From Chryseobacterium sp. (lineage in GTDB: Bacteria; Bacteroidota; Bacteroidia; Flavobacteriales; Weeksellaceae), in contig JAITMC010000018.1 of NCBI GenBank assembly GCA_031277615.1, positions 124,001 to 188,000 of the forward strand: a stretch of DNA of 64,000 nucleotides, in the 5' to 3' direction. A program made the position numbers and the translations under genes. Below the pieces are notes generated by a model. It worked only from the letters and a program-made list of their open reading frames with translations, was not told where the DNA came from and did not search any database. This document shows positions 1 to 64,000 of this stretch, in pieces. Numbering within the stretch: the first letter of the stretch is position 1; the number at the start of each line of letters is the position of its first letter.

Positions 1-9
1 TTCATGGTT

Positions 10-720
10 TTATTGCTGGATAACAGTTCCTGCTAAGTTATTAAATTTTCCGCTGGGACTTTTCTTAATAGTGATTTTTATGTAACCTTCTTCTGCCAGC
101 TTATTCCATGTCTTCTGATAACCGGTCGTGGGATCAACCGGGATTTTCCACATCGTCTGTTTGCCGTTTCCTGCCTGGCTGAACCACGGAATAATATCTG
201 CCGTCTGAGACTTGAAAGGTAGTGAATTCAGAACATCTATTTCATAATAAAAATCATATTTGTCTTCGGGCTGATTCAGAGCTCTTTGCGTAAAGGTATA
301 AACATATCCGTTGAGGATCGGGCTTGTAAAGCTTCCCGCTAAAGTAGGGTTGCCGGTTCCGTCATAGTTCCCGACTGCGCCCCCGTATCGGTCAAACTTT
401 TGTCCTGCCACAATGGGAACATCATCCACAATATTATAGCCTCCGTTGGCTGGTGGCCATCCGCCGTTCAGGTTATTGGCGCTGAAAAAAGCCTCAAGAT
501 CGCTCCATTTACCCTGCTTATAAAGATCAAAGATGAAATTTCTGACCGAAGACGAGACAGCTCCGGTTGCGTCATAGGTAGCTGCTAACTCATCTGCATT
601 TTTGTAAAATACATGAGTAACGTTTCCTGTGGTAATCGTCTCCTCATCGCGGTCTGAGCTACAGGCCATGGTGAAAAATGCCATCGAGAAGAATACAATG
701 TACTTAAATAAATGTTTCAT
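10..720 (-). CDS. TNT-like (NAD glycohydrolase-fold) lipoprotein
   Basis: 236-aa exported lipoprotein: hydrophobic signal followed by a lipobox ending at Cys20 (FFTMAC). The C-terminal part (about residues 105-220) resembles the tuberculosis necrotizing toxin (TNT, PF14021) fold: an FDRYGG segment (Arg111), a YEIDVLNSLP strand, then PWFSQAGNGKQ with Gln188, followed by a short helix and the EEGYIKI end. In TNT proteins the equivalent Arg and Gln belong to the NAD+-cleaving site. The rest of the catalytic set cannot be confirmed by eye. No immunity-like gene is adjacent. It is monocistronic and convergent with nothing in view. It could be an effector, an enzyme, or an inactive relative. The family call is an inference from motif order. 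Confidence 0.6.
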   Translation of the reverse strand: MKHLFKYIVFFSMAFFTMACSSDRDEETITTGNVTHVFYKNADELAATYDATGAVSSSVRNFIFDLYKQGKWSDLEAFFSANNLNGGWPPANGGYNIVDDVPIVAGQKFDRYGGAVGNYDGTGNPTLAGSFTSPILNGYVYTFTQRALNQPEDKYDFYYEIDVLNSLPFKSQTADIIPWFSQAGNGKQTMWKIPVDPTTGYQKTWNKLAEEGYIKITIKKSPSGKFNNLAGTVIQQ

Positions 721-1046
721 ATAAAAATTTTTAAATTATGTTATGATTTAATTAAGTAATCTCTAAAAATAGCTGCTGATGAAAAATGGATGTTTTGCAC
801 GAGATTACCTTATAATTAATTTAAGGAACCATGTATTTTATCAATTCTGAAAAGACTTATAGGCTCTCTTAAATAAAATGGGGTAAACGGTACAATAAAG
901 AATAATGTAAAGTGTAAATTTAACTTAAAAAATCAATTTATAGTGAATTTTATCCGTATAATTTATTATTATTGATTTTATTTTGTTAATAATTGATTTT
1001 TAATATATAATATTCAAATGAATTCCTGCTGGCTGATAAGTAAGCA
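721..1046. other. AT-rich intergenic region
   Basis: About 330 bases between the TNT-like lipoprotein start and the terminator of the metalloprotease. Very AT-rich with no coding potential seen. It presumably holds the lipoprotein promoter on the minus strand, but no convincing -7 box was found. Confidence 0.5.
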
Positions 1047-1078
1047 TAAAAAAGACCGCTCAAAATTTGAACGGTCTT
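1047..1078 (-). terminator. Intrinsic terminator of the metalloprotease gene
   Basis: On the minus strand an AAGACCG...CGGTCTT hairpin is followed by a run of six or more U, 25-55 bp after the metalloprotease stop codon. Confidence 0.8.
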
Positions 1079-1102
1079 CACATCGTATGATAAAAATGGT
1101 TA

Positions 1103-4033
1103 TTAATCTTTAATGAATCGTTTGGAAGTTTCGCCGATCTGGATGGTGTAAGCTCCCTGAAGAAGACGGCTTACATTAACGGTTCCTCTGTCAAGTTTTC
1201 CTGAAAGAATCAGCTTTCCGGACATATCGTAGATTTTATAGTCTTCAGACGAGGTATTGGAAATACGCATGATGTCTTTTGCCGGATTCGGATACAGTTT
1301 AATATCGGTGATCAGATCTTTTGTTCCGGCTAGTGCCGCTTTTCCTGAAGACACAATATTAAGCGTATAATCTTCTACCTGTCCGTACGTATAGGCTTCA
1401 CATGAAGAAGAAGGTACAGAGCTGTACTTCATCATCACTCTCATTCTTGTAGAACCAACACTGGCTGTAGCAGGAATGGTAATGCTTCCGGTTGCAGGAG
1501 AAGTAGTAGATCCTGTTTTGGTCCAGGCTAATTCTCCGCTGTCTGTAAAGTCGCCATCACCGTTATAATCAATATATACTGCATAGGCTTCACTGTATTT
1601 CGTTGAAGTCCATACCGGAGTAACAGAAATAGTATAGGCACTGCCTCTGGTAACATTGGTAGAAACAGAAGTGAAATTTTCATATCCGGCTGTTCCCGTT
1701 GAAGTATTGTTAATGCTTCCGAATTTCACATTGCCTATTCTTTCATCTGCTGTATTGCTTGCTGAAGCAGAGCAGTAGGTTACCGTACCTCCTGAAAGGG
1801 TCGTTACACTTACGGTATTGCTTGACGGAGAAGTATTTCCGGCAGCATCTTTAGATTTTACATTGAAGCTGTATGTCGTAGCCGGACTTAAACCTGTCAC
1901 CGTGTAGGTGGTGGAAGCTGTATTTCCGATCATTGAACCGTTCATATAAACATCGTATCCGGTAACAGCAACATTATCAGTGGCTCCGCTCCATGAAAGA
2001 TTGGTGCTGGTAGCGGTGGTTCCTGAAGCAGCAAGGGTAGGAGCTGTAGGGGCAACCGTATCTGTTCCTCCTGAACCTGCATTTACCGTAATATTGGCGT
2101 TGTTGACATCGAAGAAAATATGATTGGAACCTTTTACCATCAGTCGTCCGGTTGTTGTGGAGGAATTTGGAATCGTTACTGCCTGAGATCCGTCGTTGGG
2201 CGTTCCGGCAAGAAGGGTAGACCATGTATTGCCGTTGTCTGTAGACCAAAGGATATCAACATTAGCGGCATTCACACCATTTGAGGTGGTGCCTGCCACA
2301 TTCCAGGTTACGGTTTGGGAGCTTCCTCCTGTATAGGTGGTCGCCGAATTTTGGGACGTAATGCTGAATGGGCCTGCCGTTCCGTTTACTGTGATAACCG
2401 CATCATCTGAATTATTGGCAGAACCTCCGGCTCTGTTGTCGCGAACCGTAAATCTGAAGTTAAGAGTTCTGGCTACATTAGATAAAGCTTCTACGGTAAT
2501 TTCTGATCCTGCAGTTGTTGTAGCTCCGGTAAGAATGGAAGCCATTCTTGGAAAATATCTTACCTGTGAGGATGTTGGTGTCCATGACCTGAAAGTTGGT
2601 CCGGATGTTTTGGTTGCGCTGGCAGCGGAACTGGCTCCTGTCTGAGAGGAAGAAGCGTTATCCATCTGTTCCCAGATGTAGGTAAGAGCATCCCCGTTGG
2701 CGTCAGTTCCTGTTCCTGTTAGCATGAAAGGGGTGCCTTTCGGTATGGTATAATCAAGACCGGCATTGGCGGTAGGAATGGAATTTCCTGTAGAAGTGCT
2801 TACCGGACAGGTTTTAGCTTTGATATTATTTGTGATCTGCTGAATGCTGATAGCATGGAAGAACGCATCCGAATGAGGCTGAATATCCTGGCTGGTAATT
2901 CCTGCATACCCCATGATAGTAGATCCTGAACCCGGCTCCATATTAGCTCCGGTTCCTTCATTGCTCATCGAGAATGTATGGTTTCCTCCGAACTGATGTC
3001 CCATTTCATGGGCGACGTAATCGATGTCGAAATTATCTCCTGAAGGGATAGCGTCTGCCGGAGAAGTGTATCCGCTTCCTTTTGATCCGTTGGTACAGAT
3101 ACAGCCGATGCAGCCGGCATTTCCTCCACCTCCGGAAGCTCCGAACAGGTGCCCGATGTCATAGTTGGCTTCCCCGATCACGGAAGTCAGGGTGCTCTGA
3201 AGCTGTGAATTCCAGCTGCTCATTCCTGAAGCTGCGGAATAGGGATCTGTAGAGGCGTTGGTATAAATAACGGCGTCATTATTGGCAATCAGAACCATTC
3301 TGGCGGCAAAATCTTTTTCAAAAACACCGTTTACGCGGGTCATTGTGGTATTCATAGCGGCCAGCGCATTGGCTTTGGTCCCTCCGAAATAAGCGGTATA
3401 TTCTCCGGTACAAGACAGGGCCAGCCTGAATGTTCTCAGTTTGGCATCATCTGCATTGGGTCTTGCAGCAAGGTTGGCATTGGAAACTCCTTTCTGGGCG
3501 ACATCAATAACGGTACATTCAAATTTAGTAAGATCTTCTTTTTTATCTGATTTTCTGTACACCACATACGTAGAAAGATCTTTGGTGTAAGGTTCGATGA
3601 AAACAGCTGAACGGTCGCCATAAATCTCCATGGAAGAAAGGCCGAGCGGAGAAACGCTGAAGTAAACCGTTGAATTGGGATCATCCAGACCTTCCCCTGC
3701 ATACGATTTGATGTCCGGATATTTTGCAGCAAGCTGAGGATCAAAATTAGACTGCTCCCTTACTTTAAAATTTTCCATTTTTCCTTCGGAATTGGGGAAG
3801 GTGATGATGATTTCTGATTTTTCTCCCGGGGCAAGTTTTTTAGGAGCTCTGGCCAGAACATTTTTCAGGCCGTTAATGTCCAGGCTGTACACCTTAGGGT
3901 TGATGATGTTGGTTTTGTTTTCAAAAACGTCTGAAGCAACTTTTTTAGAACCTTCAGTCCAGAGACGGTCCGTCTGCGCGAAAGAGATGCCGGTGATAAA
4001 AAGCATCCCAATCATGGATAATTGTTTTTTCAT
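1103..4033 (-). CDS. Secreted reprolysin-like zinc metalloprotease, T9SS substrate
   Basis: 976 aa. N-terminal signal peptide (ending near ISFAQ), a propeptide-like region to about 190, then a metzincin catalytic domain with HEMGHQFGGNH starting at His342 (HExxHxxGxxH) and a downstream Met-turn region (IMGYAG). After it come Ig/PKD-like beta regions, a fibronectin type III module (about 650-745), a GEVED-type domain with paired cysteines (about 760-885), and a C-terminal T9SS sorting domain beginning IKLYPNPAKD and ending in a basic tail. It is expected to be exported by Sec, moved across the outer membrane by the Por/T9SS machinery, and released or anchored at the surface. The likely role is extracellular protein degradation. 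It stands alone with its own terminator. Confidence 0.93.
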   Translation of the reverse strand: MKKQLSMIGMLFITGISFAQTDRLWTEGSKKVASDVFENKTNIINPKVYSLDINGLKNVLARAPKKLAPGEKSEIIITFPNSEGKMENFKVREQSNFDPQLAAKYPDIKSYAGEGLDDPNSTVYFSVSPLGLSSMEIYGDRSAVFIEPYTKDLSTYVVYRKSDKKEDLTKFECTVIDVAQKGVSNANLAARPNADDAKLRTFRLALSCTGEYTAYFGGTKANALAAMNTTMTRVNGVFEKDFAARMVLIANNDAVIYTNASTDPYSAASGMSSWNSQLQSTLTSVIGEANYDIGHLFGASGGGGNAGCIGCICTNGSKGSGYTSPADAIPSGDNFDIDYVAHEMGHQFGGNHTFSMSNEGTGANMEPGSGSTIMGYAGITSQDIQPHSDAFFHAISIQQITNNIKAKTCPVSTSTGNSIPTANAGLDYTIPKGTPFMLTGTGTDANGDALTYIWEQMDNASSSQTGASSAASATKTSGPTFRSWTPTSSQVRYFPRMASILTGATTTAGSEITVEALSNVARTLNFRFTVRDNRAGGSANNSDDAVITVNGTAGPFSITSQNSATTYTGGSSQTVTWNVAGTTSNGVNAANVDILWSTDNGNTWSTLLAGTPNDGSQAVTIPNSSTTTGRLMVKGSNHIFFDVNNANITVNAGSGGTDTVAPTAPTLAASGTTATSTNLSWSGATDNVAVTGYDVYMNGSMIGNTASTTYTVTGLSPATTYSFNVKSKDAAGNTSPSSNTVSVTTLSGGTVTYCSASASNTADERIGNVKFGSINNTSTGTAGYENFTSVSTNVTRGSAYTISVTPVWTSTKYSEAYAVYIDYNGDGDFTDSGELAWTKTGSTTSPATGSITIPATASVGSTRMRVMMKYSSVPSSSCEAYTYGQVEDYTLNIVSSGKAALAGTKDLITDIKLYPNPAKDIMRISNTSSEDYKIYDMSGKLILSGKLDRGTVNVSRLLQGAYTIQIGETSKRFIKD

Positions 4034-4238
4034 ATTAATTATTTATTTTGATTGTGGAATATCAAAGCTAATAAAAATTATATTACGAAAAACAAATTTT
4101 TTTAAGGAATTTTTAGAGTATTGGTTTAAAATATTATGTAATACATTGAATATAGTTGAAAAAAATATTATCTCAGAAAAAGAAAATAGCATACGGAAAA
4201 CACGTATGCTATTCATTTATTTAAAAATATTTCTAAAA

Positions 4239-4736
4239 TTACATCTTATCGTCGGCAGTAGGTCCGTAAAGTCCGGGAACTTTATTGCCGGTTGACCTCA
4301 GATAAACCACCAGCTCACCACGGTGATGGTACAGGTGATTATAAAGAAAGCCTCTGATTACCTGAATTCTTTGGGCTGGAGGGAAGATAACGTGTCCGTT
4401 CATTTCCATTTTCCATTCATTGAAGTAGGTGTTTTCATCAGAGTTTTCTAAAACCTTTTGGGCTTTGGCTACATTTTCCTCAAATTTTGCGACAATATTT
4501 TCTGCTTTGGAGAGGTCTCCTTTCTCATATTCATATTTTCCCATATCGAAGACTTCCTGGTTGAAGGTAGGATCATACCAGTTGTATACTTCTGCAATGT
4601 GAGACGCAAGTTCGGCGGTTGTCCAGTTTTTTTCGGACGGCTTCCAGTTCAGTGCGCTGTCGGGGATCGCTTTTAAAATTTTTCTGGTGTTTTCCGCTTC
4701 ATGCAGAAATTCACCCAAAAGTGCCTGTTTGATCAT
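4239..4736 (-). CDS. DinB family protein
   Basis: 165 aa, four-helix DinB/YfiT-like fold. Recognisable pieces are the early NWKPSEKNWTTAELASHIAEVYNW helix, with His as a probable metal ligand, and the late YNHLYHHRGELVVYLR helix carrying two more His, giving the usual three-His metal site of DinB superfamily enzymes. Members include thiol-dependent transferases and unknown hydrolases, so the substrate cannot be named. The stop lies 200 bp from the metalloprotease start. It is co-directional with the acyl-CoA dehydrogenase gene upstream (22-bp gap), so the two are probably one transcript. Confidence 0.85.
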   Translation of the reverse strand: MIKQALLGEFLHEAENTRKILKAIPDSALNWKPSEKNWTTAELASHIAEVYNWYDPTFNQEVFDMGKYEYEKGDLSKAENIVAKFEENVAKAQKVLENSDENTYFNEWKMEMNGHVIFPPAQRIQVIRGFLYNHLYHHRGELVVYLRSTGNKVPGLYGPTADDKM

Positions 4737-4757
4737 TGGTGTCTGATTATTTTAAAA

Positions 4758-5897
4758 TTATTTTGTGATATCTCTTCCGATAACCAGTCTCTGGATTTCT
4801 GAAGTACCTTCTCCAATGGTACAAAGCTTAGAATCTCTGTAGAATTTTTCAGCAGGGAAATCTTTGGTGTATCCGTATCCTCCGAAAATCTGAACCGCAT
4901 TGTTGGAAATTCTTACGCAGGCTTCAGAAGCGTAAAGTTTGGCCATAGCTCCTTCTCTGGTCATTTTCTGCTTGGCATTTTTAAGGGTTGCCGCTCTCTG
5001 AATAAGAAGTTCCGCCGCATCAATTTCTGTAGCCATATCAGCCAGCATAAAGTTGATCGCCTGGAATTCAGAAATTGATTTTCCGAACTGATGTCTTTCT
5101 TTAGCATATTTTAAAGCTGATTTGTATGCGCCTCTTGCAGTTCCTAAACTTAAGGCAGCAATAGAGATTCTTCCGCCATCCAGAATTTTCATAGCCTGTT
5201 TGAATCCTTCACCTACTTCTCCAAGACGGTGGGAATCCGGTACCCGTACGTTATCGAAAATAAGTTCAGCCGTTTCAGAAGCACGCATTCCCAGTTTATT
5301 TTCCTTTTTTCCGGAAGTAAAACCAGGCATTCCTTTTTCTAATACGAAAGCTGTAGAGTTATTTTTTGCTCCCTTTTCTCCTGTTCTGGTCATTACTACG
5401 GCAATATCTCCTGAAATGGCGTGGGTAATGAAGTTCTTGGCACCATTGATGATCCATTCGTCACCATCTTTTACCGCTGTGGTAGACATACCTCCAGAGT
5501 CTGAACCGGTATTGTGTTCCGTAAGTCCCCATGCTCCGATTACTTTTCCCGAGGCCAGCTGAGGAAGCCATTTATTTCTCTGTTCTTCGTTTCCGAATTC
5601 ATAGATATGGTTGGTACAAAGTGAATTGTGTGCCGCTACAGAAAGCCCGATAGAAGGGTCTACCTGAGAAATTTCATCCAGAATAGCAACATATTCATGA
5701 TAACCCAGACCGGAACCTCCGTACTGCTCAGGAACTACGATCCCCATAAATCCCATCTCTCCTAACTGATGAAAAAGGTCTTTTGGAAACGTCTGGCTCT
5801 CGTCCCACTCCATAATATTCGGTCTGATATTCTTTTCAGCGAATTCTCTTGCTGTTTCAGCTATCATTTTGATGTTGTCAATAGTCTCTGTATTCAT
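4758..5897 (-). CDS. Acyl-CoA dehydrogenase
   Basis: 379 aa, normal full length for a soluble FAD acyl-CoA dehydrogenase. N-terminal helical domain, central beta domain with WGLTEHNTGSDSGG (flavin/substrate loop), and C-terminal helical domain with QIFGGYGYTKDFPAEKFYRD and TIGEGTSEIQ, the last holding the usual catalytic/FAD-contact segment. Closest in style to short-chain or butyryl-CoA-type enzymes, catalysing the alpha,beta-dehydrogenation step of fatty-acid or branched amino-acid catabolism with electrons passed to ETF. Substrate chain length is not deducible here. It is followed closely by the DinB gene. Confidence 0.93.
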   Translation of the reverse strand: MNTETIDNIKMIAETAREFAEKNIRPNIMEWDESQTFPKDLFHQLGEMGFMGIVVPEQYGGSGLGYHEYVAILDEISQVDPSIGLSVAAHNSLCTNHIYEFGNEEQRNKWLPQLASGKVIGAWGLTEHNTGSDSGGMSTTAVKDGDEWIINGAKNFITHAISGDIAVVMTRTGEKGAKNNSTAFVLEKGMPGFTSGKKENKLGMRASETAELIFDNVRVPDSHRLGEVGEGFKQAMKILDGGRISIAALSLGTARGAYKSALKYAKERHQFGKSISEFQAINFMLADMATEIDAAELLIQRAATLKNAKQKMTREGAMAKLYASEACVRISNNAVQIFGGYGYTKDFPAEKFYRDSKLCTIGEGTSEIQRLVIGRDITK

Positions 5898-6088
5898 ATA
5901 GATAATAGTTAGTTTCCAAAGATAATTAAATTGAACGAAAGCTAAAAAAAATTATTTCCTCCATAGTGTTTTATTTACAATATTGTCGTTTTCAATTTTT
6001 TACATAATGATAATTAATGATTTTTTAATAAAATTTTCGGAACTTTAAGTGTTTTAATTTACTATTTTAGCGACCCAATTTTTAAGGT

Positions 6089-7954
6089 ATGAAAAAAATT
6101 CTATTTCCTGTTATTTTAATCTCGTCATTTCTGTCAGCGCAGGCTCCGGCAGGATATTACGACGGAACAGCCGGACTTACGGGATACGCCCTGAAGTCTA
6201 AACTGCACGATATTATTTCTGAAAAGAATGTAAACTGGCATTATGATGATTTGCCATTATTTTATAACCAGACTGATCTGGACCGGTATTATGATCACGG
6301 CCCGGAAAATACAACGATTCTGCTGGATATGTATTCGGAAATTCCTTCAGGGCCGGACGCTTACGAGTATATTTCTACCAATCTGGCGAGCGGAGTAGGA
6401 GCTGAGGGCCAGGGATATAACAGGGAACACGTTGTTCCGCAGAGTACTTTTAACAGTGATTATCCTATGTACTCGGATCTGCATTTTATAATTCCTACGG
6501 ATGCAAGAATTAATTCACTGCGGAATAACTATCCTTATGGAATCGGTAATTCTACAGTACATTATACGTTTACAAATACCTCAAAAATAGCAAACAGTGC
6601 AATCCCCAACTATGCTTATACCAACAGGGTATATGAGCCGATCAATGAATTTAAAGGAGATATTGCAAGAATGTTACTGTACTTTGTGGCGAGGTATGAA
6701 AACAAACTGCCTTCGTTTAATTATTACACCAACATTAACCCTGCAATAGACCGGTCTGCTCTGGATGGAACTGCCGAGAGAGCCTTTGATCCGGAATATA
6801 TTGCAATGCTCATCCAGTGGCATAATCAGGATGGAGTTTCCCAAAGAGAGATTGACAGGAATAACGCAGTCTATGCAATCCAGAAAAACAGAAATCCTTT
6901 TATAGACAATCCGCAATGGGTAAATGCAATCTGGGGACAAACAGCAGATACTGTGCCGCCTATTGCACCTTCTAATCTCACGGTTTTGCAAACCGGAGCT
7001 TATTTTACCAATTTAAGCTGGACGGCGAGTACCAGTTCGGACGTTATCGGATATAATATCTATCAAAATGGAGTATTTTTAAAATCTACAAAATCTACAT
7101 CGATAAGTATTGATCATCTTACGCCGTCTACAGGCTATACCTATACTATAAGAGCTTATGACAATGGTTATCTGAATTCTCCGGACAGTAATACGGTTAC
7201 CCTGAATACACTGGATTCTGACGGATATGCTAAAGATCTGATGATTTCCAAATATCTGGAAGGAACCTCAAATAATAAAGCAATAGAAATTATCAACAAA
7301 ACCGGGCATCCGGTGGACCTGAATGACTACAGACTGTCTGTTCAGGCTTATGGTAATAATAATTACTATTTTCCTGCACCATTTGAAATGGAAGGCATTG
7401 TACAGCACAATGAAAGGTTTGTAATCATCAACCCAAGAGCTGATTTCTCCTGTCTTACCACAGATCAGGCTAAGTTTGTTACTGCGGCTCCCCAAATGGC
7501 CTATGATGGGGATAAATATATGGAGCTTCGGTATAAGTCAACAACGGTGGATGCTTTGGGAGTTCGGAATCAATCCAATATTTCTGCGCTCAGAGACGTG
7601 TCATTGTACAGAAAGAATTTTGTTAACCAGCCGGTAACCACCTTCAATATTAATGAATGGGATAATTATCCTGCTGATTACTGCCAGAACCTGGGTGGGG
7701 CATTATCTGTTTCAGAGCCGGTTGCTTCCCATAAAGAATTTAAGATTTATCCGAATCCGGTTTACGAGAATATCTACGTAAGCGGAGATGTTGAAAAAGT
7801 ACAGGTTGCCCAGATCCTTGATTTCTCAGGCAGGGTAATTTATACTGAAAAAGATCCTTTCAGAAATAAGAAAAATATTTCTGTACAGGGAATTCCTGCG
7901 GGAATGTATCTGTTGAGGCTGGATGATAAAGCAGAACAGTTTATTAAGAAATAG
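6089..7954 (+). CDS. Secreted endonuclease I family protein, T9SS substrate
   Basis: 621 aa. Signal peptide (ends SFLSAQ), then an EndA/NucM-type endonuclease I domain (about 20-280) with the YNREHVVPQSTF active-site block and the following SDLHFIIPTDARIN stretch (His-Asn metal site). A fibronectin type III domain follows (about 285-370), then a lamin-tail-like beta domain (about 380-540), and a C-terminal T9SS sorting domain beginning EFKIYPNPVYENIYV. Predicted role: extracellular, metal-dependent, non-specific DNA/RNA degradation for nutrient or phosphate scavenging. Start chosen at the ATG giving a complete signal peptide. It is transcribed alone and ends at a clear terminator. Confidence 0.93.
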   Translation: MKKILFPVILISSFLSAQAPAGYYDGTAGLTGYALKSKLHDIISEKNVNWHYDDLPLFYNQTDLDRYYDHGPENTTILLDMYSEIPSGPDAYEYISTNLASGVGAEGQGYNREHVVPQSTFNSDYPMYSDLHFIIPTDARINSLRNNYPYGIGNSTVHYTFTNTSKIANSAIPNYAYTNRVYEPINEFKGDIARMLLYFVARYENKLPSFNYYTNINPAIDRSALDGTAERAFDPEYIAMLIQWHNQDGVSQREIDRNNAVYAIQKNRNPFIDNPQWVNAIWGQTADTVPPIAPSNLTVLQTGAYFTNLSWTASTSSDVIGYNIYQNGVFLKSTKSTSISIDHLTPSTGYTYTIRAYDNGYLNSPDSNTVTLNTLDSDGYAKDLMISKYLEGTSNNKAIEIINKTGHPVDLNDYRLSVQAYGNNNYYFPAPFEMEGIVQHNERFVIINPRADFSCLTTDQAKFVTAAPQMAYDGDKYMELRYKSTTVDALGVRNQSNISALRDVSLYRKNFVNQPVTTFNINEWDNYPADYCQNLGGALSVSEPVASHKEFKIYPNPVYENIYVSGDVEKVQVAQILDFSGRVIYTEKDPFRNKKNISVQGIPAGMYLLRLDDKAEQFIKK

Positions 7955-7986
7955 GCTAAAATTATAATTACTATTCATTATACTCA

Positions 7987-8020
7987 CCTAACGGATTTCT
8001 AAAATCTGTTAGGTTTTTTT
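7987..8020 (+). terminator. Intrinsic terminator of endonuclease I gene
   Basis: CCTAACGGATT / AATCTGTTAGG hairpin directly followed by seven T, about 30 bp after the stop codon. Confidence 0.9.
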
Positions 8021-8077
8021 ATTAAGACGGTAGAAACTCAATGATAAATGAGGGATTTCTCTACATTGGCTGCAATA

Positions 8078-8166
8078 TTAGCCCTGATAGCAGCGGTTAC
8101 CCCACAGCAGGCAGCAGGAAAGGCGTGGAGCGAGGAGTATAAGCGGATAGCAGGAAACAGCTTCTT
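8078..8166. repeat. Flavobacterial recurrent intergenic element (possible)
   Basis: Non-coding, GC-richer than its surroundings. It starts TTAGCCCTGATAGCAGCGG, ends GCGGATAGCAGGAAACAGCT, and contains GATAGCAG twice, 60 bp apart. I recognise this layout (AGCCC-GAT-GCGG ... GCGGATAGC-GGAAA-AGCT) from memory as a recurrent intergenic element in Flavobacteriia. Its function is not known to me and no homology search was done. The remaining 200 bp before the next gene is AT-rich and holds the SatD operator. Confidence 0.4.
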
Positions 8167-8282
8167 ATTAAAAAAATAAAAAAGTAGACTTAAAATAAAA
8201 TACGAGGCGGAGGTTTCAATCCTTTTTACAATTTCACTGTTGTATTTAAAGTATTTAAAACCTTATGGTTACTGAATTATCG

Positions 8283-8333
8283 ATATAAGCAGAATCACTA
8301 ATAATCAATATCTATAAGGGTTTCTGCTTATAT
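8283..8333. promoter_or_regulatory. Inverted-repeat operator upstream of the SatD gene
   Basis: Perfect 12-bp inverted repeat ATATAAGCAGAA (8283-8294) and TTCTGCTTATAT (8322-8333). A third GCTTATAT copy lies at 8355-8362, inside the promoter. The position and the repeated ATAAGC/GCTTAT core suggest autoregulation by the adjacent SatD regulator; this is inferred. Confidence 0.6.
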
Positions 8334-8357
8334 TTTTTATTTATAAGTAATTATGCT

Positions 8358-8365
8358 TATATTTG
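8358..8365 (+). promoter_or_regulatory. -7 box of the SatD gene; probably leaderless mRNA
   Basis: TATATTTG matches TAnnTTTG exactly. The ATG at 8370 lies only 4 bp downstream, so the expected start site falls on or next to the A of the start codon. Confidence 0.65.
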
Positions 8366-8369
8366 CATT

Positions 8370-8975
8370 ATGATAGCGGTCATTACCGGTGATATTATAA
8401 ATTCACAGCATGCGGACACAGAAGCCTGGATCACCAGACTCAAAAATCTTCTGGAAAATTGGGGAAGCTCACCGCTTGTATGGGAAATCTACAGAGGAGA
8501 CGAGTTTCAGTTCAAATGCAGTATTGACGACGTTTTCTGGCATTTTCTAGCCATTAAATCACTTATTAAAAGCCAGGAAAATCTGGATGTAAGAATGGCC
8601 ATAGGCATCGGAGAGGAGTCTTTTTCGTCTGAAAAGATCACCGAATCCAACGGCACGGCATACGTACATTCCGGACGGCTTCTGAATGACCTGAAGAGCG
8701 ATGGGCATACCGTTGCGATAAAAACCTCTAATGAAACGGTAGACCGTGACCTTAATATTCTTCTGAAATGGTCTACAAAAGATTTTGATAACTGGACAGT
8801 GGCTACCGCGGAAATTATTCATGAAATGATTATGAATAAAGACATCACCCAGGAAGACCTGGCCAGAAAATTTGCTATTTCACAGTCCTCGGTAAGCCAG
8901 AGGCTGAAACGCGCCAACTACGAGCTGATCGTAGAAACCAATCAATATTTCCGAAAGAAAATCTCAGAACTGTAA
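8370..8975 (+). CDS. SatD family DNA-binding regulator
   Basis: 201 aa. The N-terminus MIAVITGDIINS and the RGDEFQ and DVRMAIGIGEE segments match the SatD family, whose N-terminal domain resembles nucleotide-cyclase folds without the catalytic set. The C-terminus (about 153-180, TQEDLARKFAISQSSVSQRL) is a helix-turn-helix of sigma-70 region 4 type. SatD proteins are thought to act as small regulators, often beside a DUF3307 membrane protein, exactly as here (2-bp gap). A strong inverted repeat and a -7 box lie immediately upstream. The start is fixed by the conserved N-terminus. What signal it senses is unknown. Confidence 0.85.
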   Translation: MIAVITGDIINSQHADTEAWITRLKNLLENWGSSPLVWEIYRGDEFQFKCSIDDVFWHFLAIKSLIKSQENLDVRMAIGIGEESFSSEKITESNGTAYVHSGRLLNDLKSDGHTVAIKTSNETVDRDLNILLKWSTKDFDNWTVATAEIIHEMIMNKDITQEDLARKFAISQSSVSQRLKRANYELIVETNQYFRKKISEL

Positions 8976-8977
8976 GC

Positions 8978-9673
8978 ATGATCTTTACTCAACTCATATT
9001 GGCACATTTACTCGGAGATTTTATTCTTCAGCCAAATTCATGGGTTGCCGATAAGGAGCATCTGAAACTGAGAAGTCCTTATCTGTATCTGCATGTCCTG
9101 ATCCACACCGCTTTAAGTTTTGTTTTTCTATGGAACACCGGATTCTGGTGGGCAGCTGTCCTTGTGGGAGTTTCTCACTGGGTTATTGATGCTTCAAAAC
9201 TAGTTTTCCAAACGGTAAAATCTAAGAAAAGATGGTTTTTTATTGATCAGTTGCTGCACATTCTGGTAATTGCAGGCATCTCATTTTACACGAAGGAGTT
9301 CAGTTTTGATTTTCTGAAAGATCAGGAATTCTTAAAAATATTGATGGGCGCTTTGTTTTTAACGACTCCTGCGTCAATTTTCATCAAAATACTGCTGTCT
9401 TCATGGACGCCCGCTCCGGAGACTTCAGGGAGTATACAAACCGAATCTTTAGCCAGTGCAGGAAAGTATATCGGGATTTTGGAACGTCTGCTGGTTTTTA
9501 CCTTTATTATGGTGAATCACTGGGAAGGCGTAGGTTTTATGGTAGCTGCCAAATCGGTTTTCAGGTTCAGTGATCTGGCCCAGGCGAAACAGAGAAAACT
9601 CACGGAATACGTACTGATCGGTACGCTGCTGAGCTTTGGAATGGCTGTTTTAACAGGAATTTTAATCAAATAA
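8978..9673 (+). CDS. DUF3307 integral membrane protein
   Basis: 231 aa with about six hydrophobic segments. The first residues FTQLILAHLLGDFILQPNSW, with an HLLGDF(I/V)LQ core, are the DUF3307 signature, followed by a conserved HVLIHT motif and a SHWVIDASK motif with His/Asp residues inside the membrane region. These suggest a buried polar or metal site, but no activity is known. Translationally close to SatD (2-bp gap), so the pair is an operon. Function is unassigned. Confidence 0.85.
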   Translation: MIFTQLILAHLLGDFILQPNSWVADKEHLKLRSPYLYLHVLIHTALSFVFLWNTGFWWAAVLVGVSHWVIDASKLVFQTVKSKKRWFFIDQLLHILVIAGISFYTKEFSFDFLKDQEFLKILMGALFLTTPASIFIKILLSSWTPAPETSGSIQTESLASAGKYIGILERLLVFTFIMVNHWEGVGFMVAAKSVFRFSDLAQAKQRKLTEYVLIGTLLSFGMAVLTGILIK

Positions 9674-9707
9674 TTTAAATAAATCTAACTAATAAGAATT
9701 TTTAGAA

Positions 9708-10427
9708 ATGGAAAAGAAAGAAATGTTGTACGAAGGTAAAGCGAAACAGGTTTTTGCAACCGATAATCCTGACGAAGTGGTAGTACGTTTCAAAGACGAT
9801 GCTACAGCATTTAATGCTCAGAAGAGAGGGCAGGTAGACCTGAAAGGAGAGATGAATAACGCCATCACCACCCTGATCTTTGAATATTTAAATGAAAAAG
9901 GGATTAAAACTCATTTCATTAAACAATTGAACGAAAGAGAGCAGCTGGTAAGAAAAGTATCAATCATTCCTCTGGAAATGGTGGTAAGAAACTATTCTGC
10001 GGGAAGCATGGCGCAGAGATTAGGAGTGGAAGAAGGAATCAAATCTCCGGTAACGATTTTTGATATCTGCTATAAAAAAGACGAATTGGGAGATCCGCTG
10101 ATCAATGATCACCACGCAGTTTTCCTGGGAGCAGCTACTTATGAAGAGCTTGATGAAATGTACGAACTGACTTCCGATATCAACGAAATCCTGATCGATC
10201 TTTTTGATAAAATGAACATCATCCTTGTGGATTTTAAAATTGAATTAGGAAAAACTTCCGACGGTGAAATCATCCTTGCCGACGAAATTTCTCCGGATAC
10301 GTGCAGACTTTGGGATAAAGATACCATGAAGAAACTGGATAAAGACAGATTCAGAAGAGATCTTGGAGAAGTTACCGAAGCGTATGTAGAGATCTATAAC
10401 AGACTGAAAAACTTACTGGGAAAGTAG
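9708..10427 (+). CDS. purC: Phosphoribosylaminoimidazole-succinocarboxamide synthase
   Basis: 239 aa, standard length for stand-alone SAICAR synthetase. It joins CAIR and aspartate with ATP in purine biosynthesis. N-terminal [10 protein letters not shown] glycine/lysine motif for ATP binding, then [36 protein letters not shown] and a basic C-terminus, all typical. Cytosolic. It lies 78 bp before purF on the same strand, so the two de novo purine genes probably share a transcript. Confidence 0.97.
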
Positions 10428-10505
10428 TTTAAAAATGACCACTGAAGTTAACTTAGACTGATTTTCAGCATCTAACCATTAACTTCTAATTTAGAAAAAA
10501 TAGAA

Positions 10506-12005
10506 ATGAAAAGTTTAGACATTCATAAAAGTGAATATTTAAAACAGTTTAAAGACCAGACCTACGGAAGAAATCTTTTCAGAACGCAGGAAGAAGAAAG
10601 ACTGGATGCTCCCAATGAGGAGTGCGGAATCTTCGGACTGTATTCTGACAACGATCTGGATACGTTCTCTTTATCTCAGTTCGGACTTTTTGCACTTCAG
10701 CACAGAGGTCAGGAAGCCTGTGGTATTTCCGTTTTAAAAAACGGAAAAATTACCAATATGAAAGATGAAGGGCTGGTTTTGGATGTTTATAAAGAAATCC
10801 AGGAGCCGGAGACCTTTATGGGGAACTCAGCGATCGGACATACGCGTTATACGACAGCAGGAGATAAGAAAAAGTATAATTTCCAGCCGTTCTTCGCGAA
10901 AAACGAATACGACCAGATCATTCTTTCCATTGCGCACAACGGTAACCTTACCAATGCGAAAGAGCTGAAAAGTGAACTGGAAGCTGAAGGAGTGGTTTTC
11001 AGAGCGACTTCTGATTCTGAAGTAATCCTGAGGCTGATTCAGAAGAACCTGGATTTAGGACTTCGCGGAGCCATTAAAGCAACAATGGAAAAAATTGAAG
11101 GTGCATATTCCGTAGTAGGAATGACGAGAAATAAATTCTTCGCCTTCAGAGATTTCAATGGTATCAGACCGTTGGTATTGGGGGCTATTGATGAGAAATC
11201 TTATGTCGTAGCTTCTGAGTCGGTAGCGTTGGATGCCGTGGGAGCCCAATATGTACGCGATATTTTACCGGGAGAGATCATTTACACCAATGAAAATGAG
11301 CCGGGCAAGCTGCATTCTTATATGGTAGATGAAAAGAAAGGAAAACAGAGAATCTGCTCTTTTGAATACATTTACTTTGCACGTCCTGACTCTTCATTAG
11401 AAAATATCAATGTATATGAGATCAGAGAAAAATCGGGTGAGAAAATCTGGGAACAGGCTCCTGTGGATGCCGACCTGGTTATCGGGGTTCCTGATTCAGG
11501 AGTTCCGGCAGCAATCGGTTTTTCAAAAGCTTCAGGCATTCCATTCCGTCCGGTGCTGATCAAAAACAGATACATCGGAAGAAGTTTCATCGTTCCTACT
11601 CAGGAAATGAGAGAAAGGGTAGTAAACCTTAAGCTGAACCCGATCATTTCTGAGATCAAGGATAAGAGAGTGGTGATTATTGATGATTCCATCGTAAGAG
11701 GAACCACTTCCAAAAGGCTGGTGAAGATCCTGAAGGATGCAGGGGTAAAAGAAATTCACTTCAGAAGTGTTTCTCCACCCATTATTGCGCCTTGTTATTT
11801 AGGAATCGACACGCCATCCAAAGATGATCTGATCTCTGCTAATATGTCTACCGAAGAACTCAGAGACTATCTTGGAGTAGATTCATTAGAGTTTTTAAGC
11901 ACTGACAACCTGAAAGAAATTTTAGGATCTTCCAATCACTGCTTCGGATGCTTTACAGAAGAATATCCGGTAGGAAAAGGAGAGGAGGTAGAATTATTTA
12001 ATTAA
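10506..12005 (+). CDS. purF: Amidophosphoribosyltransferase
   Basis: 499 aa. Catalyses the first committed step of purine synthesis (PRPP + glutamine to phosphoribosylamine). Ntn glutaminase domain with NEECGIFGLY; Cys40 would be the N-terminal nucleophile after removal of a 39-residue leader, longer than the propeptide of the Bacillus enzyme. The glutaminase domain continues with LFALQHRGQEACGI. The phosphoribosyltransferase domain has VVIIDDSIVRGTTS (PRPP loop). Four cysteines (RICSFEY, IAPCYLG, NHCFGC) fit the [4Fe-4S]-containing Bacillus-type subfamily. It follows purC and ends in a strong bidirectional terminator. Confidence 0.97.
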   Translation: MKSLDIHKSEYLKQFKDQTYGRNLFRTQEEERLDAPNEECGIFGLYSDNDLDTFSLSQFGLFALQHRGQEACGISVLKNGKITNMKDEGLVLDVYKEIQEPETFMGNSAIGHTRYTTAGDKKKYNFQPFFAKNEYDQIILSIAHNGNLTNAKELKSELEAEGVVFRATSDSEVILRLIQKNLDLGLRGAIKATMEKIEGAYSVVGMTRNKFFAFRDFNGIRPLVLGAIDEKSYVVASESVALDAVGAQYVRDILPGEIIYTNENEPGKLHSYMVDEKKGKQRICSFEYIYFARPDSSLENINVYEIREKSGEKIWEQAPVDADLVIGVPDSGVPAAIGFSKASGIPFRPVLIKNRYIGRSFIVPTQEMRERVVNLKLNPIISEIKDKRVVIIDDSIVRGTTSKRLVKILKDAGVKEIHFRSVSPPIIAPCYLGIDTPSKDDLISANMSTEELRDYLGVDSLEFLSTDNLKEILGSSNHCFGCFTEEYPVGKGEEVELFN

Positions 12006-12027
12006 AATTCACTTTAAAATAAAAAAG

Positions 12028-12061
12028 AAAGGCAGGATTTAACACGTTAAATCCTGCCTTT
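12028..12061. terminator. Bidirectional terminator between purF and OMP1
   Basis: Perfect 15-bp stem AAAGGCAGGATTTAA / TTAAATCCTGCCTTT with a 4-nt loop and A/T-rich flanks. It serves purF on + and the convergent outer-membrane gene on -. Confidence 0.92.
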
Positions 12062-12093
12062 ACTATTGGAGTTAAAAAATTGGTTTCTCTTTA

Positions 12094-12795
12094 TTAAAAC
12101 TTATAGTTTAAGCCAAGCTGGAAAACTCTGTTATTGCTTTCCGCAGCAGGTAAGCTCTTATCGATTTTTGTAAGACTGTTTACATATCTTGCATTGATCC
12201 CGATATTCGGGGTGATGTCATATCCTAGACCAAGCCCTAAACCAAAGTTAAGTTTGTTGATATTATCTTTGTTAAGATCTTCAGAGTTAGAGTGGGTCTG
12301 TGTAGTGGTAGTACCTCCGGTAGTCGTAGTTACTGTTGATTCACCTTTGGTTTTTCCGTTGATGAAATAACTGAATTCAGGTCCCGCCTCAATATAGAAA
12401 TTATCAACAGGTCTCATCTGAACCATCAAAGGAACAGAAATATAATTCATGGTTAATTTATCTTCTCCTTTAGTTTTGATGGTCGTTTCACCTACTTTTG
12501 TTTCTGTGGAATAAGCAACATCTCTTGCTCCCATCTGGTTGTATAAAACCTCTGGCTGGAAGCTGAATTGTTTAGAAATAGGAATATTAACGAATACCCC
12601 TGCATGGAATCCTATTTTCTGGCTGTTCAGTCCAAAACTTTGCTGGCTTAAATACGCTGAGTTTCCTCCGGCCTTAATACCAAATCTTACAGGTTGTACA
12701 TCTTTTTTGATAGGTTCAGGAGTAATTGTTTTTGTTTCCTGAGCAAATGTTAGCATGCTGGCAGTAACTGCCAACCCTAGAAATAACTTCTTCAT
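12094..12795 (-). CDS. Outer-membrane beta-barrel protein, PorT-like (paralogue 1)
   Basis: 233 aa. Signal peptide MKKLFLGLAVTASMLTFAQ, a short Pro/Thr linker, then an eight-strand-type outer-membrane barrel: FGIKAGGNSAYLS, KIGFHAGVFVNIPISKQFSFQPEVLYNQ, YISVPLMVQ, FYIEAGPEFSYFI, GLGLGYDI, and a C-terminal strand ending in aromatic-Lys-Phe. This is the Bacteroidota OMP_b-brl_2 / PorT-like type. One of three clear paralogues in this cluster, all minus strand with the same architecture and terminator style. No specific ligand can be assigned. Confidence 0.9.
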   Translation of the reverse strand: MKKLFLGLAVTASMLTFAQETKTITPEPIKKDVQPVRFGIKAGGNSAYLSQQSFGLNSQKIGFHAGVFVNIPISKQFSFQPEVLYNQMGARDVAYSTETKVGETTIKTKGEDKLTMNYISVPLMVQMRPVDNFYIEAGPEFSYFINGKTKGESTVTTTTGGTTTTQTHSNSEDLNKDNINKLNFGLGLGLGYDITPNIGINARYVNSLTKIDKSLPAAESNNRVFQLGLNYKF

Positions 12796-13054
12796 AATTT
12801 TATTTTTTTATTTTACTATTTTACTTCCTGTTCCGATTTTTCAATCAGACTCCATGTATTTTGCAAAATGCTTGCCAAACTTCAAAAACCCTTATTTAAA
12901 GGCCTTTGAGTGAAGTTTCTTGATATTGAATTTCGTCATGATTTGTCACGTTTTAATGAAAAACCCATATTCGTATGCAAATTTTATTGAAAATATTCCT
13001 AGGTTAAAAACCAATATGTTTTTTTATTTCAAGATGAAAATACCCTGGAAAAAG
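12796..13054. other. Upstream region of OMP1
   Basis: No gene seen. It holds CTTGCCAAA at 12871-12879, an element shared with the upstream regions of the other two barrel genes and with the ghost locus near 15940. It is probably part of the OMP1 promoter. Confidence 0.5.
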
Positions 13055-13081
13055 CAACCGGATCTCTGAGAAATCCGGTTG
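13055..13081 (-). terminator. Terminator downstream of the DUF262 gene
   Basis: CAACCGGAT / ATCCGGTTG stem with a CTCTGAGAA loop; poly-T lies on the + side and a shorter A run on the other. Its 21-bp core (13058-13078) is identical to the hairpin core at 14988-15008. Confidence 0.75.
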
Positions 13082-13186
13082 TTTTTTTATCGGTTTTTGG
13101 TAAATTTAGATTTATGAAGAAGAAACCTCTATGAATTAAAAATAAGAACTGCTGTCATTTCGGTGAGAAGAATCTGATGTATAGTT

Positions 13187-14896
13187 TTAGATGATCCATA
13201 TTGTCTTTGCTTTTTCATACAGGAATTCAGCTCTTTCTTCTATAGTTCCCTCATTCCACTGATCAAGGGTAAGATAATGACTCATAGTTTCAAGGCCGGC
13301 AGAATAGGTGTTGAGCCCTTTTTTATCAGCTTTACCCTTTCTCTTAACGTTCCAGTTCGCATCCCGGATCGTTGAATTGAGTGCCTGGGTGATGATCGTT
13401 AAATTTCCAAGGGTAAGAAGCTTTCTGTTGCGTTTGATCTTGTCTTCCTGGCTGGAAAGCCTGCCCCAATGGTTTTCCCATTTCTTGGGCATGATGTGTT
13501 CCAGACTGTATTTGCTGATGCCCAAAAGCTGGGTTGACTGAAGGCTTCTGTTTCGGATCTTCGATTCTATGAAGTACAGGATTCCTGCAGCCTGCTTATT
13601 AATCAGATAAGAACTCTCAAACCCATCTTTAAGTTCCTGATCTGAGGGAAGGAAATTAACTTTATCCGCCTGGCCTTCCAAAAACTCAAGAAACTGTTTT
13701 TTTGATATAATTTCATGATTGATCAGCCTGTCTGTGAAAAGCTGGTTGTAATTTTTCGTGGTGGCATGGGCAACCATTCTTCGCATGATGAAAGTCTCCA
13801 GAAAGTTAAATAGTTCATTCCTGTCCTTATCATTGGTCACATTCTTAAGGATATAAAGAACATAGGGAATCAGTGTTGAAGTATCTAAGCCAAAAATAAT
13901 CGCATTGATTCTTTCAATCCCGGATTGATCGGTAAGCTCATTGTCAGTAATACTGAAATCAAAATTTTCCTGAAAGATCAGTGCGTAATCTTTAATTTCG
14001 GCAAGGATGGCTTTTTTATCATTATTCAAATAATTTTTGATAAAACTTTTATAAGACTCAAACAGATGCTCAACCTTTGAAAACTCTATTTTGTCTTCTG
14101 TTTTTACATTCAGGCTTTTGTCCTGAATTTTTATTTGTAAATAAGAAAAAAAGAAAAGGTCTATGAAAGTTCTTTTGGTTCTTCCTGCTGTAATTTCCCT
14201 GTCCCAATAATTTTTAGCTTCATCATCTTTCTCGAAAATGTTTTTCCAATACGTTTGATAGGCAGAAATTTCATCTCTGTTAAAGAAATGATTTTTAAGA
14301 AGCTCAGCAGTCGTCAGCTTAACTCCCAGTGAATTGATCGTATCAAAAATCTGCTGCTCATCTTCATTTTCATCAAGATCAATTCCTACAAATAAAATTT
14401 TGGAGAGAATATTGTTGATATCCAGCTTTTCAGCATCCAGCTTCAGACTGAAATACTGATAGGCCTTTGTAATATTGTCTGTACCGCTTAGCTCTTTCGG
14501 CTCATTGAGGTTCATAACCTGCTCATAGGCGTCAATATCATTATGATTATGTTGAATGGCAATCAGATCCCTCAGTTTAAACATCCGGTTGTATTCATAA
14601 TCGTCTCCGGTTTTTAGTGATAGCACTTTAAAGAAAATGGAGAGGGTTGTCAGCCGTTGCTGCCCGTCAATAAGCGTCCTTTTGTCACCGACTCGGCTTC
14701 CTGTTGCAGTGGATTGTTGTTTCAAAATAACAGATCCCAGAAAATAAGGTTTATTTACCGCACTTATACTTTCCATATCTTCGAGAAGTCTTTCCCACTG
14801 TTCCTCACCCCAGACATAAGCTCTCTGAAAAAAAGGGACTTCCAAAATTCTGTTTCCGTTAAAAATATCATTGATGGTTCTTTTCCCTGCGTCCAT
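13187..14896 (-). CDS. DUF262/DUF1524 (GmrSD-like) protein
   Basis: 569 aa from the ATG at 14896; an in-frame extension to 14974 is possible but adds unconserved sequence. The N-terminal DUF262 domain (ParB/sulfiredoxin-type NTPase fold) carries FQRAYVW (about 23-29) and DGQQRLTT (77-84). A long helical middle follows. The C-terminal DUF1524 domain has LEHIMPKKW around His467 and a later LGNLTIITQALN, the HNH-like nuclease signature. This is the domain order of single-chain GmrSD type IV restriction enzymes that attack modified phage DNA, so a defence role is likely. It is alone, between barrel genes, with identical hairpins on either side, suggesting it arrived as a cassette. Confidence 0.88.
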   Translation of the reverse strand: MDAGKRTINDIFNGNRILEVPFFQRAYVWGEEQWERLLEDMESISAVNKPYFLGSVILKQQSTATGSRVGDKRTLIDGQQRLTTLSIFFKVLSLKTGDDYEYNRMFKLRDLIAIQHNHNDIDAYEQVMNLNEPKELSGTDNITKAYQYFSLKLDAEKLDINNILSKILFVGIDLDENEDEQQIFDTINSLGVKLTTAELLKNHFFNRDEISAYQTYWKNIFEKDDEAKNYWDREITAGRTKRTFIDLFFFSYLQIKIQDKSLNVKTEDKIEFSKVEHLFESYKSFIKNYLNNDKKAILAEIKDYALIFQENFDFSITDNELTDQSGIERINAIIFGLDTSTLIPYVLYILKNVTNDKDRNELFNFLETFIMRRMVAHATTKNYNQLFTDRLINHEIISKKQFLEFLEGQADKVNFLPSDQELKDGFESSYLINKQAAGILYFIESKIRNRSLQSTQLLGISKYSLEHIMPKKWENHWGRLSSQEDKIKRNRKLLTLGNLTIITQALNSTIRDANWNVKRKGKADKKGLNTYSAGLETMSHYLTLDQWNEGTIEERAEFLYEKAKTIWII

Positions 14897-14987
14897 AGTT
14901 TGTTTTATTTCCAAATCTAAGACGTATAATATTGAAATCATTACGGATTCCCGTAAAGGACGATTGAGCCTCATAAGCTAAAAAATA

Positions 14988-15010
14988 CCGGATCTCTGAG
15001 AAATCCGGCG
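14988..15010 (-). terminator. Terminator downstream of OMP2
   Basis: CCGGAT / ATCCGG hairpin 28 bp after the OMP2 stop. The core 14988-15008 is identical base for base to the hairpin core at 13058-13078, on the other side of the DUF262 gene. Confidence 0.75.
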
Positions 15011-15037
15011 TTCTTTTTTTGAAAAATATATATATTC

Positions 15038-15730
15038 TTATTTGAATTTATAGGCTACACCAACCTGAACTGCATTGTTTCTTACTGCATCGCCTTTATT
15101 GATCTTGGAAATATCCGTAATGCCGGCTGTAAATCTTGCGGTAACCCCGAAATTATCCGTGAAATAATAGCCTGCACCAATCCCGATTCCGAAATTGAAT
15201 GTATTGTAAAAATCTTTATTAAGCTTTTCAGAATATTTTTCTGTGGTTACAGTCGTTACAGAGCCTTCAGTAACCGTTAAGGTTTTGTCTCCTTTAAACT
15301 TTCCTCCCAAAAGCACCCCGAATTCAGGACCTGCTTCCACATAAAGCTGGGGAAGGATATTATACTGAACCATGACAGGCATGGTAAGATAATTTAAGTT
15401 TAACTTAAAATCATATTCCTGCTTAAATCCACTGTTCCCGGAATGATATCTATAGTTTTCTTCCGATTTTGAGCCCAACTGGCTGAAAAGAAGTTCCGGC
15501 TGAATACTGAATTTTTCTGCAATTGGAATATTAACGAATACCCCTGCATGGAAACCGGCTTTCAGCTTCTGGTCATTGTCGTAATCGTCAGCTTTTGTTA
15601 TCGTTGCGGCATTGAATCCACCTTTAACTCCAAATGTAACGGGAGAAGCAGATGTTGTTTTGGATTCTTTTTCCTGTGCATAAGACATTAGACTTCTTGC
15701 AAGAGCCAGGCCTAAAAAGAGTTTTTTCAT
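15038..15730 (-). CDS. Outer-membrane beta-barrel protein, PorT-like (paralogue 2)
   Basis: 230 aa from the ATG at 15730, which gives the signal peptide MKKLFLGLALARSLMSYAQ; an upstream GTG would add nine unconserved residues. The barrel strands align with its neighbours: FGVKGGFNAATI, KAGFHAGVFVNIPIAEKFS, QPELLFSQLG, YLTMPVMVQYN, YVEAGPEFGVLLGG, FGIGIGAGYYFTDNFGV, C-terminal VGVAYKFK. It is closer to paralogue 3 than to 1. Outer-membrane protein of unknown cargo. Transcribed on the minus strand with its own terminator, and an upstream TTTGCCAAA element at 15775-15783. Confidence 0.9.
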   Translation of the reverse strand: MKKLFLGLALARSLMSYAQEKESKTTSASPVTFGVKGGFNAATITKADDYDNDQKLKAGFHAGVFVNIPIAEKFSIQPELLFSQLGSKSEENYRYHSGNSGFKQEYDFKLNLNYLTMPVMVQYNILPQLYVEAGPEFGVLLGGKFKGDKTLTVTEGSVTTVTTEKYSEKLNKDFYNTFNFGIGIGAGYYFTDNFGVTARFTAGITDISKINKGDAVRNNAVQVGVAYKFK

Positions 15731-15815
15731 GATTAAAAAATTTTTATACTTGTTCACCGTTTCGGAGCAAAATTTTTGCCAAAGGAATAAAAGTGATAAA
15801 AATCATATAAAAGCG

Positions 15816-15851
15816 AAAAGGTCAGGTTTAAATACATAAACCTGACCTTTT
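15816..15851 (-). terminator. Orphan terminator (no gene attached)
   Basis: AAAAGGTCAGGTTT / AAACCTGACCTTTT stem with an 8-nt loop. The sequence after it (CTATTGAAAT..AAATTTGTTAC) matches the 3' untranslated region of OMP3, yet no barrel gene precedes it. See finding on the deleted paralogue. Confidence 0.8.
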
Positions 15852-16057
15852 CTATTGAAATCAAAATTTGTTACGATGAATGCCTGAAAAATTGTTGTTG
15901 ATTTCAATTTTCCGGTTGATCTTTTATACGCAAACTTCTTGCCAAAATGTATAATTAAAGTTTAATTATTAAAAATACAGAATTAAGAGCCCGTTTAAAT
16001 TTTATTCGGGAATTTTTGATTAAAGTAAAAGTGATGAAAGGAGACATCATAACATAA
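15852..16057. other. Probable scar of a deleted fourth barrel gene
   Basis: No ORF. The left part (15852-15890) resembles the 3' untranslated region that follows OMP3's stop codon. The right part contains CTTGCCAAA at 15938-15946, the upstream element of the three intact barrel genes. A 3' end and a promoter-type element are therefore present with no coding sequence between. Confidence 0.5.
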
Positions 16058-16083
16058 AAAACCGGACTGAAAAGTCCGGTTTT
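16058..16083 (-). terminator. Terminator of OMP3
   Basis: AAACCGGACT / AGTCCGGTTT stem with a GAAA-type loop, about 45 bp after the OMP3 stop. Confidence 0.85.
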
Positions 16084-16126
16084 CTATTGAATATAAAAAT
16101 TTGTTACTTGAATGTTAAGGTGCTTA

Positions 16127-16753
16127 TTATTTGAATTTATAAGCTAAACCTACCTGGAATACGTTGTTTCTTACAGAGTCTCCTGAATTGTCTTTAAGAA
16201 TATCCGTTACACCAGCTACGTATCTTGCTGTAATTCCTAAGTTTTGTGTAAAGTAATATCCTGCACCAATACCAATACCTAAATTGAAAGTGTTTAGATT
16301 ATCTTTATAGTTATCTGTGGTAGAAGACTGTCCTGTAGACTCATTCTTAAATTTGTTTTTCGCACTTACCATAAATCCGAATTCCGGACCAGCTTCTAAA
16401 TAAAGGTTAGGAAGTGCATTGTACTGAAACATTACCGGTACTGCGATATAATCTAATTTCGTAGAGTTAGAGAATTTAGTATTACCGATTCTATAGTCAG
16501 ACTTTTCTCCGTACTGAGAATATAATACCTCAGGCTGGATGCTGAAAGAGCTTGCAATTGGAATATTAGCAAATGCACCTGCATTGAATCCGATTTTGGA
16601 TTTTTGATCATCTAAACCTTCATTTTTTGAAAGTGAAGAAACGTTCATTCCTCCTTTTACACCAAATGTAATTGGGTTAGAAGATGAGGTAGTGGTTTGA
16701 GCGAATGCTAATGATCCTGCAGTTACTGCTAATCCTAAAATTAACTTTTTCAT
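16127..16753 (-). CDS. Outer-membrane beta-barrel protein, PorT-like (paralogue 3)
   Basis: 208 aa, the shortest of the three. Signal peptide MKKLILGLAVTAGSLAFAQ, then FGVKGGMNVSSLSKN, IGFNAGAFANIPIASSFSIQ, PEVLYSQYGEK, YIAVPVMFQYN, LYLEAGPEFGFMVSAK, GIGIGAGYYFTQNLGI and a C-terminal QVGLAYKFK barrel closure. Same outer-membrane family as the two downstream genes. CTTGCCAAA lies at 16851-16859 upstream. Probably the parental copy for the local duplications, but direction of copying cannot be told. Confidence 0.9.
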   Translation of the reverse strand: MKKLILGLAVTAGSLAFAQTTTSSSNPITFGVKGGMNVSSLSKNEGLDDQKSKIGFNAGAFANIPIASSFSIQPEVLYSQYGEKSDYRIGNTKFSNSTKLDYIAVPVMFQYNALPNLYLEAGPEFGFMVSAKNKFKNESTGQSSTTDNYKDNLNTFNLGIGIGAGYYFTQNLGITARYVAGVTDILKDNSGDSVRNNVFQVGLAYKFK

Positions 16754-16887
16754 AACTTTAATTTTTTTAGTATTTTACTATTTCTAATTTTAAATTTTAC
16801 TACTGTCAAACGTTTACTACTCCGTTTGACGCAGAGTATCTTTCAAATTGCTTGCCAAAATTCTTTTTTATGATTAAAGTCAATAAA

Positions 16888-16917
16888 AAAAAACAACCTA
16901 CTTGGTAAGTTGTTTTC
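16888..16917 (-). terminator. Terminator downstream of aroB
   Basis: AAACAAC(CTA) / (TAA)GTTGTTT hairpin flanked by a long A run, which reads as a U tract on the minus strand. Confidence 0.75.
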
Positions 16918-17034
16918 TTTTTCATATTTGATTTTCAGGTTGTTATGTGATAAATTAAACAATTGTTTAGAATTAATCTAAATTGTTTTTTATTAAAAAC
17001 ATTCAAAATGCCAGCCTGGGTTTCCACAATAAAG

Positions 17035-18081
17035 TTACGCATTATTCAGATTTCTGTAAAAACGTAAAGATTCGAGGATGTTTTTCTGACTGCACTGATG
17101 GTCGTAGGTACAGGAACCGATTCCCGAAATCAGCGAGAAATTGATTTTACGGTCTGTATTCTTTTTATCATTTAGCAGAAGAGCGGTAATATTTTCATCC
17201 GTAAAATCACTGATATCCATATAAGGATAATAACGCTGAATGTTTTCAATAACGGACTGCGCCTGTTCTTCGGAGATCAGCCCTTCAAGAAAGGCAAGAT
17301 GAGCTTCAGAAATCATTCCCATGGCTACAGCTTCCCCATGAAGAATAGGATTCCCCTGATTGAGGCATAAACTTTCAACGGCGTGGCCAATCGTATGTCC
17401 GAAATTCAGGGTTTTACGGATGTTTTTCTCATGAAAATCCTTTTCTACCACTTCCTGTTTGATATCCATTGAAGTCTGGATATGCGGAACCACAGCCTCT
17501 ATATCCAGTTTGTGGATCTGAATAAGCTGTTCCCAGTGTTTGTCGTCTGCAATTAATCCGTGTTTCAGCATTTCGGCAAATCCGCTTCTCAGTTCTTTAA
17601 AAGGAAGGGTTTCCAAAAATTTCGGATAAACAAAGATCTGTTCCGGAAATGCAAATGTTCCCACCATATTTTTATAATGCATCAGGTCAATACCCGTTTT
17701 ACCGCCAATGGAAGCGTCACACATCGATAAAAGGGTAGTAGGGATATTGATAAACTGAATTCCCCGCTTATAAGTAGACGCTACAAATCCGCCCATATCC
17801 GTAATGACGCCACCTCCAAGATTGATGACCAGTGCTTTCCGGTCGGCCTGCATTTCTGTAAGGATCTCCCAGAGCTGGTTGGCGGTCTGGATATTTTTCA
17901 TTTCTTCACCGGCTTCCACTTCCAGGATTTCAAATCCCAGATCGGTTTCCATATTGCCTAACAGCATGGGAAGACAGTATTCATGTGTATTTTCATCTAC
18001 AAGAATAAAGATTTTGCTGAAAGATTTTTCGTGAAGGAAATCGTTAAGCTGGGAAAAATTATCATCTAATATTGTTATCAT
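17035..18081 (-). CDS. aroB: 3-dehydroquinate synthase
   Basis: 348 aa. Second step of the shikimate pathway, converting DAHP to 3-dehydroquinate with NAD+ and a divalent metal. Visible blocks: GGGVITDMGGFVASTYKRGI (NAD-binding glycine loop and catalytic region), PTTLLSMCDASIGGKTGID, SGFAEMLKHGLI (Lys/His of the active site) and LNFGHTIGHAVES, whose His residues bind the metal. Slightly shorter than E. coli AroB, as usual in Flavobacteriia. Divergent from the pseudouridine synthase gene. Confidence 0.96.
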   Translation of the reverse strand: MITILDDNFSQLNDFLHEKSFSKIFILVDENTHEYCLPMLLGNMETDLGFEILEVEAGEEMKNIQTANQLWEILTEMQADRKALVINLGGGVITDMGGFVASTYKRGIQFINIPTTLLSMCDASIGGKTGIDLMHYKNMVGTFAFPEQIFVYPKFLETLPFKELRSGFAEMLKHGLIADDKHWEQLIQIHKLDIEAVVPHIQTSMDIKQEVVEKDFHEKNIRKTLNFGHTIGHAVESLCLNQGNPILHGEAVAMGMISEAHLAFLEGLISEEQAQSVIENIQRYYPYMDISDFTDENITALLLNDKKNTDRKINFSLISGIGSCTYDHQCSQKNILESLRFYRNLNNA

Positions 18082-18160
18082 GAGCCGCTTTTCTGTAAAA
18101 TTAAATTAAAACTATCCTGCAAAGTTATGATTCTTAATTTTTAACTCGTAACTAAATTAC

Positions 18161-18168
18161 TATCTTTG
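18161..18168 (+). promoter_or_regulatory. -7 box of the pseudouridine synthase gene
   Basis: TATCTTTG, exact TAnnTTTG match, 15 bp before the ATG at 18184, implying a leader of only a few bases. Confidence 0.65.
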
Positions 18169-18183
18169 CAGAAATTTTTAGAA

Positions 18184-19362
18184 ATGAGCAGAGATAATAA
18201 TTCAGAAAGACCCAAGAGACCAAGAACTTCAACAAGAAAGAATTCTGATGATTCTCGTGCTTCCAGATCTGGAAATTCTTCAGGATCAAAATCCTTTAAA
18301 AAACCTTTTCCGAAAGCAGGAGAAAGAAATTTTGAGCATAAAGGCAGCAATTCCAAATTCAACAGGAATCCTTTCCGTAGTGAAAGCAATGTTGAGGGCA
18401 GAGACGAAGATCACGGTTCGAAATCTGAAAGAAAGCCTTATATCACCAATTCGAGCGAAGGACGTGAAAAGAGAACGTTCGGTAAATCGGCTCCGAAAAG
18501 AGGCGGTAAAAATTTTGATACCCGCGATAAGTATGAAAGAGGCAGCCTGAAATACGGACGAAGACCCTCTAATGGTGAGGAAAGAAATGATGACAGAGCC
18601 AAATCTTTCGTACAGAAAAGAAGGTTAAATAAAATTGAAAAAGACGTTCATAAAGATACAATCCGTCTGAACAAGTATATTGCCAATTCAGGAATCTGCA
18701 GCAGAAGAGAAGCGGATGAACTGATCACGCAGGGCCTTGTGGAAGTTAACGGAAAAGTGGTTACAGAGATGGGCTACCAGGTTCAGAAAACAGATAAAGT
18801 TGTTTTTGACGGCCAGAACATCACCCCTGAAAAACCGGTTTATGTACTTCTGAACAAGCCTAAAGGATATATTTCTACCACCAAAGATGATAAGGCCAGA
18901 AAGACCGTAATGGATCTTGTAGCCAATGCTTCACCCTATCGTCTGTTCCCGGTAGGAAGATTAGACCGTTCCACCACGGGGGTCATTCTTTTAACCAATG
19001 ACGGGCACATGACGAAGAAACTGACGCATCCGTCTTTTGATGCTAAAAAGATTTATCACGTAACATTAGATAAAAAACTTACCCATGAAGACATGAAGCT
19101 GATTGCAGAAGGAATTCGTCTTGATGAAGGAGTAGCGGTAGTAGATCAGATTTCATTCATTGAAGGGAAACCGAAAAATGAAATAGGAATTGAAATCCAT
19201 ATCGGATGGAACCGTGTGATCAGAAGAATTTTCCAAAGATTAGGGTACGAGGTAGAAGCGCTGGACAGAGTAATGTTTGCCGGAATGACCAAAAAGAACA
19301 TCAAGAGAGGACACTGGAGAATCCTTACAGAACAGGAAGTCAATAACCTTAAAATGCTTTAA
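18184..19362 (+). CDS. Rsu-family pseudouridine synthase with long basic N-terminal extension
   Basis: 392 aa from the ATG at 18184 (an upstream TTG overlaps the -7 box and is unlikely). Residues 1 to about 150 are a low-complexity Arg/Lys/Ser/Asn-rich extension, common in Bacteroidota members and probably RNA-binding. An S4 domain follows (RLNKYIANSGICSRREADEL) and then the catalytic domain with GRLDRSTTGVILLTNDG, where Asp261 is the nucleophile. It matches RluB/RluE/RsuA-type enzymes that convert uridine to pseudouridine in rRNA. The exact target nucleotide cannot be read from sequence; RluB-like 23S modification is the best guess. Confidence 0.92.
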   Translation: MSRDNNSERPKRPRTSTRKNSDDSRASRSGNSSGSKSFKKPFPKAGERNFEHKGSNSKFNRNPFRSESNVEGRDEDHGSKSERKPYITNSSEGREKRTFGKSAPKRGGKNFDTRDKYERGSLKYGRRPSNGEERNDDRAKSFVQKRRLNKIEKDVHKDTIRLNKYIANSGICSRREADELITQGLVEVNGKVVTEMGYQVQKTDKVVFDGQNITPEKPVYVLLNKPKGYISTTKDDKARKTVMDLVANASPYRLFPVGRLDRSTTGVILLTNDGHMTKKLTHPSFDAKKIYHVTLDKKLTHEDMKLIAEGIRLDEGVAVVDQISFIEGKPKNEIGIEIHIGWNRVIRRIFQRLGYEVEALDRVMFAGMTKKNIKRGHWRILTEQEVNNLKML

Positions 19363-19393
19363 AAGTTTAAAAAGCAAATTAAGTATTATCCAT

Positions 19394-19436
19394 ACAAAAG
19401 CAGCGCTGAAACTCATTTCAACGCTGCTTTTTTGTA
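19394..19436. terminator. Bidirectional terminator
   Basis: AAAAGCAGCG...TGAAA / TTTCA...CGCTGCTTTT hairpin with A and T flanks, between the convergent pseudouridine synthase and nicotinamidase genes. Confidence 0.9.
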
Positions 19437-19481
19437 TCAGAACCCTGAATAATCACTCATTGCTCATTATTTATTCGTTTA

Positions 19482-20087
19482 TTATCCTAAAATAGTAACT
19501 CCTTTCTGAAGCATTTCATAGATCGCATCCTTACCATTATCAGGTTTTACATTTACAGCCTTGGTTCCGTTGAAGTGCAGGCAGGTAACATAGCCCGCAG
19601 CAACTGCATCCAGACAGGTGTATTTTACACAATAGTCCATGGCCAGACCTACCACTTCCACCAATTGAATATCATGGTACTTAAGGAAATCGTCAAGACC
19701 CGTCTTCATAAAGTGGTTGTTATCCTGAAATCCGCTGTAGCTGTCGATTTCAACATTCTTTCCTTTCTGGATAATATGGGTTACCTTATCCCGGTTCAGG
19801 TCTTTATGGAACTCGGCTCCGAAGGTTCCCTGAACACAGTGGTCCGGCCACATAAACTGCGGAATGGAATTCAGAATAATGGTTTCACCTACTTTTCTGC
19901 CATTGTTGCTGGCAAAGCTTTTATGATCGGCAGGATGCCAGTCCTGGGTAAGGACAATCTGGTCATATTGGTTTTCCTCCATCAAAAGATTAATATAAGG
20001 AATTATTTGGCTGGCTTCAGGAACGGCAAGAGATCCGCCTTCACAGAAATCATTCTGTACATCTACGATGATTAACGCTTTTTTCAT
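19482..20087 (-). CDS. pncA: Nicotinamidase
   Basis: 201 aa from the ATG at 20087, chosen because MKKALIIVDVQNDF is the conserved isochorismatase-fold N-terminus; upstream in-frame residues are unconserved. The catalytic triad of this family is visible: Asp in DVQNDF, Lys in IQKGKN, Cys in AMDYCV. Metal ligands are in TQDWHPADHKSF (Asp/His/His). Hydrolyses nicotinamide to nicotinate in NAD salvage. Cytosolic, monocistronic, with a shared terminator on its 3' side. Confidence 0.94.
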   Translation of the reverse strand: MKKALIIVDVQNDFCEGGSLAVPEASQIIPYINLLMEENQYDQIVLTQDWHPADHKSFASNNGRKVGETIILNSIPQFMWPDHCVQGTFGAEFHKDLNRDKVTHIIQKGKNVEIDSYSGFQDNNHFMKTGLDDFLKYHDIQLVEVVGLAMDYCVKYTCLDAVAAGYVTCLHFNGTKAVNVKPDNGKDAIYEMLQKGVTILG

Positions 20088-20186
20088 ATTTAGATTTCTC
20101 GAATTTTTGATAAATTTACTCAAAAAATTGTCCAAACCTGAATTATCGGACAAATCGGCAACATAAAATAAAAAAAAACGAATACA

Positions 20187-20723
20187 ATGAGTGGTTTAGA
20201 GCAAAAGAAATTTCCTATCGGCCAGTTTCAGCAGCCTGACAATATCTGTGACATCCGGTTGGATGAACTTATCAAAGTGATCAAAAACTTTCCCGGAAAA
20301 CTGAAAGATTTAATTGAAAACTTTACAGATGATCAGCTGGATACCCCATACCGGGAAGGAGGCTGGACGGTAAGACAGCTGGTGAATCATATTGCTGACA
20401 GCCACATCAACAGTTTTATCCGTTTCAAACTGGCTCTTACAGAAGATAACCCGGTCATCAAACCATATGATGAGGCTAAATGGGCAGAACTTCAGGACAG
20501 TGTGCATATGCCGGTAAAACCTGCCATAAGAATGATACGCGGTACCCACCAGCGCTGGACCGTTCTGCTGAATACCCTTACCAATAAACAGTTTGAAAGA
20601 ACGTTTCACCATCCGGAACAGAACCGCGATTATAACCTCAGACATTATCTTGCTTTTTATGCGTGGCACTGCAACCACCACTACGCTCATATTGAAAATC
20701 TGAAGAAAGAAAAAGGTTGGTAA
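20187..20723 (+). CDS. YfiT-like bacillithiol transferase (DinB superfamily)
   Basis: 178 aa. The YfiT/BstA signature is clear: FPIGQFQQP at the N-terminus, GGWTVRQLVNHIADSHINSFIRFK with the first metal His, TEDNPVIKPYDEAKWAEL, and a late YAWHCNHHYAHI helix giving the other two His ligands of the metal site. Such proteins were named metal-dependent hydrolases and later shown in Firmicutes to move bacillithiol onto electrophiles. First gene of a tightly packed four-gene operon that also has a YtxJ-type bacillithiol protein, which supports the thiol-transferase reading. Confidence 0.88.
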   Translation: MSGLEQKKFPIGQFQQPDNICDIRLDELIKVIKNFPGKLKDLIENFTDDQLDTPYREGGWTVRQLVNHIADSHINSFIRFKLALTEDNPVIKPYDEAKWAELQDSVHMPVKPAIRMIRGTHQRWTVLLNTLTNKQFERTFHHPEQNRDYNLRHYLAFYAWHCNHHYAHIENLKKEKGW

Positions 20724-21178
20724 AGAAAAGTCTTCATAATCCGGATCATTTTAACGAAATTACTGAAAGGATTTCCCGGCTTACCGAAAATACTCCCGCT
20801 CAGTGGGGGAGAATGGATGTGTGCCAGATGCTGAAGCATTGTGATCTCGTCCTTCAGGTGGCATTAAAAAAAGTTGAACTCCCGGCTATCAACGTGTTTT
20901 TTGCTACCATAGGAACCGTGACTAAAATGGAAATGAGGGCTTTTAACAATGGAATTCCCCGAAACATGCCGACTTTTCAAAAACTAATCGTTAATTTTGA
21001 ATGTGATTTTGATGAATCAAAAACCAATCTGCTGAATACCCTCAACCTCTTTCGCGAAGCTTCTCAGAGAAAAGAACTTCCGGACAGGCACAGGTTATTC
21101 GGTATAATGACTGAAAAAGACTGGGGATTTTTAGAATACAAACATCTGAATCACCATTTAAAACAATTTAATGTATGA
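20717..21178 (+). CDS. DUF1569 (DinB-like) protein
   Basis: 153 aa. Contains the DUF1569 landmarks WGRMDVCQMLKHC near residue 35, and HRLFGIMTEKDWGF followed by YKHLNHHLKQF at the end. It is a DinB-superfamily four-helix protein with His residues suitable for a metal site. No ATG is available near the conserved start; a TTG at 20717, overlapping the previous stop by 7 bp, fits best, with an AAAGAAAAAGG stretch just upstream. Coupled on both sides (ATGA overlap with the next gene). Probable thiol-linked detoxification role by context only. Confidence 0.82.
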   Translation: MVKKSLHNPDHFNEITERISRLTENTPAQWGRMDVCQMLKHCDLVLQVALKKVELPAINVFFATIGTVTKMEMRAFNNGIPRNMPTFQKLIVNFECDFDESKTNLLNTLNLFREASQRKELPDRHRLFGIMTEKDWGFLEYKHLNHHLKQFNV

Positions 21179-21552
21179 GTTTTTTTGATAAAATTTTCGG
21201 AGGAAAAGAAAACAACCCTGAACGTAAATCTTTCTGGAAAAAAATAGAGTCCGAAGAAGACCTGGCCAAAGCAGTAGAGAGTTCTTATCATCATAAAGTA
21301 GCGATCTTCAAACATTCAACACGTTGCTTTATCAGTAAAACGGTATTGAAAAATTTTGAAAGAGATATAGATAATTTAGATCATGAATTGGATTTATATT
21401 ACCTAGATTTGCTGATGTACAGACCCATTTCAAATAAAATATCTGAAGACTTCGGTATCCGGCATGAAAGTCCGCAGCTCATTGTGATAGAAAACGGAGA
21501 AGTGGTGAATACAGCTTCCCATGAAGACATCTCTATAAGCCAGATTGCATAA
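21175..21552 (+). CDS. ytxJ: Bacillithiol-system redox protein YtxJ
   Basis: 125 aa, thioredoxin-like fold with one redox cysteine: IFKHSTRCFIS, Cys51, in the place where YtxJ proteins have a K-HS-x-x-C-x-I-S motif. The conserved Pro loop is SPQLIVIENG. YtxJ is a monothiol bacilliredoxin that acts on protein-bacillithiol mixed disulfides. It overlaps the upstream gene by 4 bp (ATGA) and the downstream regulator by 1 bp (TAATG), so the four genes are translationally coupled. Confidence 0.88.
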   Translation: MSFFDKIFGGKENNPERKSFWKKIESEEDLAKAVESSYHHKVAIFKHSTRCFISKTVLKNFERDIDNLDHELDLYYLDLLMYRPISNKISEDFGIRHESPQLIVIENGEVVNTASHEDISISQIA

Positions 21553-22145
21553 TGAAGAATATTAATAATTTTTTAGCTAAAGTATTAAATGTTCCTGTAG
21601 AAAAAGTGAACACGTGCAGCCTGCACTATGAAGTAAAAAAAATTCCTAAAAACCAGTTCCTGCTACAATACGGAGAAATCTGCCGCCACATATTCTTTGT
21701 GGAAAAAGGCCTCCTGAAAATGTATTCCATTGATAAGAACGGGAAAGAGCATATTATACAGTTTGCCCCTGAAAGCTGGCTGATCTCTGACCGGAGCAGC
21801 CTTTATTTCAATGAAAAATCTATTTATTATATAGAAGCGGTGGAAGATTCGGAAGTCCTGTTTCTTCATCCTGATTTCTTTAATAAGCTTGTGGAGCAGT
21901 TCCCGAACAGTATCGAGAGAAGTGATTTCCTGCTGCAGAACCACGTAAGAAGCCTTCAGAACAGAATCAATTCATTGCTGGGCGAAACGGCAGAAGAAAG
22001 ATATATGAAATTCATTAAAATGTATCCCGATCTTCTCCTCAGAGTACCGCAGTGGATGATTGCTTCCTATCTTGGAATCACCCCTGAAAGTCTGAGCCGT
22101 GTGCGTAAAGAACTGGCAAGAAAGAACTTCGTTCCGGATAAATAA
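21552..22145 (+). CDS. Crp/Fnr family regulator
   Basis: 197 aa. N-terminal cyclic-nucleotide-binding-like beta roll (RHIFFVEKGLLKMYSIDKNG ... FAPESWLISD), with no cysteines arranged as in FNR. C-terminal winged helix with PQWMIASYLGITPESLSRVR. Member of the Bacteroidota Crp/Fnr group that often controls thiol or oxidative stress genes. Last gene of the bacillithiol-linked operon and convergent with the MocR gene (4 bp apart). Ligand unknown. Confidence 0.88.
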   Translation: MKNINNFLAKVLNVPVEKVNTCSLHYEVKKIPKNQFLLQYGEICRHIFFVEKGLLKMYSIDKNGKEHIIQFAPESWLISDRSSLYFNEKSIYYIEAVEDSEVLFLHPDFFNKLVEQFPNSIERSDFLLQNHVRSLQNRINSLLGETAEERYMKFIKMYPDLLLRVPQWMIASYLGITPESLSRVRKELARKNFVPDK

Positions 22146-22149
22146 GGGG

Positions 22150-23562
22150 TCAGATTTTTTTGGCAAGATTTCCGATCATGCGTAAATGGGCTTCGGTTTC
22201 CTTTGTCCAGGGAAGTCCGATGCATAAACGCATGCAGTTCTCATACTGATCCTGAAGGGTAAACATCCTGCCGGGCGCAATACTTATGTTATGTTTGATC
22301 GCTGAATCATAGAGTTCCGTGGTACTGATGTTTTTGTCGAATTCTACCCAAAGGGAAAGCCCTCCCTGTGGGCGGCTTGTCCTGGTTCCTTCCGGAAAAG
22401 ATTCTGCAATCGTACGGACATAATTCTGATAGTTGCTCTGGATGGCTCTCCGCATCTGTTGAAGGTGCTTTTCATACCTCCCGGATTTCAGGAAATTGGC
22501 AACGGCTTCATTCACAATAGAAATGGATGAGGTTGAGTGGAGGAGCTTCAGCTTTAAAATTTTATCTTTGTACCTGCCAGGAGCAATCCATCCTACACGG
22601 TAGCCCGGAGCCAGGGTCTTTGAAATTGAATTGCAGTAAAGTACATTCCCGTCCCGGTCAAAAGATTTACAGCATTTCGGGCGGGTGGCACCAAAATAAA
22701 GGTCACCATATACATCATCTTCAATGAGCGGAATTCCGTTTTCCGATAAAAGCCTTACCACTTCTTTCTTGTTTTCATCGGGCATACAGCTGCCTAAAGG
22801 AGAATTGAAATTGGGAATCAGAAGACAAAGGCTGATCTGCGGAATTACTTTTTTCAGGGTCTCAATTTCTATTCCGGTAGTAGGATGGGTGGGAAGTTCA
22901 AGAACCTTTAATCCAAGGCCGTTAGCCAGCTGAAGTATTCCCGGATAACACGGGCTTTCAATAGCGATGGTATCTCCCGGTTTTCCCAGTGCCATCAGAC
23001 AGAAGGATAATGCATTCATGCCGCCGTTGGTGGTTACCAGATCATTTTCATTAAAATTTCCGCCCCAGGAATGCGATCGTTGCGCGATCATTCTCCTGAG
23101 CTTTAAGTTTCCCTGGAGCTCTTCATATTCGGTCCCGCCTTCCCTCAATTCGCGGGTGGCGTTGATGATTTCTTTTTTGAGCTTTGCCTGGGGCAAAAGA
23201 TCCCCTGAAGGAATTCCTATGGAAAAAAGGGTGATTTCCGGCTTGCCCATATTTTCATACACCCTGCTGATCAGCTCATCAGGTTCTTTATGGCCGGCAA
23301 TAAGGGAAGGGCGGCTGACTCCCGGAAGAGGAAGTTTTACAGACATCAGCGTGCTTACAAAATAGCCTGACTGGGGTTTGGAGTCTATCAGAGACTGGGA
23401 TTCAAGTTCCAGAAATACCCTTTTGGCTGTATTCATACTTACCTGGTGTTCCTGGCACAACATCCGCACTGAGGGGAGCTTTTCTCCCGGTTTCAACACT
23501 CCGTTTCTGATCTGGGAAGCGATCCCGTCCGCAATTTCTGTATATAAAAATTCTTTGCTCAT
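22150..23562 (-). CDS. MocR-type regulator (GntR HTH + aminotransferase domain), copy 1
   Basis: 470 aa. N-terminal GntR winged helix (about 1-70): IADGIASQIRNGVLKPGEKL and VSMNTAKRVFLELESQ. Then a fold-type I aminotransferase domain with TTNGGMNALSFCL and the PLP Schiff-base lysine in YCNSISKTLAPGYRVGW. MocR proteins use PLP or amino-acid ligands to switch transcription. Divergent from the EamA exporter with a 93-bp shared promoter region holding a candidate operator. A TATATTTG -7 box for this gene lies on the complement at 23583-23590. Likely target: the exporter. Confidence 0.93.
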   Translation of the reverse strand: MSKEFLYTEIADGIASQIRNGVLKPGEKLPSVRMLCQEHQVSMNTAKRVFLELESQSLIDSKPQSGYFVSTLMSVKLPLPGVSRPSLIAGHKEPDELISRVYENMGKPEITLFSIGIPSGDLLPQAKLKKEIINATRELREGGTEYEELQGNLKLRRMIAQRSHSWGGNFNENDLVTTNGGMNALSFCLMALGKPGDTIAIESPCYPGILQLANGLGLKVLELPTHPTTGIEIETLKKVIPQISLCLLIPNFNSPLGSCMPDENKKEVVRLLSENGIPLIEDDVYGDLYFGATRPKCCKSFDRDGNVLYCNSISKTLAPGYRVGWIAPGRYKDKILKLKLLHSTSSISIVNEAVANFLKSGRYEKHLQQMRRAIQSNYQNYVRTIAESFPEGTRTSRPQGGLSLWVEFDKNISTTELYDSAIKHNISIAPGRMFTLQDQYENCMRLCIGLPWTKETEAHLRMIGNLAKKI

Positions 23563-23591
23563 TTTTTCTAACTGTGCTCATGCAAATATAC

Positions 23592-23633
23592 AAAACTGGT
23601 ACTGTGTTTATCTGTATGACCTTTATAATTTTG
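23592..23633 (+). promoter_or_regulatory. EamA promoter with candidate MocR operator
   Basis: AAAACTGGTAC (23592-23602), then 23 bp, then -7 box TAATTTTG (23626-23633). A weaker CTGTATG half-repeat starts at 23612. The same word, gap and -7 box recur at 41232-41273, upstream of the biotin operon. Confidence 0.65.
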
Positions 23634-23655
23634 AAGTGTTAAAATAAATATTACA

Positions 23656-24540
23656 ATGATGAACACGACAATATCAAAGAATGAAAGTGTAAATGGCTGG
23701 ATCAATGGGTTCATAGGAGTTCTGTTATTCAGCGGATCGATGCCCGCTACCAAACTGGCTGTTATGGAGATGAATCCTGTTTTTGCCACGATAGCACGTG
23801 CCACGATAGCCGGAATACTGGCTCTTTTTGTGCTTTTAATCAATAATGAAAAACGACCTGAGAAAAAACAGGTTTTCCCTTTACTGTTAGTATCCTTGGG
23901 CTGTGTGATAGGATTTCCTTTACTTTCTTCTCTGGCTCTTCAGTATCTCAGTTCAGCTCATTCCATTGTCTTTTTAGGGTTACTTCCTATGGCGACTGCC
24001 ATATTCGGAGTGATTCGTGGCGGGGAAAGGCCGCATCCTGTATTCTGGCTGTTTTCTGTGATAGGAAGTGTTTTGGTGATAGGATATGCATTTTCCCAGG
24101 GCGTTTCAGCTTCGCCTGTAGGAGATATTCTTATGCTGGTGGCTGTTATTTTATGCGGATTAGGTTATGCCGAAGGGGCTAAGCTTTCAAAAACCTTAGG
24201 GGGATGGCAGGTCATCTCATGGGCTCTTGTGCTTTCTCTACCCATTATGATTCCTTTATTTTATATCTATTTTCCTGATCATATTGAAACCATAAGCTTT
24301 AAAGGCTGGTTCGGACTGGCCTATATTTCTCTTTTCAGCATGTTTATCGGATTTATCTTCTGGTACAAAGGTCTAGCACAGGGAGGAATTACCACAGTGG
24401 GACAGTTGCAGCTGCTACAGCCGTTTTTTGGATTGGCACTTGCTGCCTGTTTTCTTCATGAGCCGGTAAGTATGGGAATGTTAGGCGTAACTATCGGGGT
24501 GATTCTCTGCGTTGCCGGAACTAAACGTTTTGCAAAATAA
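23656..24540 (+). CDS. EamA/DMT family transporter
   Basis: 294 aa with ten hydrophobic helices in two EamA halves. First half begins WINGFIGVLLFSGSMPATKLAV; second half near GDILMLVAVILCGLGYAEGAKL. Conserved features such as LFLGLLPMATAIFG and PFFGLALAACFLHEPVS are present. Inner-membrane drug/metabolite-type exporter, most often for amino acids or related metabolites. The divergent MocR regulator implies a PLP- or amino-acid-linked substrate. Starts with two consecutive ATG codons; either may be used. Confidence 0.9.
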   Translation: MMNTTISKNESVNGWINGFIGVLLFSGSMPATKLAVMEMNPVFATIARATIAGILALFVLLINNEKRPEKKQVFPLLLVSLGCVIGFPLLSSLALQYLSSAHSIVFLGLLPMATAIFGVIRGGERPHPVFWLFSVIGSVLVIGYAFSQGVSASPVGDILMLVAVILCGLGYAEGAKLSKTLGGWQVISWALVLSLPIMIPLFYIYFPDHIETISFKGWFGLAYISLFSMFIGFIFWYKGLAQGGITTVGQLQLLQPFFGLALAACFLHEPVSMGMLGVTIGVILCVAGTKRFAK

Positions 24541-24554
24541 TCAAAAATAAAGCA

Positions 24555-24601
24555 TTATGATTTAAGTCATAAGAAAACAGTTTCATAATAGACTACTTTT
24601 G
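24555..24601 (+). promoter_or_regulatory. Crp/Fnr-like palindrome with -7 box, ahead of small lipoprotein
   Basis: TTATGATTTAAGTCATAA (24555-24572), fitting TATGA-N6-TCATA, followed 22 bp later by TACTTTTG (24594-24601). The same arrangement occurs at 26441-26485. Confidence 0.6.
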
Positions 24602-24627
24602 AAAAACACACCACAAATTATAATATT

Positions 24628-24855
24628 ATGAAATGTACCCTATCATTAATGCTTTTAAGTCTGATGGTCCTGAGCTGTAGTAAAGAAACAAAAGTTGATA
24701 CAACAAGCACCACTTCAGATACCGTCATTACAGATACAATGCCCGCCGATACAGCGGCTGTTACTTCTCCTTCCCCTATGCCATCTGATACGGTCAACAG
24801 AACAGATACTGCTTCTGTTAAACGTATGGATACGGTAAGAACAAGAAAAAAATAG
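24628..24855 (+). CDS. Small Thr/Asp-rich lipoprotein
   Basis: 75 aa. Signal peptide with lipobox SLMVLSC; the mature part is a low-complexity Thr/Asp/Ser stretch with SDTVIT, ADTAAV, SDTVNR and MDTVRT repeats and a basic end. No known domain. A similar tiny lipoprotein lies at 34553 in the same stress region. The promoter carries a Crp/Fnr-type palindrome and the gene has its own terminator, so it is independently expressed. Function unknown. Confidence 0.75.
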   Translation: MKCTLSLMLLSLMVLSCSKETKVDTTSTTSDTVITDTMPADTAAVTSPSPMPSDTVNRTDTASVKRMDTVRTRKK

Positions 24856-24883
24856 TTTTTTTTGCCCGTCATAGATTGATGAG

Positions 24884-24912
24884 AACCCGTTTTCACAAGA
24901 AACGGGTTTTAC
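24884..24912 (+). terminator. Terminator of small lipoprotein gene
   Basis: AACCCGTTT / AAACGGGTT stem followed by TTAC; 30 bp after the stop. Confidence 0.8.
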
Positions 24913-25166
24913 TCATCCTTATTTCTGGCCCTTTAAATATAAAAACAGGGCATTATTACTCATTCTCTTTTTTTTAAAATAAAAAATAATTTATTTAAAT
25001 TTTTATAACAATAATTTAAAATTACTATTATTTTATTAATTTTTTTAACGTTATTTAACTTTTTAAATAAACAGTAAGGTGTGATTTTTGCATTCGTATT
25101 AATTAGCCTCCCAATTTATTTTCTCTAAGAGATATTTGAACACCGAAAACAACAAAAAAAGCTATT
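24913..25166. other. AT-rich leader/promoter region of Crp/Fnr pair
   Basis: About 250 bases, very AT-rich, no ORF. A probable -7 box GATTTTTG lies at 25083-25090, ahead of a leader of about 75 nt for the first regulator. Confidence 0.45.
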
Positions 25167-25763
25167 ATGGTTATTGACGAAGAAATTTTGCAGACAGCGG
25201 GAGCAGAAACAAAACAATATAAGCCCTCCGAACTTCTGTTCTGCGAAGGGGATACCCCGAATTATTACTACCAGATTATAAAAGGTGATGTAAAGCTCAA
25301 CAATTATAACGAGGAAGGTAAAGAATTTATACAGAACATCTTATCAGATGGACAAAGTTGCGGCGAATCTATTATTTTTATCGATAAACCGTATCCTATG
25401 AACGCAGAAGTGCTTACTGAATCTACCGTTTTGAAGCTACATAAAACTGCATTTTTAAATCTTCTGGACAAATCACCCCGATTATATCTGGAGATCAGCA
25501 GCTTTCTTTCAGAGCGTCTGTATTACAAATTTATTATGATGCAGAATATTTCTTCCCAAAACCCTACAGCGAGGCTTAAAGGTTTAATGGATTATTTTAA
25601 AAGCTTTGAAGTAGATGAAAGTCCGTATTCTTTTCTGATTCCCTTTACCAGACAGCAGATGGCCAGTCTTACAGGCCTTTGCGTGGAAACGGCTATAAGG
25701 ACCATCAAACATATGGAAAAAGACAATATTCTCAGAATTAAGGATCGTAAAATTATGTATTAG
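25167..25763 (+). CDS. Crp/Fnr family regulator, tandem copy A
   Basis: 198 aa. Cyclic-nucleotide-binding-like domain (YYYQIIKGDVKLNNYNEEGKE, IDKPYPMNAEVLTEST) and C-terminal winged helix (TRQQMASLTGLCVETAIRTIKHM). No FNR-type iron-sulfur cysteine cluster. Clearly paralogous to the next gene: both share the SSQNP-x-x-RLKGL hinge region and the RIK-(D/N)-RKI-(M/L)-Y end. Probably a stress regulator of the neighbouring island, by position; ligand unknown. Confidence 0.9.
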   Translation: MVIDEEILQTAGAETKQYKPSELLFCEGDTPNYYYQIIKGDVKLNNYNEEGKEFIQNILSDGQSCGESIIFIDKPYPMNAEVLTESTVLKLHKTAFLNLLDKSPRLYLEISSFLSERLYYKFIMMQNISSQNPTARLKGLMDYFKSFEVDESPYSFLIPFTRQQMASLTGLCVETAIRTIKHMEKDNILRIKDRKIMY

Positions 25764-25815
25764 AATTCTATGAATATCGTTTTACGATTTTTCACTAACA
25801 TTCAGAACCAAAAAT

Positions 25816-26430
25816 ATGAAAACAATCAGCTGCATGAATATCGATCAACAGCTTCTCCGCTCATTCGGAGGGGACACCAGGTCGTATAAAGCTAAGGATA
25901 CTATCTTTAAGGAAGGAGATCATGTGCAGTATTATTTTCAGATTGTAAAAGGAAAAATAAAACTTAATACTTATGATGAGGAAGGAAGGGAATTTATCCA
26001 TAATATTCTGGGCATCAATCAGAGCTTCGGAGATTCGTTACTTTTTCTTGAAAAACGATATCCTGTAAATGCAGTCTGCCTTGAACTTTCAGAACTTATC
26101 AGGGTCCCGAAAAACAATTTTCTTGACATGATCCGGAAGCATCCGGATCTTTCGTTATCCATGAATGCATGCCTTTCACAAAGAATCTATTTTAAAGTGC
26201 TCATGATGAAGAGTATGTCTTCGCAGAATCCGGAATCCCGGTTAAAAGGTCTCCTGGATTATCTTAAAAGCTACCATGATGGAGACTGTATACAGTGTTT
26301 TCCGGTGGAGCTTACAAGACAACAGATGGCCAATCTTGTGGGATTGCGGGTAGAAACTGTAATCAGAGCTTTAAAAAAAATGGAAAAAAAAGGGGAAATA
26401 AGGATAAAAAACAGAAAAATTTTATATTAA
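25816..26430 (+). CDS. Crp/Fnr family regulator, tandem copy B
   Basis: 204 aa (ATG at 25816; an internal ATG at 25834 is also possible). Same layout as copy A: sensor domain with YYFQIVKGKIKLNTYDEEGRE and LEKRYPVNAVCLE, hinge MSSQNPESRLKGLLDYLKS, DNA-binding helix TRQQMANLVGLRVETVIRAL. The recognition helices of A and B are nearly the same (VETAIRTIK versus VETVIRALK), so they may bind related sites. Two matching TATGA-N6-TCATA palindromes flank this gene pair. Confidence 0.9.
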   Translation: MKTISCMNIDQQLLRSFGGDTRSYKAKDTIFKEGDHVQYYFQIVKGKIKLNTYDEEGREFIHNILGINQSFGDSLLFLEKRYPVNAVCLELSELIRVPKNNFLDMIRKHPDLSLSMNACLSQRIYFKVLMMKSMSSQNPESRLKGLLDYLKSYHDGDCIQCFPVELTRQQMANLVGLRVETVIRALKKMEKKGEIRIKNRKILY

Positions 26431-26440
26431 TAAGGCATAA

Positions 26441-26485
26441 TATGACCCAGGTCATAAAAAAGTGAGTTATTCAGTCGTAGATTTG
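26441..26485 (+). promoter_or_regulatory. Crp/Fnr-like palindrome with -7 box, ahead of KGG gene
   Basis: TATGACCCAGGTCATA (26441-26456), perfect arms TATGACC / GGTCATA, followed 21 bp later by TAGATTTG (26478-26485). It leaves a leader of about 160 nt before the ATG at 26652. Confidence 0.6.
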
Positions 26486-26651
26486 AAGTATCAATTTTCA
26501 GTACAATTCTAAAGACCTCGGTTGGAGGTTACAAAAAAAGCAGTTTAGCTTTTAATTAATTTAAAATTATCAGACCACAAATCATTGCCGTCTAATACTA
26601 GTCACGGGCTGCAATACCATCACTTAATATTAATTACAAAAAATTTCAGTT

Positions 26652-27521
26652 ATGAACACCAGAAATTCAAGAAATCGCAGTTCAAGAGGAAATTCATCCA
26701 ACAGCAACAACCTGGAAGAAATCTACCAATTAGGATATGACCATGGTTATAATGATGCATCGCAAGATGAAGATTATGACGATGACTTCTCAGAATATGA
26801 AGACTATTTTGATGAAGATTATGACGATGACGACGAAGATTACGATGACGATTATGATGATGACGAGGACTACGATGATGAAGATTATGACGACGACGAT
26901 TACGATGATTATGACGATGATGAAGATGACGACGATGATGACAGCAGAGGACGTGGCAGCCGTGGCGGAAGAGGTTCCAGAGGCGGAAACCAGCAGCGTG
27001 ACAGCCAGGGAAGATTTACTTCCGGAAGAGGCGGATCACGAGGTCGTTCCGGCTCAGGATCAAACTCAGGTTCTGGCTCCAGATCAGGCGGCAGGGGCAG
27101 GTCATCATCAGGTTCAGGAGACGGAACATCCAGAAGAGGTTTTGCATCAATGAGCAAAGCTGAACGTACCAGAATTGCAAGAATGGGCGGACAGGCTTCT
27201 CATGGAGGCGGAAGAAGATCTTCAGGATCAGGATCCGGCTCGGGATCTAATAATTCCGGAAGAGGAGGATCAAGCTCCAGATCCGGCGGAAACAACGGCA
27301 GTTCAGGTCGTGGATCTAATTCGGGCTCAAACTCCAGATCCGGAGGTAACAACGGCGGTTCAGGTCGTGGCTCCAGTTCGGGATCAGGAACATCCAGAAG
27401 AGGCTTCGCATCAATGAGCAAAGCTGAACGTACCAGAATCGCAAGAATGGGCGGACAGGCATCTCACGGAGGCGGAAGATCTTCAGGAAGATCCGGATTC
27501 GGAGGCAGACGTAATTCATAA
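26652..27521 (+). CDS. KGG-repeat stress protein with Asp-rich N-terminus
   Basis: 289 aa, intrinsically disordered. After a short Asn/Arg/Ser start and an LEEIYQLGYDHGYNDA helix, residues about 37-97 are almost all Asp/Glu/Tyr. Then comes a Gly/Ser/Arg-rich stretch and two near-identical KGG-type motifs beginning GFASMSKAERTRIARMGG at 163 and 251, each followed by ASHGGGR. KGG motifs occur in GsiB/con-10-like stress proteins that accumulate in starvation or desiccation. Acidic and basic halves suggest a self-associating or nucleic-acid-coating protein; that part is speculation. Followed by a terminator. Confidence 0.85.
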   Translation: MNTRNSRNRSSRGNSSNSNNLEEIYQLGYDHGYNDASQDEDYDDDFSEYEDYFDEDYDDDDEDYDDDYDDDEDYDDEDYDDDDYDDYDDDEDDDDDDSRGRGSRGGRGSRGGNQQRDSQGRFTSGRGGSRGRSGSGSNSGSGSRSGGRGRSSSGSGDGTSRRGFASMSKAERTRIARMGGQASHGGGRRSSGSGSGSGSNNSGRGGSSSRSGGNNGSSGRGSNSGSNSRSGGNNGGSGRGSSSGSGTSRRGFASMSKAERTRIARMGGQASHGGGRSSGRSGFGGRRNS

Positions 27522-27534
27522 TTCTTTTTCCATG

Positions 27535-27574
27535 ACTGCCTTTTTATCCTTGTATAAAGGGGCAGTCTTTTTTC
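27535..27574 (+). terminator. Terminator of KGG gene
   Basis: GACTGCC / GGCAGTC stem followed by six T. Confidence 0.88.
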
Positions 27575-27604
27575 AAAACAACACCACAAACACCACTTCA
27601 CATC

Positions 27605-28207
27605 ATGGCCAATAAAACAACAGAAAACAGCAGCACGACTTCTACATCAACTGCTGCAGCAAAAAAAACAATGCCTGTAGATAACGCATCCGTAAAGAAG
27701 GATGACATGAAAAGTTCACCGCTTCACCAATTCTTTGTAAGCGCCCTTAAAGACATTTATTATGCAGAAAATGCCATTATTGATGCTTTGGAGAAAATGC
27801 AGGAAGCAGCAACCACCGAAGAACTGAAAGATGCTTTCGAAGACCACCAGCTGCAAACCAAAAAACATGTAAGCCGCCTGGAAAAAGTTTTCAGACTTAT
27901 TGATGAAGAGCCGGAGAAAAAAGAATGCGAAGCTATCAAAGGAATCATCAAAGAAGGTGAGGAAGTGATCAAATCCACTCAGGAAGGTTCCATGACCAGA
28001 GATGCAGCCCTTATTATCGCTGCCCAGAAAGTTGAGCATTATGAAATTGCCACTTACGGCGGGCTTACCCAGCTTGCCATTACCATGGGTCATGATAAAG
28101 CAGCAGATCTGCTCGAAAAGACCCTTCAGGAAGAAGAAGATACCGATTATCAGCTGACTGAAATTGCTGAAACCTCCATCAATTTTGATGCGGAACAGGA
28201 AGATTAA
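27605..28207 (+). CDS. YciF/YciE-like ferritin-fold protein (DUF892)
   Basis: 200 aa. Disordered Thr/Ser/Lys-rich first 40 residues, then a four-helix ferritin-like domain: LHQFFVSALKDIYYAENAIIDAL, TEELKDAFEDHQLQTKKHVSRLE, AQKVEHYEIATYGGLTQLA and EKTLQEEEDTDYQLTEIAE. Glu and His residues at E-x-x-H-like positions fit a diiron site, as in E. coli YciF, a stress-induced protein. The disordered head is typical of members found in stress islands. Likely role: stress or iron/oxidant handling; the exact reaction is unknown. Confidence 0.9.
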   Translation: MANKTTENSSTTSTSTAAAKKTMPVDNASVKKDDMKSSPLHQFFVSALKDIYYAENAIIDALEKMQEAATTEELKDAFEDHQLQTKKHVSRLEKVFRLIDEEPEKKECEAIKGIIKEGEEVIKSTQEGSMTRDAALIIAAQKVEHYEIATYGGLTQLAITMGHDKAADLLEKTLQEEEDTDYQLTEIAETSINFDAEQED

Positions 28208-28221
28208 TACAACTATACCCC

Positions 28222-28260
28222 AATAAGCCATGTAGTGCTTAGCCTATGTGGCTTATTTTA
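28222..28260 (+). terminator. Probable terminator of DUF892 gene
   Basis: AATAAGCC / GGCTTATT stem extended by a mostly paired inner part, followed by a short T run. Confidence 0.6.
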
Positions 28261-28279
28261 ACCTGGAATACTCAGATAT

Positions 28280-28582
28280 ATGGACTGTCAAAAAATTGTA
28301 AAAACACTGAAGCACAAAGATTTTGTTAAAGTTCCGAACAAAGGAAACTGGTTTGAGGACGGAGCAGCCATCTATGCCAAAGAAATAAAAGACAATGTTT
28401 TTTTATTGTTTGTCATTTTAAAAGATATTCAGATTGAAAACATTCAGGCCCTGATTGCCCACTTTGACGGCTTCGGAAGCATCGGACTGAAAGAGCCGGA
28501 ACAGGTGATGTTTTACCTTTCCATCAAAGACAAAGAAGACCTCCATTATTTTGAGAAATATTTAAAAATTACGGATAACTAA
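28280..28582 (+). CDS. Uncharacterised small cytosolic protein
   Basis: 100 aa, no signal or membrane segment. Mixed alpha/beta pattern (NVFLLFVILKDIQIENIQALIAHF, then PEQVMFYLSIKDKEDLHYFEKYL). I do not recognise a family. It sits 14 bp before another small unknown gene and between DUF892 and catalase genes, so it probably belongs to the stress operon. Confidence 0.7.
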   Translation: MDCQKIVKTLKHKDFVKVPNKGNWFEDGAAIYAKEIKDNVFLLFVILKDIQIENIQALIAHFDGFGSIGLKEPEQVMFYLSIKDKEDLHYFEKYLKITDN

Positions 28583-28596
28583 TAACTTTTACGGAT

Positions 28597-28983
28597 ATGA
28601 TATTTGAAAACGACGCTTTTAAACATTCCGCACTGTATGATAAAAATAATGTGATAGAGAATGAGTCCTTATTTCCCGGTGTGATCAATTCTTACGGGGT
28701 TACCGCATTTCTGATTAAGTCCCTTGAAAAAATCAAAAACAATGCAAAATGCGAGATCCTGAAAAAAGTAATTGATACTTATATTGAGGAATATATCCTT
28801 CATATCCGTGAATACCACAGCGAAACAACAATGAATACCGGCAGTATGGACGCTGAAATAAAAATTGAGAACCCATCTTTTACCTTATATGCAAAAACGG
28901 CTTACTATAAGGTATTGAAAGAAGAAGAGTGCCTCAATAAGCTTCTGAATACGCTGGGACAGGACAGGAATACCAGCGAATAA
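28597..28983 (+). CDS. Uncharacterised small helical protein
   Basis: 128 aa, predicted mostly alpha-helical and cytosolic. No family recognised. Noticeable: AKCEILKKVIDTYIEEYILHIREYHSE, a Glu/His-rich helix that could bind metal, and a final LNKLLNTLGQDRN helix. It follows the previous unknown gene by 14 bp and precedes the catalase gene by 54 bp, so co-expression is likely. Confidence 0.7.
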   Translation: MIFENDAFKHSALYDKNNVIENESLFPGVINSYGVTAFLIKSLEKIKNNAKCEILKKVIDTYIEEYILHIREYHSETTMNTGSMDAEIKIENPSFTLYAKTAYYKVLKEEECLNKLLNTLGQDRNTSE

Positions 28984-29037
28984 GCCTGCAGATCATTTGT
29001 TTGACTTTTTAAACTGAACCACAACAAATTAATTGAT

Positions 29038-31179
29038 ATGAAAAAAGAAACACCCACCAATAAAAAGTTAGACCAGCTGGACAGCCACAGCACTTCCAAC
29101 GAAAATGAAAAACTGACCACCAATCAGGGACTCAAAATCAACAACAATCAGGATTCTCTGAAAGCCGGAGAAAGAGGACCTTCTTTATTGGAAGACTTTA
29201 TCCTGAGAGAAAAAATTACCCATTTCGATCATGAAAGAATTCCCGAAAGAGTTGTTCATGCCCGCGGATCCGGGGCCCATGGCGTCTTTAAGCTTACCAA
29301 AAGTCTCGCAGCCTACACAAAAGCTAAATTTTTAACGGAACCCGGAAAAGAAACCCCTGTCTTCGTAAGATTTTCTACGGTAGCCGGAAGTAAAGGAAGT
29401 ACCGATCTGGCAAGAGATGTAAGAGGGTTTGCTGTAAAGTTTTATACTGAAGAAGGAAATTATGACCTTGTTGCCAATAACATGCCTGTATTTTTTATCC
29501 AGGATGCCATTAAATTTCCTGATCTTGTTCATGCCGTAAAACCGGAACCGGACAATGAAATTCCTCAGGCAGCTTCTGCCCATGATACTTTCTGGGATTT
29601 TATTTCGCTGATGCCGGAAAGCATGCATATGATTATGTGGCTGATGAGCGACCGGGCCATTCCTAGAAGCCTGAGAATGATGGAAGGTTTCGGTGTGCAT
29701 TCTTTTAAATTCATCAACGAAGAAGGAAAGGTTCATTTCGTTAAATTTCATTTCAAACCTAAATTAGGCGTTCACTCCGTAGCCTGGGATGAAGCCCAGA
29801 GAATTTCAGGAGTAGATTCTGATTTTCATAAAAGAGACCTCTGGGAAGCCATTGAAAACGGAGATTATGCTGAATGGGATTTCGGCGTACAGTTGATTCC
29901 CGAAGAAAACGAACACCAGTTTGATTTTGATCTTCTGGATCCCACAAAAATTGTTCCCGAAGAAGAAGTTCCCGTAGAAATTGTCGGAACTTTAACCCTG
30001 AATAAAAATCCTGATAACTTTTTTGCAGAAACCGAGCAGGTAGCCTTTCATCCGGGACATATCATTCCCGGCATCGATTTTACCAACGATCCGCTGCTAC
30101 AGGGAAGATTATTTTCTTATACAGATACCCAGCTTTCAAGACTGGGATCACCCAACTTCCACGAAATCCCGATCAACAGATCGGTCAACACGGTACATAA
30201 CAACCAGAGAGACGGTCACATGAGACAGCAGATCGTAAAAGGAAAAACCAGCTACGATCCCAATTCCATAGGTGGAGGATGTCCTTTCCAGGCTATGATG
30301 TCTGAAGGAGGATTTATTTCACAGCAGGAAAGAGTTTCAGGAGCCAAGATCAGAGAAAGAAGTCCAAGCTTTGTAGACCATTATTCACAGGCCAGGCTTT
30401 TTTACAATAGCCAGTCAACGCCTGAAAAGACCCATCTTCAGAATGCCCTTATTTTTGAGCTCTCAAAAGTAACCATGCCGGAGATCAGGGAAAGAATGGT
30501 AGGACAGCTTGCTTTTATCGATATGTTCCTGGCCTGGAGAGTTGCAGAAAAGCTGGGTGTAGAAGTAAAAAAATTAGACTGGCCCAACCAAAGCATTCCG
30601 GCTGATGCTAACAAACTTGAACTGCAAAGTGAGGAAAGAGAGCCCAAAACAAAAATCTCTGAAGCACTCAGCATGAAAGACACTGTAAAAAATACCATTA
30701 AAAGCAGGAAAATCGGCTTCATTATCGCTAATGGAGCAGACGGTGGCGCGGTAAACGATCTTAAAACAAAACTAGAAGCCGAAGGCGCCAGAGTGGAAAT
30801 CATTGCTCCAAGCCTGGCTCCGGTAAAAATGAATGACGGCTCCACCCTGATTCCTAAACATTCCCTTACCAGTACTGCCAGTGTATGTTTTGATGCCTTG
30901 TACATCAGTGCCGGAGAAGATTCCGTAAAAGAACTGATGATCCCGGAAAACAGACATCTGGTTCTGCATTTTATCAATGAAGCTTATAAACACTGTAAAG
31001 CAATCTGCTTTGGAGAAGATACGGAACCTCTTTACAGCAACAGCAATGCAGCCGCAAGAAAACATGAAGACAGAGCGGTGATTACCTGGCATGATAAAAC
31101 CCCTCAGGATAAATTTGTAAAAGCAGTTGCCGGACACAGAGTCTGGGATCTGGAACTTGAAAGAAATGCTCAGGCATAA
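29038..31179 (+). CDS. katE: Large-subunit catalase (HPII type) with C-terminal DJ-1-like domain
   Basis: 713 aa, large clade-2 catalase. Disordered head (1-45), then the haem catalase core: ERVVHARGSGAHGVFKL with the distal His, FSTVAGSKGSTDLARDVRGF, NNMPVFFIQDAIKFPD (distal Asn) and RLFSYTDTQLSRLG with the proximal haem Tyr. The last 150 residues (KIGFIIANGADGGAVNDLKT onward) form the DJ-1/PfpI-like domain found in HPII. Detoxifies hydrogen peroxide in the cytosol, usually in stationary phase. Middle of the stress island, with the alcohol dehydrogenase gene 38 bp downstream. Confidence 0.95.
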   Translation: MKKETPTNKKLDQLDSHSTSNENEKLTTNQGLKINNNQDSLKAGERGPSLLEDFILREKITHFDHERIPERVVHARGSGAHGVFKLTKSLAAYTKAKFLTEPGKETPVFVRFSTVAGSKGSTDLARDVRGFAVKFYTEEGNYDLVANNMPVFFIQDAIKFPDLVHAVKPEPDNEIPQAASAHDTFWDFISLMPESMHMIMWLMSDRAIPRSLRMMEGFGVHSFKFINEEGKVHFVKFHFKPKLGVHSVAWDEAQRISGVDSDFHKRDLWEAIENGDYAEWDFGVQLIPEENEHQFDFDLLDPTKIVPEEEVPVEIVGTLTLNKNPDNFFAETEQVAFHPGHIIPGIDFTNDPLLQGRLFSYTDTQLSRLGSPNFHEIPINRSVNTVHNNQRDGHMRQQIVKGKTSYDPNSIGGGCPFQAMMSEGGFISQQERVSGAKIRERSPSFVDHYSQARLFYNSQSTPEKTHLQNALIFELSKVTMPEIRERMVGQLAFIDMFLAWRVAEKLGVEVKKLDWPNQSIPADANKLELQSEEREPKTKISEALSMKDTVKNTIKSRKIGFIIANGADGGAVNDLKTKLEAEGARVEIIAPSLAPVKMNDGSTLIPKHSLTSTASVCFDALYISAGEDSVKELMIPENRHLVLHFINEAYKHCKAICFGEDTEPLYSNSNAAARKHEDRAVITWHDKTPQDKFVKAVAGHRVWDLELERNAQA

Positions 31180-31217
31180 ATAAAAACACCCTTCACACCA
31201 CACTAAATATTGATCTT

Positions 31218-32384
31218 ATGAAAGCCGCAGTTATCCATGCACCGGGAACCATTACCTGTGACACCGTAGATGATCCTGTTATCCAGGACAACAATGATAT
31301 TATCCTGAAAGTAACGTCCACCGCAATCTGCGGAAGCGACCTCCATATGTATTCCGGAGCCATTCCCCAGCTTCGTCCCATGGTGATGGGGCATGAATTC
31401 ATGGGTGAGGTGGTAGAGACCGGACATAATATTACGCATCTTAACGTTGGAGACCGGGTCGTTATTCCGTTTCCCGTAGCCTGCGGAAGCTGTTACTTCT
31501 GCCAGCATGACCTTCCCACAGCCTGTGAGCACAGTAATCCGGATCATTATGGTCCTGAAGGCGGACTGATCACGGAAAAAGGCGGAGCTCTTTTCGGATA
31601 TACCGATCTGTATGGCGGTTATGATGGCGGCCAGGCACAATATGTAAGGGTGCCTTACGCGCATTTCGGGCCACGGAAAGTTCCCGATAACCTTACCGAT
31701 GAACAGGTGCTGTTCCTTACCGATATTTTTCCAACAGGTTATACCGGCGTCATGTGGGGAGAGCTTAAAGGCGGTGAAACCATTGCGGTATTCGGGGCCG
31801 GGCCAGTAGGATCTATGTCTGTAAAAAGCGCTGCACTCTATAATCCTAAGAAGGTAATCGTGATCGATACCCAGCAATACAGGCTGGATCAGATTAAAAT
31901 GCTTACCGGCTGCGAAACCATCCTCTGGGAAGATGCAGAAGGCGTGATTGAGCAGATCCGGGATATGACCGACGGGAGGGGTGCTGATCTCTGTATAGAT
32001 GCTGTAGGTTTTGAGCCGGACAGAAATTTACTGGACCGTGCAAAAGCAGTGATCAACTTTGAAAAAGGCTCGATTAAAGTTCTGGAAGCCTGCATGAGTG
32101 CCGTGAGAAGAGGCGGAACCGTATCTGTATTGGGCGTTTATCCGTTCAACTATGATAACTTCAGACTCGGGCAAATCTTTGATAAAGGAATAACCCTTAA
32201 AGCAGGCCAATGTAATGTCCACACAATCATTGATAAGCTGATGGACCATGTGCAGACGGGACGCGTTGTTCTGGATGATATCATTACCCACCGCCTGTCC
32301 ATTGATGAAGTTGCCAGAGGTTATGAAATTTTTAAGAAAAAAGAAGACGGCTGTGTAAAAGTTGTACTTGATCCCTGGAAATAA
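31218..32384 (+). CDS. Zinc-dependent alcohol dehydrogenase (formaldehyde dehydrogenase-like)
   Basis: 388 aa, medium-chain dehydrogenase. Catalytic zinc ligands in AICGSDLHMYSG (Cys) and GHEFMGEVVE (His-Glu). Structural zinc cysteines in CGSCYFCQHDLPTACEH. Rossmann fold AVFGAGPVGSMSVKSA and a following VIDTQQYRL that sets cofactor preference. The length and the insert around the ALFGYTDLYGGYDGGQAQYVRVPYA region match the glutathione-independent formaldehyde dehydrogenase-like branch; the real substrate is unknown. Genes of this type recur next to large catalases and SDRs in general-stress clusters. Confidence 0.9.
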   Translation: MKAAVIHAPGTITCDTVDDPVIQDNNDIILKVTSTAICGSDLHMYSGAIPQLRPMVMGHEFMGEVVETGHNITHLNVGDRVVIPFPVACGSCYFCQHDLPTACEHSNPDHYGPEGGLITEKGGALFGYTDLYGGYDGGQAQYVRVPYAHFGPRKVPDNLTDEQVLFLTDIFPTGYTGVMWGELKGGETIAVFGAGPVGSMSVKSAALYNPKKVIVIDTQQYRLDQIKMLTGCETILWEDAEGVIEQIRDMTDGRGADLCIDAVGFEPDRNLLDRAKAVINFEKGSIKVLEACMSAVRRGGTVSVLGVYPFNYDNFRLGQIFDKGITLKAGQCNVHTIIDKLMDHVQTGRVVLDDIITHRLSIDEVARGYEIFKKKEDGCVKVVLDPWK

Positions 32385-32461
32385 TAGCCCTGATAGACCT
32401 CAACATCAGACAGGATGTCTGATGAAATTAATTAACCAACCCTTAAACAAAATATAATGTC

Positions 32462-32962
32462 ATGGAATTTCAAAAAAACCTTCTGGAATATATAAGCCAG
32501 TCACTGATGACGGCAGATGAAACCGTTTCAATAGCTGAAAGTGTTACCTCAGGATGTCTTCAGCTGGCCTTTTCACAGATGCCTAATGCTTCTCTTTTTT
32601 ATAAAGGCGGAATGACAGCCTATACACTTCCGCAGAAAGTAAAGCTCCTGAATGTAGATCGTACCGAAGCCGAAGAATGTGACTGTGTATCGGAAAATAT
32701 CGCGGAAACCATGGCGCTGAATGTAGCAAAACTATATGAATCAGACTGGTCCATCGCGACTACAGGCTACTGTACCCCCATAAGAAATTCATCCTATAAA
32801 ATTTTTGCCTACTTCTCTTTTTCTTATAAGGGAGAAATTGTCCTTACCAAAAAACTGGAACTCCACCCTAAAACCCAGGCCCTGAATGCCCAGCTGTACT
32901 ATACGGAATTCATTCTGGGATGCTTCAAAAGTGAAATGAACCAGTTTTTAATTTTAAAATAA
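32462..32962 (+). CDS. CinA C-terminal (PncC-like) protein
   Basis: 166 aa, a stand-alone CinA C-terminal domain. Key motif SIAESVTSGCLQ corresponds to the AES-x-TGG active site of nicotinamide-nucleotide amidase PncC; here one Gly is Ser, so activity is likely but not assured. Also typical are FYKGGMTAYTLPQKVKLL and ATTGYCTP. PncC recycles NMN to NaMN in NAD metabolism. It is shorter in the second half than many PncC proteins. Located 5 bp before an SDR gene, inside the stress island. Confidence 0.83.
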   Translation: MEFQKNLLEYISQSLMTADETVSIAESVTSGCLQLAFSQMPNASLFYKGGMTAYTLPQKVKLLNVDRTEAEECDCVSENIAETMALNVAKLYESDWSIATTGYCTPIRNSSYKIFAYFSFSYKGEIVLTKKLELHPKTQALNAQLYYTEFILGCFKSEMNQFLILK

Positions 32963-32967
32963 GAAAT

Positions 32968-33765
32968 ATGGATCGTAAACACGAATATGTCCTGATTACA
33001 GGAGCTACCAGCGGAATAGGATATGAACTGGCGAAGCAGTTTGCCCAAAACGGATATGATCTTGTGATGGTGGCTAGAAATCATGAAGAACTGCAGCATA
33101 AAGCCAATGAATTTAAGAACTATGGCGTCAACGTCATCTGCATTTCAAAGAATCTGTTCCTTCAGGAGGAAGCCTATTCTCTGTATTCGGAACTGAAATT
33201 AAACGGTATCAGTCCTGAAATCCTCGTTAATGATGCAGGGCAGGGCGTATATGGGAAATTTCAGGATACCGATATTCACAGGGAAGTGGATATCGTTAAT
33301 TTAAATATTGTTTCAGTCATCATATTAACAAAGTTGTTTATTAAGGACCGATTGTCTAAAGGATCGGGGAAAATCTTAAATCTTGCCTCCGTAGCAAGTA
33401 AGGCTCCCGGTCCCTGGCATTCGGTGTATCACGGGACCAAAGCTTTTGTCCTTTCCTGGTCAGAAGCCATCCGTGAAGAGCTGAAAGATACAGGAATTAC
33501 CGTAACTGCACTACTTCCCGGTCCAACAGATACCGATTTCTTCAATAAAGCGGATATGAACAGCAGTAAGATCCTGGAAGATAAAGATAATCTGGCAACA
33601 CCCGAAGAAGTGGCCATAGACGGTTATAATGCCCTTATGAACGGGGATGATAAAGTGATTTCAGGAATGAAGAATAAACTTTCCGTAGCGATGGCCAATA
33701 TTGCAACCGATAGCATGGCGGCTCACAGAATGGCCGAAATGCAGAAGCCTACCACAGAAAAATAA
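32968..33765 (+). CDS. Short-chain dehydrogenase/reductase
   Basis: 265 aa, classical SDR. Cofactor loop TGATSGIGYELAKQF, NDAGQGVYG where NNAG is usual, the Ser site in LNLASVASKAPG, and the catalytic YHGTKAF with Tyr-x-x-x-Lys. NAD(P)H-dependent. The C-terminal AMANIATDSMAAHRMAEMQKP tail places it near the YdfG/DltE-like SDRs seen in stress clusters. Substrate unknown. Ends 7 bp before the next SDR. Confidence 0.9.
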   Translation: MDRKHEYVLITGATSGIGYELAKQFAQNGYDLVMVARNHEELQHKANEFKNYGVNVICISKNLFLQEEAYSLYSELKLNGISPEILVNDAGQGVYGKFQDTDIHREVDIVNLNIVSVIILTKLFIKDRLSKGSGKILNLASVASKAPGPWHSVYHGTKAFVLSWSEAIREELKDTGITVTALLPGPTDTDFFNKADMNSSKILEDKDNLATPEEVAIDGYNALMNGDDKVISGMKNKLSVAMANIATDSMAAHRMAEMQKPTTEK

Positions 33766-33772
33766 AGACTTT

Positions 33773-34519
33773 ATGGATGAATTGAAAAACAGATCAGCTC
33801 TTATTACCGGTGCCGACAGTGGAATAGGAAAGGCTGTTGCCCTGCTTTTTGCCCAGGAAGGTGCTGATATAGCTATTATTTATCATTCAGACGATAAAGA
33901 CGCCAAAAAAACAAAAAAGGAAATTGAAGCTTTCAACAGGAAATGCATCATTTTTAAGGGCGATATCAATGATTATGAGTTTTGTGAAAAAACCGTTCAG
34001 GACGTGATTGCTGAATTCGGGGGAATTGATATTCTGATCAACAATGCAGGGGTACAGTTTCCTGCAGAACATATTGAAGATCTGGAAGAGGAAAATATCC
34101 GGAAAACCTTTGATTCCAATATTGTGGGAATGATTCTGCTTACAAAAGTGGTATTCCCTTATCTGAAAGAAGGGAGTTCTGTAATCAATACTACTTCAGC
34201 TGTTGCGTATCAGGGGCATCCCGAATTGCTGGATTATTCCGCCACCAAAGGAGCAATCGTGTCTTTCACACGATCTTTGGCTCTTCAGGCCAAACCGAAG
34301 GGAATCCGCATCAATGCGGTAGCTCCGGGGCCTGTAGCGACACCGCTTACCAAAGAAACATTCGGAGAAGAAGAGGAAGATCCCAATAAACCGCCTTTTG
34401 AAAGAAATGCAAGCCCTGAAGAAGTGGCTGCAAGTTTCTTGTTTCTTGCCGGAAACGGAGCTGCCCAGATCACGGGACAAGTGCTTCATCCCAATGGCGG
34501 ACTTATCGTAAACGGATAA
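33773..34519 (+). CDS. SDR oxidoreductase, YghA/YdaD-like
   Basis: 248 aa from the ATG at 33773, which immediately precedes ELKNRSALITGADSGIGKAV; an upstream in-frame TTG inside the previous gene is not used. Cofactor loop TGADSGIGKAVALLF, INNAGVQFP, NTTSAVAYQGHP, catalytic DYSATKGAIVSF. The final QITGQVLHPNGGLIVNG is the normal C-terminal substrate loop. Closest in style to glucose-dehydrogenase-like general stress SDRs (YdaD/YhdF of Bacillus, YghA of E. coli). Co-operonic with the previous SDR. Confidence 0.9.
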   Translation: MDELKNRSALITGADSGIGKAVALLFAQEGADIAIIYHSDDKDAKKTKKEIEAFNRKCIIFKGDINDYEFCEKTVQDVIAEFGGIDILINNAGVQFPAEHIEDLEEENIRKTFDSNIVGMILLTKVVFPYLKEGSSVINTTSAVAYQGHPELLDYSATKGAIVSFTRSLALQAKPKGIRINAVAPGPVATPLTKETFGEEEEDPNKPPFERNASPEEVAASFLFLAGNGAAQITGQVLHPNGGLIVNG

Positions 34520-34552
34520 AAAAAAATTAAAACCTTTTAAACAACAGAAATT

Positions 34553-34711
34553 ATGAAAACAACAGCATTAGTCTTAGGAATGGTAAGCGCCTTTATCTTT
34601 TCATCGTGTAAATGCGATCCGGATGAAGACGAACCAAGAAATAAAACAACCACAAAAAGCACTGCTGCAAAAACCGGTATGCCGGAAAGCGATACGCTGC
34701 AGATTAAATAA
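34553..34711 (+). CDS. Tiny lipoprotein
   Basis: 52 aa. ATG at 34553, signal MKTTALVLGMVSAFIFSSC with a lipobox, then a short charged and Thr/Lys-rich mature region (DEDEPRNK, STAAKTGMPESDTLQIK). Similar in plan to the 75-aa lipoprotein at 24628. Sits between the SDR and the FAD-Rieske gene on the same strand. No known function. Confidence 0.7.
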   Translation: MKTTALVLGMVSAFIFSSCKCDPDEDEPRNKTTTKSTAAKTGMPESDTLQIK

Positions 34712-34736
34712 TTGTCAACATTAAAATATTCAGGCC

Positions 34737-36272
34737 ATGTACAGAGACGGAACAAGAAAAAGCATATGGCAGGAAGAGATCAGGAAATTTTCCGCAGATG
34801 CCGTTTCGGATGAGGTATTTGACGTAGCAGTAATCGGCGGAGGAATAACCGGAGTCTCTACTGCCCTGAAACTTCAGAAATCCGGAAAAAAATGCATTAT
34901 TCTGGAAGCAGCCAATGTCGCTTTCGGTACTACCGGAGGAACAACAGCACATCTTAATGATTTTTTCGACACCACATTTACCCAGGCTATCGATGATTTT
35001 GGAATCGATAATGCCGGATTATTGGCCGGAGCGGGACAGGAAGCCATCAGTATCATTGAGGAGAACATCAGAGCATATGACATCAACTGTGATTTTACCA
35101 GAAAACCGGCTTATCTTTTCGCACTGGATGAGCAGCAGGAACAGCAACTGAAAAAGATTGTGGAAGGCGCTTCGGAAGTGGGGCATGACATGCAGTATGT
35201 CAATGAAATACCTTTTCCCGTTCCTTTCCGGGAAGCAGTTATGATCCCTGATCAGGGGCATTTTCATCCTGTAAAATATGTTCTCGGACTGTGTGATGCA
35301 TTTATCCGCGCAGGTGGTACCATCGTTGAAGACTGCCTCTGTGAAGGACATACGGAGGAAAAAGACGCTGTGGTTTTAAAAACATCGAAAGGGGAAATAA
35401 AAGCGGCTCATGTAGTGTATGCCACCCATATTCCTCCGGGAATTAATATTCTTCATTTCACCAATGCTCCTTACCGCAGCTATGTCATGGCGTTTACCCT
35501 GAAAGATACCTGCTATCCGTGGCAGCTTGGTTATGATCTGTGCGAGCCCTATCATTATTACAGGATTCAGGAAATTAACGGGGAGAATTTACTGATCGCC
35601 GGGGGAGAAGATCATAAAACAGGCCATAGTGAAGATACGGGAGAATGCTTTTCCAGACTCGAAAATTATGTACGGAAATATTTTAATGTGGAAACGGCTA
35701 TGTACAGCTGGTCCAGCCAATATTATGAACCGGCGGACGGGTTGCCTTATATCGGGAAGCTTCCCGGCAGCAAAGGACGGATTTTCACCGCTACGGGATT
35801 CAGAGGAAACGGAATGATTTTCGGAACACTGTCTTCCCAGATTCTGCATGATCTTATCGTGAGCGGAAAGAATAAATATGAAAAACTGTTCAGTCCGGGC
35901 AGAATAAAACCTATAGCCGGATTTACTGATTTTGTCAAAGAAAATGCAGAAGTGGCGTTCGATTTTATCAAAGACAAACTTTTTATGGAAAGAGTGAGTT
36001 CTATGGCAGAAATTAAAGATGGTGAGGCTAAAACCGTCAGATTTGAAGGAGATTCCTATGCCGTATACAAAGAACCCGGAGGGCGGATGCATGTGGTAAA
36101 AAGCACCTGTCCTCATGCCTCATGTGAAGTAAGGTGGAACAGTGCCGAGCTCAGCTGGGACTGCCCATGCCATGGATCCCGGTTCGGAGTGAACGGAAAA
36201 CTGCTTACAGGCCCTTCCGTAAAGAACCTTCGCCATGTCATCCAGACCTGGGATCTGAATCCTGAACTTTAA
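34737..36272 (+). CDS. FAD-dependent oxidoreductase with C-terminal Rieske domain
   Basis: 511 aa. DAO-type FAD fold: AVIGGGITGVSTALKLQ (dinucleotide loop) then a GTTGGTTAHLNDFF stretch. C-terminal Rieske-type [2Fe-2S] domain with TCPHASCEV (Cys-x-His) and WDCPCHGSRFG (Cys-x-x-His). This fusion is known from Bacillus YhfW and relatives; the physiological substrate is unsettled, probably an amine or amino acid. It is part of the stress island and follows the tiny lipoprotein by 25 bp. Confidence 0.9.
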   Translation: MYRDGTRKSIWQEEIRKFSADAVSDEVFDVAVIGGGITGVSTALKLQKSGKKCIILEAANVAFGTTGGTTAHLNDFFDTTFTQAIDDFGIDNAGLLAGAGQEAISIIEENIRAYDINCDFTRKPAYLFALDEQQEQQLKKIVEGASEVGHDMQYVNEIPFPVPFREAVMIPDQGHFHPVKYVLGLCDAFIRAGGTIVEDCLCEGHTEEKDAVVLKTSKGEIKAAHVVYATHIPPGINILHFTNAPYRSYVMAFTLKDTCYPWQLGYDLCEPYHYYRIQEINGENLLIAGGEDHKTGHSEDTGECFSRLENYVRKYFNVETAMYSWSSQYYEPADGLPYIGKLPGSKGRIFTATGFRGNGMIFGTLSSQILHDLIVSGKNKYEKLFSPGRIKPIAGFTDFVKENAEVAFDFIKDKLFMERVSSMAEIKDGEAKTVRFEGDSYAVYKEPGGRMHVVKSTCPHASCEVRWNSAELSWDCPCHGSRFGVNGKLLTGPSVKNLRHVIQTWDLNPEL

Positions 36273-36301
36273 AAATCCTGATATTCTTACCTAAAATCTG
36301 A

Positions 36302-36967
36302 ATGAAAACTATGCATAACAAAAGTTTCTTTTATCGTAACAGTTTAAGCATCGTTTTACTGATCTTAATGATTTCCTGCCTTCTGGGGCAGTTTTTTACC
36401 GGATGGAAAACTGAAAATAAAGAACTGGCTGAACATGGCCGTTCTATGCTTTCTTTAGGTGAATATATTCACAGCGGGCATTTTATTCAGGCCACTTTTG
36501 AAAACTGGGAAAGTGAATTTCTGCAGATGATGCTTTATATCCTGCTCACGGTTTCCTTAAGGCAGAAAGGCTCCAGCGAATCGAAATCCCTGGAAGAAAA
36601 AGAAGACGTGGACCGGGAACCCCAGTCTCATCCTAAAGCGCCATGGCCGGTAAAAAAAGGGGGAATTTGGCTCAGTCTTTATAAACATTCCCTTTCAATA
36701 GCCTTCGGACTGCTGTTTCTGGCAAGCTTTGGAATGCATTTCTATGGAAGCCTGAAAGACTACAACGAAGAGCAACTTTCTAAAAATGAACCGCAGGTTT
36801 CCGCCATGAAGTATATCTCAGAATCCAGATTCTGGTTTGAATCTTTTCAGAACTGGCAAAGCGAATTCTTAGCTGTGGCCGCCATCGTTCTCCTCTCCAT
36901 ATGGCTGCGGGAAAAAGGTTCCCCGGAATCGAAGCCTGTGGATATGGCTCATGATGAGACTCCTTGA
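36302..36967 (+). CDS. DUF6766-type membrane protein with internal duplication
   Basis: 221 aa, probably four membrane helices in two repeated halves: SLSIVLLILMISCLLGQFF and SLSIAFGLLFLASFGMHFY each open a unit. Each unit continues with a charged loop, an F-x-x-(T/S)-F-x-NW-(E/Q)-SEFL motif and an LR-(Q/E)-KGS-(S/P)-ESK end. The signature of DUF6766 is the NW-x-SEFLQ block. The hydrophilic loop after half one is Glu/Asp/Pro-rich. Unknown function, frequent in stress gene sets. The 3' end overlaps the convergent AraC gene by 19 bp. Confidence 0.85.
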   Translation: MKTMHNKSFFYRNSLSIVLLILMISCLLGQFFTGWKTENKELAEHGRSMLSLGEYIHSGHFIQATFENWESEFLQMMLYILLTVSLRQKGSSESKSLEEKEDVDREPQSHPKAPWPVKKGGIWLSLYKHSLSIAFGLLFLASFGMHFYGSLKDYNEEQLSKNEPQVSAMKYISESRFWFESFQNWQSEFLAVAAIVLLSIWLREKGSPESKPVDMAHDETP

Positions 36968-37770
36968 GGATGTTTTTTTACAGCTGGTTTTGATTTCATA
37001 ATCGCCTGATAAGAAGCCGTAAAAGCCGACAGGCTCTGATAGCCTGCTTTATAAGCAATCTGGCTTAATGTATACTGTCCTGTATCCAGCAGCTCTATAC
37101 TTTTCAGGATACGAACCAGCTGAAGGTACTTCTGAAGCGTGATTCCTGTTTCATTTTTAAAAATCCTCTGGAGAGAGCGTACCGACATTTGGGCTTTTTC
37201 AGCCAGAAGATCAGTATCCAGACTGTATCTGAAATTGGAATTGATATGCTCGCAAACAGGAATCAGCCTTAGATCTGAAGGAACGGGAATTTCAAGATAA
37301 GAGCTTTCTTTACAGAAGTTGGGGAGACTTTTTAAAATAGCTTTGAAAAACAGATCCTGTTCTTCATCCTCCGTCAGCAACTGGTTCCATTTTGAGGCAT
37401 ACAGAAGCATTTCCTTCAGAACCGGAGGAACCGGAAAAACATGAACATGCCGGTAAAAATCTTCGTTGAAAACAGACCTGAACAAAAATACCATCAGGTT
37501 CACAGTCTGAGCCTCCGAACTAATCCTGTGGGCTTTTCCCGAGGGAACCCAGATCACATGATGCTGAGGAACCAGGTAAATTTTCTGATCGATATGAAAA
37601 TACTGATATCCTTCTTCCACAAATGTGAGCTGTGCTCTATGATGGGTGTGATCATAATCATCATGCTTCCAGTTCTTTTCACACCACACATAGGCTTCTT
37701 TCTCAATGGTATCTACAAACCGGCTTTGAGCATGTTCCTTTAAACCACATTTTAGGTTGTCGTTCTGCAT
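36949..37770 (-). CDS. AraC family regulator
   Basis: 273 aa. N-terminal cupin-type ligand domain (HHRAQLTFVEEGYQYFHIDQ ... WVPSGKAHRI) and a C-terminal pair of helix-turn-helix motifs (SVRSLQRIFKNETGITLQ, then TLSQIAYKAGYQSLSAFTASY). Its cupin region suggests a small-molecule inducer. It is divergent from the secreted flavodoxin-RidA fusion gene (65 bp between starts) and is the obvious regulator of it. Confidence 0.92.
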   Translation of the reverse strand: MQNDNLKCGLKEHAQSRFVDTIEKEAYVWCEKNWKHDDYDHTHHRAQLTFVEEGYQYFHIDQKIYLVPQHHVIWVPSGKAHRISSEAQTVNLMVFLFRSVFNEDFYRHVHVFPVPPVLKEMLLYASKWNQLLTEDEEQDLFFKAILKSLPNFCKESSYLEIPVPSDLRLIPVCEHINSNFRYSLDTDLLAEKAQMSVRSLQRIFKNETGITLQKYLQLVRILKSIELLDTGQYTLSQIAYKAGYQSLSAFTASYQAIMKSKPAVKKHPQGVSS

Positions 37771-37835
37771 AGATTTTTTGGCAAATTTAATAAAAACGAC
37801 AGTATTAATTTTGTACCATCAATATATTATTTAAA

Positions 37836-38975
37836 ATGAAAAAACTAAGTACGCTTTTTGTATTCATTCTATTACTAAAAATCACCACCATCATGGCACA
37901 GGAACAAAAAGCCAGAATACTGGTTCTCATCCATTCGGATAACGGAGGAACATATGAACTGGCAAAAGAAATAGCATCCGGAATAGAAAGCAGCGGAAGT
38001 GCTTCAGCAATCATCAAACAGGTGAAAGAATCTCCCAATGCAAAATTGAAAAACATCCCTGTAGCGGCAGTAGACGAATTGCCTTCTTATGACGGAATTG
38101 TTTTCGGGTCTCCCGTTTATTTCGGAAATATAAGTACAGGAATGAGCGAATTCCTTTCTAAAACCGTAAACCTGTGGACGAATCATGCTCTTGAAGGAAT
38201 GCCGGCCGCTGTGTTCATGTCAGCCGGCAGTGGAGCCGGAAAAGAACTGGCTTTACAGGCTTTCTGGAACAGTCTTGCCGTTCACGGAATGGTGCTGGTG
38301 TCCAACGGAATCAGAGGCTATGAAAATATGAATAAAACCATTCCGCAAGGCAACAGCGTACTCGGGATTACCAGTATGGCTTCTCTGAAAGACGTGGAAA
38401 GACCGACTAAAGATGAACGTATTCTTGCAGAATTGCAGGGCAGAAATTTTGCTAAAACAGCTTTGGCATTAAAAGGAACTTTTACTAAAAAAGCAACAGC
38501 AGCAATACCGGTTTCTGATGATATCAATTCTATTTTGAAGCAAAAAAACATTACCCTTCCACAGGTGCCCAAACCAGCCGGAAACTATAAGCCATTTGTA
38601 CGCTCGGGTAACCTCATATTCATCAATCAGGTGGCATTGAAGGACGGAAAAATCCTTTATCCGGGCAAATTAGGTGTAGAAGTTAATGAACAGCAGGTAA
38701 AAGAAGCCACTAAAGCCACAATGCTCAATGTAATAGCCGTATTGAAAGAAGCGGTAGGCGGTGATCTGAACAAAGTAAAACAATGCGTTCAGCTAACCGG
38801 AATTTTCAATACCAAAGACGATTATACAAAGCATGCTGATCTTATGAATGCCGCTTCTGATCTTACCGTTGAGGTATTCGGGGAAAAAGGGAAACATGCG
38901 AGAGCTACTTTGGGAGCCTCTTCCATTCCTGTAAACTCATCCGTAGAGATCCAGGCAGTTTTTGAAGTGGAATAG
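37836..38975 (+). CDS. Exported flavodoxin/WrbA-like + RidA fusion
   Basis: 379 aa. Signal peptide (ending TTIMAQ). First domain (about 27-215) is a WrbA/NAD(P)H:quinone oxidoreductase flavodoxin fold: LVLIHSDNGGTYELAKEI as FMN phosphate loop and FGSPVYFGNISTGMSEFL. Second domain (about 245-379) is YjgF/RidA: IFINQVALKDG, VKQCVQLTGIFNTKDDY and HARATLGASSIPVNSSVEI with the conserved Arg. RidA deaminates reactive enamines or imines. The signal peptide places an FMN-type protein outside the cytosol, which is unusual. Divergent from an AraC regulator and closed by a terminator. Confidence 0.85.
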   Translation: MKKLSTLFVFILLLKITTIMAQEQKARILVLIHSDNGGTYELAKEIASGIESSGSASAIIKQVKESPNAKLKNIPVAAVDELPSYDGIVFGSPVYFGNISTGMSEFLSKTVNLWTNHALEGMPAAVFMSAGSGAGKELALQAFWNSLAVHGMVLVSNGIRGYENMNKTIPQGNSVLGITSMASLKDVERPTKDERILAELQGRNFAKTALALKGTFTKKATAAIPVSDDINSILKQKNITLPQVPKPAGNYKPFVRSGNLIFINQVALKDGKILYPGKLGVEVNEQQVKEATKATMLNVIAVLKEAVGGDLNKVKQCVQLTGIFNTKDDYTKHADLMNAASDLTVEVFGEKGKHARATLGASSIPVNSSVEIQAVFEVE

Positions 38976-38997
38976 ATCTTCCTGAACAGTACTATTT

Positions 38998-39046
38998 AAT
39001 CTGCATTTGGATAGAGGCTGCTCCTCATCTAGTTGCAGATTTTTTG
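38998..39046 (+). terminator. Terminator of flavodoxin-RidA gene
   Basis: AATCTGCA / TGCAGATT outer stem with an inner GAGG / CCTC stem, followed by TTTTTGTTTTT. Confidence 0.88.
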
Positions 39047-39076
39047 TTTTTAACCTAACAGTTTTCAAAAGCCTGT

Positions 39077-39337
39077 TAAAATGATTTCGACAGAGTCCCA
39101 AAGGGACGATTTAACCGAGAATCGGATATAATCCGATTACTAATAATCCGATTACCAAAATTTTCAGGTTCCAAAGGTTCATATTTCATTGATGTTATGA
39201 TATTTTTCTCACGCAGATTCCGCAGATCTTAAGTTATACCAATAAAAATCTTTGATTTTTAAGCTTAAGTGATCTCTGTTTTCAAAGTAATTCAACTTAA
39301 AAATTCCTAAAGTCCGGAAACTTTTGCGCCTCATTGA
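39077..39337. repeat. Intergenic 261-bp repeat, copy 1
   Basis: Differs from copy 2 (39459-39720) at about seven positions including small indels. Contains three small palindromes (GTCCCAAAGGGAC, AATCGGAT-ATA-ATCCGATT, AAAAATC-TTT-GATTTTT) and CACGCAGATTCCGCAGAT. No coding sequence. Confidence 0.9.
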
Positions 39338-39458
39338 ATCTGTGATTTATGGCTAAAAGCGTCTTTTCATTTCCCACAAATTCCGCTGATGCTTGTGAAT
39401 ATTTTTTCTCGCGCAGATTTCGCTGATGGCGCAGATCTTTGTTTGAAAAATCTGACAA
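39338..39458. other. Spacer between the repeat copies
   Basis: About 120 bp, with CGCGCAGATTTCGCTGATGG, another member of the CGCAGATT family. It shows no gene. Confidence 0.6.
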
Positions 39459-39720
39459 TAAAATGATTCCGACAGAGTCCCAAAGGGACGATTTAACCGA
39501 GAATCGGATATAATCCGATTACTAATAATCCGATTACCAAAATTATCAGGTTCCAAAGGTTCATATTTCATTGATGTTATGATATTTTTCTCACGCAGAT
39601 TCTGCAGATCTTAAGTTATACCAATAAAAATCTTTGATTTTTAAGCTTAAGTGATCTCTGTTTTCAAAGTAATTCACTTAAAAATCCCTAAAGTGTCCGG
39701 AAACTTTTGCACCTCATTGA
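39459..39720. repeat. Intergenic 262-bp repeat, copy 2
   Basis: Near-identical to copy 1, in direct orientation, 382-383 bp downstream. It ends 18 bp from the stop of the MocR gene. Confidence 0.9.
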
Positions 39721-39737
39721 TACTCAACGAAGGTAAA

Positions 39738-41225
39738 TCACATCAGTGCTTTTGCATGCTGAGACAGAATTTCCATACTCCGTGTCATCTCTTCAGCATT
39801 AAGGCTTCCAAAACCGATTCTCATTGCCGTAAGATCTTTGTTCTGATAGAGCAGTGTTTTAGGAATAAAAAGATTATCCTTTGCACAATTCCGGCTCAGC
39901 TGCATCAGGTTGAAGGGAATTTTCCACTCCATCCAGAAGGCAAGTCCTCCGGAAGGTTTCTGGAAGGTGATAAGTTCTCCCAGATGTTCATGAATCAGCA
40001 CTTCAAAATAATCTCTTCTTTCCTGATATACTTTTAAAGACTTTTTTAGGTAGCGGTGTATTTCGCCTTCCTCGATCATTTCTCCTAAAGCACGTTCCAT
40101 CAGGATATCTCCCTGACGGTCTATAATACCCAGGTATTTCCGCATTTCCGCCATTAGATTTTCCGGGGCAACAATAAACCCGGTCCGAAATCCCGGAGCC
40201 AGAGATCTTCCGAAAGAACCGATATAGATCACCATGCCGTTTGTATCTGCACTGGCAAGTGGAAGGATAGGACTTTTATCATAATGGAATTCATAATCAT
40301 AGTCATCTTCAAGAATAATAAAGCCATATTCATTAGCCAGCTCCAGCAGTTCCAATCGCCGCTGTGCACTCAGAGCAACCGTTGTAGGGTAGTGGTGGTG
40401 CGGGGTGAGATAAAGCATCCGTATACGCTGTTTTTTACAGGCTTCCTTTACACTTTCTACGATAATTCCCTCATCATCTATCGGAAGTGAAACGATATGG
40501 ACTCCTGATTTCTGGAAAATCATATTCACCGAGAAATAACTCAAAGCTCCTATCAGTACTGTATCTCCTTCGGAAAGCAGCAGTTGGGAAACAATATAGA
40601 TACTCATTTCGGTGCTTCTGGTAATGAGCAGATTATTTTTAGAGATCGGTAGACCCCGTGACAGGTTCAGGTAATGGGATAAATGCTGTTTAAAAAATTC
40701 ACTTCCGTCGTGGTTGTAATGTCCGAGCATTTTCTGGTTGGATTTCCGTTTTAGAATAGAACTGTAGAATCTTGAATGTTGCCCGATCTGAGTCAGCCGG
40801 ATGTCCGGAACTCCATCATTCAATATATATTCACAGTCTGAATGTTCAAACGGATTATCTAAAATATTCGAGGTTTTAAAAGAAAACCCTGTCTTTTCGG
40901 GATAATTTCGGAGGCTGTTCTTCTCAAAATCTTTAACGCTTACCGGTTTTTCCTGATGTTCACCGATAATGAAAGTTCCTTTATTCGGCAGGCTTTCTAC
41001 CCATCCCTGTGCGGAAAGTTCATCATAAACAGCTACAGCGGTATTCCGGTGAATGTCCAGAATCTCACTGAAGAGCCTGGTTCCGGGAAGCTTGGTTCCA
41101 ATAGGAAGAAAACCTCTCTGTATGGCATTGATCAGCTGACCTGCAACCTGAAGATAAATCGAGGTCTCTGAATTTCTGTCAATTTCTATAAAACTTTGGT
41201 AAGGAATCTTAACCGGACTATCCAT
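39738..41225 (-). CDS. MocR-type regulator (PdxR-like), copy 2
   Basis: 495 aa. GntR helix-turn-helix (about 20-90): YLQVAGQLINAIQRGFLPIG and IHRNTAVAVYDELSAQG. Then a fold-type I aminotransferase-like domain with ITRSTEMSIYIVSQLL, a DDYDYEFHYD segment and YIGSFGRSLAPGFRTGFI, where the usual PLP-Schiff-base Lys position reads Arg or nearby. The plan matches the PdxR/MocR family. Divergent from the biotin operon with only 65 bp between starts, so it is the best candidate regulator of biotin genes here; PdxR-type control of PLP genes is the alternative. Confidence 0.88.
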   Translation of the reverse strand: MDSPVKIPYQSFIEIDRNSETSIYLQVAGQLINAIQRGFLPIGTKLPGTRLFSEILDIHRNTAVAVYDELSAQGWVESLPNKGTFIIGEHQEKPVSVKDFEKNSLRNYPEKTGFSFKTSNILDNPFEHSDCEYILNDGVPDIRLTQIGQHSRFYSSILKRKSNQKMLGHYNHDGSEFFKQHLSHYLNLSRGLPISKNNLLITRSTEMSIYIVSQLLLSEGDTVLIGALSYFSVNMIFQKSGVHIVSLPIDDEGIIVESVKEACKKQRIRMLYLTPHHHYPTTVALSAQRRLELLELANEYGFIILEDDYDYEFHYDKSPILPLASADTNGMVIYIGSFGRSLAPGFRTGFIVAPENLMAEMRKYLGIIDRQGDILMERALGEMIEEGEIHRYLKKSLKVYQERRDYFEVLIHEHLGELITFQKPSGGLAFWMEWKIPFNLMQLSRNCAKDNLFIPKTLLYQNKDLTAMRIGFGSLNAEEMTRSMEILSQHAKALM

Positions 41226-41231
41226 AATATT

Positions 41232-41273
41232 AAAACTGGTACCTTTTGATGGTCCGGCAATATACTAATTTTG
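41232..41273 (+). promoter_or_regulatory. Biotin operon promoter with candidate MocR operator
   Basis: AAAACTGGTAC (41232-41242), 23-bp gap, TAATTTTG (41266-41273). Word, gap and -7 box equal those of the EamA promoter (23592-23633). A TGGTCC half-repeat lies at 41250. Confidence 0.65.
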
Positions 41274-41290
41274 GCTCAAAATAAAAATCT

Positions 41291-41914
41291 ATGGAATTTC
41301 ACCATTTGCTTGAAAAGATTGTACAGGATAGCAGAACACATGCCAGATGGCTTAATACCCTTTCTTTTATGGAAAATGCAGGAGCCCGGAAGATATCAAA
41401 ATGTGAACATCCTGTTTCCGTAAGCCTCATTCAGCTGAAGCATGCTGCCGAAGAACACCGTCATGCCTATTACCTGAAAAAACAGATCGGTAAGATTGAT
41501 CCGGAATACTGTAAAGCCTATGAAGACAAAGACCTGCTTGCTGCCACGGCTACCAGACAATACCTGCATTCACTGGATATCAAAGCCTGCAGATATCTCC
41601 AAAAGGTATTCACGCTGACCCGGGAGGAGCTGAAATATGCAGCTTATCTTTTCGTTACTTACGCTATTGAGGTAAGGGCTGATGAACTTTATCCCGTTTA
41701 TCAGGATATTCTTACCAAAGAAGCTTCAAGAATTATGGTGAAATCAATTATTCTGGAGGAAGAAGGGCACCTTGAAGAAATGATCAGTCAGTTGAACGAC
41801 TTTTCTGAAGACTGGAACATCCATGCAGAACATATTCTTTCCATGGAAAGAAACCTTTATACGATATGGATGAATGCGATAGAGAAAGAAGTACTAAAGG
41901 TAAACTATGCTTAA
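41291..41914 (+). CDS. Ferritin-fold diiron protein heading the biotin operon
   Basis: 207 aa, four-helix bundle. All six carboxylate/His ligands of a diiron site can be placed: Glu28 (MENAGARK), Glu55-x-x-His58 (AEEHRHAYYL), Glu127 (YAIEVRADE) and Glu157-x-x-His160 (EEEGHLEEM). No known gene name. It overlaps bioF by 8 bp and is the first gene of the biotin operon, where a pimelate-forming enzyme (bioC/bioH/bioI/bioW) is often found; none is seen here. A diiron oxygenase making pimeloyl from a fatty acyl chain is an attractive but unproven idea. Other possibilities: an iron or oxidant protective role. Confidence 0.75.
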   Translation: MEFHHLLEKIVQDSRTHARWLNTLSFMENAGARKISKCEHPVSVSLIQLKHAAEEHRHAYYLKKQIGKIDPEYCKAYEDKDLLAATATRQYLHSLDIKACRYLQKVFTLTREELKYAAYLFVTYAIEVRADELYPVYQDILTKEASRIMVKSIILEEEGHLEEMISQLNDFSEDWNIHAEHILSMERNLYTIWMNAIEKEVLKVNYA

Positions 41915-43007
41915 AAAACTTCAGGAAAGCCTTGATAAAAGAAAGGCATCCGGAATACTGAGAACACTGCAGCCGAGAATTGGAGGAGCCGATTTTTACT
42001 CCAATGATTATTTGGGATTGGCAGGAAATACGGAACTTCAGACCAGACTTTTAACACAGGTTATAGAAAAACCGGACCTTCTGTCGGGGAGTACAGGCTC
42101 AAGACTGATCAGTGGAAACAGCAATACGGTGTCGGAAACAGAAAAGTATATTGCCAAAGAGCATCAGTATCCGGACGCTTTATTATTTTCTTCAGGTTAT
42201 AATGCCAATTTAGCCTTGTTTTCTGCTCTCCCGGACCGTCATGATGCCATTATTGCTGATGAACAGATTCACCGTTCCGTTCATGATGCGTGTAAAATGT
42301 CTCATGCTAAAAAATTGAAATTCAGGCATAATGATCTGAACCACCTGGAAGGCATTCTGAAAAGACAGACCGGAAATTGCTTTATAGCTGCAGAAAGTCT
42401 GTATTCTATGGAGGGCGATCTTGCTCCGCTTCCGGAACTGGCTGAGCTGGCTGAAAAGTATGGGGCTTTCTTGATTATTGATGAAGCACATGCTTTCGGA
42501 GTTTTAGGCTATGGTTTGGTGCAGACCTACGGATTGCAGAAAAAGGTGGCAGTTACTGTAATCACGTATGGAAAAGCGCTGGGGGCTCACGGTGCGGCGG
42601 TTTTGTGTAATGATACCGTAAAATCTTATTTGGTCAATTTTGCATCACCGTTTATCTACAGCACTGCTGTTCAGGACTTCCAATGGATGGCTGTAAAAGA
42701 AGGCTATGAATTTGTAAAGGAAAATCCTCAGTTGGAGAAAAAGCTTCGGGAGAATATACAACAGTTCCGGAGACAGCAAATACCAACACCTTCTTCTGAA
42801 AAAAGCCCGGTGCAGGCCATTCTGATTCCGGATAATGAACGGTTAAAAACACTTCAGAACACTTTATCTATGAATGGTTTTTTAACCTATGCAGTATACA
42901 GTCCAACAGTAAAAACAGGCACAGAAAGACTAAGGTTATGCCTTCACAGCTTCAATACAGAAGAGGAAATTATAAAGCTAACGCAGATCATTAAACCATT
43001 TATTTAA
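41907..43007 (+). CDS. bioF: 8-amino-7-oxononanoate synthase
   Basis: 366 aa, somewhat short for BioF. Alpha-oxoamine synthase fold with DFYSNDYLGLA, GSTGSRLISGN, SGYNANLALFSAL, DEAHAFGVLG and the PLP lysine in ITYGKALGAHGAAVL. It condenses pimeloyl-CoA or -ACP with alanine. The start overlaps the upstream diiron gene by 8 bp, indicating translational coupling. Cytosolic. Confidence 0.95.
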   Translation: MLKKLQESLDKRKASGILRTLQPRIGGADFYSNDYLGLAGNTELQTRLLTQVIEKPDLLSGSTGSRLISGNSNTVSETEKYIAKEHQYPDALLFSSGYNANLALFSALPDRHDAIIADEQIHRSVHDACKMSHAKKLKFRHNDLNHLEGILKRQTGNCFIAAESLYSMEGDLAPLPELAELAEKYGAFLIIDEAHAFGVLGYGLVQTYGLQKKVAVTVITYGKALGAHGAAVLCNDTVKSYLVNFASPFIYSTAVQDFQWMAVKEGYEFVKENPQLEKKLRENIQQFRRQQIPTPSSEKSPVQAILIPDNERLKTLQNTLSMNGFLTYAVYSPTVKTGTERLRLCLHSFNTEEEIIKLTQIIKPFI

Positions 43008-43062
43008 AACAAAAAAAGAGAAGCTCCTGTTACGAAGGTAATCTGGCTTTTCAACCATCAAT

Positions 43063-43674
43063 ATGAAACTATTCATCACCGGAATCGGAACGGAAGTCGG
43101 GAAAACTATATGTTCCGCTGTTCTTACCCAATATTTTAAAGCAGATTACTGGAAACCCGTTCAGTCGGGGGACCTGGATTTTACAGACAGCCATAAAATA
43201 GCCGCATGGACAGATGTTAAAGTCTGCCATCCTGAAACCCACCGTCTGAAACTTGCTGCATCTCCCCATCAGTCGGCACGGGAAGAAAATGTACGGATCA
43301 GCCTTAATGATTTCCGATTGCCCGAAACAGAACGTCACCTTATCGTGGAAGGTGCCGGAGGAATGATGGTTCCTCTTTCAGACAAAATCATGATGATCGA
43401 CCTGATTGAGAAACTGGATATTCCTGTGGCATTGGTCATCCGGAATTATCTGGGCTGCATCAATCACAGCTTATTGTCTCTGATGGCCCTTCAACAGAAA
43501 AAAATACAGCTGGAATATCTGGTCTTCAATGGAGATTTTCCTCCTGATACGGAAAGAGTAATCTCCGGATTTGTGACAGAGAAAACCCGCATCATCCGGA
43601 TTCCTGAAATGAATCAACCCGACAAAGACAGCATCAGCGCTGCCGCAGAACAACTTTTAAAAACAAATTTATGA
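43063..43674 (+). CDS. bioD: Dethiobiotin synthetase
   Basis: 203 aa. P-loop near the N-terminus, [15 protein letters not shown], and [21 protein letters not shown] is the catalytic glycine loop. Closes the ureido ring of DAPA with CO2 and ATP. A 55-bp gap from bioF; the ATGA overlap with bioB shows coupling. Confidence 0.95.
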
Positions 43675-44669
43675 GAATGGATACGAAAACAGAAATCAGA
43701 AACAACTGGACGAAAAAAGAAATTGAAGATATTTACCACCTGCCCCTTCTGGAGCTTATTTACAAGGCGGCAACCGTCCACCGTGAATGGCATGATCCGT
43801 CAGAAGTACAGGTTTCTACCCTGCTTTCCATAAAAACAGGAGGCTGCCCGGAAGACTGTTCCTATTGCGGACAGGCAGCCCGTTATCATACCAATATCAA
43901 AGTACAGGCACTTCTGCCTACTGAAACCGTTATTGCCCACGCCCAAAAAGCAAAAGACAGCGGATCATCCCGTTTCTGTATGGCGGCAGCATGGAGAGAA
44001 GTCCGGAATAACAGGGACTTTGACCGGGTTATTGATATGGTAAAAGGAGTGAACGAGCTGGGAATGGAAGTGTGCTGTACACTCGGGATGCTTACTGAAG
44101 AACAGGCGGTACGTCTTCAGGAAGCGGGATTGTATGCCTATAACCATAATCTGGATACTTCAGAACAGTATTACGAAGAAATTATTTCCACAAGAACTTT
44201 TGACAACAGGATCAATACCATCAATAATGTACGTAAGGCGGGAATTACAGTCTGTTCAGGAGGAATTATCGGACTGGGTGAAACTCACGGAGACCGTATC
44301 TCTATGCTTCTTACCCTGGCCACAATGCCGAAACATCCGGAATCTGTTCCTATCAATGCTTTGGCAAGGGTAGAGGGAACCCCGCTCGAAAATAATGAAA
44401 AAGTAGATTCGTGGGAAATGGTAAGAATGATTGCCTCCGCAAGAATTGTAATGCCTTCCTCTATGGTGAGACTGAGTGCCGGAAGAATTGAAATGACTGA
44501 AACTGAGCAGGCCTGGTGCTTTATGGCCGGAGCCAATTCCATCTTCACCGGAGAAAGAGAAACCCTTCTGGTTACCCCAAACCCGGGCGTATCCGAAGAT
44601 ATGAAGATGCTGCAAACCCTGGGGCTCAAACCCATGCCATCAAGCCGAAAAACGGAATCCTGTTGTTAA
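43671..44669 (+). CDS. bioB: Biotin synthase
   Basis: 332 aa, radical-SAM enzyme. The cluster motif [12 protein letters not shown] has Cys59, Cys63 and Cys66. [2Fe-2S] ligands are provided by [17 protein letters not shown] and [11 protein letters not shown] regions. It inserts sulfur into dethiobiotin. The usual ATG at 43671 overlaps bioD (ATGA); an ATG at 43677 is also possible. Conserved up to the end, with a short Lys/Ser/Cys tail. Confidence 0.97.
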
Positions 44670-44687
44670 ACCTTTAAAAAATAGAAT

Positions 44688-44783
44688 ATGAATTTCTGGA
44701 TCCTGATGATCATTATTCTGATATACATAATCAGACTGTTGTCTTATCTGATATCATACAGTGAAATTCATTCATTTTTCTGA
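44688..44783 (+). CDS. 31-codon membrane peptide between bioB and bioA
   Basis: MNFWILMIIILIYIIRLLSY start, stop at 44781. Almost entirely hydrophobic, one probable membrane helix, polar tail SYSEIHSFF. It has the same strand and order as the biotin genes and lies 18 bp from bioB's stop and 17 bp before the bioA ATG. No similar gene known to me. May be a chance ORF. Confidence 0.4.
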   Translation: MNFWILMIIILIYIIRLLSYLISYSEIHSFF

Positions 44784-44800
44784 TCTAAATTTTTTTTAAT

Positions 44801-46096
44801 ATGAACTCCCTTAAAGAAAGAGACAAAGCCGTCAACTGGCATCCTTATACCCAAATGAAAACGGCAGGTGATGCAGTTCCCATTATAAAGGGAAAAGGAG
44901 TTTACCTGTATGATGACCAAGGAAAAGCATACATTGATGCGGTATCATCCTGGTGGGTTACCTTACACGGCCATGCCCATCCCTATATTGCTGAAAGAGT
45001 ATTCCATCAGTTAAATACCCTGGAACAGGTAATTTTTGCAGGATTTACCCATGAGCCGGCCATTCAGCTGTCTGAAAACCTGTTGCAGCTGCTGCCGGAC
45101 AACCAGAAAAAGACCTTTTATTCTGATAATGGCTCCACTGCGGTGGAGGCGGCCCTGAAAATGTGTATTCAGTATGCATATAACAAAGGACAGAAAAAAA
45201 CAAAAATCCTGGCATTCAGAAATGCCTATCATGGGGATACTTTCGGGGCGATGTCCGTAAGTGGCAGAAGTGTCTGGACCCAGCCATTCGGGAATATGCT
45301 TTTTGAAGTCGTTTTTATTGATACTCCAAACCGCGGTAACCTTGACCGCTTAAAAAACCAGATCAGGGAAGCCGCTTCGGAAGCCGCCTGTTTTATTTAT
45401 GAACCGCTGGTTCAGGGAGCAGCAGGAATGCTGATGTACGAAGCTGAGGATCTTAACGAGCTGATGAAATATTGCAGGGAACTTCAGATATTAATGATTC
45501 AGGATGAGGTATTCACCGGTTTCGGAAGGACAGGGAAACTGTTTGCAGCCAATCATCTGTCTGAAGCTCCGGATATCATGTGTTTCTCCAAAGGACTGAC
45601 GGGCGGAACGATGCCTATGGGAATTACTACCTGCTCTCAGGATATTTTCGACGCTTTTCTGTCTGATGACCAATACAAAACCCTTTTTCACGGCCATTCA
45701 TTCACTGCCAGTCCTCTGGCCTGTACCGCGGCGCTGGCAAGCATGGAGCTCCTGTTGAGCGATAGCACGCAAACAGCCATAATGCGGATCTGTAAGCAGC
45801 ATTCAGAATTTGCAGCAGTTCTTGCAGGACATCCGAATATTGAAAAGGTGAGACAGACAGGAACCATTCTGGCTTTTGAATTTAAAACAGAAAAGAATAC
45901 CTCTTATTTTAATGAAACCGGAAAGGTATTGTATAAAGAATTCCTGAAACGCGGAATCATTATGCGTCCGTTAGGAAATATTATGTACCTCGTGCCGCCT
46001 TATTGCATTGCTCCCGAAGAGCTGGATGAAGTGTATAGAAACATTGTTGAAGTCGTGGATCAGGTAAGCGCAGGCCAGGTTGTCTGTCAGCATTAA
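44801..46096 (+). CDS. bioA: Adenosylmethionine-8-amino-7-oxononanoate aminotransferase
   Basis: 431 aa, class III aminotransferase. WHPYTQMKTAGDAVPI near the N-terminus, DAVSSWWVTLHGHAHP, YSDNGSTAVEAALKM, AYHGDTFGAMSVSG, IQDEVFTGFGRTG, and CFSKGLTGGTMPMGIT with the PLP lysine. Uses SAM as the amino donor to convert KAPA to DAPA. Last gene of the biotin operon; a hairpin follows the stop. Confidence 0.96.
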   Translation: MNSLKERDKAVNWHPYTQMKTAGDAVPIIKGKGVYLYDDQGKAYIDAVSSWWVTLHGHAHPYIAERVFHQLNTLEQVIFAGFTHEPAIQLSENLLQLLPDNQKKTFYSDNGSTAVEAALKMCIQYAYNKGQKKTKILAFRNAYHGDTFGAMSVSGRSVWTQPFGNMLFEVVFIDTPNRGNLDRLKNQIREAASEAACFIYEPLVQGAAGMLMYEAEDLNELMKYCRELQILMIQDEVFTGFGRTGKLFAANHLSEAPDIMCFSKGLTGGTMPMGITTCSQDIFDAFLSDDQYKTLFHGHSFTASPLACTAALASMELLLSDSTQTAIMRICKQHSEFAAVLAGHPNIEKVRQTGTILAFEFKTEKNTSYFNETGKVLYKEFLKRGIIMRPLGNIMYLVPPYCIAPEELDEVYRNIVEVVDQVSAGQVVCQH

Positions 46097-46119
46097 TACA
46101 GATTAGCTATTCAATAAGA

Positions 46120-46160
46120 GCCTCCGGAATAGAATTATCCGATTCGTTTCCGGAAGCTTT
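46120..46160 (+). terminator. Probable terminator of the biotin operon
   Basis: GCCTCCGGAA / TTCCGGAAGC imperfect stem followed by a few T. Confidence 0.5.
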
Positions 46161-46215
46161 GTTCTAAACAGGCAATTGGCTTATTTTTTGGAGTTCCCAT
46201 GCTAAATAACTTCCT

Positions 46216-46923
46216 ATGCTTTCAGTGTTTTTATTACAACTTGACTGGAAAGAATTATTGATGGGGCATGAAGAATGGTCTTTCATTCTAGAGATTATTC
46301 TGCGTACAATGATCATGTTTCTTACCATTATTATCGGTCTCAGGGTTCTGGGTAAAAGAGGAGTTAAGCAGCTTTCCCTTTTTGAGCTTGTGGTCATTAT
46401 CGGATTAGGATCAGCCGCCGGAGATCCGATGTTCAATAAAGATGTGGGAATTGTTTCCTCTATTATTGTTTTCGTCGTGATTATACTGTTGTACAGCATT
46501 GTTACTTATTTTATAGGGAAAAGTAAAAAATTTGAAAAACTGGTAGAAGGAAAGTCTATCTGTCTGATTCGGGACGGTGAATTTGCCATTGAAAACTTTC
46601 AGAAGGAAAATCTCGGAAGCGATGAATTTTTCGCTGAACTCAGACTGAAAGGAGTTTCCCAGCTGGGTCAGATTGAAACGGCCATTGAAGAAATTTCCGG
46701 TGAGATCAGCGTATTTTTCTATGAGGATTCATTGGTAAAACCAGGACTTCCGATTATGCCTGATTCCCTGGAACACTCTTTAAAGAATATTACCAAAGAA
46801 GGACATTATGCGTGTACTTTTTGTGGTCATACAGCACGAAAGTCTGAAGGGAATGCCGGAAACTGTTCCAAATGTAGAAAAAATGAATGGGTAGAAGCCA
46901 GCTTTAGAAAGAGAGTAACTTGA
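46216..46923 (+). CDS. DUF421 (YetF-like) membrane protein with C-terminal zinc ribbon
   Basis: 235 aa. Three membrane helices (about 20-95: FILEIILRTMIMFLTIIIGL, LFELVVIIGLGSAAG, IIVFVVIILLYSIVTYF), then a soluble DUF421 domain with ICLIRDGEFAIENF and GSDEFFAELRLKGV. The last 40 residues add Cys-x-x-Cys pairs (CTFCGH, CSKCRK), a zinc-ribbon-like end that is not usual in YetF. Role unknown; in Bacillus such proteins affect cell-surface or spore properties. No coupling to neighbours. Confidence 0.85.
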   Translation: MLSVFLLQLDWKELLMGHEEWSFILEIILRTMIMFLTIIIGLRVLGKRGVKQLSLFELVVIIGLGSAAGDPMFNKDVGIVSSIIVFVVIILLYSIVTYFIGKSKKFEKLVEGKSICLIRDGEFAIENFQKENLGSDEFFAELRLKGVSQLGQIETAIEEISGEISVFFYEDSLVKPGLPIMPDSLEHSLKNITKEGHYACTFCGHTARKSEGNAGNCSKCRKNEWVEASFRKRVT

Positions 46924-46975
46924 GATGATATTTTTAAAAGTTTGATTTTCAGCGATTAGTGATTTAATTTAACTT

Positions 46976-47042
46976 CGTTTTGTAAAAATGTAAAACGAAT
47001 TGTAAATCAATTCAATTTCTTACGCAACAATTATTATTTTTA
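46976..47042 (+). promoter_or_regulatory. LytTR-type direct repeat and -7 box, ahead of the regulator gene
   Basis: CGTTTTGTAAAA (46976-46987) and CGAATTGTAAAT (46996-47007), starts 20 bp apart; -7-like TATTTTTA at 47035-47042, 27 bp after the second box. Implies autoregulation. Confidence 0.6.
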
Positions 47043-47062
47043 CTGTGCCTAAAAACATAAAA

Positions 47063-47803
47063 ATGATAAGCATTGCGATCATAGAAGATGAGCCCGCGGT
47101 ACGTAAAGAAATAAGCTACCTGATCAAACAGGAACCCGATACAGAACTTATCGGATGGAGCGACAGCGTGCAGACCGCCGTAAAACTCATTCAGGAAAAA
47201 CAGCCTGATGTTATCCTGATGGATATCCAGCTCAGGGACGGGACGGCTTTTGATCTTCTTAAAGAATTAAATCCGATTCCTCAAAACATCATATTCATTA
47301 CAGCATACAACCATTTTGCCATCAAAGCTATTAAGTACGGGGCCTTGGATTATCTGCTGAAACCTGTTGATCAGACAGAACTGAGAGAATCGCTGGAACG
47401 TTACCGCAGGAAAAGCGAGAACAATCCGCAGTGGATGCAGCAGCTAATGCTTACCCAGCAGTCGATGGCCGTTTCAGATCTGCCTGAAAGTATTGCGCTT
47501 AATACCGTTCACAGCACCCATATTATTAAAGTTCAGGATATTGTTTATTGTAAAGGAGATGGACCTTATACTTTTTTCTTCCTGAGTAACGGAACAAAAG
47601 AGCTTATTTCCAAACCGCTGAAATATTATGAGGAATTATTACCGGCCCCCCATTTTCTGCGTACCCACCAATCTTATCTTGTCAATCGTCAGTATATTTC
47701 AGGACTGAACAAATCAGAATATATTGTCCTTAAAAATAAAGAGGAAATTCCGATTTCTCTCCGACGTAAAAATGCCATTTTAACCCATCTTTTGAATAGA
47801 TAA
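47063..47803 (+). CDS. LytTR family response regulator
   Basis: 246 aa from the ATG at 47063 (an upstream GTG adds six residues). Receiver domain with IIEDEPAVRKE, phospho-acceptor Asp54 in VILMDIQLRDG, and YLLKPVDQ with the conserved Lys. C-terminal LytTR DNA-binding domain (about 145-245) with IKVQDIVYCKGDGPYT, FLRTHQSYLVNRQYI and ISLRRKNA. LytTR regulators bind direct repeats about two helical turns apart; five such promoters lie in this region, one being its own. The kinase gene begins immediately after its stop codon. Confidence 0.95.
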   Translation: MISIAIIEDEPAVRKEISYLIKQEPDTELIGWSDSVQTAVKLIQEKQPDVILMDIQLRDGTAFDLLKELNPIPQNIIFITAYNHFAIKAIKYGALDYLLKPVDQTELRESLERYRRKSENNPQWMQQLMLTQQSMAVSDLPESIALNTVHSTHIIKVQDIVYCKGDGPYTFFFLSNGTKELISKPLKYYEELLPAPHFLRTHQSYLVNRQYISGLNKSEYIVLKNKEEIPISLRRKNAILTHLLNR

Positions 47804-49717
47804 ATGAAACAAATATTCCGGATTATCTGCTTTGGAACGGCTGCTTTGCTGGCTACAGGATGTAACAATAAGGATTCTGTGACGCAGGATAATGCGCTCT
47901 CCAAAAAGGTCGATCAATTAAAGGCTCTCCCTGTAAGCCCTAAAAATGCAGATTCCCTGATTGCGGTATGGCAAAAACTTGATAAAAATCCAGTAGTGGT
48001 AAAGGACACCATATTGTCTGCTTCAGTAAAATATAATATGGCAAGACTCTATGGAATGACGGGTAAAGATTCTGCCAGTTATTATGTAGAACAAGCTTTG
48101 GAACTTATAGAACCAACTTCCGGTGATCTTAAACTTAAGGCGCTTATATACAATGGAATAGGAAATATCCGAAGTATGGAGGCCAAACAGAAAGAGGCTG
48201 GTTATTATTACAATAAGGCAGCAGCTATTGTTTCCGATACTAATATTGACTTTAATAATGAGGCACGTTCTGCGGTCCTCCTTTCTGCAGCACAAAGCAA
48301 TCTCACTGCTTTTCAGTACAATCTTGCGGAAAAAATGAACCGTGCGGCTCTTCCTTTATCCCAGGCTCTTCCTGAAGGGCATATCAACAAACAAAGGGTG
48401 CTCGTTCAGCTTATATATACGCTCAGCACCTTGAAAAAACCGGCAGACAGTATAAGGCCTTACCTTCGCAAGCTGGAAGACCTCCATTTAAAGAATGCGG
48501 ATAAATATGATATCAGCTATCTGTATGATTCTAAAATGAAATATTTTGATTCTCAGGATCAAAAAGATTCACTGCTTCATTATCAGTTGCTGAAAGCGAA
48601 AGTAGATGAAGGGTCCAATCAGGGTAAGACAGATGCTGTTTATATCAATAACCTTTTTGTTGATTACAGCGATATTGCAACAACCTATACCCGGCTTAAA
48701 CAGGCGGAAAAAGCTCAGGTTTTCATTAACAAGACTGAAAAGCTGAAGGCGGCCAATTCAAAGCTGATCTACAATTATAATGAAGCATTATTTCTGAACA
48801 GCCGTGCTGCATTATATCATTTACAGGGAAAGCCCAATGAAGCCATTGAACTGATGCAGCAGGCAGCCCAGATTCAGAAGGAAGTATACCAGGCCGAGAA
48901 TACGCAGGCTGTTGCCGAGATGAATGCCATTTATCAGCTTCAGACCAAAGACCGCTCCATCCGTACTCTGAATGAAAATATCAAGATCAGCCAACTGGAG
49001 CTGGAACAGAATCACCTGTGGCTGATTATTTCCATCCTCGGATCTGTCCTTTTGATCTTTACCCTGCTGTTTTTATATTACAGCTTCCGCCAGCGTCGTA
49101 CAAGGCAGGAAAAAGAGAAACTCTTACTTCAGCAGCAGCTTCTCCGCACCCAGATGGAGCCGCATTTTATTTTCAATACCTTATCTGCCGTTCAGAGTTT
49201 CGTAAGGCTTGATAAAAAAGAAGATGCGATTAAATATCTTAACCGTTTCAGCCGTCTTCTCCGAAGCAGCCTGGAGCTGAGCCGTGAAAACCTGGTTCCG
49301 CTGAATGAAGAAATTGAAACCCTGGATAACTATCTGTGCCTTCAACAGATGCGTTATGACAATGCTTTCACCTATCATATTACCCAGCCGGCTGAGCAGG
49401 ATCTGGGAGCAGCCTTACTTCCCCCGATGCTGATACAGCCATATGTGGAAAATGCCATCATACATGGGATCAACCTGGATTCTCATACCGGCAATATTGA
49501 GGTTTGCTTTGTACTGGAGGATGATATCCTACAGGTTACCGTTACCGATACCGGCCGAAGTCAGGCTCACCAGGCAGATACTTCCCACCGTTCTTTATCA
49601 GGAATAATCAGCCGGGAAAGAATGCAGCTGCTGGGCAAAAAAGCAAGTGTGAACATTTCAAAAGATGCAAACAGCGGTACCGTAGTAACGCTTCTGATTC
49701 CTATTGTACATCCCTAG
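47804..49717 (+). CDS. Sensor histidine kinase, LytS/YehU type, with N-terminal TPR domain
   Basis: 637 aa. Exported N-terminal part starting with a lipobox-like LLATGCNNK, then about 370 residues of helical TPR-type repeats (e.g. KLKALIYNGIGNIRSMEAKQKEAGYYYNKA). One membrane helix at about 405-428 (LWLIISILGSVLLIFTLLF). Cytosolic His_kinase domain with QMEPHFIFNTLSAVQSF, His454, followed by an HATPase domain with LIQPYVENAIIHGI. It should phosphorylate the adjacent LytTR regulator (the ATG directly follows the regulator's stop). Extracytoplasmic TPR repeats suggest a protein or cell-wall ligand. Confidence 0.93.
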   Translation: MKQIFRIICFGTAALLATGCNNKDSVTQDNALSKKVDQLKALPVSPKNADSLIAVWQKLDKNPVVVKDTILSASVKYNMARLYGMTGKDSASYYVEQALELIEPTSGDLKLKALIYNGIGNIRSMEAKQKEAGYYYNKAAAIVSDTNIDFNNEARSAVLLSAAQSNLTAFQYNLAEKMNRAALPLSQALPEGHINKQRVLVQLIYTLSTLKKPADSIRPYLRKLEDLHLKNADKYDISYLYDSKMKYFDSQDQKDSLLHYQLLKAKVDEGSNQGKTDAVYINNLFVDYSDIATTYTRLKQAEKAQVFINKTEKLKAANSKLIYNYNEALFLNSRAALYHLQGKPNEAIELMQQAAQIQKEVYQAENTQAVAEMNAIYQLQTKDRSIRTLNENIKISQLELEQNHLWLIISILGSVLLIFTLLFLYYSFRQRRTRQEKEKLLLQQQLLRTQMEPHFIFNTLSAVQSFVRLDKKEDAIKYLNRFSRLLRSSLELSRENLVPLNEEIETLDNYLCLQQMRYDNAFTYHITQPAEQDLGAALLPPMLIQPYVENAIIHGINLDSHTGNIEVCFVLEDDILQVTVTDTGRSQAHQADTSHRSLSGIISRERMQLLGKKASVNISKDANSGTVVTLLIPIVHP

Positions 49718-49722
49718 TTCAA

Positions 49723-49791
49723 CGGATTGTAAATAATACAACACGGATTGTAAATAAGATCCGGTCAATCATCAATACTTTTTTACATTTA
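49723..49791 (+). promoter_or_regulatory. LytTR-type direct repeat and -7 box, ahead of the 49852 operon
   Basis: CGGATTGTAAAT at 49723-49734 and again at 49744-49755 (21-bp period), then 28 bp, then TACATTTA (49784-49791) as -7. Confidence 0.72.
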
Positions 49792-49823
49792 CCCCGGAAT
49801 TTTAAATTCCGGGGTAAATGTAA
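49783..49823. repeat. 41-bp near-perfect palindrome over the promoter
   Basis: TTACATTTACCCCGGAATTT, a single T, then its exact complement, AAATTCCGGGGTAAATGTAA. It overlaps the -7 box and transcription start of the 49852 operon. It has no U tract, so it is a poor terminator for the kinase mRNA. Confidence 0.8.
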
Positions 49824-49851
49824 TATGATAAAACACCAATGATCTGTTACC

Positions 49852-51141
49852 ATGAGATTAAAATCTGTCACAAGATATACATTTTTCATTCTCTTCACTA
49901 TAGGAAGCTTTTCTGCAATAGCCCAGGAAACTTCTCAGGCACAGCTGGACAAAGCCAGGGAACTTTATGAAAGCAAACATTACGGAGAAGCTTCCGCTTT
50001 ATGTGAAAAATTGCTGCAGAATGACTATAAAAATACTTATCTGCTCAATCAGTGCGGGTTGAGCTATTTCCAGCAGGGAAATTATGAGAAAGCCAAAGAA
50101 AAATTCCGTCTGGCCACTTTGTACTGTCCGCCGGGAGAGAAAGAAAATATGGCACTTTATTACTCTAACCTTTCGGCAAGCTATTCCCATATCGGCGATA
50201 ATGACAAGGCCTACGAAAATGCGGTAAAAGCTTATCAGCTGGACAACGAAAGACTCTGGAATGCAGCTTCTATGGCTCAGAATGCCGGTAAATACGAAGA
50301 ATGCCTTAAACTCATGAATAAGGCAGGAAAAGACAATCTTCATATTGCTTACTGGTCTTTATACGGAAGATGTTATTACCATACAAAAAGATATCAGGAA
50401 GCCGTAGAAAGCTATAGCTATTTCTTCAGCAAATACGATCCGGAGGATGAGTTTGTCACCCTGAATGCAGAAACCGAAGCCCATTATTTCCTGTATGCTT
50501 CACTGTACACCCTTGCTTCTGAAACGGATGAAAACAAAGCAGATGCAGCCCTTATCCGCATCAAAAAAATGATGGATGAATCAGGTACCAGGATTTCCAG
50601 CGAAAATATGATGAAAGGGTTTACCAATGCCGATAATATTTGCAATAAATATGGTTTTTCCGGGAATATATGCACCAAAATTTTCCGGACATGGATTGAG
50701 CATCCTACCGCTGAAGAAGAACTGAAATTTACCTATTACACTTTAAAAGATTACAGAAAAGCTTTTCAGCAATCCGAACATCTGATGCGCTCAGATAAGG
50801 GCATGGAAATCAAAGAAATGAATTACCTGTCTTCAGTACAGCTTTTCCTTGATGATTATTTTCAGAACAACCGGAAAGCAGATAGGGAAAAACTGAAGTC
50901 CGTAGGAGGTTTGTTTAAACAAATTCTTGATCAGAAAATATCCGGACACCCGGAATCTTACCGGGCGGACGATGATAACGCGGCTCTTCAGACCTTCAGA
51001 ATATTTAATGCCCGTTTTACCAAAAAGGAAGAACAGAAAGAAGCGGCATCACTGCTGATTGTCATCATGGAAAACCTGCCGGAAGGAAGAGATAAAACAG
51101 GCGTTATGGAAATTCTGAAAGCCGGATATATCAATAATTAA
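49852..51141 (+). CDS. Exported TPR-repeat protein
   Basis: 429 aa. Signal peptide (about 1-24, ending FSAIAQ). Several TPR helices: AQLDKARELYESKHYGEASALCEKLL, YLLNQCGLSYFQQGNYEKAKEKF, YYSNLSASYSHIGDNDKAYENAVKAY. Further repeats run to about residue 180, followed by less regular helices to the end. No enzyme motif. Likely periplasmic scaffold or binder; note that its sensor kinase also carries an exported TPR domain. First gene of a three-gene LytTR-controlled unit (12-bp gap to the next). Confidence 0.88.
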   Translation: MRLKSVTRYTFFILFTIGSFSAIAQETSQAQLDKARELYESKHYGEASALCEKLLQNDYKNTYLLNQCGLSYFQQGNYEKAKEKFRLATLYCPPGEKENMALYYSNLSASYSHIGDNDKAYENAVKAYQLDNERLWNAASMAQNAGKYEECLKLMNKAGKDNLHIAYWSLYGRCYYHTKRYQEAVESYSYFFSKYDPEDEFVTLNAETEAHYFLYASLYTLASETDENKADAALIRIKKMMDESGTRISSENMMKGFTNADNICNKYGFSGNICTKIFRTWIEHPTAEEELKFTYYTLKDYRKAFQQSEHLMRSDKGMEIKEMNYLSSVQLFLDDYFQNNRKADREKLKSVGGLFKQILDQKISGHPESYRADDDNAALQTFRIFNARFTKKEEQKEAASLLIVIMENLPEGRDKTGVMEILKAGYINN

Positions 51142-51153
51142 ATTACCACAATA

Positions 51154-52011
51154 ATGGAAAATCAACCCAACCCAACCCCTAATCCCAATAAAAAGAAAAT
51201 ACTGATCATTGCAGGAACAGCAGTTGTATTTTTGGCGGTCGGCGGCTTTGTTTATTTCAGTAAAAATCAACAGCCTTCATCAGTTCCCGGGAAAAATGTT
51301 AAAGACAGTCTGTTAACCGTTAAAAAAGACTCTGTTGCGGTAAAAGATACCCTGAAAAGTGTAGACTATGGTGAAGAAGGATCGCCCTATACTGAATACA
51401 GAGTGATTGCAAGCTCTGTGAACCTTCCTTCCGGGAAATTGAGTTTCGGAGATAAAGTATTTGCTGATGACAGCAAGTCTACCGAAGGCAGAAAGCTTAT
51501 TCTTCTCCAGGACCCTTACAAATATCCAAATACCTCAGGCTACGATGCAGATGCGGCGCTTTTCATAGAAGATTACCGTTTTGATGAGTACAAAAATAAT
51601 TTTTCTCTGCCGCCGTTTTCCTCATTACCTACCGGGGTGAAAAAGATTCTGATGAATGAAAACTACAGCGACGGTAACAAATACGCGATTACGCAGAATA
51701 AAGAAAGAGCTAAATCTTCAGTAGTTTTAGGTGATTTTGATGGTGATGGCATCCGGGATGCAGCCGTACTGATGGATAATAACGAAAAACAGATCAGCAG
51801 GCTTTTAATCATCTGTTCCAATGAGGTGACTAAACAGCCTTATATTGCTTTTGCTGAGAATTATTCGGATAAAATGAAAGTCAGCCTGGATCCGGCCGAT
51901 TATGCTCCGGTTTCCCGAAGTGGTCTTATTGTTACCGGGGAAGATATCGAACTGTCTGTCCTTTACGATCCTGATTCCCAGAAATTCAAAACAACTACCC
52001 AGGGAGAATAA
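51154..52011 (+). CDS. Single-pass membrane protein with FG-GAP-like calcium motif
   Basis: 285 aa. Cytoplasmic Pro/Asn-rich head, a membrane helix (about 15-37: ILIIAGTAVVFLAVGGFVYF), a Lys/Asp/Val linker, then an exported beta-rich domain. One clear VLGDFDGDGIRDAAVLMD segment matches the Asp-rich metal loop of FG-GAP/VCBS repeats. No family name known. Same motif style is seen in the 57208 protein. Middle gene of the unit. Confidence 0.8.
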   Translation: MENQPNPTPNPNKKKILIIAGTAVVFLAVGGFVYFSKNQQPSSVPGKNVKDSLLTVKKDSVAVKDTLKSVDYGEEGSPYTEYRVIASSVNLPSGKLSFGDKVFADDSKSTEGRKLILLQDPYKYPNTSGYDADAALFIEDYRFDEYKNNFSLPPFSSLPTGVKKILMNENYSDGNKYAITQNKERAKSSVVLGDFDGDGIRDAAVLMDNNEKQISRLLIICSNEVTKQPYIAFAENYSDKMKVSLDPADYAPVSRSGLIVTGEDIELSVLYDPDSQKFKTTTQGE

Positions 52012-52029
52012 TCTGCGAAAAGATGTTTT

Positions 52030-52728
52030 ATGGGAAAAGGTTTTAAACATATCACCAACCGTTTTTTCGATTATCTGGGAGCCGTTGTTGTCACGGCTAT
52101 GCTCATCGTGTTCATCTTTGTGGTGAATAATTACCATTATTTTATTTATGCGACGATCATTGCAGCGATTATCTTTATGGTAAGAAAGACATCAAAACAG
52201 GGATGGAAAGAAAAAGGAAAGTACTTCCTGATCCTGACGGGGCTGGTTTATGTTCCTTTACTCCTTCTTTTTTCGGTTTCACCTTTTTTAAGGTTTGCAG
52301 AGTTCCGGTGTACCCATGCCGGTTGGAAAACTGCGGAAGCAGAAGACCTCTCTTACCGGTCAGAATGGGAACCGCGACACAGAAGGTCCAGCGGATATGC
52401 CTATTCAGACATTTCGTACAGCTACCGGGTCGGGACACGCAGCTTTACCAATAAGGAACACAGTGTTGAAAAATTATACTATCCGGTTTGGGAAAGTGAC
52501 CGTAAAATTCTGGAACTGAAAGACTACCTTCTGCAAAGGACTAAGGAGCGAATCAGTAAAGGAAAATTTATCCTTCTGTACAACACTGAAACACCCTCTG
52601 AAAGTAAGTTTTTTATTTCCAGGCAGCTACTTTACCCGCAGGGTTCGGAACTCTATGCCTATATTATTTTTATCAGCATCATCTTTTTTTCAATGATTTT
52701 AAGTGCTGTGCTTTCCATGAGAAAATAA
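52030..52728 (+). CDS. DUF3592-like membrane protein
   Basis: 232 aa. About three membrane segments in the first 90 residues (AVVVTAMLIVFIFVV, HYFIYATIIAAIIFMV, ILTGLVYVPLLLLFSV) and one near the C-terminus (AYIIFISIIFFSMILSAVL). Between them an exposed domain with ISYSYRVGTRSFTNKEHSV and LLYNTETPSESKFFIS, the Y-x-Y-x-x-G-x-x-(Y/F) and Y-N-P-E-x-P-x-x-S-type signature of DUF3592. Role unknown. Confidence 0.75.
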   Translation: MGKGFKHITNRFFDYLGAVVVTAMLIVFIFVVNNYHYFIYATIIAAIIFMVRKTSKQGWKEKGKYFLILTGLVYVPLLLLFSVSPFLRFAEFRCTHAGWKTAEAEDLSYRSEWEPRHRRSSGYAYSDISYSYRVGTRSFTNKEHSVEKLYYPVWESDRKILELKDYLLQRTKERISKGKFILLYNTETPSESKFFISRQLLYPQGSELYAYIIFISIIFFSMILSAVLSMRK

Positions 52729-52793
52729 TTTGTATAACGTATTGTTTACCAGTCAAAACAGAAAGAAAACTCCCTTTTTAATAAAAAATATTG

Positions 52794-52862
52794 CGAATTG
52801 TAAACCACATCCGGCGAATTGTAAACGGATCTTTTACTTCAGGAATTTACTTTCTACCTTTG
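52794..52862 (+). promoter_or_regulatory. LytTR-type direct repeat and -7 box, ahead of the 52909 operon
   Basis: CGAATTGTAAAC at 52794-52805 and 52815-52826 (21-bp period), 28 bp, then TACCTTTG (52855-52862), an exact -7 match. Confidence 0.78.
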
Positions 52863-52908
52863 ATCCAACAGCCAGACCAAGCAAAAGAGAATAAAATGTG
52901 CTGCACAA

Positions 52909-53577
52909 ATGACGAATACAGAATATATAAGCCATTTTATCGGACAGCTTCGCTTAAGAAAGAGAATCTTTATGCTTCTGCTGGTGCTGGCGGTTTTTAT
53001 CATACCTTTTATATTTCTGGTCGTTGCTTATAAAGAAACAAGTGATCTGGGTAAAGATCTGCTGGGGAAAGCAAAATATAATGAAAGGATAGAAGATGCT
53101 GTGAGGTATGCATTAGCCATTATGGGACTTATTGCGGTAATGGTAATTCCGCTGGGAATATGGGTCAACCGGTTTTTAGACAGCTATATCCCGGTTCTGA
53201 AATCTCTGGATGATAATGATATTGTGAAACTCAGGGGATATAATGAAAGCCAGATTTTTCTGAAAAAATATCACATTTCATTTATTTTTCAGAGAGATAT
53301 TCTGCACATTTTCAGATTAGGAAACGTCAGCAGTATTAAAGGAAGCAGCATCGTCAACTATAATCTGGAGAAAATATATGGCCGTGGAAAGGGGCATTAC
53401 CACCTGAGAATAAAGACGAGTGAGAAAGATTATTTTTATGCCATTCATGATAACGACAAACAGGCTTTGATGCTGGAACAGGATCTAGCGGTTATTATGA
53501 ACGCAACTTATAACTATAAAAAGACTGAGATTAATTTTTCCGGGAAAAACTGGACCATTTCCGGTAAAAAGATATAG
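52909..53577 (+). CDS. Two-helix membrane protein with PH-like soluble domain
   Basis: 222 aa. Membrane helices at about 22-42 (MLLLVLAVFIIPFIFLVVAY) and 68-88 (ALAIMGLIAVMVIPLGIWV), then a soluble domain of about 130 residues: LRGYNESQIFLKKYHISFIFQ, VSSIKGSSIVNY and GHYHLRIKTSEKDYF, a bacterial PH-like beta-sandwich pattern. No known name. Shares its plan with the proteins at 53622 and 60052. First gene of a LytTR-controlled set. Confidence 0.75.
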   Translation: MTNTEYISHFIGQLRLRKRIFMLLLVLAVFIIPFIFLVVAYKETSDLGKDLLGKAKYNERIEDAVRYALAIMGLIAVMVIPLGIWVNRFLDSYIPVLKSLDDNDIVKLRGYNESQIFLKKYHISFIFQRDILHIFRLGNVSSIKGSSIVNYNLEKIYGRGKGHYHLRIKTSEKDYFYAIHDNDKQALMLEQDLAVIMNATYNYKKTEINFSGKNWTISGKKI

Positions 53578-53621
53578 AAACGTATTATTAAGGGAAAAAT
53601 AATAACAGATCAGGGAGACGA

Positions 53622-54452
53622 ATGATGAGAAAAAAAAGAGCCTGTATAAGTATTAACAGGCAAAATTTCGGACACACAAACACCATGGTTTCTCTGATCT
53701 CCGTTTCTATGTTATCCATGGTCGGGATCGCCTCTTTTTTCATCGACTGGAAAAGCGGGCTTTGTGCTGCCGCCGGAATTGCAGCCGTTTACTTCTTTCA
53801 AAAATTATCCGGATACAGATTTCTTTTTCCGATCATCGGTGTCATGCTGGTATCGGTTTATTTTTTAACCCAATTACTGAACATAGAATTGGTGTTGGTC
53901 ATTGCATCTTTGCTGTTCCAGCCTTTTATCTTTTTTGTAAAGCCATGCTATGAAGAATATAAAAATCCTTCTGATTTTGAAATCTTTTATTGGGATAAGA
54001 GAAAAATCAAATGCCTGGTGACTCTGGAAGATTCCGATTATAAAGGATATATGCTTAATCCCAGGAGTTATGTGAAAGAGTTTCCTTCAGCACGCATCAA
54101 AACTGTTACTTTTACCGGAAATACGATGACCATTGCGGTTGATAATCTGCTGATCCGCCCCAAAGAGCTTTCTTCGGATGACGTTCTTCTGATCCGGGGA
54201 TATATGGATGAAGACTTTCCGGATCTTTTACAGAATACAGAAGCAGTCCGGGAGAATATAAGGATAGAAAACAGATTTTACTGGCATAAGCTGATCATTT
54301 TTTCGCCGGTATTTATTGGAGGGATGATTATTTATTTTTTTGCAGATAACGGGAGAAATAAACCTTTAACATATACCTGTTTATTGCTGATGATTATTTC
54401 ATGTTTTCTGATCTATTATATTTTGAGAAAAAAAATAAAAAATAACAATTAA
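53622..54452 (+). CDS. Multi-helix membrane protein with PH-like loop domain
   Basis: 276 aa. About four N-terminal membrane segments (VSLISVSMLSMVGIASFFI, GLCAAAGIAAVYFF, IIGVMLVSVYFLTQLL, LVLVIASLLFQPFIFFV), a soluble domain about 110-215 (FYWDKRKIKCLVTLEDSDYKG ... DDVLLIRGYMDEDFPDLL), and two C-terminal helices (LIIFSPVFIGGMIIYFFA and TCLLLMIISCFLIYYI). The LIRGY phrase is also in the preceding protein (KLRGY), so the soluble domains may be related. Function unknown. Confidence 0.75.
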   Translation: MMRKKRACISINRQNFGHTNTMVSLISVSMLSMVGIASFFIDWKSGLCAAAGIAAVYFFQKLSGYRFLFPIIGVMLVSVYFLTQLLNIELVLVIASLLFQPFIFFVKPCYEEYKNPSDFEIFYWDKRKIKCLVTLEDSDYKGYMLNPRSYVKEFPSARIKTVTFTGNTMTIAVDNLLIRPKELSSDDVLLIRGYMDEDFPDLLQNTEAVRENIRIENRFYWHKLIIFSPVFIGGMIIYFFADNGRNKPLTYTCLLLMIISCFLIYYILRKKIKNNN

Positions 54453-54467
54453 TATTTCTACATTTCA

Positions 54468-54812
54468 ATGAAAATTGTTAAACCTTTTCTGATAAGACTT
54501 CTCATTACCGCAATCCCTCTGATTGTGATCTGGTTCTGGGCAGATATGGCATTTAAAGCCAACCGGCAAAAAGAACATCCGACAGATGTAGGGTTGGGAA
54601 TGGCTGTAGTTCTGTTTTTTGTATTGGCTGCTTTACTCTTTGGTTTTATTACTGATTGTATTGCCAGATTGATTAAAAAAGATTACAAAACCGCTCTTAT
54701 TGACCTTCCTTTTCTTATTTTTTTTCTACTGCCTATTCTATACCTCAACTGCTTATGGTCCGGAGGGGGTGATTTCTGCGAATGGCTTACCCACATTACT
54801 GATACGCTATGA
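54468..54812 (+). CDS. Small membrane protein, three-helix type
   Basis: 114 aa. Three hydrophobic segments (LLITAIPLIVIWFWADMAF, LGMAVVLFFVLAALLFGFI and LPFLIFFLLPILYL). The final loop, GGGDFCEWLTH, is outside the helices. No recognised family. ATGA overlap with the next gene (54809-54812), so the two are coupled. Confidence 0.72.
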   Translation: MKIVKPFLIRLLITAIPLIVIWFWADMAFKANRQKEHPTDVGLGMAVVLFFVLAALLFGFITDCIARLIKKDYKTALIDLPFLIFFLLPILYLNCLWSGGGDFCEWLTHITDTL

Positions 54813-55135
54813 TTTTAATCCTTATTTTTTCAAGCTGCTTCCTGATCGGAATGTTGCTTTACCTTAAACGTTCGCCTAAAACGATATTGATCGTTGTGGC
54901 GGTATTACTGACTGCTTTGATCTGTTTTTTCTGTTGGGCAGCTTCTGAAGATGAAAACTACGTGATGAATGTTCCTGCTTTTTTTAAAGGGAAAAATAAT
55001 GATACTCTGGCGGTATCGGGCATCAGCATAAATACTGTTACCGAAAGAGTCATTCAGCGTACAACCAGCTCGGAAAATGACGGAATAGAAACTTATTACC
55101 AGATAGAAAAAGATACCTGGCAGATGTCATTGTAA
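54809..55135 (+). CDS. Small membrane protein, two-helix type
   Basis: 108 aa. Two membrane segments (LILIFSSCFLIGMLLYL and ILIVVAVLLTALICFFCWAA) and an exposed tail of about 60 residues with GISINTVTERVIQRTTSSEND. Unknown. Last gene of its unit. Confidence 0.7.
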   Translation: MILILIFSSCFLIGMLLYLKRSPKTILIVVAVLLTALICFFCWAASEDENYVMNVPAFFKGKNNDTLAVSGISINTVTERVIQRTTSSENDGIETYYQIEKDTWQMSL

Positions 55136-55177
55136 TCCGAAACAAACATATTTCTTTAACGGAATAAAGATCTACAA

Positions 55178-55246
55178 CGAATTATAAGTTTAAACTTACG
55201 GATTGTAAATGAATACGGCCCGGCTTATTCATACTGCTTATATTTG
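55178..55246 (+). promoter_or_regulatory. LytTR-type direct repeat and -7 box, ahead of the 55269 operon
   Basis: CGAATTATAAGT (55178-55189, degenerate) and CGGATTGTAAAT (55199-55210), 21-bp period, 28 bp, then TATATTTG (55239-55246). Confidence 0.72.
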
Positions 55247-55268
55247 AACCTCAGACATTCATGGCAAA

Positions 55269-55865
55269 ATGAGAATAATATTAAAAATACTATGCTTTAT
55301 GGCTTTTTGGGGAATTTTTTCGTGTAAGAAAGACAACAGTATCATTGAGAATAAAAAGATCAGCATCAAGAAAGAAACAGGATATCATGATGTGAGCGAT
55401 CCCGCTGAAAATGATATCATTTATCTGGTGAAATTCAGCGACTATAATAATAAAGCCACCAAAGGAGGACTGCAAAGCATTCTTTCCATAGACAACATCC
55501 AGCAGAGCCTGCTACAGCCCAATGCTGAATATATCCTTGAAAATTCTCCCGAAGAAACACTCGGTGAACGGATTCGCAGCATACAGTCCGACTGTGAAAA
55601 GCCGGGCATCGGATGGTCCGATTTTAAAATAATCAATAATGTAAAGCCTACCGTTTTTAAAGGATATAAAGCCGCTGAAGCAGAATATGAAGTGGTTGAA
55701 TATGTAGATTTTCTGGACAAAACCGTTAAAAAGAGAATTAAAAGATATGCCGTTTTTGTCGGTAAAGACTTATGGAATATTGTACTGGCACCTTCCAGCA
55801 TTCAGGCCTATGATACTGATATGAAGGAAATGAATACCATGATCGAAACCATGAAAATAAAATAA
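55269..55865 (+). CDS. Uncharacterised lipoprotein
   Basis: 198 aa. Signal with lipobox FWGIFSCKKD, a Lys/Glu linker, then an alpha/beta exported domain (DIIYLVKFSDYNNKATKGGLQ, KAAEAEYEVVEYVDFLDKTV, KRYAVFVGKDLWNIVLAPS). No recognised family. First gene of a LytTR-controlled unit. Confidence 0.78.
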   Translation: MRIILKILCFMAFWGIFSCKKDNSIIENKKISIKKETGYHDVSDPAENDIIYLVKFSDYNNKATKGGLQSILSIDNIQQSLLQPNAEYILENSPEETLGERIRSIQSDCEKPGIGWSDFKIINNVKPTVFKGYKAAEAEYEVVEYVDFLDKTVKKRIKRYAVFVGKDLWNIVLAPSSIQAYDTDMKEMNTMIETMKIK

Positions 55866-55899
55866 TCATAATCTGTAATTGATTTGTATCTTTCAGTAA

Positions 55900-56334
55900 A
55901 TGAAAAAAATAATACTGTTGATCACAATTGTTGGCGGAATATGGTTTTCCCCAGCCCAGACCCTGACTTCACCCGGGATCTGGTATGAGGTGATTCCTGC
56001 AAAAATCAATACAGACAGCCTGCTGACCAAAAAAGGATTTATCCTGAAATATTCAGGTCCGAAAAAGCAAGGTGGCAATCTGGCCTGCTATTTTCATAAA
56101 AAAGCCGATGAATGGCTATTTATCCATACCAATGAAAAGCAGCAGACCACTCAGGTCTCTTATCTTTTACCTTCACTGAAAAAATTCCTGAAAAATTGGG
56201 TTGATAAAAAACAGCTCCTGCCCGGCGAAGAAGTCGTCGATATGGGAAAAACATTCCAGGAAAACCGGACGTATTACCATTTGATTTATAAGTTTGAAAG
56301 ACCTGAACTCCCTATATCCCGGCAAAGCCCATGA
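55900..56334 (+). CDS. Uncharacterised exported protein
   Basis: 144 aa. Signal peptide (MKKIILLITIVGGIWFSPAQ). The mature part is mixed alpha/beta (GIWYEVIPAKINTDSLLTKK, GNLACYFHKKADEWLFIH). ATGA overlap with the next gene. No known domain. Confidence 0.78.
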   Translation: MKKIILLITIVGGIWFSPAQTLTSPGIWYEVIPAKINTDSLLTKKGFILKYSGPKKQGGNLACYFHKKADEWLFIHTNEKQQTTQVSYLLPSLKKFLKNWVDKKQLLPGEEVVDMGKTFQENRTYYHLIYKFERPELPISRQSP

Positions 56335-57131
56335 AAATATTCAGAATCCTGCTTATTTCAATGATTCTTGCCTCCGTATTGCTGTGCGCCGGCTCTTATT
56401 TCTATCCGGTATCCTGCCAAAACAGCTGTAATGAAGGTAATATGTACAGGTACAAAATGGGAATTTATGAAATGAAAACAGGACTGACAGGAAATAAAGA
56501 ATATCATAAAACAGGAGGACTCGCTATGTTTTTGGGGATAAAACCCATTATATGTCCTGGGGAAGCAGAAAAGCAGCACTATGCTTCAGTAGTGAAATCT
56601 ATCGATAGTGCCAATAAGGCTGAAGGCTGGAAGCTTTATAAAAACGGATTATGGATCAGCAAAAGCGGAGATATTGCCATAAAAGAAATAATGGCAGTAG
56701 GGCCGGAAGGCATGGAGCACGCTGAACATTACATCAGCCGGATGGGGTTTGATGAAGGTAAACCTTTAAACAGCATCATCGATACCGCTACTTTTCAGAA
56801 GCTCAATGAAAGCTTTTATAAAGATCGGAAACATATTTACCGCTATTATGGAATGGCCTATGGAGGAAGTTTTTCCATTTTCTCTGAAGCAGATCCTTTA
56901 ACCTTTGAAGTATTGAGTGAATGCTATGCAAAAGATAGAAACCATATTTATGAATCAAGGGAAGGAATCCTGAACAATGTAGATTATCAGACATTCAAAA
57001 CCAAAAGTACTGTAACAGGCTGCTTTGCCAAAGACCGTCACGGTTTTCTGCAATGGGGAGACCGGATTTCTGAAGACCATATGAAAGATGAATATGTACA
57101 GAAAGCCATCAGAGAGCTTAATCAGCCTTAA
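56331..57131 (+). CDS. DKNYY-type repeat protein
   Basis: 266 aa. An N-terminal hydrophobic signal/anchor (LLISMILASVLLCAGSYFY). C-terminal half with two or three DKNYY-family repeats: SFYKDRKHIYRYYGM, ADPLTFEVLSECYAKDRNHIYE and GCFAKDRHGFLQWG. DKNYY domains (YAKD-x-x-HVY) occur in exported or membrane proteins of unclear role. Coupled to the preceding gene by ATGA. Confidence 0.82.
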   Translation: MKIFRILLISMILASVLLCAGSYFYPVSCQNSCNEGNMYRYKMGIYEMKTGLTGNKEYHKTGGLAMFLGIKPIICPGEAEKQHYASVVKSIDSANKAEGWKLYKNGLWISKSGDIAIKEIMAVGPEGMEHAEHYISRMGFDEGKPLNSIIDTATFQKLNESFYKDRKHIYRYYGMAYGGSFSIFSEADPLTFEVLSECYAKDRNHIYESREGILNNVDYQTFKTKSTVTGCFAKDRHGFLQWGDRISEDHMKDEYVQKAIRELNQP

Positions 57132-57207
57132 ATATGTATTCAGCCGGACTATCAATGAGTCCGCAGGCATAAGACTTGTTCCGTATATTTAATCCTATAA
57201 TTTTCTG

Positions 57208-58098
57208 ATGATGAGAAGAACACTCCTTTCAGTTTTAGTTCTGGCATTCGGTTCTATGAGTGCACAAACAGTATATACAGGATCCATCGGGGATTATCCT
57301 GTGGAAATGATCATCGATTCCTTTTCCAAGACCGCGGACGGACTCTATGTCTATACCAATTTTGATGAACCTATTGAGCTCAGTGAAGGTACTGTAAACA
57401 ACGGTACGCTTATTTTTCATGAAAAAGAAACAACAGGTAAGAAAGCAACCAAAGCCATTTTAACCTTTAACGGTTTTACGGAAAATGCAGATGCGCTTTC
57501 CGGAATATGGAAAAATGTGAAAACCGGAAATGAATTAAACATCAGTTTAACCAAAAAATATTCCATTGAAAACGGAGAAAACATCCAGTGGAAAGACCGG
57601 GAACTCCTGCAGTCTGTTTCTATCGGTAACAGCTATTTTAAAGCAGTCGTTTCCAAGGAAAACGGAAGTTATTATCCTACGGTGACTTCAATAAAGATCT
57701 TTGAAAAGAAAACGGACCGCTTATTACAGGAACTTGAAGTCAGTTGCCAGCTTTTAGGACTGAACAATATCACGGTTAATGATTATAATTTTGACGGAAT
57801 CGATGATTTTTCAGTTTTTGAATCCAGTTATGCCGGTCCCAATACTTCCAGCATTTACTTTCTTTTTGACCCGAAAACCCGGAAGTATTCTGAAAGCAGT
57901 TTCAGTGGAATTTCTCTGGAATTTGATCCCACCAAAAAAAGAGTCTACGAAAGGAATCAGTGCTGTGCCGGTACCGTCGTTACAACTGTAGAATATAAAG
58001 TCGTCAGCAATAGCCTGGTGCAGCTTGCCGAACATTGCTATCGCTGGAACGAAAAGAAACAGAAATTACAGGAAAAGCCCATGAAAGAATGTCAGTAA
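57208..58098 (+). CDS. Exported beta-rich protein (XAC2610-like end)
   Basis: 296 aa. Signal peptide (ends GSMSAQ), a beta-rich N-terminal domain (IGDYPVEMIIDSFSKTADGLY, NVKTGNELNISLTKK), and a C-terminal domain with DYNFDGIDDFSVFESSYAG followed by YERNQCCAGTVVTTVEYKVV, the Asp-rich loop plus vicinal-Cys arrangement of XAC2610-type proteins. No assigned function. Third or fourth gene of its group. Confidence 0.78.
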   Translation: MMRRTLLSVLVLAFGSMSAQTVYTGSIGDYPVEMIIDSFSKTADGLYVYTNFDEPIELSEGTVNNGTLIFHEKETTGKKATKAILTFNGFTENADALSGIWKNVKTGNELNISLTKKYSIENGENIQWKDRELLQSVSIGNSYFKAVVSKENGSYYPTVTSIKIFEKKTDRLLQELEVSCQLLGLNNITVNDYNFDGIDDFSVFESSYAGPNTSSIYFLFDPKTRKYSESSFSGISLEFDPTKKRVYERNQCCAGTVVTTVEYKVVSNSLVQLAEHCYRWNEKKQKLQEKPMKECQ

Positions 58099-58130
58099 TC
58101 ATTAAATAAAATTTTCATTAACAAAAACCA

Positions 58131-59003
58131 ATGAAAGAAAATAAATTACCCATGAAAAAAGCCATGCTCAATCTCTTTATATTAACATCCGGCGTTGTGT
58201 TTTCCCAGCAGTCAACCGAAAATATAATGATCCATACGGGAAATACAGATAACGCTTTTTTTAATAAAGTAAAAATAACGGATAAGGAAGAGACCAAAAG
58301 CATTCAGCTTAAAGACGGTCATTATACATTTCAGAATCAGGATCAGAAAGCAGATATCTCGATAAAAAATACTTTGATCAGTGGACATGTTACTGCCCTA
58401 AGAGACAAGGAAAAAACCGATTTCACCATCGTGAATTCTTATATTACGGCTTATGACATTTTTACTGATGATATTATTATAAATGCATACAGGGATGCCC
58501 AAAAAGCTTATTTCAAAAAATATGATTCCAATAAAGTTCTGAAAGCCGATGGCTGGATGTCTCTCGATAAAAACAAACATTACGGAAAAGGAGTGTCCAA
58601 AAACTATTTTGAAAACGGAAAAGTAAGCCGCATTTCTGATGAAGTTACCGAAACCTATACCGATTTCTATCCGGACGGAAACAAAAAACAGAAAATAGGA
58701 GGCAACGTTTTCGAAAGCTATAATGAAAACGGAACTTTAAACAATAAACAATATACGAAGAATAATATCCGGTACAACGATTATTACCAGAACGGAAAAC
58801 TATATACCCATGCCTATCAGAATAAAGAAGGCAACGAAGTCACTGAGTATTATAAAAACGGAATCCTGGATAAAAAAGAAACCGTGAAAATCATCAATGG
58901 AGAAAAACGTCTTCTTACTCACAATAAAGCAGGAAAGCTTATCAGCAATATTCCTTATTCCCAAACGGCAGCAGGAGAGATAAAATATGCCCCGGAAAGG
59001 TAA
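58131..59003 (+). CDS. MORN/YwqK-type exported repeat protein
   Basis: 290 aa. Start either at the ATG at 58131 or, more likely, at 58152, where MKKAMLNLFILTSGVVFSQQ forms a signal peptide. The second half has MORN-like units: YFENGKVSRISDEVTE, YPDGNKKQKIGGN, YNENGTLNNKQYT, YYQNGKLYTHAY and YYKNGILDKKE. Such YwqK proteins are often annotated as antitoxin-like immunity components, but a structural envelope role is equally possible. Last gene of its unit. Confidence 0.85.
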   Translation: MKENKLPMKKAMLNLFILTSGVVFSQQSTENIMIHTGNTDNAFFNKVKITDKEETKSIQLKDGHYTFQNQDQKADISIKNTLISGHVTALRDKEKTDFTIVNSYITAYDIFTDDIIINAYRDAQKAYFKKYDSNKVLKADGWMSLDKNKHYGKGVSKNYFENGKVSRISDEVTETYTDFYPDGNKKQKIGGNVFESYNENGTLNNKQYTKNNIRYNDYYQNGKLYTHAYQNKEGNEVTEYYKNGILDKKETVKIINGEKRLLTHNKAGKLISNIPYSQTAAGEIKYAPER

Positions 59004-59065
59004 AGAATATCACTTTATAAGGAATTCGGCAGACCTCTTATACAGCATCACACAGCTGTTTTTTG

Positions 59066-59133
59066 CGAATTGTAAACGGGATAAGCGGATTGTAAATGAG
59101 ACTACAAAGGAAGGAAAATATTGTATACTTTTG
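59066..59133 (+). promoter_or_regulatory. LytTR-type direct repeat and -7 box, ahead of the 59276 gene
   Basis: CGAATTGTAAAC (59066-59077) and CGGATTGTAAAT (59086-59097), 20-bp period, 28 bp, then TACTTTTG (59126-59133). About 140 nt of leader follows. Confidence 0.75.
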
Positions 59134-59275
59134 AAACAAGAAAAACAGATAGAAATAAAAATCTGAAACAATCACTTCTGATTGCCCTGATAAAATATCT
59201 GTTTTAGCTTGATTGAGATCTTTGAAATACCATTGAACAAAAAACAAAATTAACAGATAAAATAATATTTGACCC

Positions 59276-59584
59276 ATGAAGGCAATAAAGTTTTTCCTGA
59301 ACCTTCTGGTGGTATTTTGGACCCTGTTACTGGCCGTTGATTTTCTGCTGGTACTTCCCGAATACTGCGCCTGCAGAAATGCATCAGAAAACGGAAACGC
59401 CAAAACCATCTGGGGGTATACGATAGACTGTATCGGGGACAGTGCAGAATTTTCCCTGATCTTCTTTCAGATGATCGGCTGCTGGCTGATTGGAATTATG
59501 ACCATGATCATTATACTGCATATCATTTATAACAGGAAGAAAAAACATCAGAATCCTAAGAATAATAACCATGCAATCTTTTAA
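59276..59584 (+). CDS. Small two-helix membrane protein
   Basis: 102 aa. Two membrane helices (FFLNLLVVFWTLLLAVDFLL and MIGCWLIGIMTMIIILHIIY) enclosing an exported loop of about 45 residues with three Cys (CAC, TIDC), and a basic tail KKKHQ. No known family. LytTR-controlled. A ghost ORF overlaps its 3' end. Confidence 0.75.
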   Translation: MKAIKFFLNLLVVFWTLLLAVDFLLVLPEYCACRNASENGNAKTIWGYTIDCIGDSAEFSLIFFQMIGCWLIGIMTMIIILHIIYNRKKKHQNPKNNNHAIF

Positions 59585-59615
59585 CCAAGAAAACAATAAT
59601 AAGGCGGTACTGTAG
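59571..59615 (+). pseudogene. Decayed 5' copy of the 60052-type gene (fragment 1)
   Basis: ATAACC-ATG followed by 14 codons, MQSFNQENNNKAVL, then a stop. It aligns with the start of the 60052 protein (MKTLSFKQHNKKAALSF) and has the same AATAACC leader. Overlaps the 3' end of the 59276 gene and the terminator. May be coincidental. Confidence 0.4.
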
Positions 59616-59645
59616 CTTGCAGACTGTAATCTTCGTACCGCTTTT
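59604..59645 (+). terminator. Terminator of the 59276 gene
   Basis: GCGGTAC / GTACCGC stem with a long loop, followed by TTTT. Confidence 0.7.
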
Positions 59646-60051
59646 ACTTCCTGAAATTCTGGTGCAGTATATATTATAAAAATATTATCATCTAAAAACA
59701 ATAACCATGAAAATTTAGTTTAAACAAAATGGGTTTAAACGATAAAACTTTTATGAAAAAAGAAGAAGGGAATATCCATACCTAGAAAATTAATAACCAA
59801 GACAACTTTGTTTTAAACAGCACAAAAACTGCTCTGCCTTTTTGCAACGGAATGCCTGTTCGTAATTTCCTGCTGTTTTCTTCTTTTTTCATAACTGTTG
59901 ACGGTAGGGCAGAAAAATCAAACAGCACCGGCAAAGGGGGAACGCCGGTGTTGTTTTTATTGCAGATCATCTCCAAAGGCTGGTCTGCTTACTTAAAATC
60001 ACCAATGACACAAAAATATTAAAGGAAGTGTAGAGTTAAAAACTAATAACC
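59646..60051. other. Intergenic region with second ghost start and a terminator
   Basis: No gene. At 59700-59730 it has ATAACC-ATGAAAATTTAG followed by TTTAAACAA, which resembles the start of the 60052 gene but stops after two codons. A terminator lies at 59921-59958. Confidence 0.5.
59921..59958 (+). terminator. Intrinsic terminator in the 59-60 kb intergenic region
   Basis: AACAGCACCGGC / GCCGGTGTTGTT stem followed by TTTT; no intact gene precedes it within 300 bp, which supports gene loss here. Confidence 0.8.
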
Positions 60052-60567
60052 ATGAAAACTCTAAGTTTTAAACAACACAACAAAAAAGCAGCACTGTCTT
60101 TTACAGTCGTTTATCTGGCTGTAATTTTTTTGCTGCTTTACTTCCTTTTTCAGATTACAGATATTGCATCTAAGGCAGGAAATACCATTATTTGGGGAAT
60201 TGCCGGCTGCGTCATCGGAGTTGGGATCATGCTGTCTTATCTCATGCTGTTACAGCTTTTTCATCAGGACCTTCAGGTAGAGATCAGCCGTTATCAAATG
60301 GTGGTTTATACAAAAGGGAAGGAGGAAAAGCGCATCAGGCTTGAAGACATCGGTAGAATGGAGCTGAATACCAATACCCTGAACTGTCTGGATATTTATG
60401 ACCGGCAGAATACACTGCTTATTTCTTTTCATCCGGCCAATGAAGTCCGTACCACAAGAAATATTATTGAAGAATTATCCGGTCATGTTTCATTTAAACT
60501 GAAAAAAGACAATAAGGTATATGCAAGAACAAGAATTGAAACATTTACCTATACAAGACGAATATAA
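60052..60567 (+). CDS. Two-helix membrane protein with PH-like domain
   Basis: 171 aa. Two membrane helices (LSFTVVYLAVIFLLLYFLF and WGIAGCVIGVGIMLSYLML), then a PH-like soluble part: VEISRYQMVVYTKGKEEKR, IRLEDIGRMELNT and ISFHPANEVRTTRNIIEEL. Same plan as the 52909 protein. Preceded by AATAACC and two decayed copies of its 5' end. 22 bp before the last gene of the locus. Confidence 0.76.
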   Translation: MKTLSFKQHNKKAALSFTVVYLAVIFLLLYFLFQITDIASKAGNTIIWGIAGCVIGVGIMLSYLMLLQLFHQDLQVEISRYQMVVYTKGKEEKRIRLEDIGRMELNTNTLNCLDIYDRQNTLLISFHPANEVRTTRNIIEELSGHVSFKLKKDNKVYARTRIETFTYTRRI

Positions 60568-60589
60568 TGTAATGAAGATGAAGTAACCC

Positions 60590-61165
60590 ATGGCTAAAAT
60601 GATTCTGAAAATATATCTGGTATTGTCCCTGCTTCTGGCAGCAGATATTGCCGCTTATGTTTTCTATAAGATAAGCCTGAGAGGTTATTATGCGGATATT
60701 ATCCTTTTCTGGCTCTGGATTTCCGGAAGTATTGCGATAGTGATCGCGTTCTGGAAAAAGCTATGGGCAAAACTATTTTTAGGCACCATGATCTCCGGAT
60801 TGATCCTGAGTATGCTGCCGATGGGATTGCCATTCTATTTCCTGGTCTTTGCAACAACACCTGCAGGATTATGGATGAGTAAAGACCTCAGTAAGGATTA
60901 CCGCGCACAGATTGTATCCTATAGTGTTATGGTACCGCCATGGCTTCAGGTGATACAAAAAACAGGTCCTTTTGAAAAAGAGATCCTTCAATGCAGAGAT
61001 TCACAGCTGCAGAATGATCAAATGGAGGTAAGAATCCGGAATTCAAAGGACATTATTTTTGAAAAAGAAACAGACAGCACAATTACGCTGACCCTGTTTT
61101 ACGGAGGTCCCAATACAATACTAACCTTCGACAAAGCAACAGGAAAAATACTGGATCAGCAATGA
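60590..61165 (+). CDS. Membrane protein, four-helix type
   Basis: 191 aa. About four membrane segments (LKIYLVLSLLLAADIAAYVF, ILFWLWISGSIAIVIAFW, LFLGTMISGLILSMLPM, YFLVFATTPAGLWM), then an exported or cytosolic tail with beta pattern (QNDQMEVRIRNSKDIIFEKE, STITLTLFYGGPNTILTF). ATG at 60590 or 60599. No recognised family. Probably co-transcribed with the 60052 gene. Confidence 0.74.
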   Translation: MAKMILKIYLVLSLLLAADIAAYVFYKISLRGYYADIILFWLWISGSIAIVIAFWKKLWAKLFLGTMISGLILSMLPMGLPFYFLVFATTPAGLWMSKDLSKDYRAQIVSYSVMVPPWLQVIQKTGPFEKEILQCRDSQLQNDQMEVRIRNSKDIIFEKETDSTITLTLFYGGPNTILTFDKATGKILDQQ

Positions 61166-61222
61166 GCAGTTTTTTCATAGATTATAAGTATTTACAATAC
61201 TTTTAATCCCTTTTTTATATGA

Positions 61223-61298
61223 TTTTTCTCTCGCAGGCTTTGCAGATTACACAGATGGTTGTGGTTTATCAGTAATCTGCCGGTCTGTGGGAGAAAAA
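61223..61298. repeat. CGCAG-type hairpin repeat 1
   Basis: TTTTTCTCTCGCAGG... and ...CTGTGGGAGAAAAA form a long imperfect stem enclosing GCAGATTA / TAATCTGC. Related to the repeats at 39.1-39.7 kb. Confidence 0.75.
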
Positions 61299-61332
61299 TT
61301 CAAAAATTGAAAGATCTTTTATGTTAATATTT

Positions 61333-61410
61333 TTATTCTTCACGCAGATTCGGCAAGTAACGAATATGGTTGTGGTTTCATCAGTGATAGGCTGGTCTGC
61401 GGAAGAATAA
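61333..61410. repeat. CGCAG-type hairpin repeat 2
   Basis: TTATTCTTCACGCAGA / TCTGCGGAAGAATAA arms; the loop shares TATGGTTGTGGTTT with repeat 1. Confidence 0.72.
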
Positions 61411-61498
61411 ATTTTCAATCTAATTAAAAAAAACCATGATAGTACTCATTTTCAACGTATTCATTGAGAGCCTTAAATTCTTTATGCTATAATTTTTT

Positions 61499-61551
61499 AT
61501 TCTTCCCGCAAATCCGGCACCTGTATACAATCTGCTGATTTGCGGGAGAAT
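61499..61551. repeat. CGCAG-type hairpin repeat 3
   Basis: ATTCTTCCCGCAAATC / GATTTGCGGGAGAAT stem, followed by a run of six T. Confidence 0.78.
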
Positions 61552-61890
61552 CTTTTTTAGGGATAAATATTAAAATAAGATCCTGAGTACCCATCCGCTT
61601 CATTGAATCAACTTCGTTGATTCCATTCTTTGCCTCCTTAAATTAACATTGCCTAACCATCATCTTTACCTTTCCAAAAAACTTCAGAATACAACTCAGA
61701 GGATTGAGACTGAAACATTCTTCTGTTCAGATTAATTAAGATTTTAATTAGTTTCCAGCTTTGAGCATGAGCCTTCAAATCAGCAAAAAATGAAACCTTA
61801 TTTTTAATCGCAAAGGCAGACAGGGACGGATTAAGCGCAAAAAGTTGGGGGCTAGGCAAGAGTTTAGTTAATCTCAAAAGAAAAGATGCT

Positions 61891-62125
61891 TTATCCTTTA
61901 CTCTTCTTAGCTGCATTCTGAAGTTTTACAATCTTACCTTTTAATGGATAATCATCTAACGTAATTCCAGGTAAAAAGCCTTTGGACTCTAATAATCTAT
62001 CAGCGAAATCCTGTAGAATATTACTTTTTTCTTCAAAATAGATATGAAGCTGCTTGGTTTATATCAAAGTACTCTACTAAAAATTCCAGCAGTAATAATT
62101 TAAGAAGTTCAAGGTCGCTTATCAT
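61891..62125 (-). pseudogene. ISAon1-family transposase N-terminal remnant
   Basis: On the minus strand an ATG at 62125 begins MISDLELLKLLLLEFLVEYF, matching the N-terminal region protein of ISAon1-family elements. A frameshift after about 28 codons (near 62045) moves it to another frame, which continues HIYFEEKSNILQDF, LLESKGFLPGITLDDYPLKG and ends at 61891. The rest of the transposase is missing. No terminal repeats seen. A dead insertion-sequence fragment. Confidence 0.65.
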
Positions 62126-62292
62126 AAAATAAAGATACTTCAACTTAACATCCCCTCCCCAAGTTTTGAGACTGATCTCTTGTCAGAGTCTGTAAGGAAT
62201 CATTTGAGTTTTTTTAAATTAAAATAACACTTTTGTGGTATTTTGAATAAAATTATAAAGTAATAATTTTATTTGATATAAAAATTACAACC

Positions 62293-64000
62293 ATGAATAA
62301 GAGAGAATTTTTAAAAAGCTCAATGAGTTTGACATTGGGAGCTTTGTTTTTTCCTAAGCTATTATTGTCAGGCAAAAATAGTGGTGAAAACCAACTGCAT
62401 AATAATAGTACATCTCTGACTAATGATGGTATTTTCGGAATTCCTCTAATTAAAACCATTGATGCAAACAATATTTTTATACAAACCTATAGCTTTAATG
62501 TAAACGGAAGTTTTTTTAAAGGACTTTCAAAAAATTTATTTATACTCTGTCATGATCTTATTTTGAATGAAAATATTGAAATTATAGAAGGAAGAAATAT
62601 TCATATTACATGTGTGAATTTGATTGCCAATAGGGATATTTCAATAGTTGCTAAAGGAACTGATGGAGAGTCTGCTGCTAAGGAATTTAATGCACAGAAA
62701 ACAGGAGAGAATGGTGCGGATGGTGACAACATAATTTCGTTATCCAATCCTTACAAGATCTCTGGTGGGCAGGGAGGGAATATAACAATTAACTACTCTT
62801 GTTTAAATTCCGATTACAAGATTATAATCAGTTCATTGGGAGGCTCTGGAGGAAAAGGTGAAGATGGCGGAGATGGCTATATGGGTGAACGAGGAGATAT
62901 TGGCGGAGATGCTCCTAGTGGTGGAATTCCTGAAAAGGGGAAAAACGGGAAAAATGGGGGAAAAGGAGGGAATGGAGCTATTGGGGGTAACGGAGGAGAT
63001 GGCGGGAATTTAAAACTAAATAGGTTTGTAATAAAGCAGCCCGAAGATCCTCTTAATTGTGTACAGGACTCTAGTTTTATTGTAAGCGCAGTTGGTGGTT
63101 TGGCAGGCGCAGGAGGAAACGGAGGTCAGGGTGGGGATGGAGGGCCGGGAGGAATAGGTGGCAGAGAGGGAGATTGGAATTTTCGTGGCCGAAATTCTGA
63201 TCGGCAATATTGGGAGCTAGGCAACCGTCGGGCTGATGTTGGAAAACAAGGACTAAAAGGAAATAATGGCAGCAAGGGTGTCAGTGGATCCGCAGGCAAA
63301 AATGGAAGTATACTGCGCAGGAAAATTACCATAAATGAACTAAGTGCTGATTTAACAATTCCGTATCTAAAACTCTTAATGTTAAAAGCGGAAAGTCTTT
63401 ACATTAATAATCATGCAGCAGAATCAGTACGTTTATTGATGCTGGTATCACAAGTAAATATAGAATTATTAGACAACCCTGTCAATAATCTCTATGTTTC
63501 CCTATCCAAATTTTCGTTTAATGACAAGGATGAGATAACACAGCTCGTTCAGAAGGCTAATAATTATTTGATGCGGATAGAGCTATCCCTTGACTATTGG
63601 GGGAAATCTTTAAATTACGTCCCGAGGATTAGGAAAGACTATCTGAAAAATGAGATAAGTGCCCTAATTCCGATGGCTATCTCATTTGAGCAAATGGTTA
63701 ATCATTTTTATGGCAAAGAAATATTGAATACGCAAGATCTTGAGAATATAAAAGAAGTGCAGCAATCTAACCAAAATTCACTGCTCAGATTAAATAGTGA
63801 ATTTGCACAAAAAAAGCAATTTACCTTTTTTATCCTGCAAAATCAAATAAAGGAATTAAATGAAGATATTGAAAGGAGAATACAGATTTTGGAAAAAGCA
63901 GACAAAAAATTCAAAGATGCTATCAAAGCACAGAATAAAAAAAAATGTGGCTTTACGGAGGTAATTAGTGCAGTGCAGGTTATTGTCTCAATTGGTACAG
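62293..64000 (+). CDS. Glycine-rich collagen-like protein (partial, runs off the end)
   Basis: At least 569 aa, open at the window end. The N-terminus MNKREFLKSSMSLTLGALFF looks like a signal peptide. Then a beta region (about 40-145), a Gly-rich collagen-like part (about 175-345) with repeated GGxGGxG, GKNGKNGGKGGNGAI and GKQGLKGNNGSKGVSGSAG, and an alpha-helical region from about 350 with long coiled-coil stretches (QNQIKELNEDIERRIQILEKADKKFKDA) ending VISAVQVIVSIGT. The helical part is reminiscent of helical pore-forming or fibre-forming proteins; this is only a resemblance. No promoter box stood out. Confidence 0.8.
   Translation, partial: MNKREFLKSSMSLTLGALFFPKLLLSGKNSGENQLHNNSTSLTNDGIFGIPLIKTIDANNIFIQTYSFNVNGSFFKGLSKNLFILCHDLILNENIEIIEGRNIHITCVNLIANRDISIVAKGTDGESAAKEFNAQKTGENGADGDNIISLSNPYKISGGQGGNITINYSCLNSDYKIIISSLGGSGGKGEDGGDGYMGERGDIGGDAPSGGIPEKGKNGKNGGKGGNGAIGGNGGDGGNLKLNRFVIKQPEDPLNCVQDSSFIVSAVGGLAGAGGNGGQGGDGGPGGIGGREGDWNFRGRNSDRQYWELGNRRADVGKQGLKGNNGSKGVSGSAGKNGSILRRKITINELSADLTIPYLKLLMLKAESLYINNHAAESVRLLMLVSQVNIELLDNPVNNLYVSLSKFSFNDKDEITQLVQKANNYLMRIELSLDYWGKSLNYVPRIRKDYLKNEISALIPMAISFEQMVNHFYGKEILNTQDLENIKEVQQSNQNSLLRLNSEFAQKKQFTFFILQNQIKELNEDIERRIQILEKADKKFKDAIKAQNKKKCGFTEVISAVQVIVSIGT

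What the first reader, a model, noticed from the sequence alone, without database searches (positions are those of the whole stretch)
46976..59133. Five LytTR-type promoters with a common geometry define a local two-component regulon
Seen directly: five intergenic regions carry two boxes close to CGRATTGTAAAY, 20 or 21 bp apart (46976/46996, 49723/49744, 52794/52815, 55178/55199, 59066/59086). In each case a TAnnTTT(G/A) -7 box starts 27-28 bp after the second box (47035, 49784, 52855, 55239, 59126). The five sit ahead of the LytTR regulator gene itself and four downstream gene groups, and I saw no such pair elsewhere in the window. LytTR domains are known to bind direct repeats about two helical turns apart. 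The inference is that the 47063/47804 two-component system activates itself and this neighbouring set of membrane and exported proteins, with the boxes replacing a -33 element.
Basis: partly seen in the sequence, partly recalled or inferred. Interest (0 to 1): 0.88.

Follow-up and report, generated by a model that had tools for sequence, protein, structure and literature searches.

The report
Mobile LytTR regulon with portable promoters
In this Chryseobacterium genome five near-identical DNA switches stand in front of a regulator gene pair and four groups of mostly unstudied membrane and exported proteins, and the same switches go with the same regulator in distantly related bacteria, which marks them as one shared and testable control system.

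Summary
In detail: all five pairs stand where stated, and in the 4.82-Mb genome pairs at period 20 or 21 with up to 3 mismatches occur nowhere else (controls 0). The interpretation largely holds and widens. In 173 genus genomes the exact pair and this kinase occur in the same 5. Regulators 79-82% identical, and the same boxes, occur in Sphingobacteriaceae: 27 of 39 regulator-bearing genomes have a pair against 35 of 256 others (p 1.6e-12). Of 85 pairs picked on the boxes alone, 77 have a -7 element 27-28 nt after box 2; a -33-like TTG stands ahead of 19 of those 77 (10.7 expected) and of none of the window's five. Eight of 15 window cargo ORFs, and 0 of 47 others, have relatives behind such pairs elsewhere. 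The regulator tree rejects one origin in Chryseobacterium (AU p 0.0004), and promoters and genes come and go between sister species. So: a horizontally shared LytTR regulon with exchangeable exported cargo. Binding, activation and signal are unproven; autoregulation is the weakest part; cargo function is unknown, though one protein is of the XAC2610 lysozyme-inhibitor family.

The parts
46976..47007 (+). Box pair 1, period 20 (box 1 CGTTTTGTAAAA, box 2 CGAATTGTAAAT), promoter of the regulator-kinase operon
47035..47042 (+). -7 element of promoter 1, 27 nt after box 2
47063..47803 (+). Response regulator with receiver and LytTR domains (246 aa)
   Evidence: Pfam Response_reg 2.9e-20, LytTR 2.5e-17
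47804..49717 (+). Histidine kinase (637 aa): N-terminal lipobox-like Cys20, TPR region, transmembrane helix about 403-429, PHFIFN box at 453
   Evidence: Pfam His_kinase 5.1e-21, TPR_12; same layout in all 13 kinases found in 15 regions searched
49723..49755 (+). Box pair 2, period 21, both boxes exact
49784..49791 (+). -7 element of promoter 2, 28 nt after box 2; it lies in the left arm of a strong inverted repeat
49852..51141 (+). TPR protein with N-terminal hydrophobic signal-like segment; relative (38% over 407 aa) behind a box pair in G484
51154..52011 (+). Membrane-anchored protein with DFDGDGIRD motif; relative (49% over 253 aa) next in order behind the same pair in G484
52030..52728 (+). 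Membrane protein, no Pfam family
52794..52826 (+). Box pair 3, period 21, both boxes exact
52855..52862 (+). -7 element of promoter 3, 28 nt after box 2
52909..55135 (+). Four-gene group 52909, 53622, 54468, 54809 of predicted membrane proteins; 52909 has a relative (25%) behind a box pair in Sphingobacterium (L087)
55178..55210 (+). Box pair 4, period 21 (box 1 with 2 mismatches)
55239..55246 (+). -7 element of promoter 4, 28 nt after box 2
55269..55865 (+). Lipoprotein-like protein; promoter 4 and this gene are together absent at the same place in sister species G167 and G053; relative (37%) in a box-pair cluster of G589
55900..56334 (+). Exported protein, no Pfam family
56331..57131 (+). 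DKNYY-family protein; relatives behind box pairs in G327 and G589
57208..58098 (+). XAC2610-related exported protein (NCBIfam NF047539, 60.6 bits, cut-off 35)
58131..59003 (+). MORN-variant-like exported protein (below Pfam cut-off); relative (44% over 285 aa) behind a box pair in Pedobacter G320
59066..59097 (+). Box pair 5, period 20, both boxes exact
59126..59133 (+). -7 element of promoter 5, 28 nt after box 2
59276..59584 (+). Small membrane protein, first gene after promoter 5
60052..61165 (+). Two further membrane proteins (60052, 60590); 60590 has relatives behind box pairs in G589, G517 and G327. Whether they share promoter 5 is unsure (467-nt gap)

Best explanation
The five promoters are binding sites of the LytTR response regulator encoded at 47063. 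The lipoprotein-like, TPR-bearing kinase encoded at 47804 senses something in the envelope and phosphorylates the regulator. A regulator dimer then binds two direct repeats of CGRATTGTAAAY on one face of the DNA (20-21 bp period). If the -7 box lies at -12 to -5, the boxes lie at about -73 to -62 and -52 to -41. From there it recruits the housekeeping Bacteroidota RNA polymerase at promoters that have a -7 TAnnTTT(G/A) element and, in most cases, no -33 element. The output is a block of mostly membrane, lipid-anchored or exported proteins. Regulator, kinase, promoter and a pool of cargo families have moved horizontally between Chryseobacterium and Sphingobacteriaceae, and single cargo genes, some with their own promoter copy, come and go. 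Shown by computation: boxes, geometry, co-occurrence, shared cargo, several origins of the regulator in Chryseobacterium, turnover. Inferred: binding, activation, phosphorelay, signal, direction of transfer.
For: Genome-wide uniqueness of the five pairs at periods 20 and 21. The same 5 of 173 genus genomes have kinase and exact pair; family: kinase 6 of 320, pair 5 of 320, all five shared. Independent family: RR+ 27 of 39 genomes with a pair (85 pairs) against RR- 35 of 256 (39 pairs), p 1.6e-12, with six genomes chosen for having pairs left out. Of 85 box-only pairs, -7 at offset 27 or 28 in 77; every other offset from 0 to 45 holds at most 9 of 85. All 85 have period 20 (8) or 21 (77), none 19 or 22, though many loci were fetched by period-21 hits; in the Chryseobacterium loci, fetched around the kinase, it is 17 at 21 and 2 at 20 of 19. 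Cargo sharing: 8 of 15 window cargo ORFs, 0 of 47 other ORFs. Membrane or export features in 141 of 170 cargo proteins against 13 of 42 window ORFs. Several origins of the regulator in Chryseobacterium.
Against: No binding or expression data. G237 has regulator and kinase but only two chance-like pairs of six mismatches without a -7 box in 30 kb, and none by weight matrix. 12 of 44 RR+ Sphingobacteriaceae genomes have no period-21 pair with up to 3 mismatches (4 of the 26 with identity 59% or more, 8 of the 18 below). 8 of 85 pairs lack a good -7. TTG at the -33 place is in modest excess (19 of 77, 10.7 expected from shuffled spacers), so the boxes do not always stand in for it. The genome has 18 other LytTR matches, some fragmentary, so another regulator could in principle bind. 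Near-perfect boxes occur in genomes where no ortholog was found, for example G470 and G321. In 8 of 10 Sphingobacteriaceae regulator loci no pair stands ahead of the regulator.
Confidence: 0.88

Rival explanations
1. The pairs are sites of another DNA-binding protein (another LytTR regulator or a global factor), and the two-component genes are merely one of its targets or neighbours.
For: The genome has 19 LytTR matches. Some Sphingobacteriaceae without a detected ortholog have a near-perfect pair (G470, G321). In Sphingobacterium most pairs are far from the regulator gene.
Against: Pairs and this kinase occur in exactly the same 5 of 173 genus genomes, and 27 of 39 against 35 of 256 in an independent family. 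In RR- genomes the pairs are nearly as rare as the reversed control (40 pairs against 28 in 257 genomes).
Confidence: 0.07
2. The regulator represses these promoters, or acts as a brake, rather than activating them.
For: LytTR repressors are known (PlnD in the abstract of PMC2714321, seen in a search listing). Computation does not show the sign.
Against: The boxes lie wholly upstream of the -7 element at a fixed distance, no -33 element is conserved, and the layout is like that of AgrA at P2/P3, centre about -60 (PMC4227749, passages). A repressor needs no such fixed helical phase.
Confidence: 0.08
3. The repeats are a mobile repeat family that spread by copying, with no regulatory role.
For: In G059 the 9-nt spacers of the pairs are much alike, which suggests recent copying. 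Some hits of the database-wide scan are tandem arrays (L052, L060, L063).
Against: Of 68 scanned pairs 66 are outside ORFs of 150 aa or more, and 59 have an ORF start within 450 nt downstream on the same strand. The -7 distance is 27-28 in 77 of 85. Spacers differ freely in other genomes while boxes are kept.
Confidence: 0.02

Closest known systems
AgrA P2/P3 of Staphylococcus aureus (LytTR response regulator; PMC4227749, passages read)
   Same: LytTR response regulator with a kinase; dimer on two direct repeats upstream of the promoter, proximal repeats centred near -60; here the pair centre is about -57 if the -7 box lies at -12 to -5 (PMC9723704, passages read).
   Different: Kinase is a lipobox-bearing TPR protein of the PF06580 kind; the polymerase element is the Bacteroidota -7 without a conserved -33; no pheromone gene was seen; regulon shared between families with changing cargo.
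LytTR Regulatory Systems HdrRM/BrsRM of Streptococcus mutans (PMC6193735, passages read)
   Same: 9-bp direct repeats with 12 bp between (21-bp period), close upstream of the promoter, positive autoregulation.
   Different: Those use a LytTR regulator with a membrane inhibitor; here a receiver domain and a histidine kinase are present. Box sequence differs.
Gac/Rsm-controlled antagonism-resistance clusters arc1-3 of Pseudomonas aeruginosa (PMC8926400, passages read)
   Same: A two-component system that switches on several independent clusters of genes of previously unknown function, as this one may do.
   Different: Gac/Rsm acts after transcription through small RNAs; no evidence here that the cargo defends against other bacteria except for a few domain names.
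XAC2610 (X-Tfi), immunity lipoprotein against a lysozyme-like effector (PMC10933484, passages read)
   Same: Window protein 57208 contains the XAC2610_fam domain.
   Different: I saw no effector gene beside it among the window ORFs listed; inhibition not tested.

Membership tests
LytTR two-component regulon (AgrA/ComE/PlnC kind) | Response regulator with receiver and LytTR domains | tested here: met
   Pfam matches in 47063
LytTR two-component regulon (AgrA/ComE/PlnC kind) | Histidine kinase partner in the same operon | tested here: met
   47804 follows directly; His_kinase 5.1e-21; a lipobox-bearing kinase-like ORF follows in 9 of the 10 Sphingobacteriaceae regulator loci examined, the tenth (L112) showing no ATG at the positions checked
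LytTR two-component regulon (AgrA/ComE/PlnC kind) | Two direct repeats about two helical turns apart upstream of target promoters | tested here: met
   85 pairs, 77 at period 21 and 8 at period 20 (part of the loci were fetched by period-21 hits; 19 of 19 in the Chryseobacterium loci)
LytTR two-component regulon (AgrA/ComE/PlnC kind) | Regulator binds the repeats | not testable with these tools
   Only co-occurrence could be tested
LytTR two-component regulon (AgrA/ComE/PlnC kind) | Positive autoregulation | tested here: inconclusive
   Pair ahead of the regulator in G000, G053, G167, G059, G326, G546 and the second regulator of G328; absent or degenerate in 8 of 10 Sphingobacteriaceae loci examined; sign unknown
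LytTR Regulatory System (LRS) | LytTR regulator with a membrane inhibitor protein in place of a kinase | tested here: not met
   Receiver domain and kinase are present
Bacteroidota sigma-A promoter | -7 box TAnnTTTG | tested here: met
   77 of 85 pairs at offset 27-28 with 5 of 6 or more key letters, G or A counted at the last place
Bacteroidota sigma-A promoter | Conserved -33 element (recalled: TTG some 17-23 nt ahead of the -7 box) | tested here: not met
   0 of 5 in the window; TTG starting 20-26 nt ahead of the -7 start in 19 of 77 against 10.7 expected; no column between box 2 and -7 above 0.42 bits
Inducible interbacterial immunity island | Cargo enriched in known immunity families | tested here: inconclusive
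   XAC2610_fam at 57208; of 145 other cargo proteins 2 SMI1_KNR4, 3 DKNYY, 3 WG, 2 ankyrin among the 25 families shown of 52 (NCBIfam). No control set was scanned for enrichment
Inducible interbacterial immunity island | Toxin genes beside the cargo | tested here: inconclusive
   No toxin family among the 25 shown of 142 families in 103 flanking proteins; one M23 protein beside the G059 cluster

The most novel reading that the evidence does not exclude
A portable, inducible envelope-defence system of Bacteroidota: the lipid-anchored TPR kinase senses attack on the envelope, and the regulator switches on a locally stored, fast-changing set of exported protectors (such as an XAC2610-type lysozyme inhibitor). 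New protectors join by landing beside, or with, a copy of the 12-bp box pair promoter, so that the promoter works as the entry ticket to the regulon.
Probability: 0.27. Interest if true: 0.82.

Novelty: new variant of a known kind. Interest (0 to 1): 0.66.

Why it matters
Regulons of Bacteroidota LytTR systems seem hardly described; my searches of the held library, seen as listings, turned up no such regulon for Chryseobacterium, Sphingobacterium or Pedobacter. Here a predicted regulon comes with its box, period, distance to the -7 element, regulator, kinase and cargo, and it can be looked for by sequence in any genome. It suggests how a phylum with an unusual core promoter makes activator-dependent promoters with little or no -33 element. 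It ties many unnamed exported protein families to one circuit, so that finding the signal for one promoter would give a handle on all. The transfer with changing cargo would make it a model for how genes join a regulon.

Tried and rejected

Rows dropped before counts: for the cargo set, 183 became 170 after removal of regulator and kinase rows and of all G053 and G167 rows as near-copies of G000. Of the 170, 167 could be given as references, 146 were 90 aa or longer and not from G000, and 145 were aligned. The membrane/export count is a hydropathy rule of my own; cargo of 70 aa or more was compared with window ORFs of 100 aa or more, which may include spurious ORFs. In the tree the paralogs and the long-branched G517 row were left out; one search had them. 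The second Fisher test leaves out six genomes (G320, G321, G322, G323, G324, G327) because chose them for having pairs; with them it is RR+ 32 of 44 against RR- 36 of 257, p 6.9e-15. The counts for searches were copied by hand from the tables; I rechecked the totals. The scan required A at the third place of box 1, so it is not exhaustive. Of its 22 stretches, 11 are in Chryseobacterium, Pedobacter or Sphingobacterium, all at period 20 or 21; the other 11 include all those at 19 or 22 and several tandem arrays. In one search the 85 pairs overlap the 49 on which the box matrices were trained, and the loci L074-L103 and most of L161-L180 were fetched because of period-21 hits. An earlier count said nine pairs in G059; the calls show eight.
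Full report
OBSERVATION. Period means start to start: 20, 21, 21, 21, 20. The -7 box begins 39 or 40 nt after the start of box 2. In the whole genome (4.82 Mb, 46 contigs) the pair with up to 3 mismatches occurs twice at period 20 and three times at period 21; all five are those of the finding, and the reversed control pattern gives 0. Eleven exact single boxes exist in the genome and 8 of them lie in this 12-kb stretch. Weight matrices of both boxes and the -7 element find exactly five sites in the window, with scores of 38-51; simulated sequence of 1.5 Mb read on both strands gave two hits of 14 or more, the best 18.

THE GENES. 47063 encodes a receiver plus LytTR regulator and 47804 a histidine kinase with TPR repeats. 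The kinase has a hydrophobic N-terminus with a lipobox-like cysteine, a second transmembrane helix at 403-429 and the phospho-acceptor box at 453. Fifteen regions were searched for related kinases and 13 gave one (not G517 and G320); all 13 share this layout, with start codons chosen by me to fit a length near 637. The genes of groups 2 to 5 are mostly without a Pfam family; exceptions are the TPR protein 49852, the DKNYY protein 56331 and matches below the curated cut-off in 52909, 54809, 58131, 59276 and 60052. 57208 matches the NCBIfam family XAC2610 at 60.6 bits with a cut-off of 35.

CO-OCCURRENCE. In 173 genomes of the genus the kinase (E at most 1e-60) is in 5 and the exact pair is in 5, the same five: G000, G039, G053, G059, G167. 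In the family (320 genomes) the kinase is in 6 and the pair in 5, all five shared. The sixth, G237, shows only two pairs of six mismatches without a -7 box in 30 kb around its kinase, and none by weight matrix. All exact pairs found in the genus lie within about 12 kb of the kinase. G059 has eight pairs, seven exact (one of them ahead of its regulator) and one with a single mismatch, ahead of a quite different set of genes; G039 has one pair and no evident cargo. A scan of the collection of 84,980 species for CGAATTGTAAAN{8,11}CGRATTGTAAA gave 22 stretches; 11 are in Chryseobacterium indologenes, Pedobacter or Sphingobacterium, all at period 20 or 21. The contig length shows that G053 is C. 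indologenes CI_885, so the window's genome, of the same genus, is a Chryseobacterium.

A SECOND, INDEPENDENT CLADE. Six of the ten Sphingobacteriaceae genomes found this way carry a regulator 79-82% identical to that of the window; the others have 66, 62, 53 and 38%. The regulators of G039 and G059, in the window's own genus, are only 63 and 67% identical to it. In 301 genomes of that family 44 have the regulator (E at most 1e-60) and 68 have a period-21 pair with up to 3 mismatches. Leaving out the six genomes chosen for having pairs, 27 of 39 regulator-bearing genomes have a pair (85 pairs) against 35 of 256 others (39 pairs), p 1.6e-12. In genomes without the regulator the rate is near that of the reversed control (40 pairs against 28 in 257 genomes; in regulator-bearing genomes 127 against 7 in 44). 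Against the reading: 12 of 44 regulator-bearing genomes show no such pair, 8 of them among the 18 whose regulator is below 59% identity and 4 among the 26 above; the box or period may differ there.

GEOMETRY. Picked on the two boxes alone, 85 distinct pairs from the fetched loci have a -7 box with 5 or more of its 6 key letters at offset 27 or 28 after box 2 in 77; every other offset from 0 to 45 holds at most 9. In the Chryseobacterium loci it is 16 of 19 and in the others 61 of 66. Periods 19 to 22 were allowed; 77 are at 21, 8 at 20 and none at 19 or 22. Many loci had been fetched because of a period-21 hit, so the period count is not free of bias; in the Chryseobacterium loci, fetched around the kinase, it is 17 at 21 and 2 at 20. 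Aligned on the -7 box, no column between has more than 0.42 bits. TTG starting 20 to 26 nt ahead of the -7 box, where I recall the -33 element to lie, stands in 19 of 77 against 10.7 expected from shuffled spacers, most often at 24 (8 of 77), and in none of the window's five (sequences). With the -7 box at -12 to -5 (PMC9723704, passages) the pair centre is near -57; AgrA repeats are centred near -60 (PMC4227749, passages), and LytTR repeats with 12 bp between copies of 9 bp are known in streptococci (PMC6193735, passages). Of 68 pairs in the larger regions 66 lie outside ORFs of 150 aa or more, and 59 have an ORF start within 450 nt on the same strand.

CARGO. Eight of the 15 cargo ORFs of the window have relatives (E at most 3e-6) among cargo behind box pairs in Sphingobacteriaceae: 49852, 51154, 52909, 55269, 56331, 58131, 59276 and 60590; none of the 47 other ORFs examined does. 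The matches of 56331 (67 aa) and 59276 (82 aa) are short, and the latter may reflect hydrophobicity alone. 60590 is counted as cargo though its link to promoter 5 is unsure. 49852 and 51154 keep their order in G484. Predicted membrane or export features are present in 141 of 170 cargo proteins against 13 of 42 other window ORFs (a simple hydropathy rule, not SignalP). Known families among 145 cargo proteins are few and mixed: zinc ribbon 5, WG 3, DKNYY 3, TonB_C 3, ankyrin 2, SMI1_KNR4 2, and single peptidases, a VanX-type dipeptidase, VanW and a HlyD protein (the 25 commonest of 60 and 52 families were shown). A D-x-[DN]-x-D-G-x-x-D-like motif occurs in 13 of 170 cargo proteins and 0 of 42 control ORFs; the pattern was loose.

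TRANSFER AND TURNOVER. A tree of the regulators places G039 with Sphingobacterium G325 and its relative G581 (96/89), and the AU test rejects a single Chryseobacterium clade (p 0.0004; in the tree with paralogs the bootstrap had not fully settled). Between the window and G167 the island is collinear at 71-79% identity, but 49733-52042, 55000-55898 (promoter 4 with gene 55269), 58103-59010 and about 60098-61133 are missing or unalignable there. In G167 the stretch that answers to promoter 2 no longer shows the pair, while G053 keeps it.

READING. A LytTR two-component regulon in which the promoter and regulator are the constant part and the cargo changes. I place this at 0.88, binding and activation being inferred. 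Self-activation is likely here but not general. What the cargo does is open. Envelope defence is my most novel reading (0.27), from XAC2610, SMI1_KNR4, fast turnover, export and the resemblance to Gac/Rsm-controlled defence clusters (PMC8926400, passages). Against it, the flanking genes look mostly like housekeeping and most cargo has no name.

LITERATURE. Searches for LytTR with Bacteroidetes, Chryseobacterium, Sphingobacterium, Pedobacter or tetratricopeptide turned up no title or abstract that describes this regulon or box. They listed 1, 6, 0, 12 and 1 papers, which I saw as listings only, apart from PMC6193735. Passages of PMC10197871 mention only mutations in a LytTR regulator of Flavobacterium johnsoniae with unknown effect. 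The library lacks most subscription papers, so this does not show that the regulon is unpublished.

Noticed in passing
window 49784-49822: A perfect inverted repeat (18-bp stem, RNA fold -27.3 kcal/mol, z -7.2) begins at the -7 box of promoter 2, so promoter 2 and a possible terminator of the kinase gene overlap, or the transcript starts inside a hairpin. Sister species have other, differing inverted repeats at the same spot (by eye).
   Followed up: partly
L046 9615-16964 (G059, minus strand): The G059 cargo cluster adjoins a convergent block with an 840-aa M23 peptidase protein that might be a secreted effector, and small lipoproteins that could be its immunity genes.
   Followed up: partly
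L041 13600-15100 (G039): In G039 a perfect box pair follows the kinase but has no good -7 box and no cargo, only a short ORF and then two stretches that look like tRNA genes (by eye, not run through ARAGORN); the cargo may have been lost.
   Followed up: partly
G589 (L161-L166): One Sphingobacteriaceae genome has 27 period-21 pairs with up to 3 mismatches; ten weight-matrix sites lie within 26 kb of one stretch. It is the largest regulon seen.
   Followed up: partly
G237 (L050, L051): A genome of another genus of the window's family has regulator (69% identical) and kinase but no convincing box pair near them; its box may have changed.
   Followed up: partly
window 46216-46923: A YetF-like gene stands between bioA and the regulator here but not in the sister species G053 and G167.
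   Followed up: no
window 59600-60050: An apparently non-coding stretch of about 450 nt with complementary segments (by eye) lies between 59276 and 60052; 60052-60590 may have a promoter of their own.
   Followed up: no
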